Shown here in pieces: positions 1 to 64,000 of a DNA stretch of 64,000 nt. Both the position numbers and the translations under genes were made by a program. The notes below the pieces were generated by a model, which made no database searches, was not told the DNA's origin, and saw nothing but the letters and a program-made list of their open reading frames with translations. Each line of letters begins with the position of its first letter. Position 1 is the stretch's first letter. The stretch spans positions 124,001 through 188,000 of the forward strand of contig JAFWCB010000008.1 of assembly GCA_017537025.1 (NCBI GenBank), in the 5' to 3' direction. This DNA comes from Sediminibacterium sp. (GTDB taxonomy: Bacteria > Bacteroidota > Bacteroidia > Chitinophagales > Chitinophagaceae).

Positions 1-2
1 AG

Positions 3-1199
3 AAACTGAATCAATCCATTATTAAATCTATCACCTATAGCCTATTACCTATAACCTGCTTAGCATTTGTTCTATGGCCATTTATTAACGGTACAGATGG
101 GCTTTTGCCAACAGCCTATTTGCTGCTAAAACTGGTTGGCTTAACTGTTTCGCTTCTATTACTTTGGTATGATATAGACAAGGGTAACCCGCTTTTAAAG
201 CAAATATGTTCAGGTATACAAAAAGCTAATTGTAATGCGGTACTCAATACCAAAGCAGCATCTTTATTTGGTGTTTTAACTTGGAGCGAGGTTGGGTTTA
301 TTTATTTTTCCGGTAGTTTGTTATTTGCATCATTTGCAGGTATTAAAGAGATAATGCCTGTATTATGTAGCTTATCGCTTTTAGCTTTTCCCTATATATT
401 CTTCTCTATTTATTATCAATGGAGGATTGCGAAACAATGGTGTGTGCTTTGTTTACTTGTTCAGTCTGTATTATTATTAGAAACAGTTCTGGTATTAATA
501 GGTACCCGTATATCAGTAGATACTGTTATAAATACAGTTAATAATTATTGGATTATAGCTATTATCTCTATAGCTATTCCCACTATAAGCTGGTTCTTAG
601 TAAAGCCATTATTGAAGAAATTACAAAAAGCAAAGTATGAGAAAAGAAGCTATTTGCAGCTAAAGTATAACGATCAAGTATTTTGGTCTTTACTACAAAA
701 ACAAAAGTCTATAGTAGAGCATGACACAGAAGGTTTAGGAATATTAATTGGTAACCCTAACGCTAACCATACAATTGTTAAAGTATGTAACCCATATTGT
801 GGCCCTTGCGCTAACGCGCACCCTGAGCTAGAGAAGGTTATTGCACAAAATCCCAATATAAATGCTCAAATTATTTTTTCAGTGAGTAATAGCGAAGATG
901 ACTATAGAGTGAAACCGGTAAAGCATTTATTGGCAATAGCCGAAAAGAGTAATGAGCAGCTAACACACAAAGCATTAGACGATTGGTATTTAGCCACCGA
1001 GAAAGACTATAACTCGTTTGCTAATAAATATCCGATGAATGGAGAGTTAAAAATGCAAACGGCAAAAATTGAGAAAATGAGCAATTGGTGTAATAATGTT
1101 GGCATTCAATATACCCCAACCCTTTTTATTGATGGCTACGAGCTACCAAAAAATTATCAATTAAAAGATATTAACTATTTTATCCATGAAGATATATAA
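3..1199 (+). CDS. VKOR-DsbA-like disulfide oxidase, 5'-partial
   Basis: The frame is open to the left edge, so the start lies outside the window; the TTG at 105 is only an internal codon. The N-terminal part is a multi-helix vitamin K epoxide reductase (VKOR) domain with the loop cysteines (SGIQKANCNAVL), the conserved WSEVG segment and the active CxxC (WCVLC). After a hydrophilic linker comes a thioredoxin/DsbA-like domain with YCGPC and a cis-Pro-type TPTLF motif. VKOR-thioredoxin fusions oxidise cysteines in the periplasm while passing electrons to quinone. The gene lies 130 nt upstream of a Cys-rich peptide and shares the locus with a C39 exporter, so making disulfides in exported peptides is a reasonable inferred role. 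Related Bacteroidota proteins often carry an N-terminal C39-like domain; whether this one does cannot be seen here. Four CTATnnC heptamers (28-55) lie inside the open frame. Confidence 0.85.
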   Translation, partial: KLNQSIIKSITYSLLPITCLAFVLWPFINGTDGLLPTAYLLLKLVGLTVSLLLLWYDIDKGNPLLKQICSGIQKANCNAVLNTKAASLFGVLTWSEVGFIYFSGSLLFASFAGIKEIMPVLCSLSLLAFPYIFFSIYYQWRIAKQWCVLCLLVQSVLLLETVLVLIGTRISVDTVINTVNNYWIIAIISIAIPTISWFLVKPLLKKLQKAKYEKRSYLQLKYNDQVFWSLLQKQKSIVEHDTEGLGILIGNPNANHTIVKVCNPYCGPCANAHPELEKVIAQNPNINAQIIFSVSNSEDDYRVKPVKHLLAIAEKSNEQLTHKALDDWYLATEKDYNSFANKYPMNGELKMQTAKIEKMSNWCNNVGIQYTPTLFIDGYELPKNYQLKDINYFIHEDI

Positions 1200-1217
1200 C
1201 CTTATTTCTTTTTGCTT

Positions 1218-1301
1218 AGTACCCAAAAAGAAAAGTACAACGGTACTACACTTACAAAGTGGTTGTGCGAGCCAATTATCTGCTGATGCTTTAAGCTGCA
1301 G
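1218..1301 (+). promoter_or_regulatory. Structured 5' leader RNA, copy 1 (pseudoknot)
   Basis: This is the first of four related leaders. P1 is AGTACC (1218-1223) with GGTACT (1242-1247). P2 is GTACAAC (1235-1241) with GTTGTGC (1262-1268, one G-U). P3 is CACTT (1249-1253) with AAGTG (1257-1261). P1 and P2 cross, so the fold is an H-type pseudoknot with P3 inside it. Relative to copies 2-4 both strands of P1 and of P2 change together, which is covariation. A conserved tail (CCAATTATCTGCTGATGC, then AAGCTGCA) ends 28 nt before the peptide ATG at 1329. I do not recognise it as a named riboswitch. Confidence 0.75.
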
Positions 1302-1328
1302 GAATTTATCTAACTTTAATTTATCAAA

Positions 1329-1556
1329 ATGAAGCAGAAATTTCAAAACTTGGGGATTCTAATAAGTAGAAGTGCTCAAAAAAAGCTGATCGGAGGTGAT
1401 GAGACTCTTGGTGATGGTACTGGATCTTGTAGTGGCAATACATCTTCTGATACATGTTCAAACACATGTACTGTCACCTGCAATGGTACAAGTACTAGTG
1501 GAAACTGTAAGTGGAGTACTACTTATAGTAAGTGTTACTGTGTTGCGGGCTGCTAA
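1329..1556 (+). CDS. Cys-rich secreted peptide precursor 1 (GG leader)
   Basis: This 75-aa precursor has a leader ending in KKLIGG at residues 18-23, the double-glycine site cut by C39 exporters. The N-terminal pattern (MKQKFQNLG, then a basic/acidic helix, then GG) resembles the GG-leader natural-product precursors annotated in Bacteroidota. The core after GG is rich in Ser, Thr, Gly and Cys with 8 cysteines and no obvious lanthipeptide or radical-SAM enzyme nearby. The even Cys count and the adjacent VKOR-DsbA and TlpA genes suggest a disulfide-bonded product (inference). Function is unknown: bacteriocin, signal or other effector are all possible. It is preceded by leader RNA copy 1 and followed by an intrinsic terminator. 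An overlapping +1-frame ORF is a shadow. Confidence 0.8.
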   Translation: MKQKFQNLGILISRSAQKKLIGGDETLGDGTGSCSGNTSSDTCSNTCTVTCNGTSTSGNCKWSTTYSKCYCVAGC

Positions 1557-1578
1557 AACTAGCTTTTTTATTAAAATT

Positions 1579-1615
1579 AAAACAGGGTTATACTCTTTCA
1601 TTATAGCCCTGTTTT
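1579..1615 (+). terminator. Intrinsic terminator after peptide 1
   Basis: Inverted repeat AAAACAGGG (1579-1587) with CCCTGTTTT (1607-1615), extended inward by TTATA/TATAG pairing, ending in TTTT. It lies 23 nt after the peptide stop and would separate the peptide message from the TlpA gene downstream. Confidence 0.8.
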
Positions 1616-1737
1616 GATTGCATGTATGCTTCTATTGTTTTATTAATAAACCAAATACTTGAGTGGCTAGATTAAGCTAAGAAGAATACCTACTCAGAAA
1701 AAGTAATAATTATACCTTAATCAGTTTTCTACTAGTT

Positions 1738-2913
1738 ATGTTCAATTTAATTTCATCAGGTAATTTAAAGTTTAAAACTATAGTACTGATAGTTTATTTG
1801 TTATTTATACTTTTAAATTCAAGGAATTTTGTTTATTGCCAAAATTACAAAGTTCCTATGTTGAATGTAGGGGATAAGGCGCCCTCTTTAGGAATAAGTA
1901 AATGGCTTAAAGGAGATACTATTTATAAATTACAAAAAGGTAAGGTATACGTATTAGAGTTTTGGGCTACATGGTGTAAGCCTTGTATTGCATCAATGCC
2001 TCATCTTTCTTCAATGGCAAAAAAATATAAAGACAAGATTACTTTTTTGGCAATTAATGTCTTCGAAGACAATTCTATTTCTGATAATAGAGTTAAATCA
2101 TTTGTTGATAGTATGGGTTTTAACATGGACTATAGCGTTGCTATTCAGGATAGTAATTTCATGGAAACAAATTGGATTCATGCTTCTGGGTCCTCGGCGA
2201 TTCCTACGGCTTTCGTAATAAATAAGCAAGGTGAAATTTCATGGATAGGCCATCCAAGAGATATTAGTTTTGATTCTATCTTAAGAAATGTACTTAATGA
2301 TAAATGGGATATTCTAAAAGAGCGAAATAAAAGAGAGGAAAATAGATTTTTAGCTATGATGGATGATTCATTAAGGATAGAATTAATGCAATATTCAGAA
2401 AATATTAATTATCCAAATGATATGGGTAAACCTGATTCGGCAATTTTTGTTATTAATGAAATTATTAAATCTGAGCCAAGGCTTAAATATGCACCATTTA
2501 TTGCCTCGCATACTTTTAAAGCATTACTCAAAATAAACCAACAAAAAGCTTACGAATACGGTAAGAAAGTACTTGAAACAATAACATATGCAGATCCAGC
2601 CTATGATGTAATTATTGGGCAAATAGATTGGTATTCAACTAAACTAGTGCTTACCCATAAAATCTATAGACTTGGTACAATTGCTTACCAAATGAAACTT
2701 GATAAAATTGCTCCAGAAGTTTTTAGCGAGGTGGCGCCGAAATATTATCACCGGAAAGCAAGTTGGCATATTCTTGCAAATGAAATACAACAGGCGATTA
2801 ATGCGGAGCAGGCAGCAATTAATTTATTAAAGACGAATTCTAATTATTCAACCATTGAGTTAAATCATTATATGTTATTACTAGCGAAGTATAAAAAAAT
2901 GCTTATGCCTTAA
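1738..2913 (+). CDS. TlpA-like thioredoxin-fold protein with C-terminal extension
   Basis: 391 aa with an N-terminal hydrophobic signal (about residues 10-35). The TlpA/AhpC-TSA-type thioredoxin fold spans about residues 45-195: FWATWCKPC gives the redox CxxC, and AIPTAFVI holds the cis-proline. The remaining ~190 residues are helical, TPR-like and without recognised catalytic residues, an arrangement seen in many Bacteroidota TlpA proteins. TlpA-family proteins act in the periplasm as disulfide reductases or isomerases. Being placed between a Cys-rich peptide gene and the C39 exporter, it may shuffle or reduce disulfides of the exported peptides together with the VKOR-DsbA protein (inference). 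Confidence 0.85.
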   Translation: MFNLISSGNLKFKTIVLIVYLLFILLNSRNFVYCQNYKVPMLNVGDKAPSLGISKWLKGDTIYKLQKGKVYVLEFWATWCKPCIASMPHLSSMAKKYKDKITFLAINVFEDNSISDNRVKSFVDSMGFNMDYSVAIQDSNFMETNWIHASGSSAIPTAFVINKQGEISWIGHPRDISFDSILRNVLNDKWDILKERNKREENRFLAMMDDSLRIELMQYSENINYPNDMGKPDSAIFVINEIIKSEPRLKYAPFIASHTFKALLKINQQKAYEYGKKVLETITYADPAYDVIIGQIDWYSTKLVLTHKIYRLGTIAYQMKLDKIAPEVFSEVAPKYYHRKASWHILANEIQQAINAEQAAINLLKTNSNYSTIELNHYMLLLAKYKKMLMP

Positions 2914-2992
2914 TTTCAAATCGATTTTAGTATAAGGCTTACTAAGTTATATAGAACAATATTAGGGTGTTGCTAATTAAAATTAGTAAAAA

Positions 2993-5251
2993 TTGAGTTT
3001 TTTTCTTCTCCGACAGCAAAGTCAAATGGACTGCGGCCCTACTTGCTTGTACATGATAAGCAGGTATTACGGGAGGGTATTTGCTATAGAGCATTTGAGG
3101 CAGTTAACGGAAATCGGGAAGGAAGGGGTGAATCTGTTAGGTATTAGTGATGCTGCGGAGAAGATAGGCTTACAAACAACAGCATTGCAACTAACCTATG
3201 AAAAACTAATAAATGAAGCCCCCAAACCGGCGATTTTACACTGGGGGCAAAACCATTTTGTAATTTTAGTTCCACAAAAAAAGCATTGGTTTGGGAAGGC
3301 ACTCACTAAAATAACTATAGCTGACCCTGCTACTGGTATTATTACTATTGATAAAGCATTATTCCTCCAAAAATGGGTCAGCGATAAAAATGCTGATGGA
3401 GAACCTATTGGTATTGCATTACTGCTAGAGCCCGAAGCAGATTTTTATACGGCTACTTATAAAAAAGATTTTGAGGAGAAGAAAAAAAATTATGGCAGCC
3501 AGTTAGTTAGTTATATACGTCCATATACAAAGCTTATCATCCAACTCTTTTTAGGGGTTGTATTAGGTAGTTTATTACAACTAGTATTCCCCTTTTTAAC
3601 ACAAAGTATAGTTGACGTTGGTATCAATACCCAAAACCTACAGTTTGTGTATATCGTACTCCTTGCCCAACTGGCTTTATTTGTTGGTAAACTAAGTGTA
3701 GAATTTATCAGAAGCTGGATACTATACCATATAAGTAACAGGATCAATATTACGATACTTACTAGTTTTTTAATAAAATTGATGAAGTTACCACTATCTT
3801 ATTTTGATAGTAAGAAAACGGGAGATATACTCCAAAGAATGAATGATCATAAACGTATTCAAAACTTTTTAACAGGTACATCTTTAAATACTTTTTTCTC
3901 TCTATTTAATCTGATTATTTTTTCAATAGTTCTACTAAACTACAATACCCTCATATTTGGTGTATTTATTACCGCCAGCGCCATATATATTTTATGGATA
4001 TTAGTTTTTCTTAAAAAGCGTAAAGAATTAGATTATAAACAATTCGATATTGCTTCTGCCGAACAAAGTAAAACTATACAGCTTGTACAGGGTATGCAAG
4101 AAATAAAACTGCATGGTAGCGAAAAACAACAACGCTGGCAATGGGAGCATTTGCAAGCTGCTATGTTTAAAGTGGGCATGAGGGGTTTATCACTCAATCA
4201 ATGGCAACAAACTGGTGCTTTTTTTATTAATGAGGGTAAGAATATCCTCATCACTTTTATAGCAGCTACTGCTGTTATACAAGGACAAATTACGCTTGGA
4301 GCCATGCTGGCTATACAGTATATAATTGGTCAGCTTAACGCACCTATTGAGCAAATGATAGGTTTTGTACAAAACTGGCAATTGGCAAAAATTAGTTTAG
4401 ATAGGTTACACGAAATAAACCAATTAGAAGATGAGGAGCCGGTTCATATAGAAAATGGAACAGTGCATCAACTATTAGTTGAACTACCTACCATTAAATC
4501 TATCAAGCTCCAAAACATTAGTTTTACCTATACAGGCGCTGGTAACGAGCCGGTACTTAAAGATATCTCCATGGATATACCCGATGGTAAGTTAACAGCA
4601 ATAGTAGGCACAAGCGGAAGTGGTAAAACAACATTACTAAAACTCCTACTTAAATTTTATGCGCCACTAAAAGGAGATATATACATAGGTAATACAAATG
4701 ATTCTACTGGCATTAACTTGAACTTATTGAGCCATAGTGCCTGGCGAAAAAGTTGTGGGGTAGTAATGCAGGATAGTTTTATTTTTTCCGATACGATTGC
4801 TAAAAATATTGCTGTAGGAGAAGATTATCCCGATAAAGTAAAACTCAGACATGCAGCGAATACCGCCAATATTAATGGATTTATTGAGAGCCTGCCACTT
4901 GCCTATAATACCAAAATTGGCGCAGAAGGTACGGGTATTAGTACGGGACAAAGACAAAGAATACTAATAGCCAGGGCAGTATATAAGAATCCCGATATTA
5001 TTTTATTAGACGAAGCTACCAACTCACTCGATGCTAATAATGAAAGTATTATTCTTCAGAACCTCAATCACTTTTTTAAAGGGAAAACAGTAATAGTAGT
5101 AGCACATAGATTGAGTACGGTGCGTAATGCCGATAATATTGTAGTACTACATCAAGGAGTTATTACAGAACAAGGAACACATGAAGAACTTACTGCCTTA
5201 AAGGGTGAATATTTTGGATTAGTAAAAAATCAACTCGAACTTGGAAACTAA
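2993..5251 (+). CDS. C39-peptidase ABC exporter (PCAT type)
   Basis: 752 aa. The start is TTG; an in-frame stop at 2987-2989 leaves no earlier choice, and the next ATG (3026) would fall right before the catalytic Cys. The N-terminal peptidase C39 domain (1-150) has QMDCGPTC with the catalytic Cys, HWGQNHFVI with the His and DPATG with the Asp. A six-helix ABC membrane domain (about 160-440) follows. The ATPase domain (about 500-750) has Walker A GTSGSGKTT, signature STGQRQR, Walker B IILLDEAT and the H-loop VVAHRLST. This family cuts double-glycine leaders on the cytosolic side and exports the core peptide. All catalytic residues are present, so it should process the peptides in this locus. 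HlyD follows 5 nt downstream. Confidence 0.95.
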   Translation: MSFFLLRQQSQMDCGPTCLYMISRYYGRVFAIEHLRQLTEIGKEGVNLLGISDAAEKIGLQTTALQLTYEKLINEAPKPAILHWGQNHFVILVPQKKHWFGKALTKITIADPATGIITIDKALFLQKWVSDKNADGEPIGIALLLEPEADFYTATYKKDFEEKKKNYGSQLVSYIRPYTKLIIQLFLGVVLGSLLQLVFPFLTQSIVDVGINTQNLQFVYIVLLAQLALFVGKLSVEFIRSWILYHISNRINITILTSFLIKLMKLPLSYFDSKKTGDILQRMNDHKRIQNFLTGTSLNTFFSLFNLIIFSIVLLNYNTLIFGVFITASAIYILWILVFLKKRKELDYKQFDIASAEQSKTIQLVQGMQEIKLHGSEKQQRWQWEHLQAAMFKVGMRGLSLNQWQQTGAFFINEGKNILITFIAATAVIQGQITLGAMLAIQYIIGQLNAPIEQMIGFVQNWQLAKISLDRLHEINQLEDEEPVHIENGTVHQLLVELPTIKSIKLQNISFTYTGAGNEPVLKDISMDIPDGKLTAIVGTSGSGKTTLLKLLLKFYAPLKGDIYIGNTNDSTGINLNLLSHSAWRKSCGVVMQDSFIFSDTIAKNIAVGEDYPDKVKLRHAANTANINGFIESLPLAYNTKIGAEGTGISTGQRQRILIARAVYKNPDIILLDEATNSLDANNESIILQNLNHFFKGKTVIVVAHRLSTVRNADNIVVLHQGVITEQGTHEELTALKGEYFGLVKNQLELGN

Positions 5252-5256
5252 TAGCT

Positions 5257-6594
5257 ATGCCAACACCTTCAGGATCATATAGCTTAGAAGCCATATTAGA
5301 GGCGGTGAATATTGAAGCCCCCGACACTACTGATAGGATATATAGTAATGAAGTAATAGAGATCATTAGTCATAAACCGGCTTGGATTGTACGTTATGGT
5401 ATAGGACTATTTTTTGTAATTATAGTAGCCCTTTTTACTATGTGCTTTTTTATTTATTACCCTGATATTATAAAGGCACCGGTAAGAATAGTGGGAGAGA
5501 ACCTGCCTAAACAAATAGTCAGCAGAACAGAAGCTAAATTGGTAACTCTCTTTGCGAAACAAAATACTGTAGTAAAGCAAGGAGATATATTAGCTGTTTT
5601 ATTCAGTAATGCAGATTATAAAGAGGTTCTGGCCTTTGAGGGCTGGATAAATCAGGCTGAGAAACAAGTGAATGCGTATAATCTAAACGAGGTGCCTACA
5701 TTACCCCAATTGGCTAATTTAGGAGACTTACAAAAAAGCTATCAAGAGGTATCACTACAGTTGTATCAACTAAGTTGGAGTGCACCTAATGGTTATTTTA
5801 TACAGAAGCAGGAAGCAATAAAAAAAGACTTAGCGGTTATAGAAGCATTAAAGCAAAACGGGAATAAGCAAAAAAGTTTGATTACACAGGATTTGGCACT
5901 GCAACAAAATCTGCTTCAAGTAAATGAGCGCATGGTAAATGAGAAAGTGCTGGCGCCATTAGATTTAAATAAGGATAAATCGGTAGTAATAAGTAAGCAG
6001 CAACAGTTGGTACAAACTGATGCGAACACCCTTAATCAAGATGCAAGCCTTGTTGCAAAATCAAAGGAATTAGTTGAAATAGAAAAGAACCGAAACGATA
6101 TTATTCAGAATTTTAAAACGGCTTTATTCAATGCTAAAACGGCTTTAGCTGATTGGAAAAATAAATATATCATCACTGCGCCAGAAGCAGGGAAGGTTCA
6201 ATTCTCTTCTTATTTTCAGGAGAATAGCTGGATAAAACAAGGGCAGGAATTATTCTATATTGTACCTGAGCAGCCAATTCTATTTGCTGAGGTAATGGCA
6301 TCTCAACAGAACTTTGGTAAAATAAAACAAGGTCAACAAGTAAATATTGCTTTAAACAGCTTCCCAAGAAATGAGTTTGGGATATTGAAAGGAATTATTA
6401 ACTATATACCAGCAGTACCCTATAAGGATAGTGCCTTCCTGTTGAAGGTACAACTAACCAAAGGACTCACCACTTCTTACAATAAACAATTACCCTTCAC
6501 CAATAACTTAAGCGGCACCGCTGAAATTATCACCCAAGATGCTTCCCTAATCGATAGGCTACTGTATCAATGGCGAGGGTTGTGGAGGAGGTAA
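5257..6594 (+). CDS. HlyD-family membrane-fusion adaptor
   Basis: 445 aa, 5 nt after the C39 exporter and surely co-transcribed. A short cytoplasmic N-terminus is followed by one membrane helix (about 47-69), a lipoyl/barrel-sandwich segment split by a long coiled coil (about 130-290), and a C-terminal beta-barrel region. HlyD adaptors link the inner-membrane exporter to an outer-membrane channel in type I secretion. No TolC-like gene is in the window, so the outer-membrane partner is probably encoded elsewhere. Its last ~213 codons are present again at 11504-12145 and its last ~19 codons at 9367-9427. Confidence 0.93.
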   Translation: MPTPSGSYSLEAILEAVNIEAPDTTDRIYSNEVIEIISHKPAWIVRYGIGLFFVIIVALFTMCFFIYYPDIIKAPVRIVGENLPKQIVSRTEAKLVTLFAKQNTVVKQGDILAVLFSNADYKEVLAFEGWINQAEKQVNAYNLNEVPTLPQLANLGDLQKSYQEVSLQLYQLSWSAPNGYFIQKQEAIKKDLAVIEALKQNGNKQKSLITQDLALQQNLLQVNERMVNEKVLAPLDLNKDKSVVISKQQQLVQTDANTLNQDASLVAKSKELVEIEKNRNDIIQNFKTALFNAKTALADWKNKYIITAPEAGKVQFSSYFQENSWIKQGQELFYIVPEQPILFAEVMASQQNFGKIKQGQQVNIALNSFPRNEFGILKGIINYIPAVPYKDSAFLLKVQLTKGLTTSYNKQLPFTNNLSGTAEIITQDASLIDRLLYQWRGLWRR

Positions 6595-6632
6595 TTATTT
6601 TCAAAAAAAGGGACTTTTGTACCCACCTGAAA

Positions 6633-6664
6633 TTTTGTACTGCTAATAATACTTAATAAATTTA
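6633..6664 (+). promoter_or_regulatory. Promoter of peptide-2 leader
   Basis: TTTTG (6633-6637), 19 nt, then TAAATTTA (6657-6664). This fits the Bacteroidota vegetative promoter (TTTG, then TAnnTTTG). The predicted start near 6671 puts the whole pseudoknot at the 5' end of the message. The same arrangement is found at copies 3 and 4. Confidence 0.65.
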
Positions 6665-6681
6665 TGTAACTTTTTTGTCTT

Positions 6682-6768
6682 GAATCCAAGAGAATAGCTT
6701 AACGGTTCTACACTTATCCGAAATAAGTGGTTGAGGGGCCAATCATCTGCTGATGCTTAAAGCTGCAG
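6682..6768 (+). promoter_or_regulatory. Structured 5' leader RNA, copy 2 (pseudoknot)
   Basis: P1 is GAATC (6682-6686) with GGTTC (6704-6708, one G-U). P2 is GCTTAAC (6697-6703) with GTTGAGG (6730-6736; six pairs, the outer one mismatched). P3 is CACTTAT (6711-6717) with ATAAGTG (6723-6729). The helices abut without gaps (P2 5' strand to P1 3' strand, P3 to P2 3' strand), as expected for coaxial stacking. The conserved tail ends 27 nt before the peptide-2 ATG. Confidence 0.75.
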
Positions 6769-6795
6769 ATTAACTTTAACTTTAATTTTTAACAA

Positions 6796-6999
6796 ATGAA
6801 ACAAAAATTTGAAAATTTAGGAAGCGTTTTATCAAAGGGTGATGCTAAACGTATTTTTGGATCTACCGGATGCGTAGATGATTGTATCGCTAATACGAGT
6901 CAATGTAGCTATTATCATTATTGTGATTCGTTCGGCGGCTGTGATAAAAATCCCGTGTTTTGCTGTAATATTTATTGTAACTCAGAACAGCCCGGTTAG
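6796..6999 (+). CDS. Cys-rich secreted peptide precursor 2 (GS leader)
   Basis: 67 aa. The leader (MKQKFENLGSVLSKGDAKR, then IFGS) is nearly the same as that of peptide 1 but the cleavage motif reads Gly-Ser instead of Gly-Gly. C39 peptidases accept GA or GS in some families, so it may still be cut. The core has 8 cysteines, including a CC pair and a terminal YCNS stretch that matches the end of peptide 3 (YCNA). It follows leader RNA copy 2 directly after hlyD and is followed by an 18-bp perfect hairpin. Function is unknown; disulfide bonding is inferred from the even Cys count and the locus. Confidence 0.78.
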   Translation: MKQKFENLGSVLSKGDAKRIFGSTGCVDDCIANTSQCSYYHYCDSFGGCDKNPVFCCNIYCNSEQPG

Positions 7000-7000
7000 T

Positions 7001-7040
7001 GAAAATAATATCCCTAATTACTATTAGGGATATTATTTTC
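7001..7040 (+). terminator. 18-bp perfect hairpin after peptide 2
   Basis: An 18-nt arm (7001-7018), 4-nt loop and perfectly complementary arm (7023-7040) follow the peptide stop by 1 nt, then TTTTG. It should terminate most peptide transcripts, leaving the plug-like gene at 7063 to read-through or its own promoter. It could also stabilise the 3' end of the peptide message. Confidence 0.75.
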
Positions 7041-7062
7041 TTTTGTTAGAACTTAAAATCTT

Positions 7063-8898
7063 ATGAAAAAATTCTTTGTAATAATAACTTTATTTATTTC
7101 TTCACATTTTGCTCAAGCTGCTGATCTTTTCTCTATTAAGGTAGATAAGGCAGAAAAACTCTCGGTCGATAGTTTATTTTTTCAATTGATAGATCAGCAG
7201 CGTGTTATCGAGAATGATGGTATTGTTAAATTGGATATTTTCCATTCGCCTTCAGGATATAGAGAGCAAAAAATGGCTTGGATGGAAACCGGTATTTGTA
7301 ATCAATACGTTTCCTTTAAGGGATTAAAGGACGGTAAACTATTTATACGGGCAACTACTACTTTTGGAGATGTTGAAAATAGTAAATCGGAGTTTTTGAT
7401 TTTTTTAGAAGATGCAAAAATTATTTCTATCCAAGATGTTTACAGTAATGAACTACCGACTTTGAGGGTTGAAGCAGAGTTGGGCGAATTATTGGAAGGG
7501 TTTTCTAATAAAATAGCAATCAGTACACTCAATAGTAAAACAGGTAAACTGCAAAAAGAGCAGGTGAGTATTACAACGGAAAATGGAGATACATTAAGCA
7601 AGTTTACGGTTCCGGGTAAAAGATTAATTGATATGTACTTGGAAAAGGGAAAGAAATACTACTTACAAACTACCTCCGTAAATAAACCTATTGAGTTAAA
7701 AGGTACTAGCTATGGATATGGCATAAAATGTAAACAAATAGAGGATTCTATAGATATTGAGATTTTTAGGGGCAAACAGCAACCAGTTGAAAAACTTCAT
7801 TTTTGTTTACAGGTTAATAATAAGCTAGATACGATAGCCAGTTTTGTATTTGATGATTCTCTATTTATTATGAACACCCGCTTTTATTGGCCTAAAATAA
7901 GTAATCAGCACATTAGTTTTCTGCTAATGAACAATGATAGTTATGTTTTAGCCAAGCGCTACTGGGAGCCTGATAATAACTTACTACAACTGAGTCCATT
8001 TTACACAAAATTGGATACTCATACAATTAGTATTGATAGTGCTTTTACAATGCAGTTTACTTGCAAGGGCTGCGATAGAGAAAAGATTACCTATCAAGTT
8101 ACAGATAAGGATAATATATTATCGAGTATTGGACAAGTACAATGGCTATCGGATAGTGTATTTTCTATCAATAATTTGCAGTTGGTAGGAAAGGGATATT
8201 TAGTGTTTGGTGTAGACAGGAATAATATCAATTGGAAGCCAATTATTCAAATAATACCATTGCCTATTCCAAAACCTAGCCCCATTTTTTATGTAAATGC
8301 GGACGATATAAAAAGCCTTGTAAACAATAATATTGTTAATCCAAAAGATATGGTTGATGTAGTTACTAAAAATGATTTATTACCTGATGTAACTGTTACC
8401 GGGATTAAGAAAACACGAATTGAGGAGTTAGAGGAGAAATATGTAAATAATAAAATGCTCACTTCTTTATTTTCAGTGAATATAAATGTTCTAGATGATG
8501 AAAGTAGTAGAAATGGGCTGACCCTTTTAAAATATGTAAGTCAAAAAATACCTATAACGCAGTTAAAAATTGTAGGCTCAATGTATACACCATCAATAAA
8601 GCGTGAAGCACTATATTTTAGAGGTGGTGAAGTAGAATATTGGATAGATGAGATTTTTTATGCAGGAGAATCCGGTGCACAATTAGCTAATAATATTTTT
8701 GCTGGGGATGTAGCATATATAAAATTGATAAAAAAACCGATCAGAGGCTTAGTTGGTTCCGGAGGTAATTTATTAAGAGGTGAAAGCCTTGCACCTCAAG
8801 GAGCTCTAGTTATTTATACAAAAAAGGGAGATGAAAAGGAATTGGATAAAAGATTTAACCAACGAGTGGCAATAGCAGGAATACAGATTTTAGAATAA
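7063..8898 (+). CDS. Secreted protein with barrel-less TonB-plug-like C-terminus (A)
   Basis: 611 aa with a clear signal peptide (MKKFFVIITLFISSHFAQA). The long N-terminal part (25-440) looks beta-rich and resembles the MG2/carboxypeptidase-regulatory-like modules of Bacteroidota surface proteins; no enzyme motif is visible. The C-terminal ~150 residues end in DVAYIKLIKKP, a Gly-rich stretch and ALVIYTKKG, typical of the TonB-receptor plug end, but no beta-barrel follows. The proteins at 9878 and 12831 share this ending (DIAYIKF and IAYIKV, then IVIYTKK). Each of the three follows a Cys-rich peptide, so a role in peptide transit, reception or self-protection at the outer membrane is plausible but unproven. 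Confidence 0.7.
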   Translation: MKKFFVIITLFISSHFAQAADLFSIKVDKAEKLSVDSLFFQLIDQQRVIENDGIVKLDIFHSPSGYREQKMAWMETGICNQYVSFKGLKDGKLFIRATTTFGDVENSKSEFLIFLEDAKIISIQDVYSNELPTLRVEAELGELLEGFSNKIAISTLNSKTGKLQKEQVSITTENGDTLSKFTVPGKRLIDMYLEKGKKYYLQTTSVNKPIELKGTSYGYGIKCKQIEDSIDIEIFRGKQQPVEKLHFCLQVNNKLDTIASFVFDDSLFIMNTRFYWPKISNQHISFLLMNNDSYVLAKRYWEPDNNLLQLSPFYTKLDTHTISIDSAFTMQFTCKGCDREKITYQVTDKDNILSSIGQVQWLSDSVFSINNLQLVGKGYLVFGVDRNNINWKPIIQIIPLPIPKPSPIFYVNADDIKSLVNNNIVNPKDMVDVVTKNDLLPDVTVTGIKKTRIEELEEKYVNNKMLTSLFSVNINVLDDESSRNGLTLLKYVSQKIPITQLKIVGSMYTPSIKREALYFRGGEVEYWIDEIFYAGESGAQLANNIFAGDVAYIKLIKKPIRGLVGSGGNLLRGESLAPQGALVIYTKKGDEKELDKRFNQRVAIAGIQILE

Positions 8899-9366
8899 AA
8901 TCCTTAACCTTGTGAGCTTCAAGAGGTAGGCCTACGCTCAATCCTTTCTTTTATTTTAACAAAATATCAGCGTATCTCTATTCAAATTGTATCTAAGATT
9001 GCCTAATTTTCGTGTGCTCAGGAATACTATATTTTTCTTGCAACATTAATATACTAAACTTCCGATTTTGGCGTACCTCACTCTAGTCTAATTTCTCTGG
9101 CTTAGCTTCAATCTAACAAAATCGTTCTCGGATGAATTGATTAGCAATGAGGTAAATAGTATGTTTTCATATGTTGAAAATATAAATCTCCATATTTTCA
9201 CTAGAGCAGTTTAATGAAAATATAAATTTTTTTAACTAAGGAGAACCAAATAAAAAAATAAAAATTGTAAATACTAAATTCTATGCTGCCTGAAGTATTC
9301 TCCATGAAAATAAATTGCTCGCCTTCAGTCTGATTGCATGCATAGCCGGTTCTATCCAATCATTAT
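8899..9366 (+). other. Gene-poor spacer, no recognisable gene
   Basis: About 470 nt of AT-rich sequence with stops in all frames. The minus strand near 9290-9370 reads a short open stretch (IEPAMHAIRLK, SNLFSWRILQ) ending at a stop, possibly the worn end of an unrelated gene or transposase, but it cannot be assigned. No terminal inverted repeats were seen. It lies exactly where a copied HlyD tail begins. Confidence 0.5.
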
Positions 9367-9427
9367 TCAAAATGCCTCTCTAATTGATAGGTTACTGTAT
9401 CAATGGCGAGGGTTGTGGAGGAGGTAA
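9367..9427 (+). pseudogene. HlyD 3'-end remnant (short copy)
   Basis: This 61-nt stretch encodes SLIDRLLYQWRGLWRR and a stop, the exact C-terminus of the HlyD at 5257-6594. The match continues past the stop through promoter and leader up to the peptide ATG (9367-9629 against 6534-6796) with only a few differences. The upstream part of hlyD is missing, so this is a duplication scar and not a gene. Confidence 0.85.
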
Positions 9428-9465
9428 TTATTTTCAAAAAAAGGGGCTTTTGTACCCACCTGAAA

Positions 9466-9497
9466 TTTTGTACTGCTAATAATGCTAAATAAATTTA
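9466..9497 (+). promoter_or_regulatory. Promoter of peptide-3 leader
   Basis: TTTTG (9466-9470), 19 nt, then TAAATTTA (9490-9497). Same sequence and spacing as at copy 2, within the duplicated block. Confidence 0.65.
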
Positions 9498-9514
9498 TGT
9501 AATTCTTTTGCCTA

Positions 9515-9601
9515 GAATCCAAGAGAATAGCTTAACGGTTCTACACTTATCCAAAATAAGTGGTTGAGCGGCCAATCATCTGCTGATGCTTAAAGCTGCA
9601 G
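9515..9601 (+). promoter_or_regulatory. Structured 5' leader RNA, copy 3 (pseudoknot)
   Basis: P1 is GAATC (9515-9519) with GGTTC (9537-9541). P2 is GCTTAAC (9530-9536) with GTTGAGC (9563-9569; seven pairs including one G-U). P3 is CACTTAT (9544-9550) with ATAAGTG (9556-9562). Nearly identical to copy 2; the single change in P2 (G to C) restores the outer pair. Confidence 0.75.
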
Positions 9602-9629
9602 GACTTTAATTAACTTTAATTTTAACAAG

Positions 9630-9863
9630 ATGAAAAATTTAAATTTAGGGAGAGTTCTTTCAAAACTTGAACAACGAGTTGTTGCTGGCGGGTGTTCCGC
9701 CCCTCATTGCGATCAACTTTACTCAACCGGCCTAGGGGAGTGTAGAACTACCCCTGAGCATTTCTTAGAAACAGGAATAATGTTTAAAGAGGGTTGTATA
9801 GAAAGAGTAAACGCAAATTATTTTAATTGTTGGGATGATTACTGTAACGCTCAATCTTCTTAG
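9630..9863 (+). CDS. Cys-rich secreted peptide precursor 3 (GG leader)
   Basis: 77 aa. The leader ends in QRVVAGG at residues 15-21 and keeps the LG...LSK pattern of the other precursors. The 56-residue core starts directly with Cys and has 6 cysteines, ending CWDDYC then NAQSS; the CW[DE]D...C ending is shared with peptide 4 (CWEDC). The core is otherwise unrelated to peptides 1 and 2, so leaders are conserved while cores have diversified. It follows leader copy 3 and lies 14 nt before the plug-like gene at 9878 with no terminator between them, so these two are probably co-transcribed. Confidence 0.78.
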   Translation: MKNLNLGRVLSKLEQRVVAGGCSAPHCDQLYSTGLGECRTTPEHFLETGIMFKEGCIERVNANYFNCWDDYCNAQSS

Positions 9864-9877
9864 ATAAATTTAGTTAT

Positions 9878-11098
9878 ATGCGAGTGTGTATTATCATACT
9901 TCCTTTTTTTTTAATACTTCAACATAACTTTTGTTTTGCACAGCTGAAAGAAAAGAATGTTTTGATAGTTTTAAAAGATAATAAACTTACGGCAGGTCAA
10001 TCAGTATCATTAGTATTAAACCCGGGCAGCAAATTAGCTGTCCCGGTTTTCTTGCAAATAGCTATTATTGATCAGTCTTTCTCGATAGTACACCAACAAA
10101 GAATTCTTTTTAATAAGGCAATAGAATATCGATGGGATTTACCAGCCGAATTAAAGAAAGGATTATATATCGCTACAGTGTCAGTAGAAAATGAAAATGG
10201 TACCGAAACAATTGGTATCCCTTTTTCTTACCTATATACCGAGATCCAAATACCCAAGACTAATGTAATGCTTCTTGTTCAGTTAGATTCCATTTTTTAT
10301 GGCTTTAATCTTAAGTTTAAAACCAATATAGCTTCAGGTAAACCTGTTTACTATTCATTGGCAACACAAGATTCAGTAAAAGGAAATGGCATTGTAAAGG
10401 TAGATAGTCTAGGTCTCATCGAAGTAGGGGGTAATAATTTTTATGAAAATGGAGAAATTGTATTTTCTCTGCTTGATACATGTAATAAATGTATTATTGA
10501 GCCCTTCCAAATAACTAACAGCAAATCGAATATTGATTATTTAACGTCTATTTTTAAACAGGTAGATAATAATCTAAATTTTAATGATAAAAATATTAGT
10601 ATAACAGAGAATATAAGTAATCTGCCAAATGTAGTTGTTCAAACAAGGGTTAAAACTCGTAAAGAATTGTATGAAGCTAAATACGTGAATAATTTTATGC
10701 TAAAGAGCCCAATGAGTAGAGAGGTGATTGTAGATGATGATCCTCTTGCTGTAAATTATAATAATAATTTAGCAATGTATTTGGTAAAAGTATTTCCTGG
10801 TTTATATATTAAAAATGGAGGATTATATTACAGATTAGGGAGTGTTGCATATATAGTAGATGAGGTGCTAGATAAGCCAGCACCAGATTACTTGTCTGAC
10901 ATCGCCTATATCAAATTTTTGCCTGAGCCACCAAGAGGTTTGAATACAGGGGCGGGATTCTTTAATAAAGCAAATAGAGCTATTGCAGGAACCACCGCAA
11001 CTATAGTGATTTATACTAAAAAAAATTATGAGGAATCTTTTATACCTAAGAAGACAATAAGCTTACAAGTGCAAGGGACAATCGACGCAACTAAGTAA
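9878..11098 (+). CDS. Secreted protein with barrel-less TonB-plug-like C-terminus (B)
   Basis: 406 aa with signal peptide (about 1-22). It is a shorter relative of the 611-aa protein at 7063: the beta-rich N-terminal region is reduced, while the C-terminal module is kept (ELYEAKYVNNFML against ELEEKYVNNKML in the first protein, then a plug-like stretch ending IVIYTKKN). No barrel follows. It begins 14 nt after the peptide-3 stop, the tightest peptide-plug pairing in the locus. Function unknown; see the entry at 7063 for the possible roles. Confidence 0.7.
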   Translation: MRVCIIILPFFLILQHNFCFAQLKEKNVLIVLKDNKLTAGQSVSLVLNPGSKLAVPVFLQIAIIDQSFSIVHQQRILFNKAIEYRWDLPAELKKGLYIATVSVENENGTETIGIPFSYLYTEIQIPKTNVMLLVQLDSIFYGFNLKFKTNIASGKPVYYSLATQDSVKGNGIVKVDSLGLIEVGGNNFYENGEIVFSLLDTCNKCIIEPFQITNSKSNIDYLTSIFKQVDNNLNFNDKNISITENISNLPNVVVQTRVKTRKELYEAKYVNNFMLKSPMSREVIVDDDPLAVNYNNNLAMYLVKVFPGLYIKNGGLYYRLGSVAYIVDEVLDKPAPDYLSDIAYIKFLPEPPRGLNTGAGFFNKANRAIAGTTATIVIYTKKNYEESFIPKKTISLQVQGTIDATK

Positions 11099-11128
11099 AT
11101 ATTAATATTAACATACTAATATGTACCA

Positions 11129-11507
11129 AGAAATTTTTTATATCCTTTATTTCCTCTCCTTCCCGCCAAACGTAAAACCTAAACTTAATATCATTTCATA
11201 ACAACCAAAAGCTTGATGGGCCTTCCCTTCATATACTTTTAAACCGGAATAACGGGCATAATCTACCTTATTAGAAAATTCAAGAAAAACAGTTCGGAAG
11301 AAAGTGGCTTTCACTGCACCCTCTGCACCTATATTCCAACCGCCAAATTGGAAACCATCCTTATTAGCCTGACCAAAAAACTATTTTCTACATGCGGTAT
11401 AACCGGACCAATACCGGCTTTGGCTAATACATCGAGCTTCACTTTTTTATTTTTTGATTCTGCCCAATTCCACCTCTTTACAATATTGAACAATAAAAAA
11501 TTAGCGC
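11129..11507 (-). pseudogene. Truncated copy of the beta-barrel-like gene at 16500
   Basis: This segment matches the 3' half of the minus-strand gene at 16500-17294 (16480-16866) with only scattered differences, covering its C-terminal ~120 codons. A 1-nt loss in an A-run near 11380 breaks the frame. The copy stops abruptly at 11504-11512, where HlyD sequence begins. It has no 5' half and is a pseudogene. Confidence 0.85.
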
Positions 11508-12145
11508 CATTAGATTTAAATAAAGATAAATCGGTAGTAATTAGTAAACAGCAGCAGTTAGTACAAGCCGATGCAAGCACCCTTAATCAAGATGCAAGCC
11601 TTATTGCAAAATCAAAAGAATTAGTTGAAATAGACAAGAATAGAAAAGATATTATTCAAAATTTTAAAACAGCATTGTTCAATGCCAAAACGGCTTTAGC
11701 AGATTGGAAAATAAGATATATTATAATGGCTCCTGAAACAGGTAGAGTACAATTCTCTTCATACTTTCAAGAAAATAGCTGGATAAAACAGGGGCAGGAA
11801 TTATTTTATATTGTACCTGAACAACAGATACTATTTGCAGAAGTAATGGCGCCACAACAAAATTTTGGCAAAATAAAACAAGGGCAAGCAGTAAATATTG
11901 CCCTGAATGGCTTCCCTCGAAATGAGTTTGGAGTATTAAAAGGAACAATAAATTATATACCAACTGTTCCATATAAAGATAGTGCTTTCTTGTTGAAAGT
12001 ACAATTATCAAAGGGGCTTACTACTTCTTACAATAAGCAATTACCCTTTACTAATAACTTAAGTGGCGTTGCTGAAATCATTACCCAAGATGCCTCCCTT
12101 ATAGATCGTTTACTATACCAATGGAGAGGATTATGGACAAGGTAG
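11504..12145 (+). pseudogene. HlyD C-terminal fragment
   Basis: This codes for ~213 residues matching HlyD residues ~233-445, from APLDLNKDKS to the final QWRGLW. Many nucleotide differences are synonymous, so the two copies diverged while still under selection. The membrane helix and first half of the adaptor are absent. The open frame upstream (from 11348) is antisense of the truncated barrel copy, so the 265-codon ORF is a chance chimera. It is most likely non-functional as an adaptor, although expression as a fragment cannot be excluded. Confidence 0.85.
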
Positions 12146-12184
12146 GAATTTTCCAAAAAAGAGACTTTTGTACCCCCCAGTTGA

Positions 12185-12216
12185 TTTTGTGAATTAAATA
12201 GAGTAAGGTAATTTTA
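12185..12216 (+). promoter_or_regulatory. Promoter of leader copy 4
   Basis: TTTTG (12185-12189), 19 nt, then TAATTTTA (12209-12216). The spacer sequence differs from copies 2 and 3 but spacing and boxes are kept, which supports real promoter function. Confidence 0.65.
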
Positions 12217-12234
12217 TAAAGTTCCTTTTGCATC

Positions 12235-12318
12235 GAACCCAAAAGAATAGCTTAACGGTTCTACATTTTTTTAAAAAGTGGTTAAGCGACCAATAATCTG
12301 CTGATGCTTAAAGCTGCA
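12235..12318 (+). promoter_or_regulatory. Structured 5' leader RNA, copy 4 (pseudoknot)
   Basis: P1 is GAACC (12235-12239) with GGTTC (12257-12261). P2 is GCTTAAC (12250-12256) with GTTAAGC (12281-12287), now fully Watson-Crick. P3 is CATTTTT (12264-12270) with AAAAGTG (12274-12280): both strands differ from copies 2-3, yet pairing is kept. Unlike the others it lies ~250 nt before its peptide; a 26-codon hydrophobic ORF comes first. Confidence 0.75.
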
Positions 12319-12358
12319 TTAATTTAATGAATTTTCATTTTAGCAAAACGAAAGATAA

Positions 12359-12439
12359 ATGATTTTACGTATTAAAATATTAGTAATTACATTATTGATT
12401 CTAATATTATTCATAAATAAATCCCCACCTCTTTTTTAG
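12359..12439 (+). CDS. Possible 26-aa hydrophobic peptide
   Basis: This short ORF starts 41 nt after leader copy 4, roughly where the other copies have their peptide ATG. It encodes a strongly hydrophobic peptide (MILRIKILVITLLILILF, then a polar tail), long enough to span a membrane. There is no homologue in the other three units and the AT-rich sequence makes chance hydrophobic ORFs likely. Listed as tentative only. Confidence 0.25.
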   Translation: MILRIKILVITLLILILFINKSPPLF

Positions 12440-12568
12440 CATTATAGATATCAGAATATTTGGTTCTTATATGTAATAGACATATCATTAAGATGACTGC
12501 AGTCTATATTGTTTTTAGATAAAAAAGTTTTAGAAAAAATTATATAAAATTTCATAAAAAGAAAAATC

Positions 12569-12733
12569 ATGGAAAAAATTAATGAATTAGGTACTCCCTT
12601 GAGTAAAGATCAAGCGAAGAAAATAGTTGGCGGTGTTACCTGTGTTAATGTTAATTGCACTTATGTAGTACTTCCGCCTGGGGTATGTACCGTAGGAAGC
12701 AGTGAAGCAAGATGCTGCTGGGAGGATTGCTGA
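12569..12733 (+). CDS. Cys-rich secreted peptide precursor 4 (GG leader)
   Basis: 54 aa. The leader (MEKINELGTPLSKDQAKK, then IVGG) matches the LG...LSK...GG pattern of the other three precursors. The 32-residue core has 6 cysteines and ends CCWEDC, close to the CWDDYC ending of peptide 3. It is the shortest and cleanest member. A hairpin terminator follows at 12755, then the plug-like gene at 12831. The distance to leader copy 4 is unusual, so it may be translated from the same message or from a closer promoter that I cannot identify. Confidence 0.75.
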   Translation: MEKINELGTPLSKDQAKKIVGGVTCVNVNCTYVVLPPGVCTVGSSEARCCWEDC

Positions 12734-12754
12734 AATATAAAAACTTAAATCGTT

Positions 12755-12789
12755 AATATTGCCAAATTAATAAATAATTTGGCAATATT
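12755..12789 (+). terminator. Hairpin after peptide 4
   Basis: A 15-nt arm (12755-12769), 5-nt loop and complementary arm (12775-12789). The T-run after it is short, so it could be a weak terminator allowing read-through into the gene at 12831, or an mRNA 3' stabiliser. Confidence 0.6.
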
Positions 12790-12830
12790 TTACTAATTAC
12801 ATCTTATATCGTTGCCAATTAAAAACCTGT

Positions 12831-15251
12831 ATGTATTTTTTGAAGTCGATATCAATTTTTCTTCTACTAGCACAATTCAATTTATTGGTAAACGCTCAAA
12901 CCATTGATTCTGCCATTTCAAAATTCAAAAATGCACTTCCTTTCGAAAAAGCCTATGTACATTTTGATAACACAAATTATAGTGCCGGTCAAACTATATG
13001 GTATAAAGCCTATTTACTATCAGGGTTTTTGCCATCTAACATCTCAAAAAATTTCTATATAGATTGGTATAACGATAAGGGGAAATTAATAAAATCAACT
13101 ATTACTCCCATAATTACTAGTTCTTCAGTGGGCAGTTTTACATTACCTGCTAACTATGAAGGCAAGTTTATTAATGCAGTTTGTTATACAAAATGGATGC
13201 GTAATTTCGATTCATCATATTTTTTTAATAAAATATTTCCAGTTGTTTCACCAACAATCTCTGCAGAAAAAGAAACGGGTGGCATAACAGATACCAATAT
13301 TCAGTTTTTAGCTGAGTCTGGAATAATCTTAACTAACAAAAAAAATATAATAGCATTCAAAGCTGTAAATAATTTAGGGCTTCCGGCAGAAATTAGAGGG
13401 ATTATAAGAAATAATATTGGAGATTCAATTACCTCTTTTGCATCTATACATGATGGTATGGGCAAGTTTCAACTATTAGCTGAAATAGGTAAAACTTATA
13501 TTGCAGAATGGAAAGATAGTTTCGGAAATATACATAAAACCAAACTCCCTCCTTCGCAAGAAATTGGTGTTAACCTAATTATAGAACCCAATAAAACCAA
13601 CAGAAAGTTTTATATACAAAGAACAGCAGAGGCCACAGCAGAAATGAATAATCTAATATTAGTAGGTACAATGAATGGTACTGTTCTTATAAGAGCTAAT
13701 ATAAATTTACAAGACAAAGAATCGATCACTAGTAGCATACCTATTAATAGATTTCTTACAGGGTTGCTTCAGCTTACTGTTTTAAATGCCAATGGAAAAC
13801 CATTATGCGAAAGAGTAATTTTTGTAAAAAATGAGGATTATTCTTTTGATGCCACTATTCTGGCAGATACAATACGTACAAATAACCGTGCGAAAAATAT
13901 TTTTACCATTAGATTAAACGATACAATCAATGCAAATATGTCGATTTCCGTTACAGATGCTAGTTCAAATCATCCTCCCGGTAATACAATTTTATCGCAA
14001 TTACTATTAAAAGGAGAGTTAAAAGGTAATATTTTTAACCCAAGCTATTATTTCAGTGGAAAATCAGATACTATAGATAATTATTTAGATTTAGTGATGC
14101 TCACAAACGGGTGGAGAAAGTATAACTGGGATCAAATTTATACAGCCCCATCAAGAATTTCAAAATATGAAAAAGATACCAGTTATCTAACTATTAAGGG
14201 TAGTATAAAAGATTATTATGCTGAGAAAAATAAAAAAACAGCTTCAATAAATTTATTCTTACTTAGCCACGATTCAAGTTCTAGTATGTTAGTATTGCCA
14301 ATTGGAGAAGATGGCAGTTTTTCAAGAAGTAATATGCTAATTTATGATTCCACAAAAATATTTTATAGTACAAAAGGGTTAAAAAATACCCGTGCAGAAG
14401 ATATTACAATTACAAGTGATCTATATAAAACAAATGGTGATGATCTACAGCAAATGATAAACTTCGAAACTGATACAACAGGGTTTATTAATAAGCAGAA
14501 TATTGCAAAACAGCAGCATATAGTAGACAGTATACTGTTAACAACTAATTTAAGAGAGGTTACAGTATTTACTAAAGAGTTGAGTAGGACAAAATTGCTA
14601 GATCAAAAATATACAACTGGCATATTTAGCGGAGCTGCAGATGCTGCCTTTGATATGAGTATTATGCAAAACAAAAGCAATACACAATCAATATTTGATT
14701 TTTTAACCGGGAAAGTTCCAGATTTATCAGTAAGAATTCTTGACGGTGGTACGGGTAAAATTACTTTTAGAGGAGCTGATGTTAATTTTTATCTTAATGA
14801 AAATAGGATACTTGTTTCTGATTTGAATGATATAGAGATAAATAGCATAGCTTATATCAAAGTCTTCAATCCGCCCTTTATGGGTGGGTTCAATAGCAGC
14901 GGAAGCACTGCTGCAAGTGGAGGTGCTATTGTAATTTATACAAAAAAAGGAGCCGACATAGTTGATAACCAGAACATTCTAAAAAATAGTGGACTGGCAT
15001 TTAAAACAATAACAGGATATGCACCTGTCAAAGAATTTTATGAACCAAATTATGCAGAAGCAACACTGGCAAATGGTACTGCTGATTTACGAACTACCTT
15101 ATTATGGCGACCATGGATCAATTTAGATAAAAGCAACCAATCAATAAAGCTCTCCTTTTATAATAACGACATTACTCGCTCATTTCGATTTGTACTTGAA
15201 GGAATGGATAGCAAAGGAAGATTAATTCATATCAATAAAGTATTCAAATAA
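12831..15251 (+). CDS. Secreted MG2-like protein with barrel-less TonB-plug C-terminus (C)
   Basis: 806 aa with signal peptide (to about residue 22, VNAQ). The region after it (EKAYVHFDNTNYSAGQTIWY) is the MG2/carboxypeptidase-like opening of a large Bacteroidota family of ~800-900-aa secreted proteins that carry a plug domain but no receptor barrel. The plug-like module (about 600-710) contains FRGADVNFYLN and ends GGAIVIYTKKG; a ~95-residue beta-rich tail follows. It is the full-length relative of the proteins at 7063 and 9878. It probably resides in the periplasm or outer membrane; function is not established for the family. Followed after 8 nt by the gene at 15260. Confidence 0.75.
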   Translation: MYFLKSISIFLLLAQFNLLVNAQTIDSAISKFKNALPFEKAYVHFDNTNYSAGQTIWYKAYLLSGFLPSNISKNFYIDWYNDKGKLIKSTITPIITSSSVGSFTLPANYEGKFINAVCYTKWMRNFDSSYFFNKIFPVVSPTISAEKETGGITDTNIQFLAESGIILTNKKNIIAFKAVNNLGLPAEIRGIIRNNIGDSITSFASIHDGMGKFQLLAEIGKTYIAEWKDSFGNIHKTKLPPSQEIGVNLIIEPNKTNRKFYIQRTAEATAEMNNLILVGTMNGTVLIRANINLQDKESITSSIPINRFLTGLLQLTVLNANGKPLCERVIFVKNEDYSFDATILADTIRTNNRAKNIFTIRLNDTINANMSISVTDASSNHPPGNTILSQLLLKGELKGNIFNPSYYFSGKSDTIDNYLDLVMLTNGWRKYNWDQIYTAPSRISKYEKDTSYLTIKGSIKDYYAEKNKKTASINLFLLSHDSSSSMLVLPIGEDGSFSRSNMLIYDSTKIFYSTKGLKNTRAEDITITSDLYKTNGDDLQQMINFETDTTGFINKQNIAKQQHIVDSILLTTNLREVTVFTKELSRTKLLDQKYTTGIFSGAADAAFDMSIMQNKSNTQSIFDFLTGKVPDLSVRILDGGTGKITFRGADVNFYLNENRILVSDLNDIEINSIAYIKVFNPPFMGGFNSSGSTAASGGAIVIYTKKGADIVDNQNILKNSGLAFKTITGYAPVKEFYEPNYAEATLANGTADLRTTLLWRPWINLDKSNQSIKLSFYNNDITRSFRFVLEGMDSKGRLIHINKVFK

Positions 15252-15259
15252 TCTTTAGC

Positions 15260-16447
15260 ATGAAATACATTCTACTTCTGTGTTTTATATTAATAAATGG
15301 GTTATTGGTTGCCCAGTATAAAATTTCCGGGAAAATTCTAGACAAAAAAACGAAGCAACCCGTTGAGGGGGTTAGTGTTTTCTTAAGTAAAACAACAATC
15401 GGCACGGTTACTAATAATAAAGGTGAGTTTCAATTAGAGGGTATTAAACCGGGAAAATATGAGCTTATAGCAAAATCTCTAAATTACGAGGAGTTTGTTC
15501 AGTTTATACAAACAGCTGAAGAAAACCAATTACTTGTTATAACGCTTAACCCTACTACCAATATGCTAAAAGATGTAATTGTTCAACAATACGATGAAAA
15601 TGGATGGGAAAAATGGGGAGCTATTTTTACCAGCTATTTTATTGGATCACCAGATTTATCAAAAAAATGCATATTTAAAAACCCAGAAGCTGTTAAATTT
15701 CGATATAATAGTAAAACAAATAAACTCATTGCTTTTAGTAACGAAAATTTAATTTTTAATAATTTAACCCTTGGGTATAAAATTACCTATATATTAGAGA
15801 AATTTGAAATTGACTTTACTGAAAATACTTTTTCTTTTAATGGATATCCATTGTTTCAAGAGTTAAAACCTAAAAATGAAAAGCAGGCTAGTCAATGGTA
15901 TCTGATGAGATCCAATACATATAAAGGGTCTTTACATCATTTTATTAATAGCTTATATAAAGATAATTTAGTAAGAGATAGTTTTGAAATAAGAGCTATT
16001 CAGATAATTGATGATGAAGAAAAAACTAGGGTAAAAAAAATACTAAAGAACTTACATGGAGAAGTGATAACAACCGACTCCAATAATTATTACCAAAAAG
16101 TTAGAGGTTTAGGACCAAACGAGTACAAAGTAGTGTTGGATAAGCTCATACCCTGCAACAGTATAGTTCAATTCAGTTTAAATGACTCCAATTCAAAAAC
16201 ATTATATTTTACAAACTATTTAGAAATTACTTTTTTAAAAAAGCGAATCCCCAAAGAATATGCTAAAATATTGCCAGTTTATAGAAGCAATGAGTTTATT
16301 AAAAATGAAATTAGTTTAAGATCAAATACGCCTATTAAGCTTTATCCTAATAGCAATTATTATGACGGATATAATTTATTAATTGAGGGATTTTGGGCCT
16401 GGTCGGAAAAACTGGCAACAATGTTGCCAAGTAACTATAATCTTTAG
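15260..16447 (+). CDS. Secreted carboxypeptidase-regulatory-like domain protein
   Basis: 395 aa, 8 nt after the 806-aa plug-like gene, so co-transcribed. Signal peptide (about 1-18, LLVAQ), then a CarboxypepD_reg-like beta-sandwich (20-105) with KISGKILDKKTKQPVEGVSV and TVTNNKGEFQLEGIKPGKYE, the domain usually found at the N-terminus of SusC-type receptors. The rest (110-395) is unrecognised, with mixed alpha/beta composition; Bacteroidota proteins of this shape are usually hypothetical and surface associated. The pairing with the plug-like gene suggests a two-protein envelope complex (inference). Confidence 0.65.
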   Translation: MKYILLLCFILINGLLVAQYKISGKILDKKTKQPVEGVSVFLSKTTIGTVTNNKGEFQLEGIKPGKYELIAKSLNYEEFVQFIQTAEENQLLVITLNPTTNMLKDVIVQQYDENGWEKWGAIFTSYFIGSPDLSKKCIFKNPEAVKFRYNSKTNKLIAFSNENLIFNNLTLGYKITYILEKFEIDFTENTFSFNGYPLFQELKPKNEKQASQWYLMRSNTYKGSLHHFINSLYKDNLVRDSFEIRAIQIIDDEEKTRVKKILKNLHGEVITTDSNNYYQKVRGLGPNEYKVVLDKLIPCNSIVQFSLNDSNSKTLYFTNYLEITFLKKRIPKEYAKILPVYRSNEFIKNEISLRSNTPIKLYPNSNYYDGYNLLIEGFWAWSEKLATMLPSNYNL

Positions 16448-16499
16448 GGGTTTATTCAACACACAAAAATCCAAATATCCCCTAAGGAATTTATATCCT

Positions 16500-17294
16500 T
16501 TACTTCCTCTCCCTTCCCCCAAACGTAAAACCTAAACTTAATATCATTTCATAACAACCAAAAGCCTGATGGGCCTTCCCTTCATATACTTTTAAACCGG
16601 AATAACGGGCATAATCTACCTTATTAGAAAATTCAAGAAAAACAGTTTGGAAGAAGGTGGCTTTAACAGCACCCTCTACACCTACATTCCAACCGCCTAA
16701 TTGAAAACCATCCTTATTAGCCTGACCAAAAAAACTATTTTCTACATGCGGTATAACCGGACCAATACCGGCTTTGGCCAACACATCGAGCTTTATTTTT
16801 TTATTTTTTGATTCTGCCCAATTCCATCTCTTTACAATATTGAATAATAAAAAATTGGCACCATTATTCAAATAATAATAGGAACCGGTTGCCTTAGAAA
16901 ATAATACACTCGAATCTACTCCACGCCCATTATAGGTTCCTACCATGCGTATCGTTTGTCCATCTTGGATAATAAACTTGGTGTGATCAAAATTGATTTC
17001 GAAAGCCAATCCTTTCTGCTGATTAAAAAAATATCCTAATCGGTAATTATACTGTGGTATACTTAATGGTATACTGAAAATACCCTCGTCCCAGCCAATA
17101 TGATCATGGCCAATTACATTCTTAAGTGTGTAGTTATTACCTAACCCCGGTTGATTAACGGAAACATTGGAACGTGTATACCATTCTTTATTATAACCCC
17201 AGGAAAAATAAAATTCTCCCTTCTTCTTTTTCTCTTGTGCTGTAACTGAAAAAACGGTCAATACCAATACAATACTAAAAATTACTCTTTGCAT
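16500..17294 (-). CDS. Predicted outer-membrane beta-barrel-like protein
   Basis: 264 aa on the minus strand, convergent with the gene at 15260. It has a signal peptide (MQRVIFSIVLVLTVFSVTA) followed by repeated alternating aromatic/polar strands (for example FYFSWGYNKEWY, YNYRLGYFF, FLEFSNKVDYARY) and ends in the strand LSLGFTFGG. This suggests a small PorT-like outer-membrane barrel; no specific family recognised. Its 3' half is present again, truncated, at 11129-11507, so the gene belonged to the duplicated peptide locus. It begins 14 nt downstream of the metH end (17309) and may be read through from it, or be the distal border gene of the peptide locus. Confidence 0.65.
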   Translation of the reverse strand: MQRVIFSIVLVLTVFSVTAQEKKKKGEFYFSWGYNKEWYTRSNVSVNQPGLGNNYTLKNVIGHDHIGWDEGIFSIPLSIPQYNYRLGYFFNQQKGLAFEINFDHTKFIIQDGQTIRMVGTYNGRGVDSSVLFSKATGSYYYLNNGANFLLFNIVKRWNWAESKNKKIKLDVLAKAGIGPVIPHVENSFFGQANKDGFQLGGWNVGVEGAVKATFFQTVFLEFSNKVDYARYSGLKVYEGKAHQAFGCYEMILSLGFTFGGRERK

Positions 17295-17308
17295 GGTGCA
17301 AAATTACG

Positions 17309-20047
17309 CTAAGCTTCTAAATTTTGTCGTAACCATTTTTCCATATAGGCTACTGTTTCTCCTTTTGCAGCAGCATAGGCAGCTAATTGATCGGCTGTAA
17401 TTTTACCTACGCCAAAATATTGACTCTGCGGATGCGAAAAATACCAACCGCAAACAGAAGAAGCAGGATACATGGCTAAACTTTCTGTTAGAGAGATCCC
17501 CGTATTTTTTTCTGCCTGCAATAAACTGAACAATTTGTATTTCTCCGTATGATCGGGGCAGGCAGGGTAGCCGGGTGCGGGACGAATACCGATATACTTC
17601 TCTTTAATAAGTTCTTCGTTACTCAGCGATTCATTGGTATCATAACCCCAATATTCTTTTCTTACCTGCGCATGCAAAGCTTCTGCAAACGCTTCGGCGA
17701 GTCTATCTGCCAGTGCCTGCAGCATAATTTTATTGTAATCATCATGCACCGCTTCAAAAGCTTTTATATGCGGTTCAATACCATGGATACTTACGGCAAA
17801 GGCGCCGATATAATCTGAAATCTGGAATCTGGAATCTGGATTATCTATTTCACTATCAAGTGGACGAATAAAATCTGCTAATGACAAATTAGGCTGCCCC
17901 GGTGCTTTTTTAATTTGCTGACGCAAAAACGCCAAGGTTGTTTTTTTACCGTCGGCTTCTACTATAACCGTATCGTTATTTGAAGCTGCAGGCCAAAAAC
18001 CAATAACACCCTTAGCTGTAAGCCATTGCTCGGCAATTATTTTATCGAGCAAAGCATTGGCATCATGATACAATTTGGTAGCTTCTGTTCCAACTACCGC
18101 ATCGCTTAAGATCTCCGGAAAGCTCCCATGCATTTCCCAAGTAATAAAGAATGGCTTCCAGTCAATAAAAGAACGAAGTGTAGTAAGTGAAAAATTATCA
18201 AATGTTTTTGTTCCTGTAAATTGTGGCTTTACCGGGGTGTAATGAGTCCAATCAATAGCTACTTTATGTTCCAAGGCTTCAGCGTAAGTAAGATACTGTT
18301 TAACTGATTTTTTATTTTCAAAGTTTTCTTTCAAACCTTGGTATTCGTTTTTTATGGTACTTAAGAAACTGTCCTTTTGATCTTTGTTTAATAGCGATCC
18401 TGCTACTGTAACACTTCTTGAAGCATCTAATACATGTACAACACCTTCTTCAAATTCAGGGGCAATTTTTACTGCGGTATGCATACGCGATGTAGTGGCA
18501 CCCCCGATTAATAAGGGCTGATGCATTTTTCTACGCTTCATCTCTTTGGCAATATGTACCATTTCATCAAGAGAAGGGGTGATCAATCCGCTTAAACCAA
18601 TAATATCTGCTTTCTCTTTTTCTGCTGTTTCTAAGATTTTATCGGCAGGTACCATCACCCCTAGATCAATAATATCATACCCATTACAACCTAATACAAC
18701 GCCTACAATATTTTTACCAATATCATGCACATCTCCCTTTACAGTGGCTAATAATATTTTTGCGGCACCCGCGGTTTCGGTATGGGCTGCTCCCGCTAAC
18801 TCCTGGGCTTTTTTTCTTTCTTCTTTTTCGGCTTCAATATATGGGGTAAGTACAGCCACACTTTTTTTCATTACCCTTGCGCTTTTTACTACTTGTGGTA
18901 AAAACATTTTTCCGGCACCAAATAAATCACCCACTATATTCATCCCATCCATTAAGGGGCCCTCAATTACATCTAAGGGTTTTGGATATTTCAGTCTGGC
19001 TTCTTCTGTATCCGCTTCTATATAATCTGTAATACCATTCACTAATGAATGAGCTAATCTTTTTTCTACCGTTTCATTGCGCCAGGCTTCATCTTTTACT
19101 TCAACTTTACCCTTTGCTTTTACTGTTTCTGCGTGTGCAATTAATTTTTCAGTAGCTTCATTATTATCGTTGTTTCTATTCAACAATACATCTTCACATA
19201 ATTCGCGTAACAACGGATCTATCTCATCATATACTACTAATTGACCTGCATTTACAATACCCATATCCATGCCTGCTTTAATAGCATGAAATAAGAATAC
19301 GGAATGAATAGCTTCGCGTACATGATCGTTACCCCGAAAGGAAAATGATACGTTCGAAACGCCACCACTTACTTTGGTAAGCGGCATACGTTTTTTTATT
19401 TCGCGTGTTGCTTCAATAAAATCAACTGCGTAATTATTATGCTCTTCGATACCTGTTGCAACGGCAAAAATATTAGGATCAAAAATGATATCCTGTGGCG
19501 CAAAACCTACTTGCTCTGTAAGAATTTTATAGGCTCTGGTACAAATTTCAACTTTACGATCTTTGGTATCTGCTTGCCCTATTTCATCAAAAGCCATTAC
19601 TATCACTGCTGCACCGTAAGCTTTACAAATAAAAGCTTGCTCAATAAATTTCTCTTCTCCCTCTTTCATGGAGATAGAGTTTACAATGCATTTACCTTGA
19701 ACACATTTCAGTCCTGCTTCTATGATCTCAAATTTTGAGCTGTCGATCATAATGGGTATTCGTGCAATATCGGGTTCGCTTTGTAATAAATTGAGAAAGG
19801 TAGTCATAGCACTAATACCTTCGAGTAAGGCATCATCCATATTCACATCTAATACCTGTGCGCCGTTTTCAACTTGTTGTCGCGCAACAGAAAGAGCTTC
19901 TTCGTATTTATTTTCTTTAATAAGTCGAGCGAATTTTTTAGAACCGGTTACATTGGTTCTTTCTCCAACGTTTACAAAATTGGTTTCCGGACGAATCACC
20001 AAAGGTTCTAAACCTGATAAGCGTAAATAAGGTTTGATCGTGTTCAT
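17309..20047 (-). CDS. metH: Methionine synthase, folate/B12/reactivation part
   Basis: 912 aa. It has the methyltetrahydrofolate-binding barrel (1-280; [14 protein letters not shown] near 26), the B12 cap and cobalamin Rossmann domains (about 330-570; GDVHDIG with the Co-ligating His near 441) and the AdoMet-dependent reactivation domain (about 640-912; [15 protein letters not shown]). The homocysteine-binding module of canonical MetH is missing and is encoded by the gene just upstream (20049-21065), with one nucleotide between stop and start (TAA-T-ATG). The two products must act together to methylate homocysteine from methyl-THF via cobalamin. Two-gene MetH occurs in other Bacteroidota, so this is a natural split and not a recent frameshift. 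Confidence 0.95.
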
Positions 20048-20048
20048 A

Positions 20049-21065
20049 TTAAATTAGCGCAGTTTCGATAATGGGTAACTGTCTGGGTGCTATATGTTTT
20101 ACTTGATCTGCAATATGTTTGATATGATCGGGTGTAGTTCCGCAACAACCACCCACAATATTTACAAATCCTTCTTTAGCCCACTCTTCAATAAAATGTG
20201 CTGTTTCATGTGGCTGTTCATCATATTCACCCATTGCGTTTGGTAAGCCGGCATTTGGGTAAGCTGAGGTGTAACAGGCAGCAATCTGAGATAGTTCTTC
20301 GATATGACTTCTCATTTCTGCTGCGCCTAATGCACAGTTTAAACCAACACTAATGGGGTTTGCATGCATTACCGAAGTATAAAATGCTTCCAGTGTTTGT
20401 CCGCTTAGGGTTCGCCCCGATGCATCGGTAATTGTACCGCTGATCATGATGGGCAGTTCAGGTATTTTTTTATCTCTGAAATATTTTTTTGCTGCGTAAA
20501 TCGCGCCTTTGGCATTAAGCGTATCGAAGATGGTTTCTATCAATAGAATATCTACCCCGCCCTGTACCAGGCCATCAATTTGTTCATAGTAGGCGGTTGC
20601 TACCTCATCAAATGTTACGGCTCTAAAGCCCGGGTTATTTACATCAGGAGAGAGGCTCAGTGTTTTATTTAATGGACCGATAGCCCCTGCTACAAATTTG
20701 GGAGTGCTATTCGGGTTCTCTGCAAGAAATGCTTCAACTGCTTCTTTAGCGCATGTAGCGGCAGCCACATTCAGTTCAAAAGCCAACGACTGCATATCGT
20801 AATCGGCCATAGCAATAGTAGTACTACTGAAAGTGTTGGTTTCAATAATATCGGCACCGGCGGCAAGGTATTGTTGGTGTATGCCTTTAATAATTTCAGG
20901 CTGGGTAATGCAGAGAAGATCGTTATTGCCTTTTACATCGCAATGCCAATCGGCAAAACGGGTACCCCTGTAATCGGCTTCGGTAAGTTTATGGCGCTGA
21001 ATCATGGTACCCATTGCACCATCAATTACCAAAATTCTCTTCTCAAGCTCTTTCTTCAATTGCAT
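20049..21065 (-). CDS. metH: Methionine synthase, homocysteine-binding part
   Basis: 338 aa, first gene of the metH pair. A TIM-barrel homocysteine S-methyltransferase with the Zn-ligating cysteines in GLNCALG and GGCCGTTP; the start ([19 protein letters not shown]) is the typical MetH N-terminus. It supplies the module missing from the 912-aa partner immediately downstream. A structured element lies 68-120 nt upstream of the start (21133-21185), which may regulate the pair. Used alone it could also act as a B12-independent homocysteine methyltransferase, but the 1-nt spacing to its partner makes the split-MetH reading much more likely. Confidence 0.93.
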
Positions 21066-21132
21066 AATAATCCATTTAAAACCGCTGTAGAGCTTAGAAA
21101 TAATAAAACGTAGGGAAGTAAGTATTCGTAAC

Positions 21133-21185
21133 GTTTATTAGTTCTTTAACTCCGCAAGGGCGGGTTGCCGGGTTGAACAATAAAC
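21133..21185 (-). promoter_or_regulatory. Structured leader upstream of metH pair
   Basis: On the minus strand, GTTTATTGTTC (21185-21175) pairs with GAAC-t-AATAAAC (21144-21133). Inside, AACCCGC pairs with GCGG-a-GTT around a CCTT loop. No T-run follows, so it does not look like a terminator for yceI. The internal AACCCGGCAACC matches a core piece of the S-box (SAM-I) riboswitch, but the rest of that consensus is not seen. Confidence 0.4.
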
Positions 21186-21240
21186 AAATCTACCCGAGTA
21201 AAATGCAAATATACGCAGAGAAAGGGATTTAGCCAAATGG

Positions 21241-21765
21241 TTATTGGTACAAACAGCTAATATCGGCGTTTACTTTTGAAGTAACTCCGGTACCATCAAT
21301 ATTAAAATCTTTCATTACGATGGGGAACTTAGCTGTTACCGTAGGTTTACCATTTTTGATCGTTATGCTACCCTCTACAGTAATATTTTTTGTTACGCCA
21401 TGCAGGGTCAAATCTCCTTTAGCAGTGGCTTTGTAAACACCATCTTTAGTAAAATTGATGTCTTTGATATTGGTGATGGTGCCTTTAAAATCGGCACGAG
21501 GAAATTTAGTACTCTCTACATATTTATCATTAAAATGTTCCTGCATTTCCGCTAATTGGAAACGAAAGCTTTTAAGTAACAAACTAAAACTAATGGTACC
21601 GTTATCGGCCAAGCGACTGGTAACTTCATTATTTACTGCTTTCACATCGGCGTCATCGGTAGCTAAAAAACTAATTTTCCCATTGCGGGTGCCGAATGTT
21701 TTTTGCGCGCTTGTTGCTATTGCAAAACATGTGAAAAGAACTAATAAACTGAAAACTTTTTTCAT
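21241..21765 (-). CDS. YceI-family periplasmic lipid-binding-like protein
   Basis: 174 aa with signal peptide (MKKVFSLLVLFTCFAIATSA). The YceI lipocalin-like beta-barrel is recognisable from the run of strands, the FKGTITN and LTLHGVTKNI segments and the C-terminal DFNIDGTGV. Family members bind isoprenoids or long lipids in the periplasm and are often linked to stress or respiration. It is the second of three minus-strand genes between recR and metH; transcription with the OB-fold gene upstream is possible (93 nt apart). Confidence 0.88.
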   Translation of the reverse strand: MKKVFSLLVLFTCFAIATSAQKTFGTRNGKISFLATDDADVKAVNNEVTSRLADNGTISFSLLLKSFRFQLAEMQEHFNDKYVESTKFPRADFKGTITNIKDINFTKDGVYKATAKGDLTLHGVTKNITVEGSITIKNGKPTVTAKFPIVMKDFNIDGTGVTSKVNADISCLYQ

Positions 21766-21793
21766 AAAATCTCTTTTATCTATAAATATTCGA

Positions 21794-21863
21794 ACCCTTC
21801 AGGGTCGTTCATTAACCCGTACTCTATTATCTACGGTCTACCGTCCACTGTCTATAGTCTATT
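21794..21863. repeat. Palindrome plus heptamer repeat between YceI and OB-fold genes
   Basis: ACCCTTCAGGGT forms a short palindrome, followed by four heptamers GTCTACC, GTCCACT, GTCTATA, GTCTATT (21836-21863) of pattern GTCNANN that run into the end of the OB-fold gene. Similar short arrays are at 38054-38118 and 28-55. Confidence 0.6.
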
Positions 21864-22275
21864 TCTCTCTCACCCCCTCATTAATCACCACATTTGCATC
21901 AGGTATATAACCCGTGCATATTCCTTTGAATGTGATCTTATCGCCCACTTTTAAATCGCCCGGCTTCTCTTTAAATGTGCAGTTGATAACTACAAAACTA
22001 TCAGCAGTTTTAAAATCGGCAACTGTTTTACCATCTTGGTTAGTTGTTACTGAAACTACTTCTCCCGAAACAGCCACAGCTTTATCTAAATATTGTTTAT
22101 TAGCAGCTTGTTCATTGGCTTTAAATGCCTTATAAAGCGAATCAGCAGTAATCACAAGTGCCTGCTCTTTGGTAACATCTCGATGCGGCTTAGTATAGAT
22201 ACGGTAAATGATAATACCGGCTGTTATGATTCCGATTAAAGCAACCCATAATGTAATTTTCATCCACTTTTTCAT
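21859..22275 (-). CDS. Membrane-anchored OB-fold protein
   Basis: 138 aa. One N-terminal membrane helix (about 6-26) anchors a periplasmic domain. Residues 60-135 have the OB-fold (tRNA_anti-like) pattern AVAVSGEVVSVTTNQ, then VVINCTFKE, VGDKITFKGICTGY, widespread in Bacteroidota as a putative ligand-binding module without a known reaction. It is not near any tRNA-synthetase gene. It precedes yceI on the same strand. Function unknown. Confidence 0.7.
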   Translation of the reverse strand: MKKWMKITLWVALIGIITAGIIIYRIYTKPHRDVTKEQALVITADSLYKAFKANEQAANKQYLDKAVAVSGEVVSVTTNQDGKTVADFKTADSFVVINCTFKEKPGDLKVGDKITFKGICTGYIPDANVVINEGVREK

Positions 22276-22335
22276 GAAATCAATGTTATAACTGCAAATT
22301 ACAATTTTATTCTCTTTATGTTCAAATCGAACCGA

Positions 22336-22950
22336 TTATTTAACGTATTGCTGAACAGGTAATCGGTTGGCAATGCTTCGTGCCAGCGTCATTTCATCGG
22401 CATATTCTAACTCACCTCCAAAAGCAATGCCCCTGGCAATAGTGGTAATCGTGCAGGACAGATGCGCTATTTTTTTCTGGATATAATAAATAGTTGTATC
22501 GCCTTGGATATTTGGGTTAAGCGCAAAAACGATTTCGCTGGTTTCTTCTTTTTCGATACGTGATACGAGGGTTTCAATATTCAACTGATCGGGACCTACA
22601 CCATCTAAAGGAGAGATGATACCCCCCAGCACATGATACACGCCATTAAATTGTTGGGTACTTTCTATCGCAATAACATCTCTGATATTTTCTACCACGC
22701 AAATCACCTGTTGATTACGCATGGAGTTGGCACAAATAGCGCAAATATCGCCATCACTAATATTATGACAGCGAGAGCAGAACTTAATATCGCGTCGCAT
22801 TCTGGCAATGGTTTCTCCAAAAAACTGAACCTCACTCACTTCTTGTTTGAGTAAGTGCAATACCAAACGGAGGGCGGTTTTTTTGCCAATACCGGGTAGT
22901 TTAGAAAACTGCGCAACAGCATTTTCAAGTAAGGTGGAAGGTAATTGCAT
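22336..22950 (-). CDS. recR: Recombination mediator RecR
   Basis: 204 aa, usual RecR length. It has the N-terminal helix-hairpin-helix (FSKLPGIGKKTALRLVLHLL), a zinc finger with four cysteines (CSRC at about 56-59, CAIC at about 69-72) and a Toprim domain (VCVVENIRDVIAIE region, then SEIVFALNPNIQGDTT). RecR loads RecA with RecF/RecO at gaps. It is divergent from serC, 42 nt apart. Confidence 0.97.
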   Translation of the reverse strand: MQLPSTLLENAVAQFSKLPGIGKKTALRLVLHLLKQEVSEVQFFGETIARMRRDIKFCSRCHNISDGDICAICANSMRNQQVICVVENIRDVIAIESTQQFNGVYHVLGGIISPLDGVGPDQLNIETLVSRIEKEETSEIVFALNPNIQGDTTIYYIQKKIAHLSCTITTIARGIAFGGELEYADEMTLARSIANRLPVQQYVK

Positions 22951-22992
22951 ACTGTAAAGATAAACGCTTTACTTTGTGGTTCAAGAAAGATT

Positions 22993-24063
22993 ATGAAGCT
23001 GCACAATTTTAATTCCGGTCCTTCTATTCTCCCACAACCCGTTTTAGAAGCTGCGTCTGCAGCCATACTTAATTTTAATAATACGGGTTTATCGCTATTG
23101 GAAATTGGGCATAGAACTAATTGGTTTCAAGAAGTTTTGCAAGAAGCTATTGCACATGTAAAAATATTAATGGACTTAGATGATAACTATGAAGTGTTGT
23201 TTTTGCATGGTGGGGCTACTACGCAGTTTATGCAAGTACCCATGAATTTATTGGATGAGAAAGCAACGGCTGCTTATTGCGATCATGGGGTGTGGGGCAA
23301 TAAAGCCCTGAAAGAAGCTGCTTTATTTGGAAACGTGCAGGTAGTTGCCAATAGCAGCAATCGGCAGTATCGTTATATCGATAAAGATTTTTTTATTCCC
23401 CCGAATGCGGCTTATTTACACCTTACTTCGAACAATACCGTAGAGGGCACACAATGGCATCAATTCCCCGAAACTACAGTGCCCTTAGTAGCAGATATGA
23501 GCAGTGATATCTTTAGTAAGCCTGAAAATTATAAACGCTTTTCTTTGATATATGCTGGTGCACAAAAAAATATGGGGGCTGCCGGTGTTAATTTGGTAGT
23601 TGTAAGAAAAGATATGCTGGGAAAGGTTTCCAGAGCTATTCCTACCATCATGAATTATCAAAAACATATTGAAGCTGCTTCGTTGATGAATACACCGCCG
23701 GTATTTGCGGTATATGTAAGTATGCTTACATTGAGATGGATCTTAGCAGAAGGAGGATTAGCGGAAATGGGTAACAGGAATAAGGTTAAAGCTAATTTAT
23801 TATACAGCACTATAGATAGCTTACCTATTTTTGAAGCTCCCGTTGCCGTAGAAGATAGAAGCGAAATGAATGCTGTATTTTTCATGAAAGATACTTCCCG
23901 CGAAGAACAGTTTTTATCTTATTGTAAACAAGAAGGAATGATAGGCGTAAAAGGATATCGTACAGTGGGAGGTATTCGGGTAAGTATGTATAATGCTTTA
24001 CCTATAAGTAGTGTAGTGAGCTTCTGTGAGCTATTACAATATTATGCGCAGAAAAATGGTTAA
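22993..24063 (+). CDS. serC: Phosphoserine aminotransferase
   Basis: 356 aa from ATG 22993, chosen because MKLHNFNSGPSILP is the conserved SerC N-terminus; an upstream in-frame extension to 22945 overlaps the recR promoter region. PLP-dependent class V fold; the Lys that binds PLP is in YAGAQKNMGAAG. It converts 3-phosphohydroxypyruvate to phosphoserine in serine synthesis. The C-terminal GGIRVSMYNALP motif is intact. Followed 26 nt later by the DUF1015 gene, a frequent neighbour of serine-synthesis genes in Bacteroidota; serA is not in this window. Confidence 0.95.
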   Translation: MKLHNFNSGPSILPQPVLEAASAAILNFNNTGLSLLEIGHRTNWFQEVLQEAIAHVKILMDLDDNYEVLFLHGGATTQFMQVPMNLLDEKATAAYCDHGVWGNKALKEAALFGNVQVVANSSNRQYRYIDKDFFIPPNAAYLHLTSNNTVEGTQWHQFPETTVPLVADMSSDIFSKPENYKRFSLIYAGAQKNMGAAGVNLVVVRKDMLGKVSRAIPTIMNYQKHIEAASLMNTPPVFAVYVSMLTLRWILAEGGLAEMGNRNKVKANLLYSTIDSLPIFEAPVAVEDRSEMNAVFFMKDTSREEQFLSYCKQEGMIGVKGYRTVGGIRVSMYNALPISSVVSFCELLQYYAQKNG

Positions 24064-24089
24064 TCTTTTTAAAAACCGATATTTGCAGG

Positions 24090-25331
24090 ATGGCAAGTAT
24101 ACACCCCTTCAAAGCATTACGTCCGCAACCACAATTAGCAAAACAGGTTGCCAGTTTACCGTATGATGTTTTAAATAGTGCAGAAGCAAAAGCCTTGGCT
24201 CAGGGCAATCCTCATTCCTTTCTCCATATTACTAAAAGTGAAATTGATGTAAGCGATAAAATAGATGTTCATGCGCCTGAAGTATATCTGCAAGCCAAAG
24301 AAAATTTAGACGCCTTTATACAAAGAGATGTTTTATTTAGGGAGAATAAAGACTGTTATTATATTTATCAACTAATAATGAATGGCAGAGCGCAAACCGG
24401 ACTGGTTTGTGTAAGTAGTGTAGATGATTATGAAAATGGTATCATCAAAAAACATGAATTTACCCGGCCTGAAAAAGAACAGGATCGAATTAATCACATC
24501 AGTATAACAGGGGCACAAACCGGTAATGTTTTTCTGGCATACAGAAATAATAGTCGTATCGATGAAATTATAGAACAATGTAAAAAAACTAAATCGCCCG
24601 GGTATGATTTTATAGCCGAGGATGGCATACAACATAGTATTTGGATCATTAACGACGATAAAACAATTACAGCTATCACCGATATTTTTGCAAAAGAAGT
24701 TCCTGCAACCTATATTGCCGATGGGCATCACCGTGCCGCCTCTGCGGCAAAAGTGCGAAAACAATTAGGAGATAAGGCACCAATTGGCGCCAATCATTTT
24801 TTAACCACTTTATTTCCTGCCAACCAATTATATATCATGGATTATAACAGGGTGGTAAAAGATTTGAATGGATTGTCTACCGAAGATTTTTTAGTAGCAC
24901 TGGAGCCCTACTTCGAAATTGGGCCTGCTCAAAAAGAGGCTGTAAAACCCGGTACTTTACATGAATTTGGATTATATATATCCAATAATTGGTATCGATT
25001 AACGGCCAAAGCAGGAACCTATGATGCCAATGATCCCATAGGCGTATTGGATGTTAGTATTTTGCAGGATAAAGTATTAAGCGGTATCTTGGAAATTCAC
25101 GACCCTAGAACAGATAAGCGGATCGATTTTGTAGGAGGTATTCGCGGATTGACTGAATTAGAAAAAAGAGTTAATAGTGGAGATGTTGTTGCTGCGTTTA
25201 GCCTATATCCTGTTACTATTGATCAGTTATTTAATATAGCAGATAGCGGACAAGTAATGCCCCCTAAAAGCACTTGGTTTGAACCTAAGTTAAGAGATGG
25301 ATTATTAACCCATTTAATTACTGCAGAATAA
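24090..25331 (+). CDS. DUF1015 family protein
   Basis: 413 aa. Recognised from the N-terminal pattern (HPFKALRPQPQLAKQVASLP, then YDVLN), the FTRPEKEQDRI stretch near 130 and the conserved YIADGHHRAASAAK motif near 212, which looks like a binding or catalytic site. DUF1015 proteins are widespread in bacteria, often next to serine genes, without a generally accepted function. Lies between serC and the TPR gene, which starts 1 nt after its stop, so the three are probably one operon. Confidence 0.9.
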   Translation: MASIHPFKALRPQPQLAKQVASLPYDVLNSAEAKALAQGNPHSFLHITKSEIDVSDKIDVHAPEVYLQAKENLDAFIQRDVLFRENKDCYYIYQLIMNGRAQTGLVCVSSVDDYENGIIKKHEFTRPEKEQDRINHISITGAQTGNVFLAYRNNSRIDEIIEQCKKTKSPGYDFIAEDGIQHSIWIINDDKTITAITDIFAKEVPATYIADGHHRAASAAKVRKQLGDKAPIGANHFLTTLFPANQLYIMDYNRVVKDLNGLSTEDFLVALEPYFEIGPAQKEAVKPGTLHEFGLYISNNWYRLTAKAGTYDANDPIGVLDVSILQDKVLSGILEIHDPRTDKRIDFVGGIRGLTELEKRVNSGDVVAAFSLYPVTIDQLFNIADSGQVMPPKSTWFEPKLRDGLLTHLITAE

Positions 25332-25332
25332 T

Positions 25333-26244
25333 ATGCGTTTTTTATTTGCTTTTTTTATAACCGTTTTATATGCGCTAACCGCGCATGCGCAAAGCACTCA
25401 GGAGTTAGTAGAAAAAGCAAAAGTATTTACCGGTCAGGGTGATTTTGAAAATGCAATCAACACTTTGCAAAAAGCAAGAGCATCAGATCCGGGATCGGCT
25501 GAAGTAGTACAATCCCTATCATTTGTATATTTTCTACAACGCGATTTTGCCAAAGCTATTGAGACAGGTAAAATGGCTATTGCGATGCCTAGCGCAGAGG
25601 AGCAAGCTTTTCAAATACTGGGTTTATCCTATAAAAGTATTGCCGCTTATCGGGAAGCGTCTAAAATGTATCAGTTAGGCTTAAAGAAATTTCCTAATAG
25701 TGGCGTTATTTATAATGAGTATGCAGAAAATTTAGCGTTAGATGGGAACACGAAAGCAGCCATTGCTTTATGGGAAGAAGGTATAGCAAAAGCACCTAAT
25801 TTTAGTGGAAATTATTTTAATGCCGTTCGTTACTACGACGGCAAAGACGAGCTGGAAAAAACAATGTATTATGCAGAAGTATTCTTAAATCTGGAAAGTT
25901 ATTCCACCAGAACAACTGAAATTAAAAATATACTTGTAAAAGCGTATACACAATACCTGAAGGTGGGCGCTTCTATCACTATCGAGCAAATAAATGGGTA
26001 TCGTACAACGCTATTTAATAAGGTAACAGCTAATGAGAAAAAACCGGCTTTGCCCGGGGAGTTATACGAACATTGGAAATACCTGATTGCACAGGGAATC
26101 TTTGAAGCTTACAGCCAGTGGTTATTGGGGGAAACCTTGAATAAGCCATTATTTACAAATTGGGTGGCTTCTCACCCTAAAGAATGGGATTCTTTTGTTG
26201 CTTTTCAAAAGAGCCGGGTATTTAAATTGGTGCGTACTTATTAG
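25333..26244 (+). CDS. Secreted TPR-repeat protein
   Basis: 303 aa with signal peptide (MRFLFAFFITVLYALTAHA). Tandem TPR helices follow from ~25 to ~170 (for example VFTGQGDFENAINTLQKARA, VVQSLSFVYFLQRDFAKAIE). The C-terminus is helical without clear repeats. Such proteins are periplasmic scaffolds; no specific partner can be named. Starts right after the DUF1015 stop. Confidence 0.8.
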   Translation: MRFLFAFFITVLYALTAHAQSTQELVEKAKVFTGQGDFENAINTLQKARASDPGSAEVVQSLSFVYFLQRDFAKAIETGKMAIAMPSAEEQAFQILGLSYKSIAAYREASKMYQLGLKKFPNSGVIYNEYAENLALDGNTKAAIALWEEGIAKAPNFSGNYFNAVRYYDGKDELEKTMYYAEVFLNLESYSTRTTEIKNILVKAYTQYLKVGASITIEQINGYRTTLFNKVTANEKKPALPGELYEHWKYLIAQGIFEAYSQWLLGETLNKPLFTNWVASHPKEWDSFVAFQKSRVFKLVRTY

Positions 26245-26289
26245 TTTCTGTGTTTTTTTTGGTATTTTGTTTTCCCATAATGATTGCAT

Positions 26290-28074
26290 ATGACTATCAA
26301 ACGCCTGTTCGATTGTGTAGAACATCAACTTACCCATTTTCCTAAGAAAGAAATGCTTGTTGCCAAACAGCAAGGCGAGTGGAAAGCTTACTCCACAGAG
26401 GAAGTTGCGAGTATCGTTAATAAATTTAGTGCCGGGTTATTACATTTAGGGGTAAGCGGTAATAATTTTACACCGGAAGGAAGTGATAAAATTGCTATCA
26501 TCAGTAATAACAGACCTGAATGGGTTTTTACTGATTTGGCCTGTCAGCAGATAGGCGCCATCTTAGTACCGGTATATCCTACTACGAATCCGCTTGAATT
26601 GGAATTTATATTAAATGATGCGGCAGTTAAATATATTTTCGTCGCGAATGAAGAATTACTAGAGAAGATTAATAGTATCCTGCCTAAAGTGCCCTCTATC
26701 AAATCGGTCTATACTTTTGATCTAATTGCCGGAGCACCTCACTGGACACAGGTAACCGAATTAGCAGATGATGCATTACTTAAACAAGTTGAAGACATCA
26801 AGAAATCAATACCGGTAGATCAATTAGCTACTATCATTTACACATCCGGTACAACCGGTACTCCAAAAGGAGTAATGCTTTCGCATAAAAATATTTATAG
26901 TAATGTTCAGTTCTCTAAAGAGAGTTTCCCATTCGAAGATGCACCCCAAACTAAAGTATTGAGCTTTTTACCACTCAATCATATTTTTGAAAAAACCTGT
27001 ACCTATATTTATTTATATAGTGGTATCAGTATTTATTATGCAGAGAGTTTAGAAACGATTGGCGATAATTTAAGAGAAGTAAAACCCAATGGCTTTACCA
27101 CCGTTCCCCGATTGCTGGAAAAAGTATTTGAAAGAATTATGGCCAAGGGTAATGAACAAAGCGGTTTAAAGCGTAAGCTATTTTTCTGGGCAGTTGATTT
27201 GGCAGAGAAATATGATAATAGAATAAGCGGTGGAATCTGGTACAATATCCAATTAGCGATCGCCAATAAACTTATTTTCTCAAAATGGCGGGAAGCATTA
27301 GGAGGGAATATATCTTATATCATTACAGGTGGTGCAGCTTGCCAGGTAAAATTATTACGCATTTTTAATGCTGCTCAGGTGCCGGTATATGAAGGATATG
27401 GGCCAACAGAGAATAGTCCGGTGATATGTGTAAACCGACAGGAAAAAGGGGGCACTAAATTTGGAACTGTAGGCCCTCAAATAAAAGGTATCGAAGTAAA
27501 GCTGGCAGAAGATGGAGAAATTTGTGTAAGTGGTCCCTGCGTTATGCAAGGGTATTATAAACGTCCTGACCTCACAGCTGAAACTGTAGTAAACGGTTGG
27601 TTATTAACCGGTGATATAGGGGTATGGGATGAAAATAAATTTTTAAAAATCACTGATCGTAAAAAAGAATTATTTAAAACCAGCGGTGGTAAATATGTGG
27701 CCCCTCAGCCAATAGAGAATAAATTAAAAGAGAGCCCCTTTATTGAGCAAGTAATGGTAGTAGGCTCTGAACGAAAATTTGTAGGAGCTTTAATAGTACC
27801 GTCATTCTCTACTTTGCAAGAATGGATGCGTGAAAAAGGGATTTCATTTACCACACACGAAGACGTGATTCATCATCCTAAAGTTCTCGAACTATATCGT
27901 GAGTTAGTAGAAAGCTTTAATAATTTCTTTAATCATGTAGAGCAAATTAAAAAGTTTGAGCTACTACCTCGTGAGTGGACGATTGAAACAGGTGAGATGA
28001 CTCCGAAAATGAGTTTAAAACGCAAGGTGGTAATGGAAAAGTTCAAAGACGCTATTGAGCGAATTTATGCATGA
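26290..28074 (+). CDS. Long-chain acyl-CoA synthetase (AMP-forming)
   Basis: About 594 aa from ATG 26290, preferred over the upstream TTG. It has the ANL superfamily motifs: AMP/P-loop IIYTSGTTGTPKGVMLSHKN (about 183), the adenine motif YEGYGPTENSP (about 365), GWLLTGDIG (about 440) and DRKKELFKTSGGKYVAP (about 458, hinge and C-terminal Lys region). It activates free fatty acids to acyl-CoA for degradation or phospholipid use. The stop overlaps by 8 nt with the histidine kinase gene that follows, so translation may be coupled. Confidence 0.93.
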   Translation: MTIKRLFDCVEHQLTHFPKKEMLVAKQQGEWKAYSTEEVASIVNKFSAGLLHLGVSGNNFTPEGSDKIAIISNNRPEWVFTDLACQQIGAILVPVYPTTNPLELEFILNDAAVKYIFVANEELLEKINSILPKVPSIKSVYTFDLIAGAPHWTQVTELADDALLKQVEDIKKSIPVDQLATIIYTSGTTGTPKGVMLSHKNIYSNVQFSKESFPFEDAPQTKVLSFLPLNHIFEKTCTYIYLYSGISIYYAESLETIGDNLREVKPNGFTTVPRLLEKVFERIMAKGNEQSGLKRKLFFWAVDLAEKYDNRISGGIWYNIQLAIANKLIFSKWREALGGNISYIITGGAACQVKLLRIFNAAQVPVYEGYGPTENSPVICVNRQEKGGTKFGTVGPQIKGIEVKLAEDGEICVSGPCVMQGYYKRPDLTAETVVNGWLLTGDIGVWDENKFLKITDRKKELFKTSGGKYVAPQPIENKLKESPFIEQVMVVGSERKFVGALIVPSFSTLQEWMREKGISFTTHEDVIHHPKVLELYRELVESFNNFFNHVEQIKKFELLPREWTIETGEMTPKMSLKRKVVMEKFKDAIERIYA

Positions 28075-29884
28075 CGCTACTTTATTAAATATCCTAGTAG
28101 TAGAAGACAACCCGGTAGATTTATTCGTACTGGAGGGATTGCTTTGGAAAACCTGGTTACCGATTGATACCATTTGGAAGGCTAGTAGTGGTACAGAAGC
28201 CATACTTCAACTACAAAAACATAAGCCGAGCCTTATACTGCTCGATCTTTCGCTCACAGATAGTACGGGTATCGACTCTTATAAAACTATTCAACATCTT
28301 GCATTAGATATACCCATACTAGTACTCACTGGCTTGGCCGATATGGATATGGCTTTGGAAACCATGAGTTTAGGTGCTCAAGATTATTTGGTAAAAGGGG
28401 AATTCGACGAAAAACTATTAGCAAAATCCATACAGTATAGCATTGAACGGAAAAAGAATTTGCAGAAACTTTTACTGAGTGAAAAACGATTTAAAGCATT
28501 AGTGAACGCCGGCTCCGACATGATAAAAGTTCTCGACGCTGAAGGAGTTTTTATTTATATTAGTCCAACCGTTGAAAATGTACTGGGGTATAAAGACACA
28601 GACTTAATTGGTAAGTCTACTTTCGATTTTATTCATCCAGATGATTTAGCTATTGCGCATGATACTTTTCAGAAAGTGCACTATGTAGATCAGGCTGCTT
28701 TTCCCGCTTTCCGATTTAAAAATAAATATGGCGAGTACCGTTGGTTGGAAACAAACCTTACCAATTTATTAAATGATGAGTCTGTACAAGGTATCGTATC
28801 TAACTCTCGGGATATCACTGCGCGAAAAGAGGCTGCAGAAATAGTAAGACTATCAGAGGAACGTTATCGTAATTTATTTTTCTTCAATCCAATGGCATTA
28901 TATATCTGGGATTTAGAAACCCAGCAGATAATGGAAGTCAATGGTGTTGCTGAAAGGGAATATGGATATACAAGAGAAGAGTTTTTAAAGCTTACATTAT
29001 GGGAGATGCGACCTCCCGCTACTTTTAATAAACTTAAAAAATTCATTCAGAAAATTACTGAGAGTAAAGAACCTAAAAGTGGTGGGATTTGGGAGCATAT
29101 TAACAAAAAAGGAGAAATACTGTATATGGAAATCTCCTCTTTGCGTATCCGGTATAATGAGCGGGATGCTGTAATGGCTATCGCTAACAATATTACCGAA
29201 AGAGTTCGGTTAGAGAAAAAATTGGATGAAGAGAGAAAGCTGAAACAAAAAGAAATTACAGAAGCTGTCATCAGTGCACAAGAAAAAGAGCGTCATGATA
29301 TCAGTAAAGAATTACATGATAACGTTAACCAGCAACTTACGGTTGCTATGATGTACATTGCTTCAGCAGAGAAAAAAAATGAGCCTGGGTCGGAATTACT
29401 CCGCCAGTCGGCTGATTTTATTTTACATGCCATTGAAGAAATACGCAGAGTAACAAAAGGCTTAATAACACCACTCATTAAGGACTTTGGGTTAACAAAA
29501 GCTATTGAAAGCTTATTAGAAGATGTCAAATACGTACAAGATTTGCATATACATTTCGTGTCTGATACCTTTTTTGATGAAGATTTACCTTATGATTTTA
29601 AACTTTCTATTTTTCGTATTATCCAAGAACAACTAAGTAATGTATTAAAACATGCGCATGCCAATTCTTTGATAATTGAACTGGGAAGAAACTTACATAG
29701 TATTTATTTATCCATTACAGACAACGGAATTGGGTTTGACTTAACACATCAAAAAAAAGGAATAGGCTTATACAATATTACCAGTAGGGTTGAGCTTTTT
29801 AACGGCTCTATTAGTATACATACAGCACCTACATCGGGCTGTGCCATGCATATTAGTTTTCCAATAGAACACCTAAAAGAATAA
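28067..29884 (+). CDS. REC-PAS-PAS histidine kinase (NarL-type HK)
   Basis: 605 aa from ATG 28067, in the last codons of the acyl-CoA synthetase (8-nt overlap); the TTG at 28055 is a less likely start. An N-terminal receiver domain (1-120) has acidic pocket VVEDNP, phospho-acceptor Asp in LILLDLSL and Lys in YLVKGEF. Two PAS domains follow (about 138-260 and 270-390, second one with YGYTREEF). Then a HisKA_3-type dimerisation region with the phosphorylated His in ELHDNVNQ, and an ATPase domain (EQLSNVLKHA, DNGIGFD, GIGLYNI). No DNA-binding output is present, so it should pass phosphate to a separate LuxR/NarL-type regulator, not found here. The REC-first order implies it is itself under another kinase. 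Confidence 0.9.
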   Translation: MHDATLLNILVVEDNPVDLFVLEGLLWKTWLPIDTIWKASSGTEAILQLQKHKPSLILLDLSLTDSTGIDSYKTIQHLALDIPILVLTGLADMDMALETMSLGAQDYLVKGEFDEKLLAKSIQYSIERKKNLQKLLLSEKRFKALVNAGSDMIKVLDAEGVFIYISPTVENVLGYKDTDLIGKSTFDFIHPDDLAIAHDTFQKVHYVDQAAFPAFRFKNKYGEYRWLETNLTNLLNDESVQGIVSNSRDITARKEAAEIVRLSEERYRNLFFFNPMALYIWDLETQQIMEVNGVAEREYGYTREEFLKLTLWEMRPPATFNKLKKFIQKITESKEPKSGGIWEHINKKGEILYMEISSLRIRYNERDAVMAIANNITERVRLEKKLDEERKLKQKEITEAVISAQEKERHDISKELHDNVNQQLTVAMMYIASAEKKNEPGSELLRQSADFILHAIEEIRRVTKGLITPLIKDFGLTKAIESLLEDVKYVQDLHIHFVSDTFFDEDLPYDFKLSIFRIIQEQLSNVLKHAHANSLIIELGRNLHSIYLSITDNGIGFDLTHQKKGIGLYNITSRVELFNGSISIHTAPTSGCAMHISFPIEHLKE

Positions 29885-29907
29885 ATTCAACTAATTTCGA
29901 TATTTCT

Positions 29908-30513
29908 ATGGTTCGATATTATCTGTATTTTTTAGTGATTTTAGTTTCCTGCAAATCTCCAGTAAAACCTTTACCGATATTAGGTAATCCTACCATTGTA
30001 GGAGAAGATACAATTTATCCGACTATAAAAAACTTTTCCTTAATCAATCAAGAGGGACAGGTTGTATCAAATGCCAGCCTTAAGGATAAAATTTATGTAG
30101 CAGATTTTGTTTTTCTTTCATGCCCCACTATTTGTCCGAAAATGGCAAAACAAATGCGTGATGCATATATTGCTTTCACAACGGATAATCGGGTTGCATT
30201 TATTTCTCATACCATTGACCCTGAAAATGATTCTGTACCTCGCTTAAAAGCCTATGCAAATAATTTTGGGGTATCTGCTCCTAAATGGCAGTTCTTAACA
30301 GGAAATCAGGATAGCATCATGGATCTTGCTACAAGTTCTTACTTTGCTACTGCATACCCGGATAGTACTTCACCGGGTGGATTCACACATAGTGGCGGTT
30401 TACTTTTAGTAGATAAAAACAAGCATATACGCGGGGTTTATAACGGTACTAAGCCCGAAGAAACGGTTCGACTAATTACTGATATCAAAAAACTTTTGAA
30501 AGAGCAATTTTAG
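29908..30513 (+). CDS. SCO1/SenC-family copper/redox lipoprotein
   Basis: 201 aa. A short hydrophobic N-terminus ends at FLVILVSC (lipobox Cys15). The SCO thioredoxin fold has the copper-binding CPTICP (CxxxC) and the partner His in GGFTHSGG. SCO proteins deliver copper to the CuA site of cytochrome oxidase or act as thiol reductases. It is followed 16 nt downstream by a small Cys protein and then by PepSY and YHS genes, which fits a metal-handling group. Confidence 0.9.
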   Translation: MVRYYLYFLVILVSCKSPVKPLPILGNPTIVGEDTIYPTIKNFSLINQEGQVVSNASLKDKIYVADFVFLSCPTICPKMAKQMRDAYIAFTTDNRVAFISHTIDPENDSVPRLKAYANNFGVSAPKWQFLTGNQDSIMDLATSSYFATAYPDSTSPGGFTHSGGLLLVDKNKHIRGVYNGTKPEETVRLITDIKKLLKEQF

Positions 30514-30529
30514 ATTTACCTTTGCCTTA

Positions 30530-30907
30530 TTGAAAAAAATAGCTGCAATACTACTAATCGCCGGTTTTCTTGTACAAAGCACAAGCCAGCTATTTATTTT
30601 GGCCATATTCAAAATTAACCAAGAATATATTGCTGAAAACCTTTGTATAAATAGGTTTGATGCGATTCCAATATGTAAAGGTTCTTGTTTTTTAGAAGAT
30701 CAACTGGTGCAAAATGAAAAACGGCAACAAAAATCACCTGATTTAAGTATAAAGAATCTTACGCTTTTTTGTCAAGCCTTCCCTATTGCATGTTTCAAAG
30801 TAGGTACAAATCTTTCTCAAACTATAACCTATCCAACGCTGAACACTAGTTTTATAAGTTCCAATTTTCTTCAGTCGGTTTTTCGCCCACCAAGCTTCTT
30901 AGCTTAA
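30530..30907 (+). CDS. Small secreted Cys-containing protein, unknown
   Basis: 125 aa from a TTG start, 16 nt after the SCO stop. Hydrophobic signal-like N-terminus (MKKIAAILLIAGFLVQS), then a CKGSCFL motif near 49-55 and two more cysteines. Small proteins of this shape commonly stand before TonB-dependent receptors in metal-uptake loci of Bacteroidota; here the receptor has been reduced to a C-terminal stub just downstream. Function unknown; metal binding is only a guess from the Cys pattern. Confidence 0.6.
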   Translation: MKKIAAILLIAGFLVQSTSQLFILAIFKINQEYIAENLCINRFDAIPICKGSCFLEDQLVQNEKRQQKSPDLSIKNLTLFCQAFPIACFKVGTNLSQTITYPTLNTSFISSNFLQSVFRPPSFLA

Positions 30908-30957
30908 AGCAGTTTACTTTCTCCGTAAAATAAGATGAATAATAAATAGCATGATAG

Positions 30958-31074
30958 CTATTTGCATTTGCTGCAACAAAAGGAAATAATACAACCGATC
31001 GAACAACATTCAATCCGGGAGCACCAAGAACCTATGTATTGGGTATTCAATACAATTTTGTTGGCAAAAAATAA
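30958..31074 (+). pseudogene. C-terminal stub of a TonB-dependent receptor
   Basis: This stretch reads in one frame as a receptor C-terminus (NNTTDRTTFNPGAPRTYVLG, then IQYNF near the end) and a stop. It matches the usual last strand of Bacteroidota TonB receptors (NPGAPRT-type, ending in an aromatic). A stop just upstream (30955) and lack of any start or barrel show that the rest was deleted. It lies exactly between the small Cys protein and the PepSY gene, the usual place of such a receptor. Confidence 0.75.
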
Positions 31075-31097
31075 TTGCATTTTTAATAAAAAAATTT

Positions 31098-32693
31098 ATG
31101 ATAAGAAAAAATATATATAAATGGCATCGAACCACAAGTATACTCATTACTATACCCGTATTATTATGGGCACTAAGTGGGTTTATGCACCCGATCATGA
31201 CCAGTTTTCGCCCTAAAGTTGCTACCCAGTATTTACCCCCACAAGCCATAGATACGAGCAAGATAAAATTACCTCTGCAAACTGCACTTACTCAAAACAA
31301 TATAACGGTAATCAGCAATTTTAGAATAGTACAAATGGCAGGTAATTATTTTTATCAAATACAATTACCTAACAATAATGTATTGAAATATATAAGTACA
31401 CTAACCGGCAAAATGTTGAGAAACGGAGATCAGTTGTATGCTCGATATCTTGCTAAAGAATTTTTGCAAGGTGGTCAAAAAAATGAGAGGTTAGAATCCC
31501 AACAAATAAATGGTGATAATATCGATCACGATTGCTGTGAAAATACCACCTCAACTATTATGAACGACACTAGTGGGGCAAAAGTAGTATCAACGCTCTT
31601 TATTGAAAAATTCGACGATGAATATAAAAATATAAATAGGTTATTACCTGTCTATAAAATAAGCTTTGATAGAGCAGATGGCATAAGACTATATGTAGAA
31701 ACAGTGCAAGATCGATTTGCTTTTGCGATGGATAATAAACGGATGGTTTTCGATACCATATTTACTTTATTTCATACCTGGAGCTGGTTAAGTTTTTTGG
31801 GGAAAGGAAAGTTTATCGTTGAAGCCTTATTATGTTTATTAGCTATTGCTACTACTTTAATGGGTTTGTATATTTTTTTTACTACAAAAACAAAAAAAGT
31901 AGCGGGAAATAAAGGTATAAAAGCCAGAAATAATCATCGTTGGACGTCATTGATATTTGCTTTATTTACGCTCATGTTCACCGCAAGTGGCGCTTTCCAT
32001 GCTTTAGAAAAATTGAAAACAGATGATAGAGATAATTTTTTTATAAGCAACACATTTGAGACATCAAGCCTGGCAATGAATTATCAAAAAATTGTTTCGG
32101 CACTTGGAAATAGGCAACTTACCAATATTAGTCTCGTGAAAATAAATAACGAAACCTATTGGCAAGTTTTTTCGAAAAAGTCGCTAACTGATTCACAAAA
32201 AGATCCCGAAAAACAAAGGACTGATATCATGAAAGATAAAATGGTACCACCCCCATCAACTATTTATTTGCATAGTAACTCTTATCAACCTTTAATAAAT
32301 GGGGAAAGAAAATATGCTGCATATTTAGGGAGTAAATTTAGCCGAAATACCGAAAAAGATACTATATCGTTAGAAGTAATTATAAAGTTTGAAGGAGAAT
32401 ATGGCTTTGTAAATAAGCGGTTGCCGGTATGGAAAATAAACTACCCTTTTAATAATAAAGAACGATGGTATGTTGAAACCGGCAGTGGTAAACTGGCTGC
32501 TAAAGTAAATGATAAAGATTTAATTGAAGGATTCAGTTTTGCATTTTTACACAAGCATCATTTTATGGATTTTGCAGGAAAAAATGTAAGAGACTTCTCA
32601 ACCATGTTTGCTGCCATGTCGCAAATAATGCTGGTAATAATTGGATTGGTATTGTGGATACGTGTGCGTAAAAAAAATAAAGCTGCGATTTAG
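31098..32693 (+). CDS. PepSY-domain membrane protein
   Basis: 531 aa. Four membrane helices: near 15-35 (WHRTTSILITIPVLLWALSG), 232-256 (ALLCLLAIATTLMGLYIFF), 279-300 and 508-525, with periplasmic PepSY-like segments between them. The His-rich motifs (KWHRT, NHDCC-like stretch near 146, HHFMDF) suggest haem or metal interaction; PepSY-TM proteins of this type are tied to iron or copper reduction and siderophore use. Follows the deleted receptor stub by 23 nt, so it is probably what remains of a receptor-PepSY uptake pair. Confidence 0.85.
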   Translation: MIRKNIYKWHRTTSILITIPVLLWALSGFMHPIMTSFRPKVATQYLPPQAIDTSKIKLPLQTALTQNNITVISNFRIVQMAGNYFYQIQLPNNNVLKYISTLTGKMLRNGDQLYARYLAKEFLQGGQKNERLESQQINGDNIDHDCCENTTSTIMNDTSGAKVVSTLFIEKFDDEYKNINRLLPVYKISFDRADGIRLYVETVQDRFAFAMDNKRMVFDTIFTLFHTWSWLSFLGKGKFIVEALLCLLAIATTLMGLYIFFTTKTKKVAGNKGIKARNNHRWTSLIFALFTLMFTASGAFHALEKLKTDDRDNFFISNTFETSSLAMNYQKIVSALGNRQLTNISLVKINNETYWQVFSKKSLTDSQKDPEKQRTDIMKDKMVPPPSTIYLHSNSYQPLINGERKYAAYLGSKFSRNTEKDTISLEVIIKFEGEYGFVNKRLPVWKINYPFNNKERWYVETGSGKLAAKVNDKDLIEGFSFAFLHKHHFMDFAGKNVRDFSTMFAAMSQIMLVIIGLVLWIRVRKKNKAAI

Positions 32694-32730
32694 TTTCACG
32701 AGATAATTAATAAAAAATAAAACAAATAGT

Positions 32731-33693
32731 ATGAATAAATGTACGGTACCGATTATATTCTTTGCAATCTCAATTGCTTGCAATAACAAGAAGGATATTG
32801 AAAATTCAATCCAATCACATGATCCTGTAACGACAAACATGTTACCCAAACCAAAAGTTAATATTAAAACAGTGGGTATCTTATTGTATGACGGGTTTAC
32901 AACAATGGATGCTATGGGGCCATATCAAGTGTTAAGCGAACTAATGGGTGTAAAAGTTTTCTTTATTGGTAGACATAAAGGCCTAGTTAGCAATACGAAT
33001 GGCATGAAAATACAGTGCGATACTTCAATAGCAGAGGTGAAGCATTTGGATATATTGGTAATTCCGGGCGGATTTAAAGAAACTTATAAAGCCACTAGAG
33101 ATATGGAGTTATTGGATTGGATAAGGCAAATCGACAGCACATCTACATATACAACCAGCGTTTGTACAGGTGCGTGGATATTAGGGGCAACGGGTTTATT
33201 AAAAGATAAAGAAGCTACTACCCATTGGTATGGGAAAAAAATATTAGCAGATGAATTCGGCGCCATCATACAAGATAAACGTTTTGTGAAAACCGGTAAG
33301 TATTGGACAAGTGCCGGGGTTACAGCGGGTATGGATATGAGTCTTGCGTTAGTGAATGAAATTATGGGTAAAAAATATACCCAAGCTGTGATGCTAGATA
33401 TTGAGTACAATCCTAAACCACCTATATCGGGCGGTAGTGAGCAAAGTACCGATAAGGATATTGTAGAGAGTATTCGAACAATGTACGACGGAGCTATGCA
33501 ATCCGTATTACATCCTGAGAAAGCTTTTGAAAACTTAAAATTTGATAATACTAAAGATTTTGTATGTGGTATGCCGGTGAAAGCCGGAGTTAGTGATACC
33601 GTACATTACAAAGGAAAAGTATTCGGTTTTTGCTCAAAGGAATGTAAAGAAGAGTTTTTAAAAACCCCGAGTAATTATTTGAGTAAAAAATAA
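32731..33693 (+). CDS. Lipoprotein fusing DJ-1/PfpI domain to YHS domain
   Basis: 320 aa. A lipobox-like start (FFAISIAC, Cys17) is followed by a DJ-1/PfpI class I glutamine amidotransferase-like domain (about 45-225) with the nucleophile Cys in TSVCTGAW and an elbow after VIPGGF. The C-terminal ~45 residues are a YHS domain (DFVCGMPVKAG, then GFCSKECKEEFL), a small metal-binding module common in copper and heavy-metal proteins. The DJ-1 part most resembles isonitrile hydratase or AraC-associated amidotransferase-like proteins. The fusion and the surface anchor point to a metal- or thiol-linked role outside the cytoplasm, in line with SCO and PepSY upstream (inference). Confidence 0.8.
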   Translation: MNKCTVPIIFFAISIACNNKKDIENSIQSHDPVTTNMLPKPKVNIKTVGILLYDGFTTMDAMGPYQVLSELMGVKVFFIGRHKGLVSNTNGMKIQCDTSIAEVKHLDILVIPGGFKETYKATRDMELLDWIRQIDSTSTYTTSVCTGAWILGATGLLKDKEATTHWYGKKILADEFGAIIQDKRFVKTGKYWTSAGVTAGMDMSLALVNEIMGKKYTQAVMLDIEYNPKPPISGGSEQSTDKDIVESIRTMYDGAMQSVLHPEKAFENLKFDNTKDFVCGMPVKAGVSDTVHYKGKVFGFCSKECKEEFLKTPSNYLSKK

Positions 33694-33708
33694 AGTAATG
33701 TGTCAAAT

Positions 33709-35268
33709 TTAGTCAACACTTAATCTTTTCTTGTTTTCCAAGTATTTCTGCCTAATAATGGTTTGAACGGGCTTTTCTTGAATTTTACTTTCTAACCAAG
33801 ATAGAATGTCCAAATACATAAAGGCCCTTGTTTCTAATCTATCATTGGCCAGTAATTGCAGCTTTTTTAATAAACGCTCAAACTCTGGCTTCATTTTACG
33901 GGGTGAAGCACGAAAAGCGGTTCTTAAAAATTCAAAAACAGCTTCTTCCGTTGCACTTAAGTTTTGCATCTTAGCCATAAACCGATAAACCGATTTCAAT
34001 AAATATTCTAATAAATCTAAATTGCCCAATTCATAATGCGCAATCAAATGCAGTAAGCGGGCATAGCACTGTAAATCTGTCCGCAGATCTACCTTCCAGT
34101 TAATAATGCGATTCAAATAGTCAATACTTTTTTCAGGGTTACCACTACCAAAATATAAAGAAGCGATTTTATAATAAAATACCAGTATCCGATGTCTATC
34201 TAAATAAAGCTCATACTCTTTTAATTTTTCTTCAATCTCCGGAACTAGCACCAAACCCTTTGTGAATGTGCCTTCCATAAAATGCCTATTTAATTTTGCC
34301 GTATATAAATAGGTAAAGCACTGAATTAAATTATTTTGATTTTGTTGAACAACTGGTTGCTGAATAAATTTTTCAAGTGTTTGTATGGTATGATGAAATT
34401 TTTTAAAATTTCGCAGATCAAAATGAGCACCTAGTAAATTATGTATACCCTTAATATAATGAGCCGTTTCTACTTGAATCATCTTGGGGTCTTCCTGAAA
34501 AAGATCAACCCATTTTTGACAATAGCGATAATACAATAAAAATTCCTGTGTAATAAATGCATACCAGCAATGGCATTGGTAGAGATATAATTTCTCGTAA
34601 AAACCTTCGTGATGTTGATATTTGTGAATGACCGGATTATCAAAAATGGCAGATAGCGCTTGCTTATCAGTTTCATTCCGCGCATGACCGTTCTTAATAT
34701 ACCAACTATATAATAATAAGGATATATTAGAAAGGGTACTAATGATTTGTAATCGATCATTCGTTTCATCTACTTCTGTACATAATTGATCTGCCCTGTC
34801 TTGCATACTACGGGTGATATGTAGTGCCTCTATTTTCTTTTCCAGAAAAAGTACTTGCTGAATATAAGTAACCTGATTATTATTTTTTGCTAACTCTTTA
34901 ATACGGTCTAACACTTTTAGACTTTGTAGATAGAGCCCTTTATTATATAAAATCCTTGCAAAATCGAGCTGTTCATGTAATTGTAGATCTATATTATCAG
35001 ACTGTTTAAGCAAACGTAAGCTGGCTAATATTTCTTGATATAAGGCGGCTTTCAAATTGGATAATTGCTTTTTTTGAATGCTTTTGTGTTTTTTGAGCAA
35101 TAGATTTTCGTCGTATTGCTTCATTTTATCGAGTGCATCAAATAATTCCACCACCTTACGTTCACCCGAATTACTATTTCTGGTGGCATAAAGCTTAAAA
35201 TTTCGTTTTTCAGCTCTTTCTAAAGATTGGATCAGCTGAAAAAGGGCATCTGTAGGGCGGTTGGGCAT
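33709..35268 (-). CDS. Large alpha-helical repeat protein, unknown
   Basis: 519 aa, minus strand, convergent with the DJ-1/YHS gene (15 nt apart). No signal peptide or membrane helix. The sequence is nearly all helical with TPR-like pairs (for example RILYNKGLYLQSLKVLDRIK, IASLYFGSGNPEKSIDYLN). Proteins of this length and opening (ALFQLIQSLERAEKRNFKLY) occur widely in Bacteroidota as hypothetical cytosolic proteins. Divergent from leuA with 205 nt between starts. Confidence 0.6.
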   Translation of the reverse strand: MPNRPTDALFQLIQSLERAEKRNFKLYATRNSNSGERKVVELFDALDKMKQYDENLLLKKHKSIQKKQLSNLKAALYQEILASLRLLKQSDNIDLQLHEQLDFARILYNKGLYLQSLKVLDRIKELAKNNNQVTYIQQVLFLEKKIEALHITRSMQDRADQLCTEVDETNDRLQIISTLSNISLLLYSWYIKNGHARNETDKQALSAIFDNPVIHKYQHHEGFYEKLYLYQCHCWYAFITQEFLLYYRYCQKWVDLFQEDPKMIQVETAHYIKGIHNLLGAHFDLRNFKKFHHTIQTLEKFIQQPVVQQNQNNLIQCFTYLYTAKLNRHFMEGTFTKGLVLVPEIEEKLKEYELYLDRHRILVFYYKIASLYFGSGNPEKSIDYLNRIINWKVDLRTDLQCYARLLHLIAHYELGNLDLLEYLLKSVYRFMAKMQNLSATEEAVFEFLRTAFRASPRKMKPEFERLLKKLQLLANDRLETRAFMYLDILSWLESKIQEKPVQTIIRQKYLENKKRLSVD

Positions 35269-35341
35269 CGTAATAATTTACTGTTTAAAACCAATACAGC
35301 AAAGGGTTTGAGCCATTTTCACAAGGCTTACAAACTGTAAA

Positions 35342-35431
35342 ATGAGTACTATATTGATTCTTTTTCGAAGATACAGCAAACTAAATTTGAATTCGACAGG
35401 CCGTACAGCTGTTATTTCAGGCAATCGATAG
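35342..35431 (+). CDS. Possible leu leader peptide (29 aa)
   Basis: A 29-codon ORF between the helical-repeat gene and leuA. It opens MSTILILF and has Leu codons at positions 5, 7, 14 and 16, the last two about 7-14 nt before the first arm of the attenuator hairpins. Leu content is modest and the stop lies past the 5' arm of the terminator, unlike classical leaders, so the ORF itself is uncertain. Confidence 0.35.
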   Translation: MSTILILFRRYSKLNLNSTGRTAVISGNR

Positions 35432-35455
35432 CAGCATTTACGTGCCTGTCTTTTT
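35395..35455 (+). promoter_or_regulatory. Likely attenuator upstream of leuA
   Basis: Terminator: CAGGCA (35418-35423) with TGCCTG (35443-35448), then TCTTTTT. Two alternatives compete: GACAGGC (35395-35401) is fully complementary to GCCTGTC (35444-35450), and GCTGTTAT (35408-35415) pairs with ATAGCAGC (35428-35435), enclosing the terminator arm. Mutually exclusive hairpins followed by a T-run just before leuA (35474) is an attenuator layout. Confidence 0.55.
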
Positions 35456-35473
35456 ATCTCTAAATCTAGAACT

Positions 35474-36640
35474 ATGGGTGATAAGATTCACATTTTTGAT
35501 ACCACACTCCGCGATGGAGAACAAGTACCCGGCTGTAAATTGAATACCAAAGAAAAATTAGATCTTGCCTTACAATTAGAATTATTAGGGGTAGATATTA
35601 TAGAAGCCGGGTTTCCTATTTCTAGTCCGGGTGATTTTGAATCTGTTTCTCAAATCTCAAAAGTTATAAAAAATGCCACTGTATGTGGATTAACAAGAGC
35701 TGTTCAAAAAGATATTGAAGTAGCGGCACAGGCGTTAAAATATGCTGTTCGTCCGCGTATACACACAGGTATCGGTACCTCCGATTATCATATCAAAGCA
35801 AAATTCAATGCTACCCAGGATGAAATTTTAGCCCGTGCTGTTCAAGCTGTGAAATGGGCTAGAAATTTTACGGATGATGTAGAATTTTTTGCCGAAGATG
35901 CAGGAAGAACCGGAAATGAATACCTAGCACGTGTAGTAGAAGCGGTAATTGCGGCGGGTGCAACTGTTGTGAATATTCCTGATACTACGGGTTATTGTTT
36001 ACCACATCAATACGGAGAAAAGATTGCTTATCTCATGAATCATGTTCCTAACATAGATAAGGCTATTCTTTCTTGCCACTGCCATAATGATCTGGGTTTG
36101 GCAACGGCTAATTCTATCAGTGGTGCGATTAGCGGGGCTCGACAAATTGAATGTACCATCAATGGTTTAGGTGAGCGTGCCGGAAATACTTCTTTAGAAG
36201 AAGTAGTAATGATTATTGAACAACATAAATATTTAGGTTTATATACCAATATCAATACCCAGATGTTGAACCCACTAAGTCGTGAAGTGGCAGATACCAT
36301 GCGTATGCCGGTTCAACCAAATAAAGCTATTGTAGGAGCGAATGCTTTCTCGCATTCATCCGGAATACATCAGGATGGCTTCTTAAAAGACTCACTTACC
36401 TATGAGATCATAAACCCCGAGCAGGTGGGAGCAGAAGGTAGTAAAATTGTACTTACCGCCCGTAGTGGAAGAAGTGCTTTGGCATACAGATTCCAGAAAT
36501 TAGGATATGAATTTAACAGGAATGATATAGATCAACTCTATCAGCAATTTTTAAAAGTGGCTGATAGTAAAAAAGAAGTAATGGAAGAAGACCTCCGGAA
36601 ATTGGCAGAAGCACATGTTCCGGAACAAGCAGTTGCTTAA
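35474..36640 (+). CDS. leuA: 2-isopropylmalate synthase, short form
   Basis: 388 aa. DRE-TIM barrel start [17 protein letters not shown], metal ligands in [24 protein letters not shown] and the HQDGFLKD element of the linker region. It condenses acetyl-CoA with 2-oxoisovalerate, first committed step to leucine. The C-terminal LeuA regulatory domain (about 120 residues, leucine feedback) is absent: the protein ends soon after the linker helices ([20 protein letters not shown]). Either control is through transcription (see the attenuator just upstream) or another copy exists. First gene of leuA-C-D-B; leuC follows after 14 nt. Homocitrate or citramalate synthase are alternatives that the context makes less likely. 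Confidence 0.9.
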
Positions 36641-36654
36641 TATAAAAACGATTC

Positions 36655-38055
36655 ATGGGAAAAACACTCTTCGATAAAATTTGGGATAAACATGTTGTTG
36701 AAAAAATTGAGAATGGGCCTTCCGTTCTGTATATCGATACCCACTTTATTCATGAAGTAACAAGTCCACAAGCTTTTAAAGGAATTGAGAAAAGAGGGCT
36801 GAAAGTATTTCGCCCTAAACAAACTATTGCTACTGCCGATCATAATGTTCCTACTTTGAATCAACATCTACCTATCAAAGATGCACTCTCTCGAATGCAG
36901 GTAGAAGCATTGATTGAAAATTGTAATAATCATGGTATCGAACTCTACGGATTAGGCCATCCCTACCAAGGGATCGTTCATGTAATCGGTCCTGAATTAG
37001 GTATTACGCAACCGGGTATGACGATAGTATGTGGAGATAGCCATACCTCTACTCATGGGGCTTTCGGCACTGTTGCTTTTGGTATTGGTACCAGTGAAGT
37101 AGAAATGGTTTTTGCTTCACAGTGTGTACTGCAAACAAAGCCCAAAACTATGCGTATTAATATAGAAGGCAATTTGCAAAAAGGAGTGGTATCAAAAGAT
37201 ATTATTTTATATATCATCTCTAAAATATCTGCCAGTGGTGCTACGGGCTATTTTGTTGAATATGCCGGAAGTACTATTCGTGGTTTGTCTATGGAAGCCA
37301 GAATGACCATTTGCAATATGAGCATCGAAATGGGGGCTCGTGGTGGTATGATTGCTCCTGATGAAACAACTTTTAATTATTTGAAAGGAAGAGCATTCGC
37401 ACCTGCAGGTGAAAAATGGGAGCAAAAGAAAAAAGAATGGGAAACATTATACAGTGATGAAGATGCTGCTTTTGATGAAGAATTATTTATCGACGCTGCG
37501 GCTATTCAACCGATGATTACCTATGGCACCAACCCCGGGCTCGGTATTGCTATTACTGCGCGTATACCTGTTACAGATACAATACCCGATGAGGGGGAAA
37601 GAAAAAATATTATTAAAGCCTTGGAATATATGGGGTTACAATCAGGTAAATCATTAATTGGTATGCCTGTACAACATGTGTTTATTGGGAGTTGTACGAA
37701 CTCGCGTATTGAAGATTTGCGTTCTGTTGCGGCATTAATAAAAGGGAAGAAGAAAAATGACAGCGTACAAGTAATGATAGTTCCAGGTTCCCAGCAAGTA
37801 GCACAGCAAGTAAAAGAGGAAGGATTGGATATTATTTTTTCGGAAGCCGGATTTGTAATTCGTCAAGCCGGCTGTAGCGCTTGTTTAGGAATGAATGAAG
37901 ATAAAATTCCAGCAGGCGAATATTGTATCAGTACCAGTAATAGAAATTTTGAAGGCAGACAAGGAGCTGGTGCAAGAACATTGTTGGCTAGTCCCTTAAC
38001 TGCTGCTGCTGCCGCCATCACAGGTGTTGTAACGGATGTGAGGGAGATAATATAG
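36655..38055 (+). CDS. leuC: 3-isopropylmalate dehydratase large subunit
   Basis: 466 aa. Aconitase-family [4Fe-4S] ligands in [13 protein letters not shown] and QAGCSACLG; substrate motif [13 protein letters not shown]. With LeuD it isomerises 2- to 3-isopropylmalate. Start and end fit E. coli LeuC in length. Followed by a 97-nt spacer with a short repeat array before leuD. Confidence 0.97.
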
Positions 38056-38118
38056 TCAATAAGAAAGTCGATAGGAAAGTCGGGGGAGTCGGAGAGTCGG
38101 GAAGTCCGTAAGTCCGTA
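38054..38118. repeat. AGTC-based short repeat between leuC and leuD
   Basis: Irregular AGTC-led units become regular octamers: AGTCGGAG, AGTCGGGA, AGTCCGTA, AGTCCGTA (38087-38118). It is more G-rich than the surroundings and lies inside the operon, so it is transcribed. No direct repeats with uniform spacers, so not CRISPR. Confidence 0.65.
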
Positions 38119-38152
38119 AGCGAGTTATAAAAAGAAAGAATAAATAAAAAAA

Positions 38153-38737
38153 GTGAAAGCATTAAGTAAAATAAATAGTCGGTTTGTTCCATTATCTGCA
38201 GAAAATGTTGACACGGATCAAATTATTCCTGCACGTTTCTTAAAGGCAACAACAAGAGATGGGTTTGGGAAAAACTTGTTTCGCGATTGGCGCTATGAGC
38301 AGGATGATGAAACAAAACCAAAACTCGACTTTATTTTAAATCAACCTGAATATAGCGGAGAAATATTAGTAGCCGGTAAAAATTTTGGATGTGGTTCATC
38401 GCGAGAACATGCTGCCTGGGCTATTGTTGATTATGGATTCAAAGCAGTGGTATCAAGTTTTTTTGCCGATATCTTTAAGAATAATGCGCTTAATAATGGA
38501 TTGTTGCCTGTAACTGTAAGTGATAATTTTTTGCAAACCATTTTTTCATTGTCTAATTCAAGTACATTAAGTATTGATATTGAGGAACAAACTATAACTA
38601 TCGATCAAACAAATCAAACAGAAAAGTTTGAGTTGAATCCCTATAAAAAAACCTGTTTATTAAATGGCTATGATGATATCGACTTTTTGTTGAGTAGAAG
38701 AACAGCCATTGAAAATTTTGAAAAGGAATTAGCTTAG
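38153..38737 (+). CDS. leuD: 3-isopropylmalate dehydratase small subunit
   Basis: 194 aa from a GTG start (no in-frame ATG fits; [20 protein letters not shown] is the family N-terminus). Swivel domain with [11 protein letters not shown]-like and [14 protein letters not shown] motifs. Forms the LeuCD isomerase. leuB begins 1 nt after its stop. Confidence 0.95.
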
Positions 38738-38738
38738 T

Positions 38739-39851
38739 ATGGAAAAACAGATCACAGTTATTAATGGAGATGGTATTGGTCCTGAAGTAACAGCACAATC
38801 GATTAAAGTATTAGATGCCATTGCTGCGGTATTTGGACATGTGTTCCGGTACACCCATGCTTTAATGGGCGCCATTGCTATCGACCAAACAGGTAACCCT
38901 TTACCCGATGAAACAATAGCTGCTTGTAAAATGAGTGATGCTATTTTATTTGGTGCCATCGGCGATCCTAAATACGATAATGATCCCACTGCGAAAATAA
39001 GGCCTGAGCAAGGCTTACTACGTTTACGTAAGGAACTGGGGTTATTTGCGAATATTCGTCCTATCAGTACATATCCTTCTTTACAACATCTATCTCCCTT
39101 AAAGCAAAAGCAATTAGAAGGGATCGATTTTATTATTTTTCGCGAATTAACTGGAGGTATTTATTTCGGTAAAAGATATGTAAGCGAAGATGGTCAGTTC
39201 GCGAGTGATGAATGTGCTTACACTATCCCTGAAATTGTTAGAGTAGCAGATCAGGCATTTAAGTATGCCATGAATAGAAGAAAGAAATTGACACTGATAG
39301 ATAAGGCAAATGTATTAGAAACATCTCGCTTGTGGCGAAAAGTGGTACAACAACTAAGTGTTCAATATGCGGAAGTGAATGTTGATTACATGTTTGTTGA
39401 TAATGCAGCCATGCAAATTATTTTGAACCCCGCACAGTTTGATGTAGTTCTTACGGAAAATATGTTCGGAGATATTATTAGCGATGAAGCAAGTGTGTTG
39501 AGTGGCTCATTAGGCTTATTACCATCGGCTTCGGTTGGAACTAGTGCTGCTTTATTCGAACCTATACATGGTTCCTATCCGCAAGCTGCAGGAAAAAATA
39601 TTGCTAATCCATTAGGATCGGTATTATCGAGCGCCATGATGTTGGATCATTTTAATATGACTGATGAAGCAGTTGCTGTAAGAGAGGCTGTTAAGTGGAC
39701 TTTAGCCAATGGATTCGTTTCAAAAGATATTGATGCAATTAATAATTACGGTACCCATGAAATTGGTGATTTGCTTGTAGATTATATAAGTAAAAATGCT
39801 AAATCGGGTGCTGCAAAAAATGCCGTATTGAATGCTTCTACCATAATTTAG
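38739..39851 (+). CDS. leuB: 3-isopropylmalate dehydrogenase
   Basis: 370 aa. Start motif INGDGIGPEV, substrate loop RELTGGIYFG, Lys/Asp site in VDNAAMQI and VTENMFGDIISDEAS, NAD site HGSYPQAAGKNIANP. Oxidises and decarboxylates 3-isopropylmalate to 2-oxoisocaproate. Last gene of the leu unit; an 11-bp inverted repeat spans its stop codon (39830-39859) but has no T-run on this strand. Confidence 0.97.
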   Translation: MEKQITVINGDGIGPEVTAQSIKVLDAIAAVFGHVFRYTHALMGAIAIDQTGNPLPDETIAACKMSDAILFGAIGDPKYDNDPTAKIRPEQGLLRLRKELGLFANIRPISTYPSLQHLSPLKQKQLEGIDFIIFRELTGGIYFGKRYVSEDGQFASDECAYTIPEIVRVADQAFKYAMNRRKKLTLIDKANVLETSRLWRKVVQQLSVQYAEVNVDYMFVDNAAMQIILNPAQFDVVLTENMFGDIISDEASVLSGSLGLLPSASVGTSAALFEPIHGSYPQAAGKNIANPLGSVLSSAMMLDHFNMTDEAVAVREAVKWTLANGFVSKDIDAINNYGTHEIGDLLVDYISKNAKSGAAKNAVLNASTII

Positions 39852-39872
39852 AAGCATTCAAAAAAATAGTTC

Positions 39873-39903
39873 TTTGTTATTTCAATGCGTGGACGTATCT
39901 TTA
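39873..39903 (+). promoter_or_regulatory. Promoter of the ilv-thr operon
   Basis: TTTG (39873-39876), 19 nt, then TATCTTTA (39896-39903), matching the Bacteroidota promoter. The start would fall about 10 nt before the leader peptide ATG (39922). Confidence 0.6.
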
Positions 39904-39921
39904 GAAGGTACTTATAACTCT

Positions 39922-40020
39922 ATGCGTAATAAAGGAATATATATTGCCACTATCATTACAGCAATTATTATTGTGATTGCCACAATTATTCCCATACCGT
40001 ATAGAGGTGGATTACTGTAA
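39922..40020 (+). CDS. Ile-rich leader peptide of the ilv operon (32 aa)
   Basis: A 32-codon ORF: MRNKGIYIATIITA, then IIIVIATIIPIPYRGGLL. 11 of 32 residues are Ile, plus one Val and two Leu. It lies between a promoter and an intrinsic terminator directly before ilvE. Its length and composition resemble E. coli IlvL (32 aa, rich in Ile/Val/Leu). The expected role is to stall ribosomes when charged Ile-tRNA is scarce and so let transcription pass the terminator. A hydrophobic membrane microprotein is the alternative, less likely in this position. Confidence 0.75.
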   Translation: MRNKGIYIATIITAIIIVIATIIPIPYRGGLL

Positions 40021-40043
40021 CTTAAAAAACTTTAAAATACAAG

Positions 40044-40071
40044 CCCCGCCTCACCCGCGGGGTTTTTTTTT
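40044..40071 (+). terminator. Attenuator terminator before ilvE
   Basis: CCCCGC (40044-40049), 7-nt loop, GCGGGG (40057-40062), then nine T. A strong GC stem with T-run only 18 nt upstream of the ilvE start and 23 nt after the Ile-rich leader stop. GGTGG in the leader (40006-40010) can pair with TCACC in the loop (40051-40055), a weak candidate antiterminator. Confidence 0.85.
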
Positions 40072-40088
40072 GACTTGAAATTTGAATT

Positions 40089-40985
40089 ATGTATTACAAT
40101 AACAACACCATCATTTTTTTGGATGGGAAATATGTAAAAGCTGCTGAAGCAACGATGGATTTGTACAGCCAATCACTTCATTACGGATATTCTGTATTCG
40201 AAGGAATTCGTTCGTACAGAACCGAAACCGGTGAAACAAAAATTTTTAAACCGGTGGAACATTTTGAGCGGTTACGAATTTCAGCTGAAGCATTGAATCT
40301 TCCTTATCCTTGGCATGTTGATGAATTGATTAAGGCAACTTATGAAGTATTGGCAAAAAATAACTTTCAGAATGCCTATATCAGGCCTGTAGTATATGCA
40401 CCTGCTAATATGACTTTTGCAACTAATACGGTTTCGCATATTGTAATTGAGGCATGGGAAATGGCTCCTTTCTTGGGTGATAAGCTTTTGCGTATTGTTA
40501 CTTCTTCTTTTCAACGCCCTAATCCTAAAGCTTTTAAAATACATGCAAAGGCTGCCGGGCATTATGTGAATTCTATCTTAGCTAGTCAGGAAGCAAAAGC
40601 AAAAGGATATGATGAGGCTTTATTATTAGATATGAATGATCATATAGCTGAAGGCCCTGGTGCCAATATGTTTTTTGAAAAAAATGGAGTACTCTATACG
40701 CCTCAAGCAGGTAATATTTTAGCGGGTATTACACGTGCTACCGTTCTTGAAATATGCGCTGCAGAAGGTTTTACTGTAATTGAAGGGCAATTCACCATAG
40801 AAGATTTGCGAAAAGCAGATAGTGCATTTTATTGTGGAACTGCTGCTGAAGTAATTGGTTGGCAATCGATCGATGATACTGTATTTCCGCTTGATTGGAA
40901 AGATACAAAAGGGGCTATTATTCAACAGTTATATACGCATCGCGTAACAGAAAAACAAGTTGTAAAAAAAGAATCTCTAGCCTAA
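40089..40985 (+). CDS. ilvE: Branched-chain amino acid aminotransferase
   Basis: 298 aa, class IV PLP aminotransferase. [11 protein letters not shown] at the start, PLP Lys in [13 protein letters not shown] region (KAAG), [18 protein letters not shown] and [10 protein letters not shown]. Performs the last step to Ile, Val and Leu. First structural gene after the attenuator; ilvD starts in its stop codon (TAATG). Confidence 0.95.
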
Positions 40986-42664
40986 TGGAATTGAATAAGT
41001 ATAGTAAAACGATTACACAAGACCCGACGCAACCGGCTGCTCAAGCCATGCTATATGGTATTGGACTAACGGATGCAGATTTGGCTAAGGCACAAGTAGG
41101 TATAGTGAGTATGGGCTATGATGGCAACACTTGCAATATGCACTTGAATGATTTAGCAAAGCTTGTGAAGAAAAGTGTTTGGGAGAATGATTTAGTGGGT
41201 TTGATCTTTAATACAATAGGGGTAAGTGATGGTATTAGTAATGGCACCGATGGCATGCGATACTCATTAGTGAGCAGAGATGTAATCGCAGATTCTATTG
41301 AAGCAGTATGTGGAGCGCAATATTATGATTCAATCATTGCATTGCCCGGCTGTGATAAGAATATGCCGGGAGCCTTAATTGCTATGGGACGATTGAATCG
41401 CCCTGCCATTATGGTTTATGGAGGAACCATTGCCCCGGGGCATTATAAAGGGCAAGACTTAAATATCATTTCTGCTTTTGAAGCATTAGGACAAAAAATA
41501 GCCGGTACATTAAACGAAGAAGACTTTAAGGGAATCGTTCAGCATGCTTGTCCGGGTGCCGGAGCTTGCGGTGGTATGTACACTGCTAATACAATGGCTT
41601 CGGCTATCGAAGCATTAGGCATGAGCTTACCTTATTCATCTTCTAATCCGGCATTGAGTAAAGAAAAACAAGAAGAATGTGAAGCGGCAGGTAAGGCCAT
41701 TCGTTTATTAATGGAGAAAGATATAAAGCCGCGCGATATTATGACGCGCAAAGCTTTTGAGAATGCAATCACCTTAATTATGGTTTTGGGTGGAAGTACT
41801 AATGCAGTATTACACTTGATTGCTATGGCAAGAAGTGTGGATATAAATCTTACACAAGACGATTTTCAATCTATCAGTGACAGTGTTCCTATGCTTGCCG
41901 ATTTTAAACCCAGTGGTAAATACTTAATGCAGGATTTGCATCAGTATGGTGGGGTGCCTGCCGTAATGAAATACTTATTAGCAAAGGGTTTATTACACGG
42001 CGATTGCTTAACAGTTACCGGAAAAACGATTGCTGAGAATGTAGCACTAGCCCCTGATTTAGACTTCGATCAACAAAAAATTATTTTACCGGTAGAACAA
42101 CCTTTAAAAGCAACCGGGCATTTACAAATACTTTATGGCAACCTGGCAACGGGTGGCAGTGTAGCAAAAATTACCGGTAAAGAAGGGGAATTATTCGAAG
42201 GGCCGGCTAGGGTATTTGATGGCGAGAAAGAATTGATTGAGGGTATTAACTCAGGAAGAATAAAAGCAGGTAATGTAGTAGTGATAAGGAATGTAGGGCC
42301 AAAAGGCGCACCGGGTATGCCTGAAATGCTAAAACCTACCTCTGCCATTATTGGTGCAGGTTTAGGAAAGAGTGTAGCCCTAATTACGGATGGAAGATTT
42401 AGTGGGGGAACACATGGATTCGTAGTGGGACATATTACCCCTGAAGCGGTAAAAGGAGGATTGATTGGATTAGTAGAAGATGATGATATTATTGAATTGA
42501 ATGTATTAGAGCGAAAAATGACTTTAAAAGTTTCGGAGGAAGAAATCGCTCAACGGAGGGCTAAATGGAGAGCTCCCGAACCCAAAGCATCGAAAGGATT
42601 ATTATTTAAGTACGCACTGTCTGTAAAAGATGCATCAGAAGGGTGTGTAACAGATGAAATATAA
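40985..42664 (+). CDS. ilvD: Dihydroxy-acid dehydratase
   Basis: 559 aa from ATG 40985, which overlaps the ilvE stop by 1 nt; the frame runs open 90 nt upstream inside ilvE but this start fits family length and translational coupling. Fe-S cysteines in [16 protein letters not shown] and [16 protein letters not shown]. Produces 2-oxo acids for Ile and Val. Overlaps ilvB by 11 nt. Confidence 0.95.
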
Positions 42665-44402
42665 TTATATGCAAACGCTCGAAAAAGAAATAACAAAAAC
42701 AGAAGTAGCCACTACTACAATTAGTGGTAGCCAGGCATTGCTTGAAGCATTGATAGCTGAAGGAGTTGATACTGTTTTTGGATACCCGGGAGGTGCCATT
42801 ATGCCGATTTATGATGCATTGTATGATTATCATGATCGGCTCAAACATATACTGGTAAGGCACGAGCAAGGGGGTATTCATGCCGGACAAGGATACGCGC
42901 GTACCAGCGGTAGGGTGGGGGTAGTATTTGCTACCAGCGGCCCTGGTGCTACCAATTTAGTTACAGGATTGGCAGATGCTCAAATTGATAGTACGCCATT
43001 GGTTTGTATTACCGGACAAGTGTTTGCTCATTTATTAGGTACCGATGCCTTCCAGGAAACAGATGTAATAAATATTACTACGCCTGTTACGAAATGGAAT
43101 TATCAGGTAACAGATGCCAATGAAATTCCTCATATATTGGCAAAGGCTTTTTTTATAGCTCGTACCGGTCGCCCCGGCCCTGTGTTGATAGACATTACAA
43201 AAAATGCACAGTTACAAAAAATTGAGTACGCGGGATATAAAAAATGTGAGCATATTCGATCCTATCGCCCCAAACCTATTATTCGAAAAGAATATATAGC
43301 TGAAGCAGCAAAACTCATTAATGAAGCAAAAAAACCATTTGTTTTATTGGGACAAGGTGTAATTCTTGGTAAAGCAGAAAACGAGTTTAGAGCTTTTATT
43401 GAGAAAGGAAATTTACCCGCAGCTTGGACCCTGCTCGGTTTGAGTGCTTTACCAACAGATCATCCTTTAAACGTAGGTATGTTGGGTATGCATGGTAATT
43501 ATGGTCCTAATGTGCTAACCAATGAATGTGATGTATTGATTGCTGTAGGTATGCGCTTTGATGATCGCGTTACCGGTAGACTTGATAAATATGCCAAACA
43601 AGCAAAAATTATTCATTTAGATATCGACCCGGCTGAAATTGATAAAAATGTAAAATCAACAGTTCCTGTTTGGGGCGATTGCAAAGAAACATTACCACTA
43701 CTAACAAAAGCTATTGAAGAGAGGAATCATAGTGAGTGGTTAGCAAAGTTTGCTGCTTATACGAAAGAAGAAAATGAGGTAGTTATTCATAAAGAATTGA
43801 ACCCTGATACCGATGAATTAACCATGGGTGAAGTGATCCGATTAATGAATGAGATCAGTGGAGGCGAAGCTGTAGTAGTAACGGATGTTGGTCAGCATCA
43901 AATGGTAGCTTCTCGTTATGCTAAATTCAATAAGAGTAAAAGCAATGTAACCTCTGGAGGTCTTGGTACCATGGGTTTTGCCTTGCCCGCTGCTATTGGA
44001 GCCAAATTCGGAGTGAAAGATAGAACTGTTGTTGCTATCATCGGTGACGGTGGTTTTCAGATGACGCTACAAGAATTAGGAACTATTATGCAAGCAGAAG
44101 TAGATGTAAAAATTCTGATTTTAAATAATCGATTCCTGGGTATGGTGAGGCAGTGGCAACAATTATTTCATGATAAGCGCTATTCTTTTGTTGATATACA
44201 AAGCCCCGATTATGTACAATTAGCTAAAGCTTATGGTATTGCCGGCGCAACAGTGGATAATAGATCGAACCTGAAAGATGCTGTAAGAAAAATGTTGAAT
44301 AGCGAAGGCGCTTATTTGTTAGAAGTAATGGTTGGAAAAGAAAATAATGTTTTTCCCATGGTACCTCAAGGATGTAGCGTTGCTGAAATAAGATTAAAAT
44401 AA
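42654..44402 (+). CDS. ilvB: Acetolactate synthase large subunit
   Basis: 582 aa, from ATG 42654 (an internal ATG at 42669 is possible). TPP enzyme: activating Glu in [19 protein letters not shown]/Mg motif GDGGFQM...LNN near 465-495. It makes acetolactate or acetohydroxybutyrate for Val, Leu and Ile. Starts inside the end of ilvD; the small subunit follows 4 nt later. Confidence 0.96.
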
Positions 44403-44406
44403 TTGT

Positions 44407-44994
44407 ATGAAAACAGAATATACCATAACGGTGTACACCGAAAACCAGGTGGGTTTATTAAACCGCATAGCGATTATTTTTTCGAGAAGAAAAATTAATA
44501 TCGAGAGTTTGAATGTTTCCCCTTCGGAAGCAGAAAGTATTCATCGGTTTACGATTGTAATTAATGAAACAGAGGAAGTAGTAAGAAAATTATGTAGGCA
44601 AATTGAGCGACAGGTAGAAGTATTAAAGGCTTACTATAATACCAATGATGAGATCATTTGGCAAGAAATGGCTTTATATAAAATCAGTACCGATGCAGTG
44701 GCAGAGAAATTAAAAGTAGAAAGATTATTACGCGAGTGCGGAGCACGAGCGGTAGTGATACGTAAAGACTATACCATCTTCGAAACAACAGGGCATAGAG
44801 AAGAAACAGATAAACTCGTAGAAGTATTGGCACCATTCGGGCTTATCGAATTCGTACGAAGCGCAAGAGTAGCCATTATTAAAGCAAGTAACGGGTTTCA
44901 TGAAAAACTAAAAGAGTTTGAAGCCTATGAACCTGCAGAAGAATTGATTGAAAATGAATTTTTAAATAAACAAGATGAAGTATTTACCATGTAA
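44407..44994 (+). CDS. ilvN: Acetolactate synthase small (regulatory) subunit
   Basis: 195 aa. N-terminal ACT domain (YTITVYTENQVGLLNRIAI, then FSRRKINIESLNVSP) that binds valine in the family, and a C-terminal domain (80-170) typical of IlvH. It should confer feedback control on IlvB. Longer than E. coli IlvN (about 96 aa), similar to IlvH plus a tail. Confidence 0.94.
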   Translation: MKTEYTITVYTENQVGLLNRIAIIFSRRKINIESLNVSPSEAESIHRFTIVINETEEVVRKLCRQIERQVEVLKAYYNTNDEIIWQEMALYKISTDAVAEKLKVERLLRECGARAVVIRKDYTIFETTGHREETDKLVEVLAPFGLIEFVRSARVAIIKASNGFHEKLKEFEAYEPAEELIENEFLNKQDEVFTM

Positions 44995-45022
44995 ATAACT
45001 TAAAAACTCAACAACTTAAGAA

Positions 45023-46507
45023 ATGTCAAATTATTTCAACTCTTTACCATTAAGAGAACAATTAAATCAACTGGGCGTTTGTGAATTCATGGATCAGTCG
45101 GCATTCGCAGATGGTGTTAATGCCTTAAAAGGAAAAAAACTTGTTATAGTTGGTTGCGGTGCACAAGGGCTCAATCAAGGATTGAATCTTCGCGATTCGG
45201 GTCTTGATGTTACCTATGCCTTACGTAAAGATGCTATCGAACAAAAAAGAGCATCTTGGAAAAATGCAACCGATAATGGATTTACTGTTGGAACCTATGA
45301 GGAATTGATCCCTGCTGCCGATGTGGTTATTAACTTAACACCCGATAAACAGCATACATCTGTTATCAATGCTGTTATGCCCTTAATGAAAAAAGGTGCT
45401 ACGCTTTCTTATTCACACGGATTTAATATTGTAGAAGAAGGGATGCAAATCAGAAAAGATATTACAGTGATAATGGTGGCTCCTAAATGTCCGGGTACGG
45501 AAGTAAGAGAAGAATATAAACGCGGCTTTGGGGTTCCTACTTTAATAGCAGTGCATCCGGAGAATGATCCTGATGGTAAAGGATGGGACTATGCAAAAGC
45601 GTATTGTGCGGGTACGGGCGGCCACAGGGCCGGCGTACTGAAATCTTCTTTTGTGGCCGAAGTGAAATCCGATTTGATGGGTGAGCAAACTATTTTATGT
45701 GGGCTACTTCAAACGGGATCCATACTAAGTTTTGATAAAATGGTGGAAAAAGGAATTGATGCTGGGTATGCTGCAAAGCTTATTCAGTATGGATGGGAAG
45801 TAATTACAGAAGCATTAAAACAGGGGGGTATTACCGCAATGATGAACAGGCTTTCTAATCCTGCCAAAATAAAAGCCTATGAATTATCAGAAGAGTTGAA
45901 AACAATTATGCGACCACTTTTCCAAAAACATCAGGATGATATCATGAGCGGTCATTTTTCAAAAACAATGATGGAAGACTGGGCGAATGATGATAAAAAT
46001 TTACTTACCTGGCGTGCGGCTACAGGTGAAACAGCTTTTGAAAAAACAACGATTACCGATCAAAAAATCAGTGAACAAGAATTTTTTGATAATGGATTGC
46101 TCATGGTAGCATTTGTTCGTTCAGGTGTGGAATTAGCTTTTGAAACGATGGTAGAGGCAGGTATTAAAGCGGAGTCGGCATATTATGAGTCGCTTCACGA
46201 AACACCATTAATTGCTAATACTATTGCACGCAAGAAATTATTCGAAATGAATCGGGTAATTTCTGATACGGCTGAATATGGCTGTTATTTGTTTGATCAT
46301 GCCTGTAAACCCTTATTGGCCGATTTCATGAAAAAAATTGATACCGATGTGATCGGAAAGAATTTTAATGCAGATAAAGATAATGGTGTTGATAATAAAA
46401 CCATCATTGCAGTAAACGAAATAATAGCCAATCATCCGGTTGAGCAGGTTGGTAAAGTGTTGAGAAAAGCTATGACGAATATGAAAGCAATTGCCACACA
46501 AGCATAA
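45023..46507 (+). CDS. ilvC: Ketol-acid reductoisomerase, class II
   Basis: 494 aa, the long class II form like E. coli IlvC (about 491), with a duplicated knotted C-terminal domain. NADPH site [20 protein letters not shown], substrate site [10 protein letters not shown] and [12 protein letters not shown]. Makes dihydroxy acids for Ile and Val. ilvA starts 1 nt after the stop. Confidence 0.96.
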
Positions 46508-46508
46508 T

Positions 46509-47792
46509 ATGAGCGAATCATTAACTATATCAAGCAACAAAGTGGTAGATGCACCTTATTTCGGGTTGCGTATTGAGGAAGCTATTGCCAGATTACAATC
46601 TGTTGTAACACATACACCACTTACCTATAGTGCCACACTCTCTAAAAAGTATAAAAGCCGCATCTATTTAAAAAGAGAGGACCTGCAAATTGTTAGGTCT
46701 TATAAGCTAAGAGGTGCCTACAATATGATGAGTAGCCTTTCGGCCGATCAATTGCAGCGAGGGGTAGTATGTGCAAGCGCAGGTAATCATGCGCAAGGGT
46801 TTGCGTATAGCTGTAAAAAATTGAATATAAAAGGGGTAGTATTCATGCCGATTATTACACCTAATCAAAAAGTTTCTCAAACTAAAATGTTTGGAGACGG
46901 AAATATCGAAGTAAAATTGGTAGGGGATACATTTGATGATTGTGCTACGGCCGCAAAAGCATATACCGAAGCTCATAATATGTATTTTATTCCGCCTTTT
47001 GATGATGAAAGAATAATAGCCGGACAAGCAACGGTTGGCGTTGAAATAGTTGATGATTTAGATTCGATCGATTTTGTTTTTGCACCTGTAGGCGGTGGTG
47101 GGTTAACTGCCGGAGTAGGCGCCTATTTTAAAACGGTATCTCCCACTACCAAAATAATTGGTGTAGAGCCCGAAGGTGCCCCTTCAATGATGGCAGCTTT
47201 GGAAGCAGGCGAACCTGTAACATTGGATAATATTGAAAGATTCGTAGATGGTGCAGCTGTTAAACGCGTTGGAACAACAACCTATCATATCTGTAAACAA
47301 GTGCTTGATCAAATGTGCTTGGTAAATGAGGGAAAAGTTTGCTCTACCATTTTGCAACTCTATAATGAAGATGCGATTGTGGTAGAACCCGCTGGAGCCT
47401 TATCTATTGCCATACTCGATGAATTTGCTGAAGCCATTAAAGATAAAACAGTAGTATGTATTGTTAGTGGGAGTAATAATGATATTGATCGGATGCAGGA
47501 AATCAAAGAACGCTCCTTACAGTACGAGGGGCTTAAACATTATTTTTTGATACGATTTGCTCAACGGCCAGGGGCTTTAAAAGAGTTTGTAAATCATGTA
47601 CTAGGGCCTACAGATGATATTATCCGATTTGAATATATGCAAAAGCATAATAAGGAAACCGGGCCCGCTTTGGTTGGCATTGAAGTACAGCAAAAAGCTG
47701 ATTATGATGTATTACTTGAAAATATGAACCGATTTCATATTAATTACACAGCTTTAAATGATCACGATAATTTATTTGGGTATTTGGTATAA
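46509..47792 (+). CDS. ilvA: Threonine dehydratase (biosynthetic)
   Basis: 427 aa from ATG 46509. PLP Lys in VRSYKLRGAYN, phosphate loop GGGGLTAGV, Ser/Ala region VCIVSGSNND. A single ACT-like C-terminal domain (about 340-427; HYFLIRFAQRPGALKEF) replaces the two of E. coli IlvA, as in many Bacteroidota. It converts threonine to 2-oxobutyrate for isoleucine. It stands directly before thrABC, so supplier and user of threonine share one transcript. Confidence 0.94.
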   Translation: MSESLTISSNKVVDAPYFGLRIEEAIARLQSVVTHTPLTYSATLSKKYKSRIYLKREDLQIVRSYKLRGAYNMMSSLSADQLQRGVVCASAGNHAQGFAYSCKKLNIKGVVFMPIITPNQKVSQTKMFGDGNIEVKLVGDTFDDCATAAKAYTEAHNMYFIPPFDDERIIAGQATVGVEIVDDLDSIDFVFAPVGGGGLTAGVGAYFKTVSPTTKIIGVEPEGAPSMMAALEAGEPVTLDNIERFVDGAAVKRVGTTTYHICKQVLDQMCLVNEGKVCSTILQLYNEDAIVVEPAGALSIAILDEFAEAIKDKTVVCIVSGSNNDIDRMQEIKERSLQYEGLKHYFLIRFAQRPGALKEFVNHVLGPTDDIIRFEYMQKHNKETGPALVGIEVQQKADYDVLLENMNRFHINYTALNDHDNLFGYLV

Positions 47793-47801
47793 TAATAAAA
47801 T

Positions 47802-50246
47802 ATGCAGGTATTAAAATTTGGGGGGAGTTCAGTAGCTAATGCCGAGAATATTCAAAAAGTATTAGCAATAGTAAGAAAGGCCAGTAGTAAAGATCAAACT
47901 ATCGTTGTAGTATCTGCCCTTGGTGGCGTAACAGATCAACTTTTACAAATTGGTGCTTTGGCTGCAGCAGGCAATGAAGCATTTAAAGAAGATATCAAGC
48001 TACTGGAGCAAAAACATCTTGATACGGTTCGTACATTACTTCCTATACAAGCACAAAGTGCTACCCTCAGTTGGGTAAAACAGCAGTTGAATGAATTAGA
48101 AAATTTGTGTGATGGTATTTTCTTATTAGGAGAATTATCTCCCCGTATTAAAGATAGAGTAGCCAGTTATGGTGAATTATTATCTTCATACATTATTGCA
48201 GCAACAGCCAATGCTCATCAATTATCCATTAAATGGGTCGATTCACGAAAACTGATTATAACAAATGCGCAATATGGGAATGCGGCTGTTCTTTTTGATA
48301 AAACCAATCATGCTATTCAATCTTATCTAAAAGAAAATAACGCATCAGTATATCTAGCTCCAGGTTTTATTGCTGCAGATGAAAAAGGGTATACTACAAC
48401 ACTGGGAAGAGGTGGCTCGGATTATACAGGAGCTATCTATGCCGCAGCTACCCATGCAACTGATTTGGAAATATGGACCGATGTAAGCGGTATGATGACA
48501 GCTGATCCGCGCCAGGTACAGCACCCTAAACATATCGAACGTATCTCTTATCAGGAAGCCATGGAGCTTTCCCATTTCGGTGCAAAAATTATTTATCCGC
48601 CAACGATTCAACCGGTAATGAAAAAAAATATTCCGGTTTGGATCAAAAATACCTTCGAGCCCGAAGCTTTTGGCACCATTATAGAAGGAAAAGTTACGCA
48701 TAACGAAGATATTATAAGAGGTATATCCAGTATTAGCGCTATTAGTTTACTAAGCTTAGAAGGGAGTGGTATGATTGGTATACCCGGCTTTTCGAAGAGA
48801 TTATTTGAGGCTTTAGCTACGCAACAAATCAATGTGATCTTAATTACACAAAGTTCATCGGAACATTCTATTTGTGTTGGCATTAATGAACAAGATTCAG
48901 CCCTGGCGAAACAAACCGTTGATTCCGTATTTGATTATGAGATTCAAACAGGTAAAGTAGATCCTGTTAAGATTGAAAGCGGATTAAGTATTGTTGCACT
49001 TGTTGGAGAGCAAATGAAAAGTCACCCTGGCATCAGTGGTAAAATGTTTGGCGCTTTAGGAAGGAACGGCATCAATGTGCGGGCTATTGCACAAGGTTCT
49101 TCAGAAAAAAATATTTCTGCTGTGTTATCAGCCAGCGATGTAAAAAAAGCCATTAATGTACTGCATGAAGCTTTTTTTGAAGCAACGTACAAGCAATTAA
49201 ACATATTTATAGCAGGTGCTGGAAATGTTGGCGGTAAATTAATTCAACAAATCCGGCAACAATTTTCCTATTTAAAAGAACAATTAAAACTACAAATTCA
49301 AGTAGTGGGTATTGTTAATAGTAAAAAGATTTTATTAAACGATACAGGTATTGATTTACATGAATGGAAGGATTCGTTAGAAAATGCATCTCAGGGAAAT
49401 ATATACGATTTTGTTGAAGCGATTATCAATAAGAATTTGCGTAATAGTGTTTTTGTAGATGTTACTGCTAATGCAGAAGTAGCTACCGTATACGATAAAC
49501 TATTAGCTAAAAGTATTGCCGTAGTGGCATGTAATAAAATTGCCTGCTCATCTGCTTATACAAAATACCAAAAATTAAAATCCTTATCCCGCGAATTCAA
49601 TGCGCCCTTTCTTTTCGAAACTAATGTGGGTGCAGGATTACCGGTTATTGGTACATTAAATGATTTGGTAAGAAGTGGCGATAAAGTAAATAGCATACAA
49701 GCCGTACTTTCCGGTACGTTGAATTTTGTTTTTAATCATTATGACGGCACTATTCCTTTTGCTGACATTGTTAAACGCGCTCAAGCAGAAGGGTATACAG
49801 AGCCCGATCCGCGACTAGACCTGGGCGGTACAGATGTAATGCGTAAAATTATGATATTGGCGAGAGAGGCCGGCGAACGTATTGAAATGGAACATATTGA
49901 GAATCAATACTTTTTACCGGCATCATGTTTTGAGGGATCGGTAGAAGATTTTTATGCAGAAATGGCTAAACAAGAGGCGCATTTTAAAGCCTTGTATGAA
50001 GCCGCTAAAGCTAAAGATTGTAAACTAAAGTTTGTTGCAGCATATAAAAATGGAAAAGCCAAAGTTGGCTTAGAACATATACCCGCCGATTCAGATTTTT
50101 ATCATTTATACGGAAAAGATAATTTGGTTTTATTTTACACAGAGCGTTACCCCGAACAACCTTTGGTAATTAAAGGTGCAGGAGCAGGTGCCGATGTGAC
50201 TGCATCGGGCGTATTTGCAGATATTATAAGAGTAAGTGGTTCATGA
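47802..50246 (+). CDS. thrA: Bifunctional aspartokinase/homoserine dehydrogenase
   Basis: 814 aa, full-length ThrA. N-terminal aspartokinase (1-290; MQVLKFGGSSVANAENI, TTLGRGGSDYTGA), two ACT-like domains (about 310-455), C-terminal homoserine dehydrogenase (465-814; FIAGAGNVGGKL Rossmann motif, catalytic Lys region AEGYTEPDPRLDLGG). First and third steps from aspartate to threonine; asd (second step) is not in the window. Overlaps thrB by 4 nt (ATGA). Confidence 0.97.
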   Translation: MQVLKFGGSSVANAENIQKVLAIVRKASSKDQTIVVVSALGGVTDQLLQIGALAAAGNEAFKEDIKLLEQKHLDTVRTLLPIQAQSATLSWVKQQLNELENLCDGIFLLGELSPRIKDRVASYGELLSSYIIAATANAHQLSIKWVDSRKLIITNAQYGNAAVLFDKTNHAIQSYLKENNASVYLAPGFIAADEKGYTTTLGRGGSDYTGAIYAAATHATDLEIWTDVSGMMTADPRQVQHPKHIERISYQEAMELSHFGAKIIYPPTIQPVMKKNIPVWIKNTFEPEAFGTIIEGKVTHNEDIIRGISSISAISLLSLEGSGMIGIPGFSKRLFEALATQQINVILITQSSSEHSICVGINEQDSALAKQTVDSVFDYEIQTGKVDPVKIESGLSIVALVGEQMKSHPGISGKMFGALGRNGINVRAIAQGSSEKNISAVLSASDVKKAINVLHEAFFEATYKQLNIFIAGAGNVGGKLIQQIRQQFSYLKEQLKLQIQVVGIVNSKKILLNDTGIDLHEWKDSLENASQGNIYDFVEAIINKNLRNSVFVDVTANAEVATVYDKLLAKSIAVVACNKIACSSAYTKYQKLKSLSREFNAPFLFETNVGAGLPVIGTLNDLVRSGDKVNSIQAVLSGTLNFVFNHYDGTIPFADIVKRAQAEGYTEPDPRLDLGGTDVMRKIMILAREAGERIEMEHIENQYFLPASCFEGSVEDFYAEMAKQEAHFKALYEAAKAKDCKLKFVAAYKNGKAKVGLEHIPADSDFYHLYGKDNLVLFYTERYPEQPLVIKGAGAGADVTASGVFADIIRVSGS

Positions 50247-51175
50247 GTAAACTTTCAACGATAACGGTACATGCTCCCGCAACCGTGGCGAATATGGTAT
50301 GCGGATTTGATGTATTAGGTTTTGCTGTAAATGAACCTTATGATATTATGCAATTAACCCTTGTTAATGAACCGGGTATCACTATTCATAATAACGATAA
50401 CTATAATTTACCTACAGATCCTGATAAGAATGTGGCTGGTGCTGCATTACAAGCTTTGATGGAAGAACTTACGATACCTGTGGGTTTCGATCTTACCATT
50501 ACCAAACAAATAAAGCCGGGGAGCGGTGTTGGATCGAGTGCTGCCAGTTCAGCGGGAGCGGTAGCAGCGGCGAATTATTTATTAGGTAATATTTTTTCGC
50601 AGGAAGACTTGGTTCGATTTGCCATGAATGGAGAAAAATTAGCTTCCGGTGTAAAACATGCAGATAATATCGCGCCATGTATTTTTGGTGGTGTTACTTT
50701 AATACGATCTATTTTTCCTTTAGATATTATTTCTTTAACTGCTCCCGAATTATTTGTTACTATCGTTCATCCTCAAATTGAAGTACGTACATCCGATGCA
50801 CGAAGTATTTTAAAACAACAGGTTTTATTGAAGGATGCAATAAGGCAGTGGGGTAACATTGCAGGATTAGTTGCAGGGCTTCAACAAAAAGATTATGACC
50901 TGATCGGCAGGTCTTTGGAGGATGTGTTGATTGAGCCAGTTCGGAGTATTTTGATTCCGGGTTTCGATGAAGTAAAACAAAGATCAAAAACTGTTGGCGC
51001 TTTAGGTGGAGGTATTTCAGGCTCTGGTCCTTCCATTTTTATGTTGAGTAAAGAAAAAGAAATAGCAAACAGCGTAGCCTCAGAAATGGAAGCCGTATAT
51101 CAATCACTTCATGTCGATCATCATATTTATATTACTACCATAAACACTAACGGCGTAACCCTCTTTGCGCCTTAG
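50243..51175 (+). CDS. thrB: Homoserine kinase
   Basis: 310 aa GHMP kinase with the ATP loop KPGSGVGSSAASSAGAVAA near 92-110 and C-terminal GGGISGSGPSIF. Makes phosphohomoserine. Start overlaps the thrA stop. Confidence 0.96.
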   Translation: MSKLSTITVHAPATVANMVCGFDVLGFAVNEPYDIMQLTLVNEPGITIHNNDNYNLPTDPDKNVAGAALQALMEELTIPVGFDLTITKQIKPGSGVGSSAASSAGAVAAANYLLGNIFSQEDLVRFAMNGEKLASGVKHADNIAPCIFGGVTLIRSIFPLDIISLTAPELFVTIVHPQIEVRTSDARSILKQQVLLKDAIRQWGNIAGLVAGLQQKDYDLIGRSLEDVLIEPVRSILIPGFDEVKQRSKTVGALGGGISGSGPSIFMLSKEKEIANSVASEMEAVYQSLHVDHHIYITTINTNGVTLFAP

Positions 51176-51199
51176 CGACTTAGCGTTTAATTTAATCCA

Positions 51200-52498
51200 G
51201 TGAAATATTTCAGCCTACATCATTCCTCTCCTTATGTTGACTTTAAAGAAGCAGCCTTACGCGGACAAGCTCCGGATAAAGGATTGTATTTCCCTCTAAC
51301 CATACCTTCTCTTGATAGTAAATGGATTACTGATTTTCCAAAGTTGGGTAAAACAGATATTGGTTTTGCGATCATGCAACCTTATGTGGGCAATACGATA
51401 CCCGATGATGTATTATATCGGATCATAGAAGAAACCATTGATTTTGATTTTCCATTACTACCAATCTCTTCATCAATATCATCTTTCGAATTATTTCACG
51501 GGCCAACCCTGGCTTTTAAAGATGTTGGCGCTCGCTTCATGAGCAGGTGCCTCGGGTATTTTGCCTGTGATCAAAATGTAAAAACTACAGTGTTGGTGGC
51601 TACTTCAGGAGATACAGGTGGGGCAGTAGCCAATGGTTTTTTGGGAATAGAGGGAGTAGATGTAGTTATTTTATATCCTTCAGGTAAAGTAAGTACGGTG
51701 CAAGAGTTGCAGTTAACTACTTGTGGACAGAATATCACGGCTTTAGAAATAGATGGAACCTTCGATGATTGTCAGGCTTTGGTTAAGCAGGCATTTATGG
51801 ATATAGATCTGCAAAAGAAACTTAACCTCACATCTGCTAATTCAATTAATATAGCTCGCTGGTTACCACAGCAATTATATTATTTTTTTGCAGCACAAGT
51901 TTGGGATATTGAAAAGCCTCCTGTAATTGCAGTACCAAGCGGGAATTTCGGAAACCTTTGTGCAGGATTACTGGCCTACCGCTCCGGCTTACCGGTGAAA
52001 CATTTTGTTGCCGCTTGTAATATCAATGATACTGTATCTTCTTTTTTACAAACAGGACATTATGCACCAAAGCCCGCTGTAGCTACTATTTCGAATGCCA
52101 TGGATGTGGCAGCCCCAAGCAATTTTGTTCGCATTATGGAAATTTTTCACCAACAAGTAGGCGATCTAAAAAAAATGGTGAGTGGCTATTCTGTTAGTGA
52201 TGATATTACTAAAAAAACGGTGGCATCAGTTTATAAAAACTATGGATATATATTAGATCCCCACGGTGCTGTGGCTTATTATGCTCTCGAACAGTTTCTT
52301 TCTAGCCATGCCGATGAAAAAGGTTTTATACTTGAAACAGCGCATCCTATAAAATTCCCGGAAACAGTTGAAACTATCATTGGAGATAAAATTCCGATAC
52401 CTGCAGCTGTAGCTCCCTTGTTTCATAAACAAAAAAAATCGATACACATAGCCGCTAGTTTTGACGTATTAAAAGAGCTGTTATTCGATAGATACTAA
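51200..52498 (+). CDS. thrC: Threonine synthase
   Basis: 432 aa from a GTG start (MKYFSLHHSSPYVDFKEAAL is the family N-terminus). PLP Lys in HGPTLAFKDVGARF; SGDTGGAVANGF binds phosphate. Converts phosphohomoserine to threonine, which IlvA of the same operon uses. Last gene of the operon; a terminator follows 7 nt later. Confidence 0.96.
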   Translation: MKYFSLHHSSPYVDFKEAALRGQAPDKGLYFPLTIPSLDSKWITDFPKLGKTDIGFAIMQPYVGNTIPDDVLYRIIEETIDFDFPLLPISSSISSFELFHGPTLAFKDVGARFMSRCLGYFACDQNVKTTVLVATSGDTGGAVANGFLGIEGVDVVILYPSGKVSTVQELQLTTCGQNITALEIDGTFDDCQALVKQAFMDIDLQKKLNLTSANSINIARWLPQQLYYFFAAQVWDIEKPPVIAVPSGNFGNLCAGLLAYRSGLPVKHFVAACNINDTVSSFLQTGHYAPKPAVATISNAMDVAAPSNFVRIMEIFHQQVGDLKKMVSGYSVSDDITKKTVASVYKNYGYILDPHGAVAYYALEQFLSSHADEKGFILETAHPIKFPETVETIIGDKIPIPAAVAPLFHKQKKSIHIAASFDVLKELLFDRY

Positions 52499-52505
52499 TT
52501 AAAAA

Positions 52506-52530
52506 GGCGACTCCCTTGGAGCCGCCTTTA
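52506..52530. terminator. Bidirectional terminator between thrC and katG
   Basis: GGCG-A-CTCC (52506-52514), CTT loop, GGAG-C-CGCC (52518-52526). T-rich on both sides: TTTA on the plus strand, five T on the minus strand. It serves the convergent thrC and katG. Confidence 0.85.
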
Positions 52531-52548
52531 GATATAGTGGATTTTAAA

Positions 52549-54768
<2,220 letters not shown>

Positions 54769-54801
54769 TTAAGATGATAAAATATTGCACAAGATTAGGG
54801 C

Positions 54802-54856
54802 TTATCAATGGATAATTCAAATTGATTATCTTTATGATAATATAGATTTAATCTAT
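54802..54856. promoter_or_regulatory. OxyR operator region between katG and oxyR
   Basis: Three inverted repeats in a row: TTATC-N4-GATAA (54802-54815), ATTATC-N5-GATAAT (54825-54841) and ATAG-N7-CTAT (54842-54856). The last fits the E. coli OxyR half-site ATAGntnnnanCTAT at every fixed position and overlaps the oxyR start codon, which suggests autorepression. Confidence 0.7.
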
Positions 54857-55787
54857 GACTTTAACTCAATTAGAATATATTGTTGCGGTAGATACCTATC
54901 GTCATTTTGCTTTGGCGGCAGCCCAATGCTATGTAACCCAGCCTACTTTGAGTATGCAATTACAAAAATTAGAAGACGCACTGGGTGTGAAGATATTTGA
55001 TCGAACAAAGCAGCCCGTTATTCCTACTGCTATTGGTATACGTATTATAGCACAAGCGAGACAAATTCTTCGGGAAGCAGAAAAAATACAAACATTGATT
55101 AATGAGGAGAAGAATATTACAACCGGAGAAATTAAACTAGGCATTATACCCACTTTAGCGCCTTATTTATTACCGGGATTATTTAAGCAGATGCGGGAAA
55201 AATACCCCCATTTGAATATGGTGATTAAGGAAACAATTACAGAAGAAATCATTCAAGAGCTAAAACAAAATAAGCTTGACTGCGGACTGGTAGTAACACC
55301 ATTAAAAGATGCTGCTATTAATGAATCACCTTTGTTTTATGAGGAATTATATGTGTATGTTTCCAAGAAGAACGCACTATATGATAAGAAGTATGTATTG
55401 GTAGATGATATCAACCCCGATCAGTTGTGGTTATTAGAAGAGGGGCATTGTTTTCGGAGTCAGGTTTTAAATCTTTGTGAATTACGGCGCACTGCTGATT
55501 TTCATTTTAATTATGCAACCGGGAATATTGAAACGCTGAAGCGCATGGTAGATAAATCAAATGGTATAACTATTTTACCTGAGTTGGCAGTTGCGGAATT
55601 TTCAAAGTCACAAATGAAATTAGTAAAACAATTAAAAGAGCCCCGACCTGCAAGAGAAGTTAGTTTGGTTACACATAGAGATCATATCAAAACCAAACTC
55701 ATTCAAACACTAAAAGATGAAATTTTAGCTATCATCCCTAAACCCATGCATCAAGTAAGAGGTAAGAAAGTGGTGGAGATAGAGTGA
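54855..55787 (+). CDS. oxyR: H2O2-sensing LysR-type regulator OxyR
   Basis: 310 aa. N-terminal winged HTH (1-60; FALAAAQCYVTQPTLSMQLQ) and LysR effector domain. The redox cysteines are at residues 199 and 208 (EGHCFRSQVLNLCELR), the same numbers and spacing as in E. coli OxyR. It forms an intramolecular disulfide on peroxide and activates katG, its divergent neighbour. Start codon lies within the operator palindrome. Confidence 0.95.
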   Translation: MTLTQLEYIVAVDTYRHFALAAAQCYVTQPTLSMQLQKLEDALGVKIFDRTKQPVIPTAIGIRIIAQARQILREAEKIQTLINEEKNITTGEIKLGIIPTLAPYLLPGLFKQMREKYPHLNMVIKETITEEIIQELKQNKLDCGLVVTPLKDAAINESPLFYEELYVYVSKKNALYDKKYVLVDDINPDQLWLLEEGHCFRSQVLNLCELRRTADFHFNYATGNIETLKRMVDKSNGITILPELAVAEFSKSQMKLVKQLKEPRPAREVSLVTHRDHIKTKLIQTLKDEILAIIPKPMHQVRGKKVVEIE

Positions 55788-55903
55788 TGGATTTTTAAGC
55801 TCATTAATGATGTTAACGTAATATTATTATTTTATTACTTTATCGTTGTATAAACCTTATGAAATAATTAAACTTTTAAATAAAGTTTTCTGAACGCTTA
55901 AGA

Positions 55904-55933
55904 TTGGCAGTTTTGGGTAGCCAAAACTACCAA
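55904..55933 (+). promoter_or_regulatory. Hairpin abutting TonB-receptor start codon
   Basis: TTGGCAGTTTTGG (55904-55916), 4-nt loop, CCAAAACTACCAA (55921-55933), one C-A mismatch. It ends 1 nt before the ATG at 55935 and would cover the ribosome-binding region in RNA; as DNA it could also be an operator. Confidence 0.55.
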
Positions 55934-55934
55934 T

Positions 55935-58703
55935 ATGATTATATTTCAGAAGAAATGTTTTTACATTTTAGCACTTATAATTTCTACTTTTTGCTTTACT
56001 ACGGTACGGTCACAATCCATTAAGGGAACTGTTACCGACGCCATAACAGGCGAAACCATGGCAGGAGCTACCGTAACTGTTAAAGAGGTGAATAAGTCGG
56101 TGCTAGTTGAACTTGATGGCAAATTCAGTATTAAAAATCTTAGTGGAGGAGATTATCATCTTCTTATCTCAACTATTAACTATAAACCTTTTGAACAACT
56201 AGTAAAGGTAGAAGCCAATAAAACTACCCTAGTAGCTATACGCTTAGAGCCTAGTGTGAAAGATATACAATCCGTAGTGGTAAGCAGTGTAGGTGCAGGA
56301 GGAGAAAAAAATATTCGCCTACTGGAAAAAAATGCGAGCCAGGTGCTTAATGTAGTATCTGCTAAGAATATTCAATTACTCCCCGATATCACAGTTGCCA
56401 ATGTACTACAAAGGGTAAGTGGCGTTACCATTGAAAGAAGCGGAAGTGGAGAAGCCAGATACCCCATCATTCGTGGAATGGATAAACGGTATATTAATAC
56501 ACTAGTTAACGGTATAAAAATTCCTAGTCCGGATAATAGAAGTCGCTTTATCCCACTAGATCTTTTTCCTTCAGAATTACTGGAAAGATTGGAAGTTATT
56601 AAAAGCCTAACACCTTCTATGGAAGCAGATGCTATTGGTGGTACGATTAATCTGGTGATGAAAGATGCACCGATGAAGAAGCTCTTTCAGATAAACTTTT
56701 CAACAGGATATAATAATATCTTTAGTACAGAAACTTATCAAAAGTTCAGCACATCCACTATCAATAAGCAATCACCTGCAGAAATTAATGGATTGACTTA
56801 TGTTGCAACACCCGCTGATTTTCCTGTTGCACATCTCAATTATACTAATAGAGCAACACCTTTAAACACTACCTTGGGTATTACATACGGGAATAGATTT
56901 GGGAAAGATAAAAAACTAGGATTTATTGTATCCGGAAGTTATCAGAATATATACAGAGGTACTACATCAAATTTCTTTTTGCCTAACTCTCAGCCCGGAC
57001 TGAATAATATCCCACTCTTTTCAAATCTTCAACTGAGAAAATATTCCGTACAAAGTATGCGTATAGGTATCAATACCAAATTGGACTACACCATTAACAG
57101 TAATAATAAAATATCACTTTCTTCTTCTTTTGTTCGGTTAGATGATTATCAAACAAGAGTTATATGGGATACCGTAGCACTGAATTCACTTATAAATAAT
57201 TCTTATAGAAGCCAATGGCAGTATATCTCTATTATTAGTAATAATTTACAAGGCTTACACAAACTATCATCTACCACTAAGATAGATTGGAATTTGGTTT
57301 ACTCTGTTGCGAATAATCATATTCCTGATTTAGCTGAGTACACATATCAATACCCAATTGTGGCCTCCAGTTTAGCTCCTGTTAAACTGCAAAGCATGAC
57401 GAGGAACTGGCAACATAACTCAGATAACGATGTAGCAGGGTATATGAATCTTACAAAAGACTTACAATTATTTAAAAAAGAATTTGAGTTAAAGGTTGGA
57501 GGATTGATCAGACATAAAACGCGAGACAATCTATATCATGCCTACTCTCTAAGTCCTATTTTAAATCAAGTTTTTACGGATATAAATTCAGCAACGGTTG
57601 TATTTAATCCCGTTTCAACCGGAACGCCTACTTTAAATGGAAATAACTATTCATTTACGGAAAATATTACTTCAGGTTATGTTCAGGGTAAATGGATACC
57701 AACAAATAAAATCGAGGTATTAGGAGGGATAAGATTTGAAAATACAAATCAAACTTATGTTACCTCTCTCACTAAAGATGTAGCAGCAAGGTCGGGTACT
57801 ATTTGGTACACGGATATACTCCCCAGCGGACAAATAAAATATGCGCTAACACAGTCGCAAACGCTCCGGTTCTCTTATTATAAAGCTTTAGCCAGACCAC
57901 AATTTTCCGAATTGATTCCAGACGGAGTAAACGCTGAATTCTTTAAAGAAGTAGGTGACCCCGTGAACCTAAAACATAGTGTTGCAGATAATATAGACCT
58001 TCGTTACGAGTATTATACCCGAGATGCAGGACAGATTTTATTAGGTGTTTTCTATAAAAATATTGCTGACCCTATCGAAATATCTGCTGTAAAGCCACTC
58101 AATGTTAATAACCTTTATTTACAACCGGTAAATATTGGTACTGCTACTAACTATGGATTTGAAGCTGTATTAACCAAATATTTTGGAATGTTTGGAATAA
58201 CAGCAAACTATACTTACACAAAGTCTGCAATTACAAATGATAGCCTTATTTATTCATCAAGAAATAGTAGTGGCATTATTGTATCATCGAGGGTTTCGGA
58301 AACCAGACCCTTGCAAGGACAATCAAATCATATTGGGAACCTTTCTTTTATTTATAAAAATCCCCGTATCGGATTAGATATGCAGGTTGCAACGGTTTAT
58401 ACCGGAGAAAGGATTTCTTTTATCAGTCCGTATTTAGGCTTGAATTATTGGCAAGCCCCTACAACGCAATTAGATTTTTCTTTTGAGAAAAGACTTGCTA
58501 GTCGTTTTACTTTCTACAGTAAAATAACGAATATAACAAATGCACCCTTTATGCTATTCCTGAAACAGCCATACAATACTTATGCAAGTACCAGCGGATC
58601 TAGGGCATTGGCTTTACAAACAGAACCAGACAGTAAAATAATAATCCAGAAAGATTTTTATGGCACTAATTTCTTATTCGGATTCAGATATAAATTAAAA
58701 TAA
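55935..58703 (+). CDS. TonB-dependent receptor
   Basis: 922 aa. Signal peptide (about 1-26), CarboxypepD_reg-like domain (27-115; IKGTVTDAITGETMAGATV), plug (130-240; NASQVLNVVSAKNIQL, SGVTIERSGSGEARY, ADAIGGTINLV), then a ~22-strand barrel with terminal FLFGFRYKLK. Full length. Substrate unknown; the genes after it (beta-helix lipoprotein, phosphatase) suggest a phosphate-containing substrate (inference). Not a SusC of the classical SusCD type, as no SusD follows. Confidence 0.92.
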   Translation: MIIFQKKCFYILALIISTFCFTTVRSQSIKGTVTDAITGETMAGATVTVKEVNKSVLVELDGKFSIKNLSGGDYHLLISTINYKPFEQLVKVEANKTTLVAIRLEPSVKDIQSVVVSSVGAGGEKNIRLLEKNASQVLNVVSAKNIQLLPDITVANVLQRVSGVTIERSGSGEARYPIIRGMDKRYINTLVNGIKIPSPDNRSRFIPLDLFPSELLERLEVIKSLTPSMEADAIGGTINLVMKDAPMKKLFQINFSTGYNNIFSTETYQKFSTSTINKQSPAEINGLTYVATPADFPVAHLNYTNRATPLNTTLGITYGNRFGKDKKLGFIVSGSYQNIYRGTTSNFFLPNSQPGLNNIPLFSNLQLRKYSVQSMRIGINTKLDYTINSNNKISLSSSFVRLDDYQTRVIWDTVALNSLINNSYRSQWQYISIISNNLQGLHKLSSTTKIDWNLVYSVANNHIPDLAEYTYQYPIVASSLAPVKLQSMTRNWQHNSDNDVAGYMNLTKDLQLFKKEFELKVGGLIRHKTRDNLYHAYSLSPILNQVFTDINSATVVFNPVSTGTPTLNGNNYSFTENITSGYVQGKWIPTNKIEVLGGIRFENTNQTYVTSLTKDVAARSGTIWYTDILPSGQIKYALTQSQTLRFSYYKALARPQFSELIPDGVNAEFFKEVGDPVNLKHSVADNIDLRYEYYTRDAGQILLGVFYKNIADPIEISAVKPLNVNNLYLQPVNIGTATNYGFEAVLTKYFGMFGITANYTYTKSAITNDSLIYSSRNSSGIIVSSRVSETRPLQGQSNHIGNLSFIYKNPRIGLDMQVATVYTGERISFISPYLGLNYWQAPTTQLDFSFEKRLASRFTFYSKITNITNAPFMLFLKQPYNTYASTSGSRALALQTEPDSKIIIQKDFYGTNFLFGFRYKLK

Positions 58704-58718
58704 ATACAACTGTTTATT

Positions 58719-60134
58719 ATGAAAAAGTTTAATTTTTTAATACTTCTTTTTGCAACAGGCCTGATATTATCTTCTTGTAAAAAAGCAACCGATTATAAGA
58801 ACCTTTGGCAAGCTGAATTACCACCTGTAACTCCAATTAGTGAAGCAACCTGTTTATCCGGTGCTATTAAGGGTACCATGTTAGCGGGTAAAACATATAC
58901 TGTTTGTGGCGATATTTTTGTTAACCAAACAGATACACTGGTTATTCAGGAAGGTGTTACCATTAATTTTGGTTTAAATACATCTAACGGAAATATCCCT
59001 TGTGGTTTGGGTATAAAAGGAACCTTGATTTGTGTTGGCACAAAAGACAAACCCATCTTAATTACTTTTCCGGGGGTTACGAAAACAGATACTTATGGTG
59101 CAGATCCTAATCTAGATCCAGCATTGAAAGGTAAATGGACCGGTATTATTGGAGCTACAACCTGTCCACTCATGGTTATTAAGTGGACGAGAGTAGAATT
59201 CGGTGGCGCTGCCATTAGTGCTGCTATGAAAACATTTACGGGTTCTTCAAGTCCCTATTCAATTTACTACGCAAATCCTGCAGGTGTTTTTATTTTAGAA
59301 GATTCTTGGATTTATGGAAGTGTAGATGATCCTTTCAGAATTAATGGGGGCAAGATAAATGTAATGCGGAACACTTTTGAGAAATGTGGTTATACCGGAG
59401 GAGAGGCGATGAATGCAAAGGCCGGCACTATTGGAAATTTTGCCTACAATCTTTGCGTAGGAATGGCAACCAACGGGCCTAAAATTTCCAATATTAATGT
59501 ACTTCCGGGTTTCCCTGCCTCTAATGTGGCTATATATAATAATACGATAGTTAATTCCGGATACAGAAGAGCAGCCGCCGGAAGAGGTGGTTCTATAAAT
59601 TTTGAAGAAGGAGCAGGTGGTGTGGCATATAATAATATTATGGTGAACTGTAAATTTGGTTTGCGCGTTGTACAAAATCCAATTGCTGATACCGCTAATT
59701 TAAAATATGGGTATAATTGGAACTACGCCGATTCAGTAAGTGTGGCGAGCCAATTTATACCTTCTTTATCTATTAGTACAGCCATTACACAGCCGCAAGA
59801 AACAGATATCCCCAAGCCCTCTACATACTTACCATCAGGTTGGACAGTGGGAGCCGTTTATACAGCACCGGCATCTATTATTGGAGCTAATAATCCGCAA
59901 TTCATTAATGGTCCGGTACCATTACCCGCAGGGTTAAAACTAGCTGATATTTCAACAGTAGGTAGCTACAATTTTGCATTAAAGCCAAGTTCTCCTTGCG
60001 TTGGTATTGGGTTTACAAACTTTAATCCAAGAACAGATGTTCCCGTTCATCCGTTATATGGTGCAACAGAAATTACCCCTCCCGGTAAAGATTTAGGTTG
60101 CTATCAAATCAATGGAAGAGGTAATCAGCACTAA
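58719..60134 (+). CDS. Beta-helix-like surface lipoprotein
   Basis: 471 aa with lipobox LILSSC (Cys about 20). The body has short repeated strands with Asn/Gly turns (for example VAIYNNTIVNSG, GVAYNNIMVNCKFGLRV), typical of right-handed parallel beta-helices, without recognised catalytic residues. It follows the TonB receptor by 15 nt and precedes the phosphatase, so it probably binds or presents the substrate of that system. Confidence 0.7.
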   Translation: MKKFNFLILLFATGLILSSCKKATDYKNLWQAELPPVTPISEATCLSGAIKGTMLAGKTYTVCGDIFVNQTDTLVIQEGVTINFGLNTSNGNIPCGLGIKGTLICVGTKDKPILITFPGVTKTDTYGADPNLDPALKGKWTGIIGATTCPLMVIKWTRVEFGGAAISAAMKTFTGSSSPYSIYYANPAGVFILEDSWIYGSVDDPFRINGGKINVMRNTFEKCGYTGGEAMNAKAGTIGNFAYNLCVGMATNGPKISNINVLPGFPASNVAIYNNTIVNSGYRRAAAGRGGSINFEEGAGGVAYNNIMVNCKFGLRVVQNPIADTANLKYGYNWNYADSVSVASQFIPSLSISTAITQPQETDIPKPSTYLPSGWTVGAVYTAPASIIGANNPQFINGPVPLPAGLKLADISTVGSYNFALKPSSPCVGIGFTNFNPRTDVPVHPLYGATEITPPGKDLGCYQINGRGNQH

Positions 60135-60173
60135 AAGAATTTTGGGTGTAAACACCTAGTCTGTAAATACATA

Positions 60174-61589
60174 ATGAACAACATGAGAAAAATATTTTTT
60201 ATCTGTTTGATATCTCTTGTATCAACCTTAAATGCGCAGTTTGTTGCACCACCCTATCTTCAGGTAGGGGGAAACCCTTCGGTTAATTCACTGCATTTGC
60301 TTTGGCAGGCTAATGTAACAGATACAATTTGGAAGGTTGAATATAATACAGGTAAGGAATGGGTTAGTGCAGAAGCTATCACAAAGTCGATCATCGCTTC
60401 TAGCAACGCTACAAAAATTCATTTGTATGATGTGCTATTTAATAAACTAATTCCGGGTCAACGATTTAATTACAGAGTGTATAAAAATAATCAGATCGCA
60501 TTCAATGCTAACGCAGTTGCTCCAAAGAAAGCCAACCAGCCTTACCGTTTTATTGCAGTAGGTGATTTAGGGGCAGGTACAAAAGAATCTGTACAAATAG
60601 CTAAACGGATGTTTAGTGAAAAACCTGATTTATTGGCAATTAGTGGAGATATCATTTATGATAATGGATTGGTATCTGAGTATAAAACAAAATTCTGGCC
60701 TATTTATAATGCAGAAACTAAAGACTCTGCTGTTGGTGTTCCACTCATGCGTTCCGTACCGTTTATTGCAGCAGTGGGTAATCATGATGCTGATACAAGA
60801 GATTTGGATAAATTCCCTGATGCTTTGGCCTTTTATCAATTTTGGCGATTGCCCTTAAACGGTCCGGTAGGAAAGGAAGGTGGTGCTTTTGTTCCTGTAT
60901 TAAAAGGGAAAGAAGAAAATATAAATGCTTTTAAAAATGCAGCAGGCAATCGATATCCTAGAATGACCAACTATTCTTATGATTATGGGAATGCTCATTG
61001 GACGGTTCTCGATGCGGATACCTACGTTGATTGGAGTGATAGCTTACTAAGAAAATGGGTAGCTGATGATATCAATACTTCTACCGCTACCTGGAAATTT
61101 GTGTTGTTCCATCATCCCGGCTTTAATTCTTCAAATGAACATTATGAACAACAGCAAATGAGGGCTTTGTCGCCTATTTTTGAGAAAGGTAAAGTAGATA
61201 TTGTTTTTACAGGTCATGTACATAACTACCAACGTTCATACCCCATGTATTTTGAACCCTTCGGCAAGGGAACACAATTAGTTGGAGGCAAAGATGGTAA
61301 GGCATTACGTGGTAAGGTTATCAATGGTAAATGGAAATTGGATAAAAATTTCGATGGACAAACGATACAAAAACCAAATGGAGTCATTTATATCGTTACC
61401 GGTGCAGGCGGACAAGATTTATACAATCCTGAACAGGAGAATGATCCGGATAGCTGGCAGAAGTTTACACATAAATTTATTTCAACCATACATTCATTTA
61501 CTGTGGTTGATGTAAATGATAAAAAACTAACTTTTCAGCAAATTGATGCGAATGGTAAAAAAATAGATGGTTTTAGTATTGTGAAATAG
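60174..61589 (+). CDS. Purple-acid-phosphatase-like metallophosphoesterase
   Basis: 471 aa, signal peptide (about 1-22). An Ig/FN3-like N-terminal domain (25-115; PPYLQVGGNPSVNSLHLLW) and a calcineurin-like phosphoesterase (about 122-470) with the full set of metal motifs: GDLGAG, SGDIIYDNG, GNHD, FHHPGF, GHVHNYQRS. It hydrolyses phosphomonoesters outside the cytoplasm. Third gene of the TonB-receptor group. Alternative start at 60183. Confidence 0.9.
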   Translation: MNNMRKIFFICLISLVSTLNAQFVAPPYLQVGGNPSVNSLHLLWQANVTDTIWKVEYNTGKEWVSAEAITKSIIASSNATKIHLYDVLFNKLIPGQRFNYRVYKNNQIAFNANAVAPKKANQPYRFIAVGDLGAGTKESVQIAKRMFSEKPDLLAISGDIIYDNGLVSEYKTKFWPIYNAETKDSAVGVPLMRSVPFIAAVGNHDADTRDLDKFPDALAFYQFWRLPLNGPVGKEGGAFVPVLKGKEENINAFKNAAGNRYPRMTNYSYDYGNAHWTVLDADTYVDWSDSLLRKWVADDINTSTATWKFVLFHHPGFNSSNEHYEQQQMRALSPIFEKGKVDIVFTGHVHNYQRSYPMYFEPFGKGTQLVGGKDGKALRGKVINGKWKLDKNFDGQTIQKPNGVIYIVTGAGGQDLYNPEQENDPDSWQKFTHKFISTIHSFTVVDVNDKKLTFQQIDANGKKIDGFSIVK

Positions 61590-61617
61590 ATTAATTCATG
61601 AAATAGATACAATACGA

Positions 61618-64000
61618 TTACTGATTAAAAGCCTTCACAGTTTGGTTGGCCAGTATTTTATCTAATTCATTCAATTCCTTTTTTAATTCCGCTGAAAGTT
61701 CCGCATATACTTTATATGCCCCATCTGTAGGCTTGCCTTCTCCTGTTTCAATACTTCTTACTAAAGAAGCCAGCCTGTTATTTAATTTGATGGGAAAGTT
61801 GAGTGGATCTTGTGAGCTTTGGTTTCTTACTTGATATAAATTCTCTTCAATAGTACTGAGTTGATTGATAATATTTTTATTCGATTCAACTACTCCTGCC
61901 TTTGTCATTTTTTCTTTTATTAGTCGAATTTTAATGACTGCGTCATTGGCTTTACTAACTTGCTGATGGGCCATCATAGCGAGTTTAAATCTCTCCTCTG
62001 CATCAGCAGTAGTAACGCCCTTAATTCTTGGATCTAATTTGATATCAAAATACCGGCTTATTGTTTTACCAGCAGCCGTTAATCGTACCTGATATTTTCC
62101 CGGCGTGGCAATGGGTCCGCGAACACTACCACCCCATAATATCATGCCTTTAAAAGAGCTGGCATCGGGGTATCGAAGGTTCCACTCAAACCTGTTCAAT
62201 CCTATTTTTACACTCGGTGGATTTGGTTTTCTGGCATCTTCATCATCTTCATCAGCAGCTTCTGTTTTGGGTTTATTTTTCGAACCCATAAAAGTTTGAA
62301 TTACTTTATTGTTCGCACTTAATATTTCAATTTTTATATCCCCTGTATCTTTTAGAATATATTGAAAAACAGCGTTCTGTACATTTCTTACCGCATAATA
62401 AGGTTGAAATAAATGAACGGTTTTATACATTACTGTATCTGCATATTCTCTTATCGGAGCAATATCATCTAATACATAAATTGATCTTCCGTGTGTGCCT
62501 ATTACTAAGTCTTTCTCTGTAACAGCCAAATCAGATACTTGTACATCAGGTAAATTTAATTGAAGTGATTGCCATTTTCCTCCGTCATCAAACGAAACCC
62601 AAATACCATGCTCGGTACCGGCATATAATAATCCTTTACGTGTAATATCTTCTCTGATACTATGTACATAATCATCTCCCCGAATTCCTGAAATGATTTT
62701 TGTCCAATGCTTGCCATAATCATTTGTTTTCCAAATATATGGTTTACGATCATCCATTTGATATCGCTTCACAGCAATATATGCAGTAGCTGCATTGTAT
62801 TTGGAAGCCTCTATAATACTTACCCTTGAATTTTTTGGAAGATCGGGAGGCGTGATATTCTCCCAGGTTTTCCCCCCATTACGCGTGATATGTATCAATC
62901 CATCATCAGAGCCAGCCCATATAATATTTACATCCTGTTTTGAAGGAGCCAATGCAAATACAGTAGCATAAATTTCAGGGCCATTCATATCGCGGGTAAT
63001 AACCCCGCCACTAACACCAAGTGTGGTAGTATCCGCATAGGTGAGATCACCACTTATTTTTTGCCAGCTTTGGCCTTCATTCATCGTCATCCAAACATGT
63101 TGTGAGCATACATATAATCTTCTAGGATCTACAGGTGAGAATACAATGGGGAAAGTCCACTGCCAACGCTCCGGTAAAACCTTCGCTTCTTCTCCCGAAA
63201 AAAATCTAGGGTATACTTGCACATCTCTGTATTGCCCGGTAGCTCTGTTGAACCTTGTTAATAAAGCACCCTGACTACCTGCATAAAAAATATCTGGGTT
63301 CTTAGGGTCCTGTGCAATATATCCGCTTTCGCCACCACCTACGGCATAAGCATAACCGATACCGGGTTTAGTTGAATTTGTTCGGGTGGTCATATGATTC
63401 CATCCTTCACTGGGCACAGCGATGGTGCTATTATCTTGTTGTGCACCGGCAACATGATAGGGAAAATCTGAAGTAGTGGTAATATGATATAGTTGTGCTG
63501 TAGGAAAATCTTCATCAGTCCAACTTAATCCTCCATTTACTGAAATAGTTCCACCTCCATCATTGGCGGCTGCTAAGCGTGATGAATCGGTAGGATCGAT
63601 CCATAAGTCATGATTATCTCCATGCGGTACATTTATAGATTGTTTAAAGCTGATGCCCCCATCAACCGACTTATAAAAATCTACATTTAAACCATATACT
63701 ACATCTTTATTCAACGGGTCGGCAACGATACGAGAATAATAAAAAGCACGCTGACGTAATTTTCTTTCGTTGTTTACCAATTTCCAATTATTACCGCCAT
63801 CATCTGAGCGATATAAACCACCATCATTGGCTTCTACGATGGCCCATACTCTGTTACCATCAACAGGTGAAACAGCCACCCCAATTTTGCCCACAGCTCC
63901 TTTTGGCATCCCATTATTTTTTGTAAGCTCTTTCCATGTAGCGCCCCCATCGGTAGATTTAAATAAACCCGATGTGCCCACATCGGCCCACATTTTATAA
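61618..64000 (-). CDS. BNR/Vps10-sortilin-like beta-propeller protein, 5'-partial
   Basis: At least 793 aa; the frame is open to the right edge, so the N-terminus (and signal peptide) is outside. Many BNR/Asp-box motifs (S-x-DGG-x-T/N-W, for example STDGGATWKEL, RSDDGGNNWKLV, TRNGGKTWENI) form one or two propellers up to about residue 500, as in sortilin/Vps10 and the so-called glycosyl hydrolase (BNR) proteins of Bacteroidota. The last ~290 residues are a beta-sandwich and a helical tail. Despite the usual name no glycosidase residues are seen; it may be a binding protein. Confidence 0.8.
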   Translation of the reverse strand, partial: YKMWADVGTSGLFKSTDGGATWKELTKNNGMPKGAVGKIGVAVSPVDGNRVWAIVEANDGGLYRSDDGGNNWKLVNNERKLRQRAFYYSRIVADPLNKDVVYGLNVDFYKSVDGGISFKQSINVPHGDNHDLWIDPTDSSRLAAANDGGGTISVNGGLSWTDEDFPTAQLYHITTTSDFPYHVAGAQQDNSTIAVPSEGWNHMTTRTNSTKPGIGYAYAVGGGESGYIAQDPKNPDIFYAGSQGALLTRFNRATGQYRDVQVYPRFFSGEEAKVLPERWQWTFPIVFSPVDPRRLYVCSQHVWMTMNEGQSWQKISGDLTYADTTTLGVSGGVITRDMNGPEIYATVFALAPSKQDVNIIWAGSDDGLIHITRNGGKTWENITPPDLPKNSRVSIIEASKYNAATAYIAVKRYQMDDRKPYIWKTNDYGKHWTKIISGIRGDDYVHSIREDITRKGLLYAGTEHGIWVSFDDGGKWQSLQLNLPDVQVSDLAVTEKDLVIGTHGRSIYVLDDIAPIREYADTVMYKTVHLFQPYYAVRNVQNAVFQYILKDTGDIKIEILSANNKVIQTFMGSKNKPKTEAADEDDEDARKPNPPSVKIGLNRFEWNLRYPDASSFKGMILWGGSVRGPIATPGKYQVRLTAAGKTISRYFDIKLDPRIKGVTTADAEERFKLAMMAHQQVSKANDAVIKIRLIKEKMTKAGVVESNKNIINQLSTIEENLYQVRNQSSQDPLNFPIKLNNRLASLVRSIETGEGKPTDGAYKVYAELSAELKKELNELDKILANQTVKAFNQ

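Follow-up and report, generated by a model that had tools for sequence, protein, structure and literature searches.

The RNAs closest in architecture to the leader described here are the pistol ribozyme, the pseudoknot-containing hammerhead and H-type pseudoknot riboswitches. Pistol RNAs have a strict 2-nt right-shoulder junction with the cleavage site and are reported to occur often near phage genes (PMC4604425). They also share 10 conserved nucleotides. In the pseudoknot-containing hammerhead, a conserved core lies where helices I, PK and III meet (PMC11300833). SAM-V exemplifies riboswitches in which a compact pseudoknot upstream of a gene could control translation (PMC6061858).

We analyzed a leader RNA that occurs four times, close to genes for Cys-rich peptides, in a stretch of 64,000 nucleotides from Sediminibacterium sp. 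(the window; Table 1). To our knowledge, few descriptions exist of structured leaders that specifically serve exported bacteriocin-like peptides, and in the open-access literature (PMC), a scope outside which most subscription papers lie, we found no paper pointing to this RNA or to a structured leader for this group.

Table 1. Leader copies and neighboring genes in the window
Feature	Position	Strand	Remarks
VKOR-thioredoxin fusion	105..1199	+	Pfam VKOR 5e-14, Thioredoxin_4 5.7e-12
Leader copy 1	1206..1302	+	model match, E 1.8e-21
Copy 1 helices	P0 1206-1214/1224-1232, P1 1217-1223/1242-1248, P2 1235-1241/1262-1268	+	
Copy 1 remainder	P3 1249-1261; tail 1269-1302 with P4 1280-1301	+	
Cys-rich GG-leader peptide 1	1329..1556	+	75 aa, 8 Cys; AUG 23 nt past the modeled element
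TlpA-like thioredoxin/redoxin gene, 3' of peptide 1	1738..2913	+	Pfam Redoxin 1.6e-12
ABC transporter with peptidase C39 (GG-leader cleaving exporter)	2993..5251	+	Pfam Peptidase_C39 1.8e-27, ABC_membrane, ABC_tran
HlyD-type membrane fusion protein	5257..6594	+	Pfam HlyD_3 7e-12
Leader copy 2	6669..6769	+	model match and pairing inspection
Copy 2 helices	P0 6669-6677/6687-6695, P1 6680-6686/6704-6710, P2 6697-6703/6730-6736		terminal P2 G-G mismatch
Copy 2 remainder	P3 6711-6729; P4 6747-6768	+	
Cys-rich peptide 2	6796..6999	+	67 aa; FGS replaces GG
Terminator-like hairpin, 18 pairs, 3' of peptide 2	7001..7040	+	terminator-like scan
Leader copy 3	9502..9602	+	model match and fold
Copy 3 helices	P0 9502-9510/9520-9528, P1 9513-9519/9537-9543, P2 9530-9536/9563-9569	+	
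Copy 3 remainder	P3 9544-9562; P4 9580-9601	+	
Cys-rich GG-leader peptide 3	9630..9863	+	77 aa, 6 Cys
Leader copy 4	12222..12320	+	model match; closest peptide ORF 245 nt 3'
Copy 4 helices	P0 12222-12230/12240-12247, P1 12233-12239/12257-12263, P2 12250-12256/12281-12287	+	
Copy 4 remainder	P3 12264-12280; P4 12298-12319	+	
Cys-rich GG-leader peptide 4	12569..12733	+	54 aa, 6 Cys

Fold and covariation of the leader

The first-pass annotation of the window reported four leader copies, and its coordinates (P1 starts at 1218, 6682, 9515, and 12235) are correct; the tail pattern has four occurrences in the window, and 100 shuffles produced none. The pairings it gave for P1, P2, and P3 hold for copies 1, 3, and 4, but the 3' strand of P2 in copy 2 reads GTTGAGG and not GTTGAGC, so that the final pair is G-G. 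The structured pseudoknot with real covariation that it described is sound but incomplete: P4, a hairpin in the tail, was missing, and an extra hairpin immediately 5' of the pseudoknot, P0, had been overlooked. The complete architecture is thus P0-P1-P2-P3 plus P4, with P1 formed by the 9-nt P0 loop and the strand between P2 and P3. Because the P0 loop contains the 5' strand of P1, this helix crosses two others, P0 and P2.

Copies 2 to 4 stem from duplication of a 244-nt unit that includes the end of the HlyD gene (identities to copy 2 of 93% and 64%), and the window by itself therefore offers, in essence, a single test of covariation, between copy 1 and copies 2 to 4. It is a wider alignment, not the window copies, that settles the covariation question. 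The window copies have ordinary folding energies (z -0.05 to -0.90); the minimum-energy fold is P0-P2-P3-P4 in copies 1 and 3 and not in copies 2 and 4, which may be decaying. Four copies from other genera gave low energies (z -2.05 to -5.24), the minimum-energy fold of one of them (L060) departing from the model.

Relatives were found in Sediminibacterium, the genus of the window, and in ten other genera of Chitinophagaceae; model searches of sampled genomes outside this family gave no convincing match, and six genomes of the same genus gave weak model matches only. Our alignment A6 contains 46 distinct copies from 38 sources, namely the window and 37 of 89 loci picked to avoid near-duplicates. 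True copies outside the 46 include those in L002, L004, L007, L014, L017-L019, and L082, two strong matches (in G021 and G106), and L105, which was found later. Weak model matches were excluded (L061, L073, L074, L075, L076, L083, L084, L085, L078:1578, and L068:2888), as they were without P1 or whole helices, inside other genes, or cut by the locus end; L068:2888 (= L094:11217) may nevertheless be a genuine copy in decay. Pieces truncated by a locus end in L011 and L079 were likewise left out of A6.

Over the 38 pairs of A6, 94.0% of the pair cells are standard, and the covariation score is 0.576, compared with 0.206 when shuffled and at most 0.126 when slid. The covariance models were made without P1, and the P1 statistics thus concern a helix that was never modeled: it is 94.1% paired in A6 (score 0.469, shuffled 0.103) and 94.6% paired in A7, a structure-blind MAFFT alignment of 16 A6 copies (0.637, shuffled 0.156). 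Taken alone, P1 was not clearly above shuffles in two of five measures, the observed values being reached by 49 and 147 of 500 shuffles in A6 and by 18 and 17 of 500 in A7. The first-pass annotation had made its fold depend on significant covariation in a wider alignment, and a custom tree-based null (40 simulations) detected this among the 46 copies: 6 of 6023 column pairs were significant, all within P0-P3 (two in P1, two in P2, one each in P3 and P0), which amounts to only 6 of the 38 model pairs. RNAalifold, run on the model-fitted alignment, predicted P0, P2, and P3 but not P4. Together these results establish a fold that is well supported by evolution and larger than first described.

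The strand test counted 108 G-U cells and 33 A/C cells; it is the latter that would correspond to wobbles if the other strand were used. The models were built on the given strand, and the count is somewhat biased toward it. These wobbles and the pseudoknot favor RNA from one strand and argue against a DNA-level element, either a conserved promoter or a site at which peptide cassettes recombine. Such an element would fit the tandem duplication of cassettes and the fair Bacteroidota-type promoter match (9 of 10 letters) upstream of window copies 2 to 4. Promoters of this phylum have the motifs TTTG / TANNTTTG. However, upstream of the 44 scored copies these were not enriched (mean score 7.25, shuffled 7.36), and we regard this explanation as hardly credible. 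Scans of positions 1000-13000 returned 49 sigma-70-type promoter sites (53.4 by chance) and 5 terminator-like sites (6.8 expected by chance). We also considered and rejected an integron attC site: attC sites carry conserved R'/R'' core motifs, but the P2 sequence varies between genera and resembles these motifs, by eye, only in some Sediminibacterium copies, including window copies 3 and 4.

Genes around the leader

The leader was predicted to turn up ahead of GG peptides in further genomes as well, and this was borne out: 38 of the 46 copies precede a short GG/AG-leader peptide gene. The script classes behind this count (35 GG, 6 other, 5 none) have no Cys requirement, and three rows were moved to GG by hand: window 6663 (FGS), L005:234, and L086:2736, the ORFs of the latter two being cut by the locus end in the script count and whole in the scan of leader-bearing regions. 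Four copies precede a thioredoxin-like gene and not a peptide, as called by Pfam in L046 and L089 (weakly and below cut-off in L089) and by a similar start in L012 and L048. The remaining four comprise L005:1496, followed by a transposase-like ORF (by eye), L068, where the peptide frame is broken early, and L059 and L071, at a contig end. The spacer between leader and ORF is AU-rich by eye; among the 43 copies that have an ORF after them, it measures 23-51 nt in 37. Within 16 leader-bearing regions, 28 of 33 pattern-matched Cys-containing GG ORFs lie at most 300 nt from a leader, four of these at more than 200 nt. Peptide 4 of the window has a weak match to an NCBIfam class I lanthipeptide leader (E 0.014, under its cut-off).

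Searching 15 regions by tblastn with the window genes, we found the VKOR-thioredoxin, TlpA-like, C39-ABC, and HlyD genes all present in seven (L092, L093, L095, L096, L099, L103, and L104), none of them in L102, and one to three in the others. The VKOR match in L095 is split over two frames. In the window, the stop of the VKOR-thioredoxin fusion adjoins copy 1 on its 5' side, and the true start of this gene may precede the window.

In these clusters the leaders have a thioredoxin-fold gene on one side and a peptide gene on the other. In 37 of the 46 copies an ORF of 100 aa or more on the same strand ends no more than 200 nt upstream, and in 27 no more than 60 nt. The setting first assigned to the leader, ahead of peptide genes, is correct, but often it follows closely behind a same-strand gene and does not stand at a lone promoter. 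A conserved upstream ORF in Sediminibacterium was rejected, as stops interrupt the frame (few copies, by eye).

In copies from seven genera outside Sediminibacterium, an upstream gene ends in P0 with its stop in the loop; its C-terminus (YFLLE-stop or similar) is of the VKOR-thioredoxin type, as judged by tblastn or from the C-terminal sequence. This arrangement would suit a translation-coupled switch, in which a terminating ribosome and the P0/P1 pseudoknot are mutually exclusive and peptide output is linked to translation of the disulfide enzyme. However, only 8 of the 46 copies have P0 overlapped by an upstream ORF of 100 aa or more (six with the VKOR-thioredoxin C-terminus, two with another gene), and the VKOR-type gene of Sediminibacterium and g94 stops 0-12 nt short of the modeled element. 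Moreover, the any-frame stop triplet in the P0 loop of 42 of 46 copies is equally explained by P1 pairing (UAG/CUA). We consider such a switch improbable.

The conserved tail and possible modes of action

Most helices vary in sequence. The unpaired columns that are at least 90% identical (outside genus g43) all lie in the tail, save one A before P2, and the tail consists of CCAA followed by P4 with UGANGC...AAGC. In g43 (3 of the 46 distinct copies) a different hairpin replaces it, showing that the tail is not always required. The hammerhead core motif is CUGANGA, and a hammerhead-like reading of the tail UGANGC was rejected as a misfit to this core.

On balance, and by a modest degree of belief, we favor a new class of structured cis-acting mRNA leader through which the peptide cistron would be controlled in its translation or stability and whose tail would be the recognition site. 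The P0 loop, pairing via P1 with the P2-P3 strand, would form a compact double pseudoknot bearing the conserved tail, and this RNA would ride at the front of the peptide message. Some copies are probably transcribed by read-through from the VKOR-thioredoxin or thioredoxin-like gene just 5', and in others the leader follows a transporter gene or its remnant. Its action is most likely post-transcriptional, affecting how well the peptide cistron is translated or how stable it is, the tail being a putative site for a protein or small ligand, and the outcome would be that export-bound disulfide-rich peptides are made at a suitable level and time. The lack of a terminator-like site between leader and AUG in the window and the length of the spacer speak for this level of action. 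Against the favored reading count the replaced tail in g43, the four copies ahead of thioredoxin-like genes, the 245-nt distance in copy 4, the minimum-energy folds of window copies 2 and 4, the two P1 measures close to shuffles, and the 6 of 38 pairs that are significant on the tree.

The leader could also be a constitutive mRNA processing or stability element, whose pseudoknot protects or marks a processed 5' end so that, with no ligand, peptide is in excess over enzymes and exporter. The same-strand ORF close upstream of most copies, the position between thioredoxin-fold and peptide genes, a terminator-like hairpin after 12 of 34 scored peptides (own rule, no chance control), and the mostly variable helices, as expected of a scaffold, are consistent with this explanation. 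A purely mechanical block, however, would not need the conserved CCAA/UGANGC/AAGC, and we hold this element to be possible, though not likely.

More tentatively, and with rather little confidence, the favored cis-acting leader can be given a specific input: a new riboswitch or protein-sensing RNA on a pistol-type pseudoknot scaffold may read the cell's thiol/disulfide balance or its export state, which would limit production of disulfide-rich exported peptides and their thioredoxins to conditions that allow folding and export; in some genera, a ribosome terminating on the VKOR-thioredoxin gene within the P0 loop might act as its gate. Riboswitches are not usually known from an exported-peptide gene context.

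As an orphan RNA class that combines a well-supported fold with a link to disulfide-rich exported peptides, the leader offers a way into the timing of peptide warfare or signaling in Chitinophagaceae. The covariance model can also guide searches for further exported peptides, which are easily overlooked because their genes are small.

Comparison with known RNAs

The first-pass annotation could assign the leader to no named riboswitch or leader, and in line with this it has no threshold match in Rfam 15. Positions 1-16000 of the window gave eight matches below cut-off, none on a leader, and 19 loci gave one, RAGATH-7 at L005:275-495 (-), which overlaps the leader at 234-345 but scores 28.6 bits, far below the gathering score of 111.8 (E 0.021). 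A termination riboswitch would have an intrinsic terminator between aptamer and start codon, but in the window no terminator-like site lies between leader and AUG. A translating-leader attenuator would have a short ORF that overlaps the leader in all members; overlap by an ORF of at least 100 aa is seen in the 8 of 46 copies noted above, and shorter ORFs were inspected by eye in few copies.

The leader shares its helix connectivity with the pistol ribozyme (PMC4604425), with P1 paired and covarying, which raises the idea of a self-cleaving ribozyme on a pistol or pseudoknot-hammerhead scaffold. Yet cmscan returned no pistol match (to E 10 in window positions 1-16000, to E 1 in the 19 loci), and the 2-nt junction with the cleavage site has no counterpart (0 nt) in 38 of 46 copies, all of which form both the last P3 pair and the first P2 pair. 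The conserved unpaired bases lie in the tail and not between P2 and P3, and the leader has an extra conserved tail hairpin and exported-peptide neighbors. Self-cleavage is thus very unlikely, and pistol-type connectivity may have arisen for a purpose other than cleavage.

Essentially the same connectivity is found in the pseudoknot-containing hammerhead, whose conserved core (PMC11300833) has no counterpart in the leader: in our alignment the 5' strand of P2 runs straight into the 3' strand of P1, with no hammerhead core between. H-type pseudoknot riboswitches such as SAM-V are likewise compact leaders upstream of a gene (PMC6061858). From these the leader is distinct in having no Rfam match, in a P1 that crosses two helices, and in its exported-peptide context.

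Fold and copies of the leader

All four leader copies proposed by the first-pass annotation are present at the positions it named, and its structured leader was confirmed and extended: two hairpins, P0 and P4, were added and copies were found in ten further genera. On alignment of 22 copies we noticed an inverted repeat flanking the 5′ strand of P1 (TTCTTTTCG ... CGAAAAGAA in many copies), which forms hairpin P0 with the P1 5′ strand at the end of its 9-nt loop. The partner of P1 is the strand directly 3′ of P2, and P3 lies inside P2. The core is followed by a conserved stretch with CCAA and then by hairpin P4 around UGANGC...AAGC, whose arms are CUGC/GCAG in most Sediminibacterium copies. P0, P2, P3, and P4 are mutually nested, and P1 crosses P0 and P2. 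The clearest single case of covariation is L060, a locus from another genome, where P0 (UUUUAUCUG/CAGGUAAAA), P1 (UAGGC/GCCUA), and P2 (GUUUGG/CCAAAC) differ in sequence from the window copies with pairing kept.

By eye, an extra hairpin, P5, is seen in the spacer between tail and AUG, 5′ of the start codon, in about 14 copies (for example at L001, L026, L003, L070, and L072); its arms are variable yet paired (GCUAUUU/AAAUAGC, GCUACUUU/AAAGUAGC, GCUUCUUUU/AAAAGAAGC). It was not seen by eye in the spacers of window copies 1–3.

The window's own genome (~95% complete) holds only these four copies in a model search at E up to 1. Three window segments are duplication units comprising the 3′ end of the HlyD gene and a leader, two being 93% and 64% identical to copy 2, and a second duplicated pair shares 87% identity. 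These HlyD-end and leader duplications, which left a truncated HlyD remnant, are a cassette expansion of the peptide locus. Immediately 3′ of peptide 2 lies an 18-pair terminator-like hairpin, consistent with a short transcript of leader and peptide.

Coordinates of leader copies and associated features
Feature	Source	Position
Leader copy 1, P1 start	window	1218
Leader copy 2, P1 start	window	6682
Leader copy 3, P1 start	window	9515
Leader copy 4, P1 start	window	12235
Duplication unit	window	6525-6768
Duplication unit	window	9358-9601
Duplication unit	window	12076-12319
Second duplicated pair, first member	window	5953-6252
Second duplicated pair, second member	window	11504-11803
ORF with truncated HlyD remnant	window	11348-12145
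Terminator-like hairpin	window	7001-7040
Leader	L005	1496-1606
Leader	L059	1501-1613

Covariation and distribution

The counted alignment, A6, was fitted by a model and holds 49 matches (46 distinct) from 38 chosen sources. Over its 38 pairs, 94.0% of 1719 cells were standard pairs, and both sides had changed in 31 pairs. The whole-structure covariation score of the 46 distinct copies was 0.576 versus 0.206 for shuffled alignments (reached by 0/500 shuffles), and 0.076–0.126 when the structure was slid. P1 had been left out when the successive covariance models R1, R2, and R3 were built; alone in A6 it scored 0.469 versus 0.103 with 94.1% paired, and two weaker measures were not clearly above shuffles (reached by 49/500 and 147/500). 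A6 had been fitted to the other helices, so a second count was made on 16 of the 46 copies, aligned with MAFFT without reference to structure. Here the whole structure scored 0.516 versus 0.215 (87.2% paired) and P1 0.637 versus 0.156 (94.6% paired), its weaker measures being reached by 18/500 and 17/500 shuffles. In a tree-aware test of our own, 40 simulations redistributed parsimony changes over a FastTree phylogeny built from the rows tested; 6 of 6023 column pairs were significant, all within the structure: two in P1, two in P2, and one each in P3 and P0, with none in P4. G-U cells outnumbered A/C cells (108 versus 33), supporting an RNA on the chosen strand. The covariation proposed from the four copies is supported as real by the wider set: scores exceed shuffles in both alignments, and the tree-aware test yields significant pairs.

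Of 101 genomes of the window's genus, R1 matched 17 (E no higher than 1), 11 of which hold 30 strong matches (E 3.5e-9 or better); it also matched 7 of 195 Chitinophagaceae genomes at E up to 0.1, own genome included. R2 matched 20 of 394 genomes of the family: 14 whose top match reached E 5.0e-9 or lower, two of the numbered genus g43 (8.5e-5 and 2.1e-4), and four weak ones that we judged to be chance. The strong and g43 matches span ten genera besides Sediminibacterium. The element is patchy, as the low counts within genera indicate (2/4, 2/4, and 1/20 genomes in three of the ten; 2/10 in g43). Exact tail matches among named records came from Sediminibacterium or Sphingobacteriia MAGs. The order search (10/298 genomes at E up to 0.001) and the phylum search with R3 (2/375 at E up to 0.01) matched only within the family, and the class search (5/395 at E up to 0.1; two in the family, three weak) gave nothing convincing outside it; these genome samples overlap one another, and for more than 40 genomes the search filters were stricter, at the cost of weak matches.

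Neighboring genes and possible mode of action

The expected recurrence upstream of GG peptides (short peptides with a GG-type leader, Cys-rich in the window) in other genomes was borne out: 38 of the 46 distinct copies lie 5′ of a short ORF whose predicted leader peptide ends in GG, AG, or, in one case, GS. The other eight precede a thioredoxin-like protein (four), a transposase-like ORF (one), a broken peptide frame (one), or a contig end (two). Across 16 leader-bearing regions, 28 of 33 GG/Cys-pattern ORFs lie at most 300 nt downstream of a leader (four of them >200 nt), which is no unbiased rate as the regions were picked for holding leaders; one of the five ORFs away from leaders is clearly no such peptide. 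VKOR-thioredoxin, TlpA-like, C39 ABC exporter, and HlyD genes all occur in 7 of 15 fetched regions and none of them in one (L102); in fuller clusters the leader sits between a thioredoxin-fold gene and the peptide gene.

A same-strand ORF of at least 100 aa ends at most 200 nt upstream of 37/46 copies (at most 60 nt in 27) and overlaps P0 in eight. In seven genera the VKOR-type gene ends within the element, its final codons (YFLLE-stop or a similar ending) forming the P0 5′ arm and loop. Reading Sediminibacterium copies by eye, for example those of L002 and L007, we saw a possible small hairpin just 5′ of P0, UUAUUUUCUUUC-AUGA-GAAAGAAU, whose loop contains the stop codon of the VKOR-thioredoxin gene; this echoes the P0-loop stop codon of the other genera.

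Shortly 3′ of the leaders of L005 and L059, from two genera, we saw by eye a similar sequence, AGCGTTGCGTTGTT...AGTTCTTTGAAA; in L005 a transposase-like ORF of 275 aa comes next. Both loci may carry an insertion element of one kind at this site.

The window has no terminator-like site between leader and AUG, and the leader-to-ORF spacer is 23–51 nt in 37/43 copies; control of translation or mRNA stability would therefore be likelier than control of termination. Since the helices vary, while the 43 non-g43 copies share 16 tail columns with identity of 90% or higher, the pseudoknot may serve as a scaffold and the tail as the part recognised. An exception is g43: the four loci read (L071, L072, L081, and L082; L105 is a further one) retain core P0–P3 with another hairpin in place of the conserved tail, as if a downstream module had been swapped, and the spacer exceeds 120 nt in both g43 copies with an ORF found. 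We infer from sequence that the leader would be transcribed and regulatory and may have a ligand.

Comparison with known RNAs

The first reading had assigned no named family and this held, Rfam 15 giving no match at threshold; we found no description of the leader RNA in the open literature. The leader represents a new class of structured RNA, strongly associated with particular genes and with a putative function. Its P0-P1-P2-P3 connectivity is that of the pistol ribozyme (PMC4604425) and the pseudoknot hammerhead (PMC11300833). Membership of either was rejected: the junction that is 2 nt long and holds the cleavage site in pistol has a length of 0 nt in 38 of 46 leader copies, no hammerhead core is present, and cmscan with Rfam reported neither ribozyme on the leaders. 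We therefore describe the leader as pistol-like in connectivity, outside both ribozyme families.
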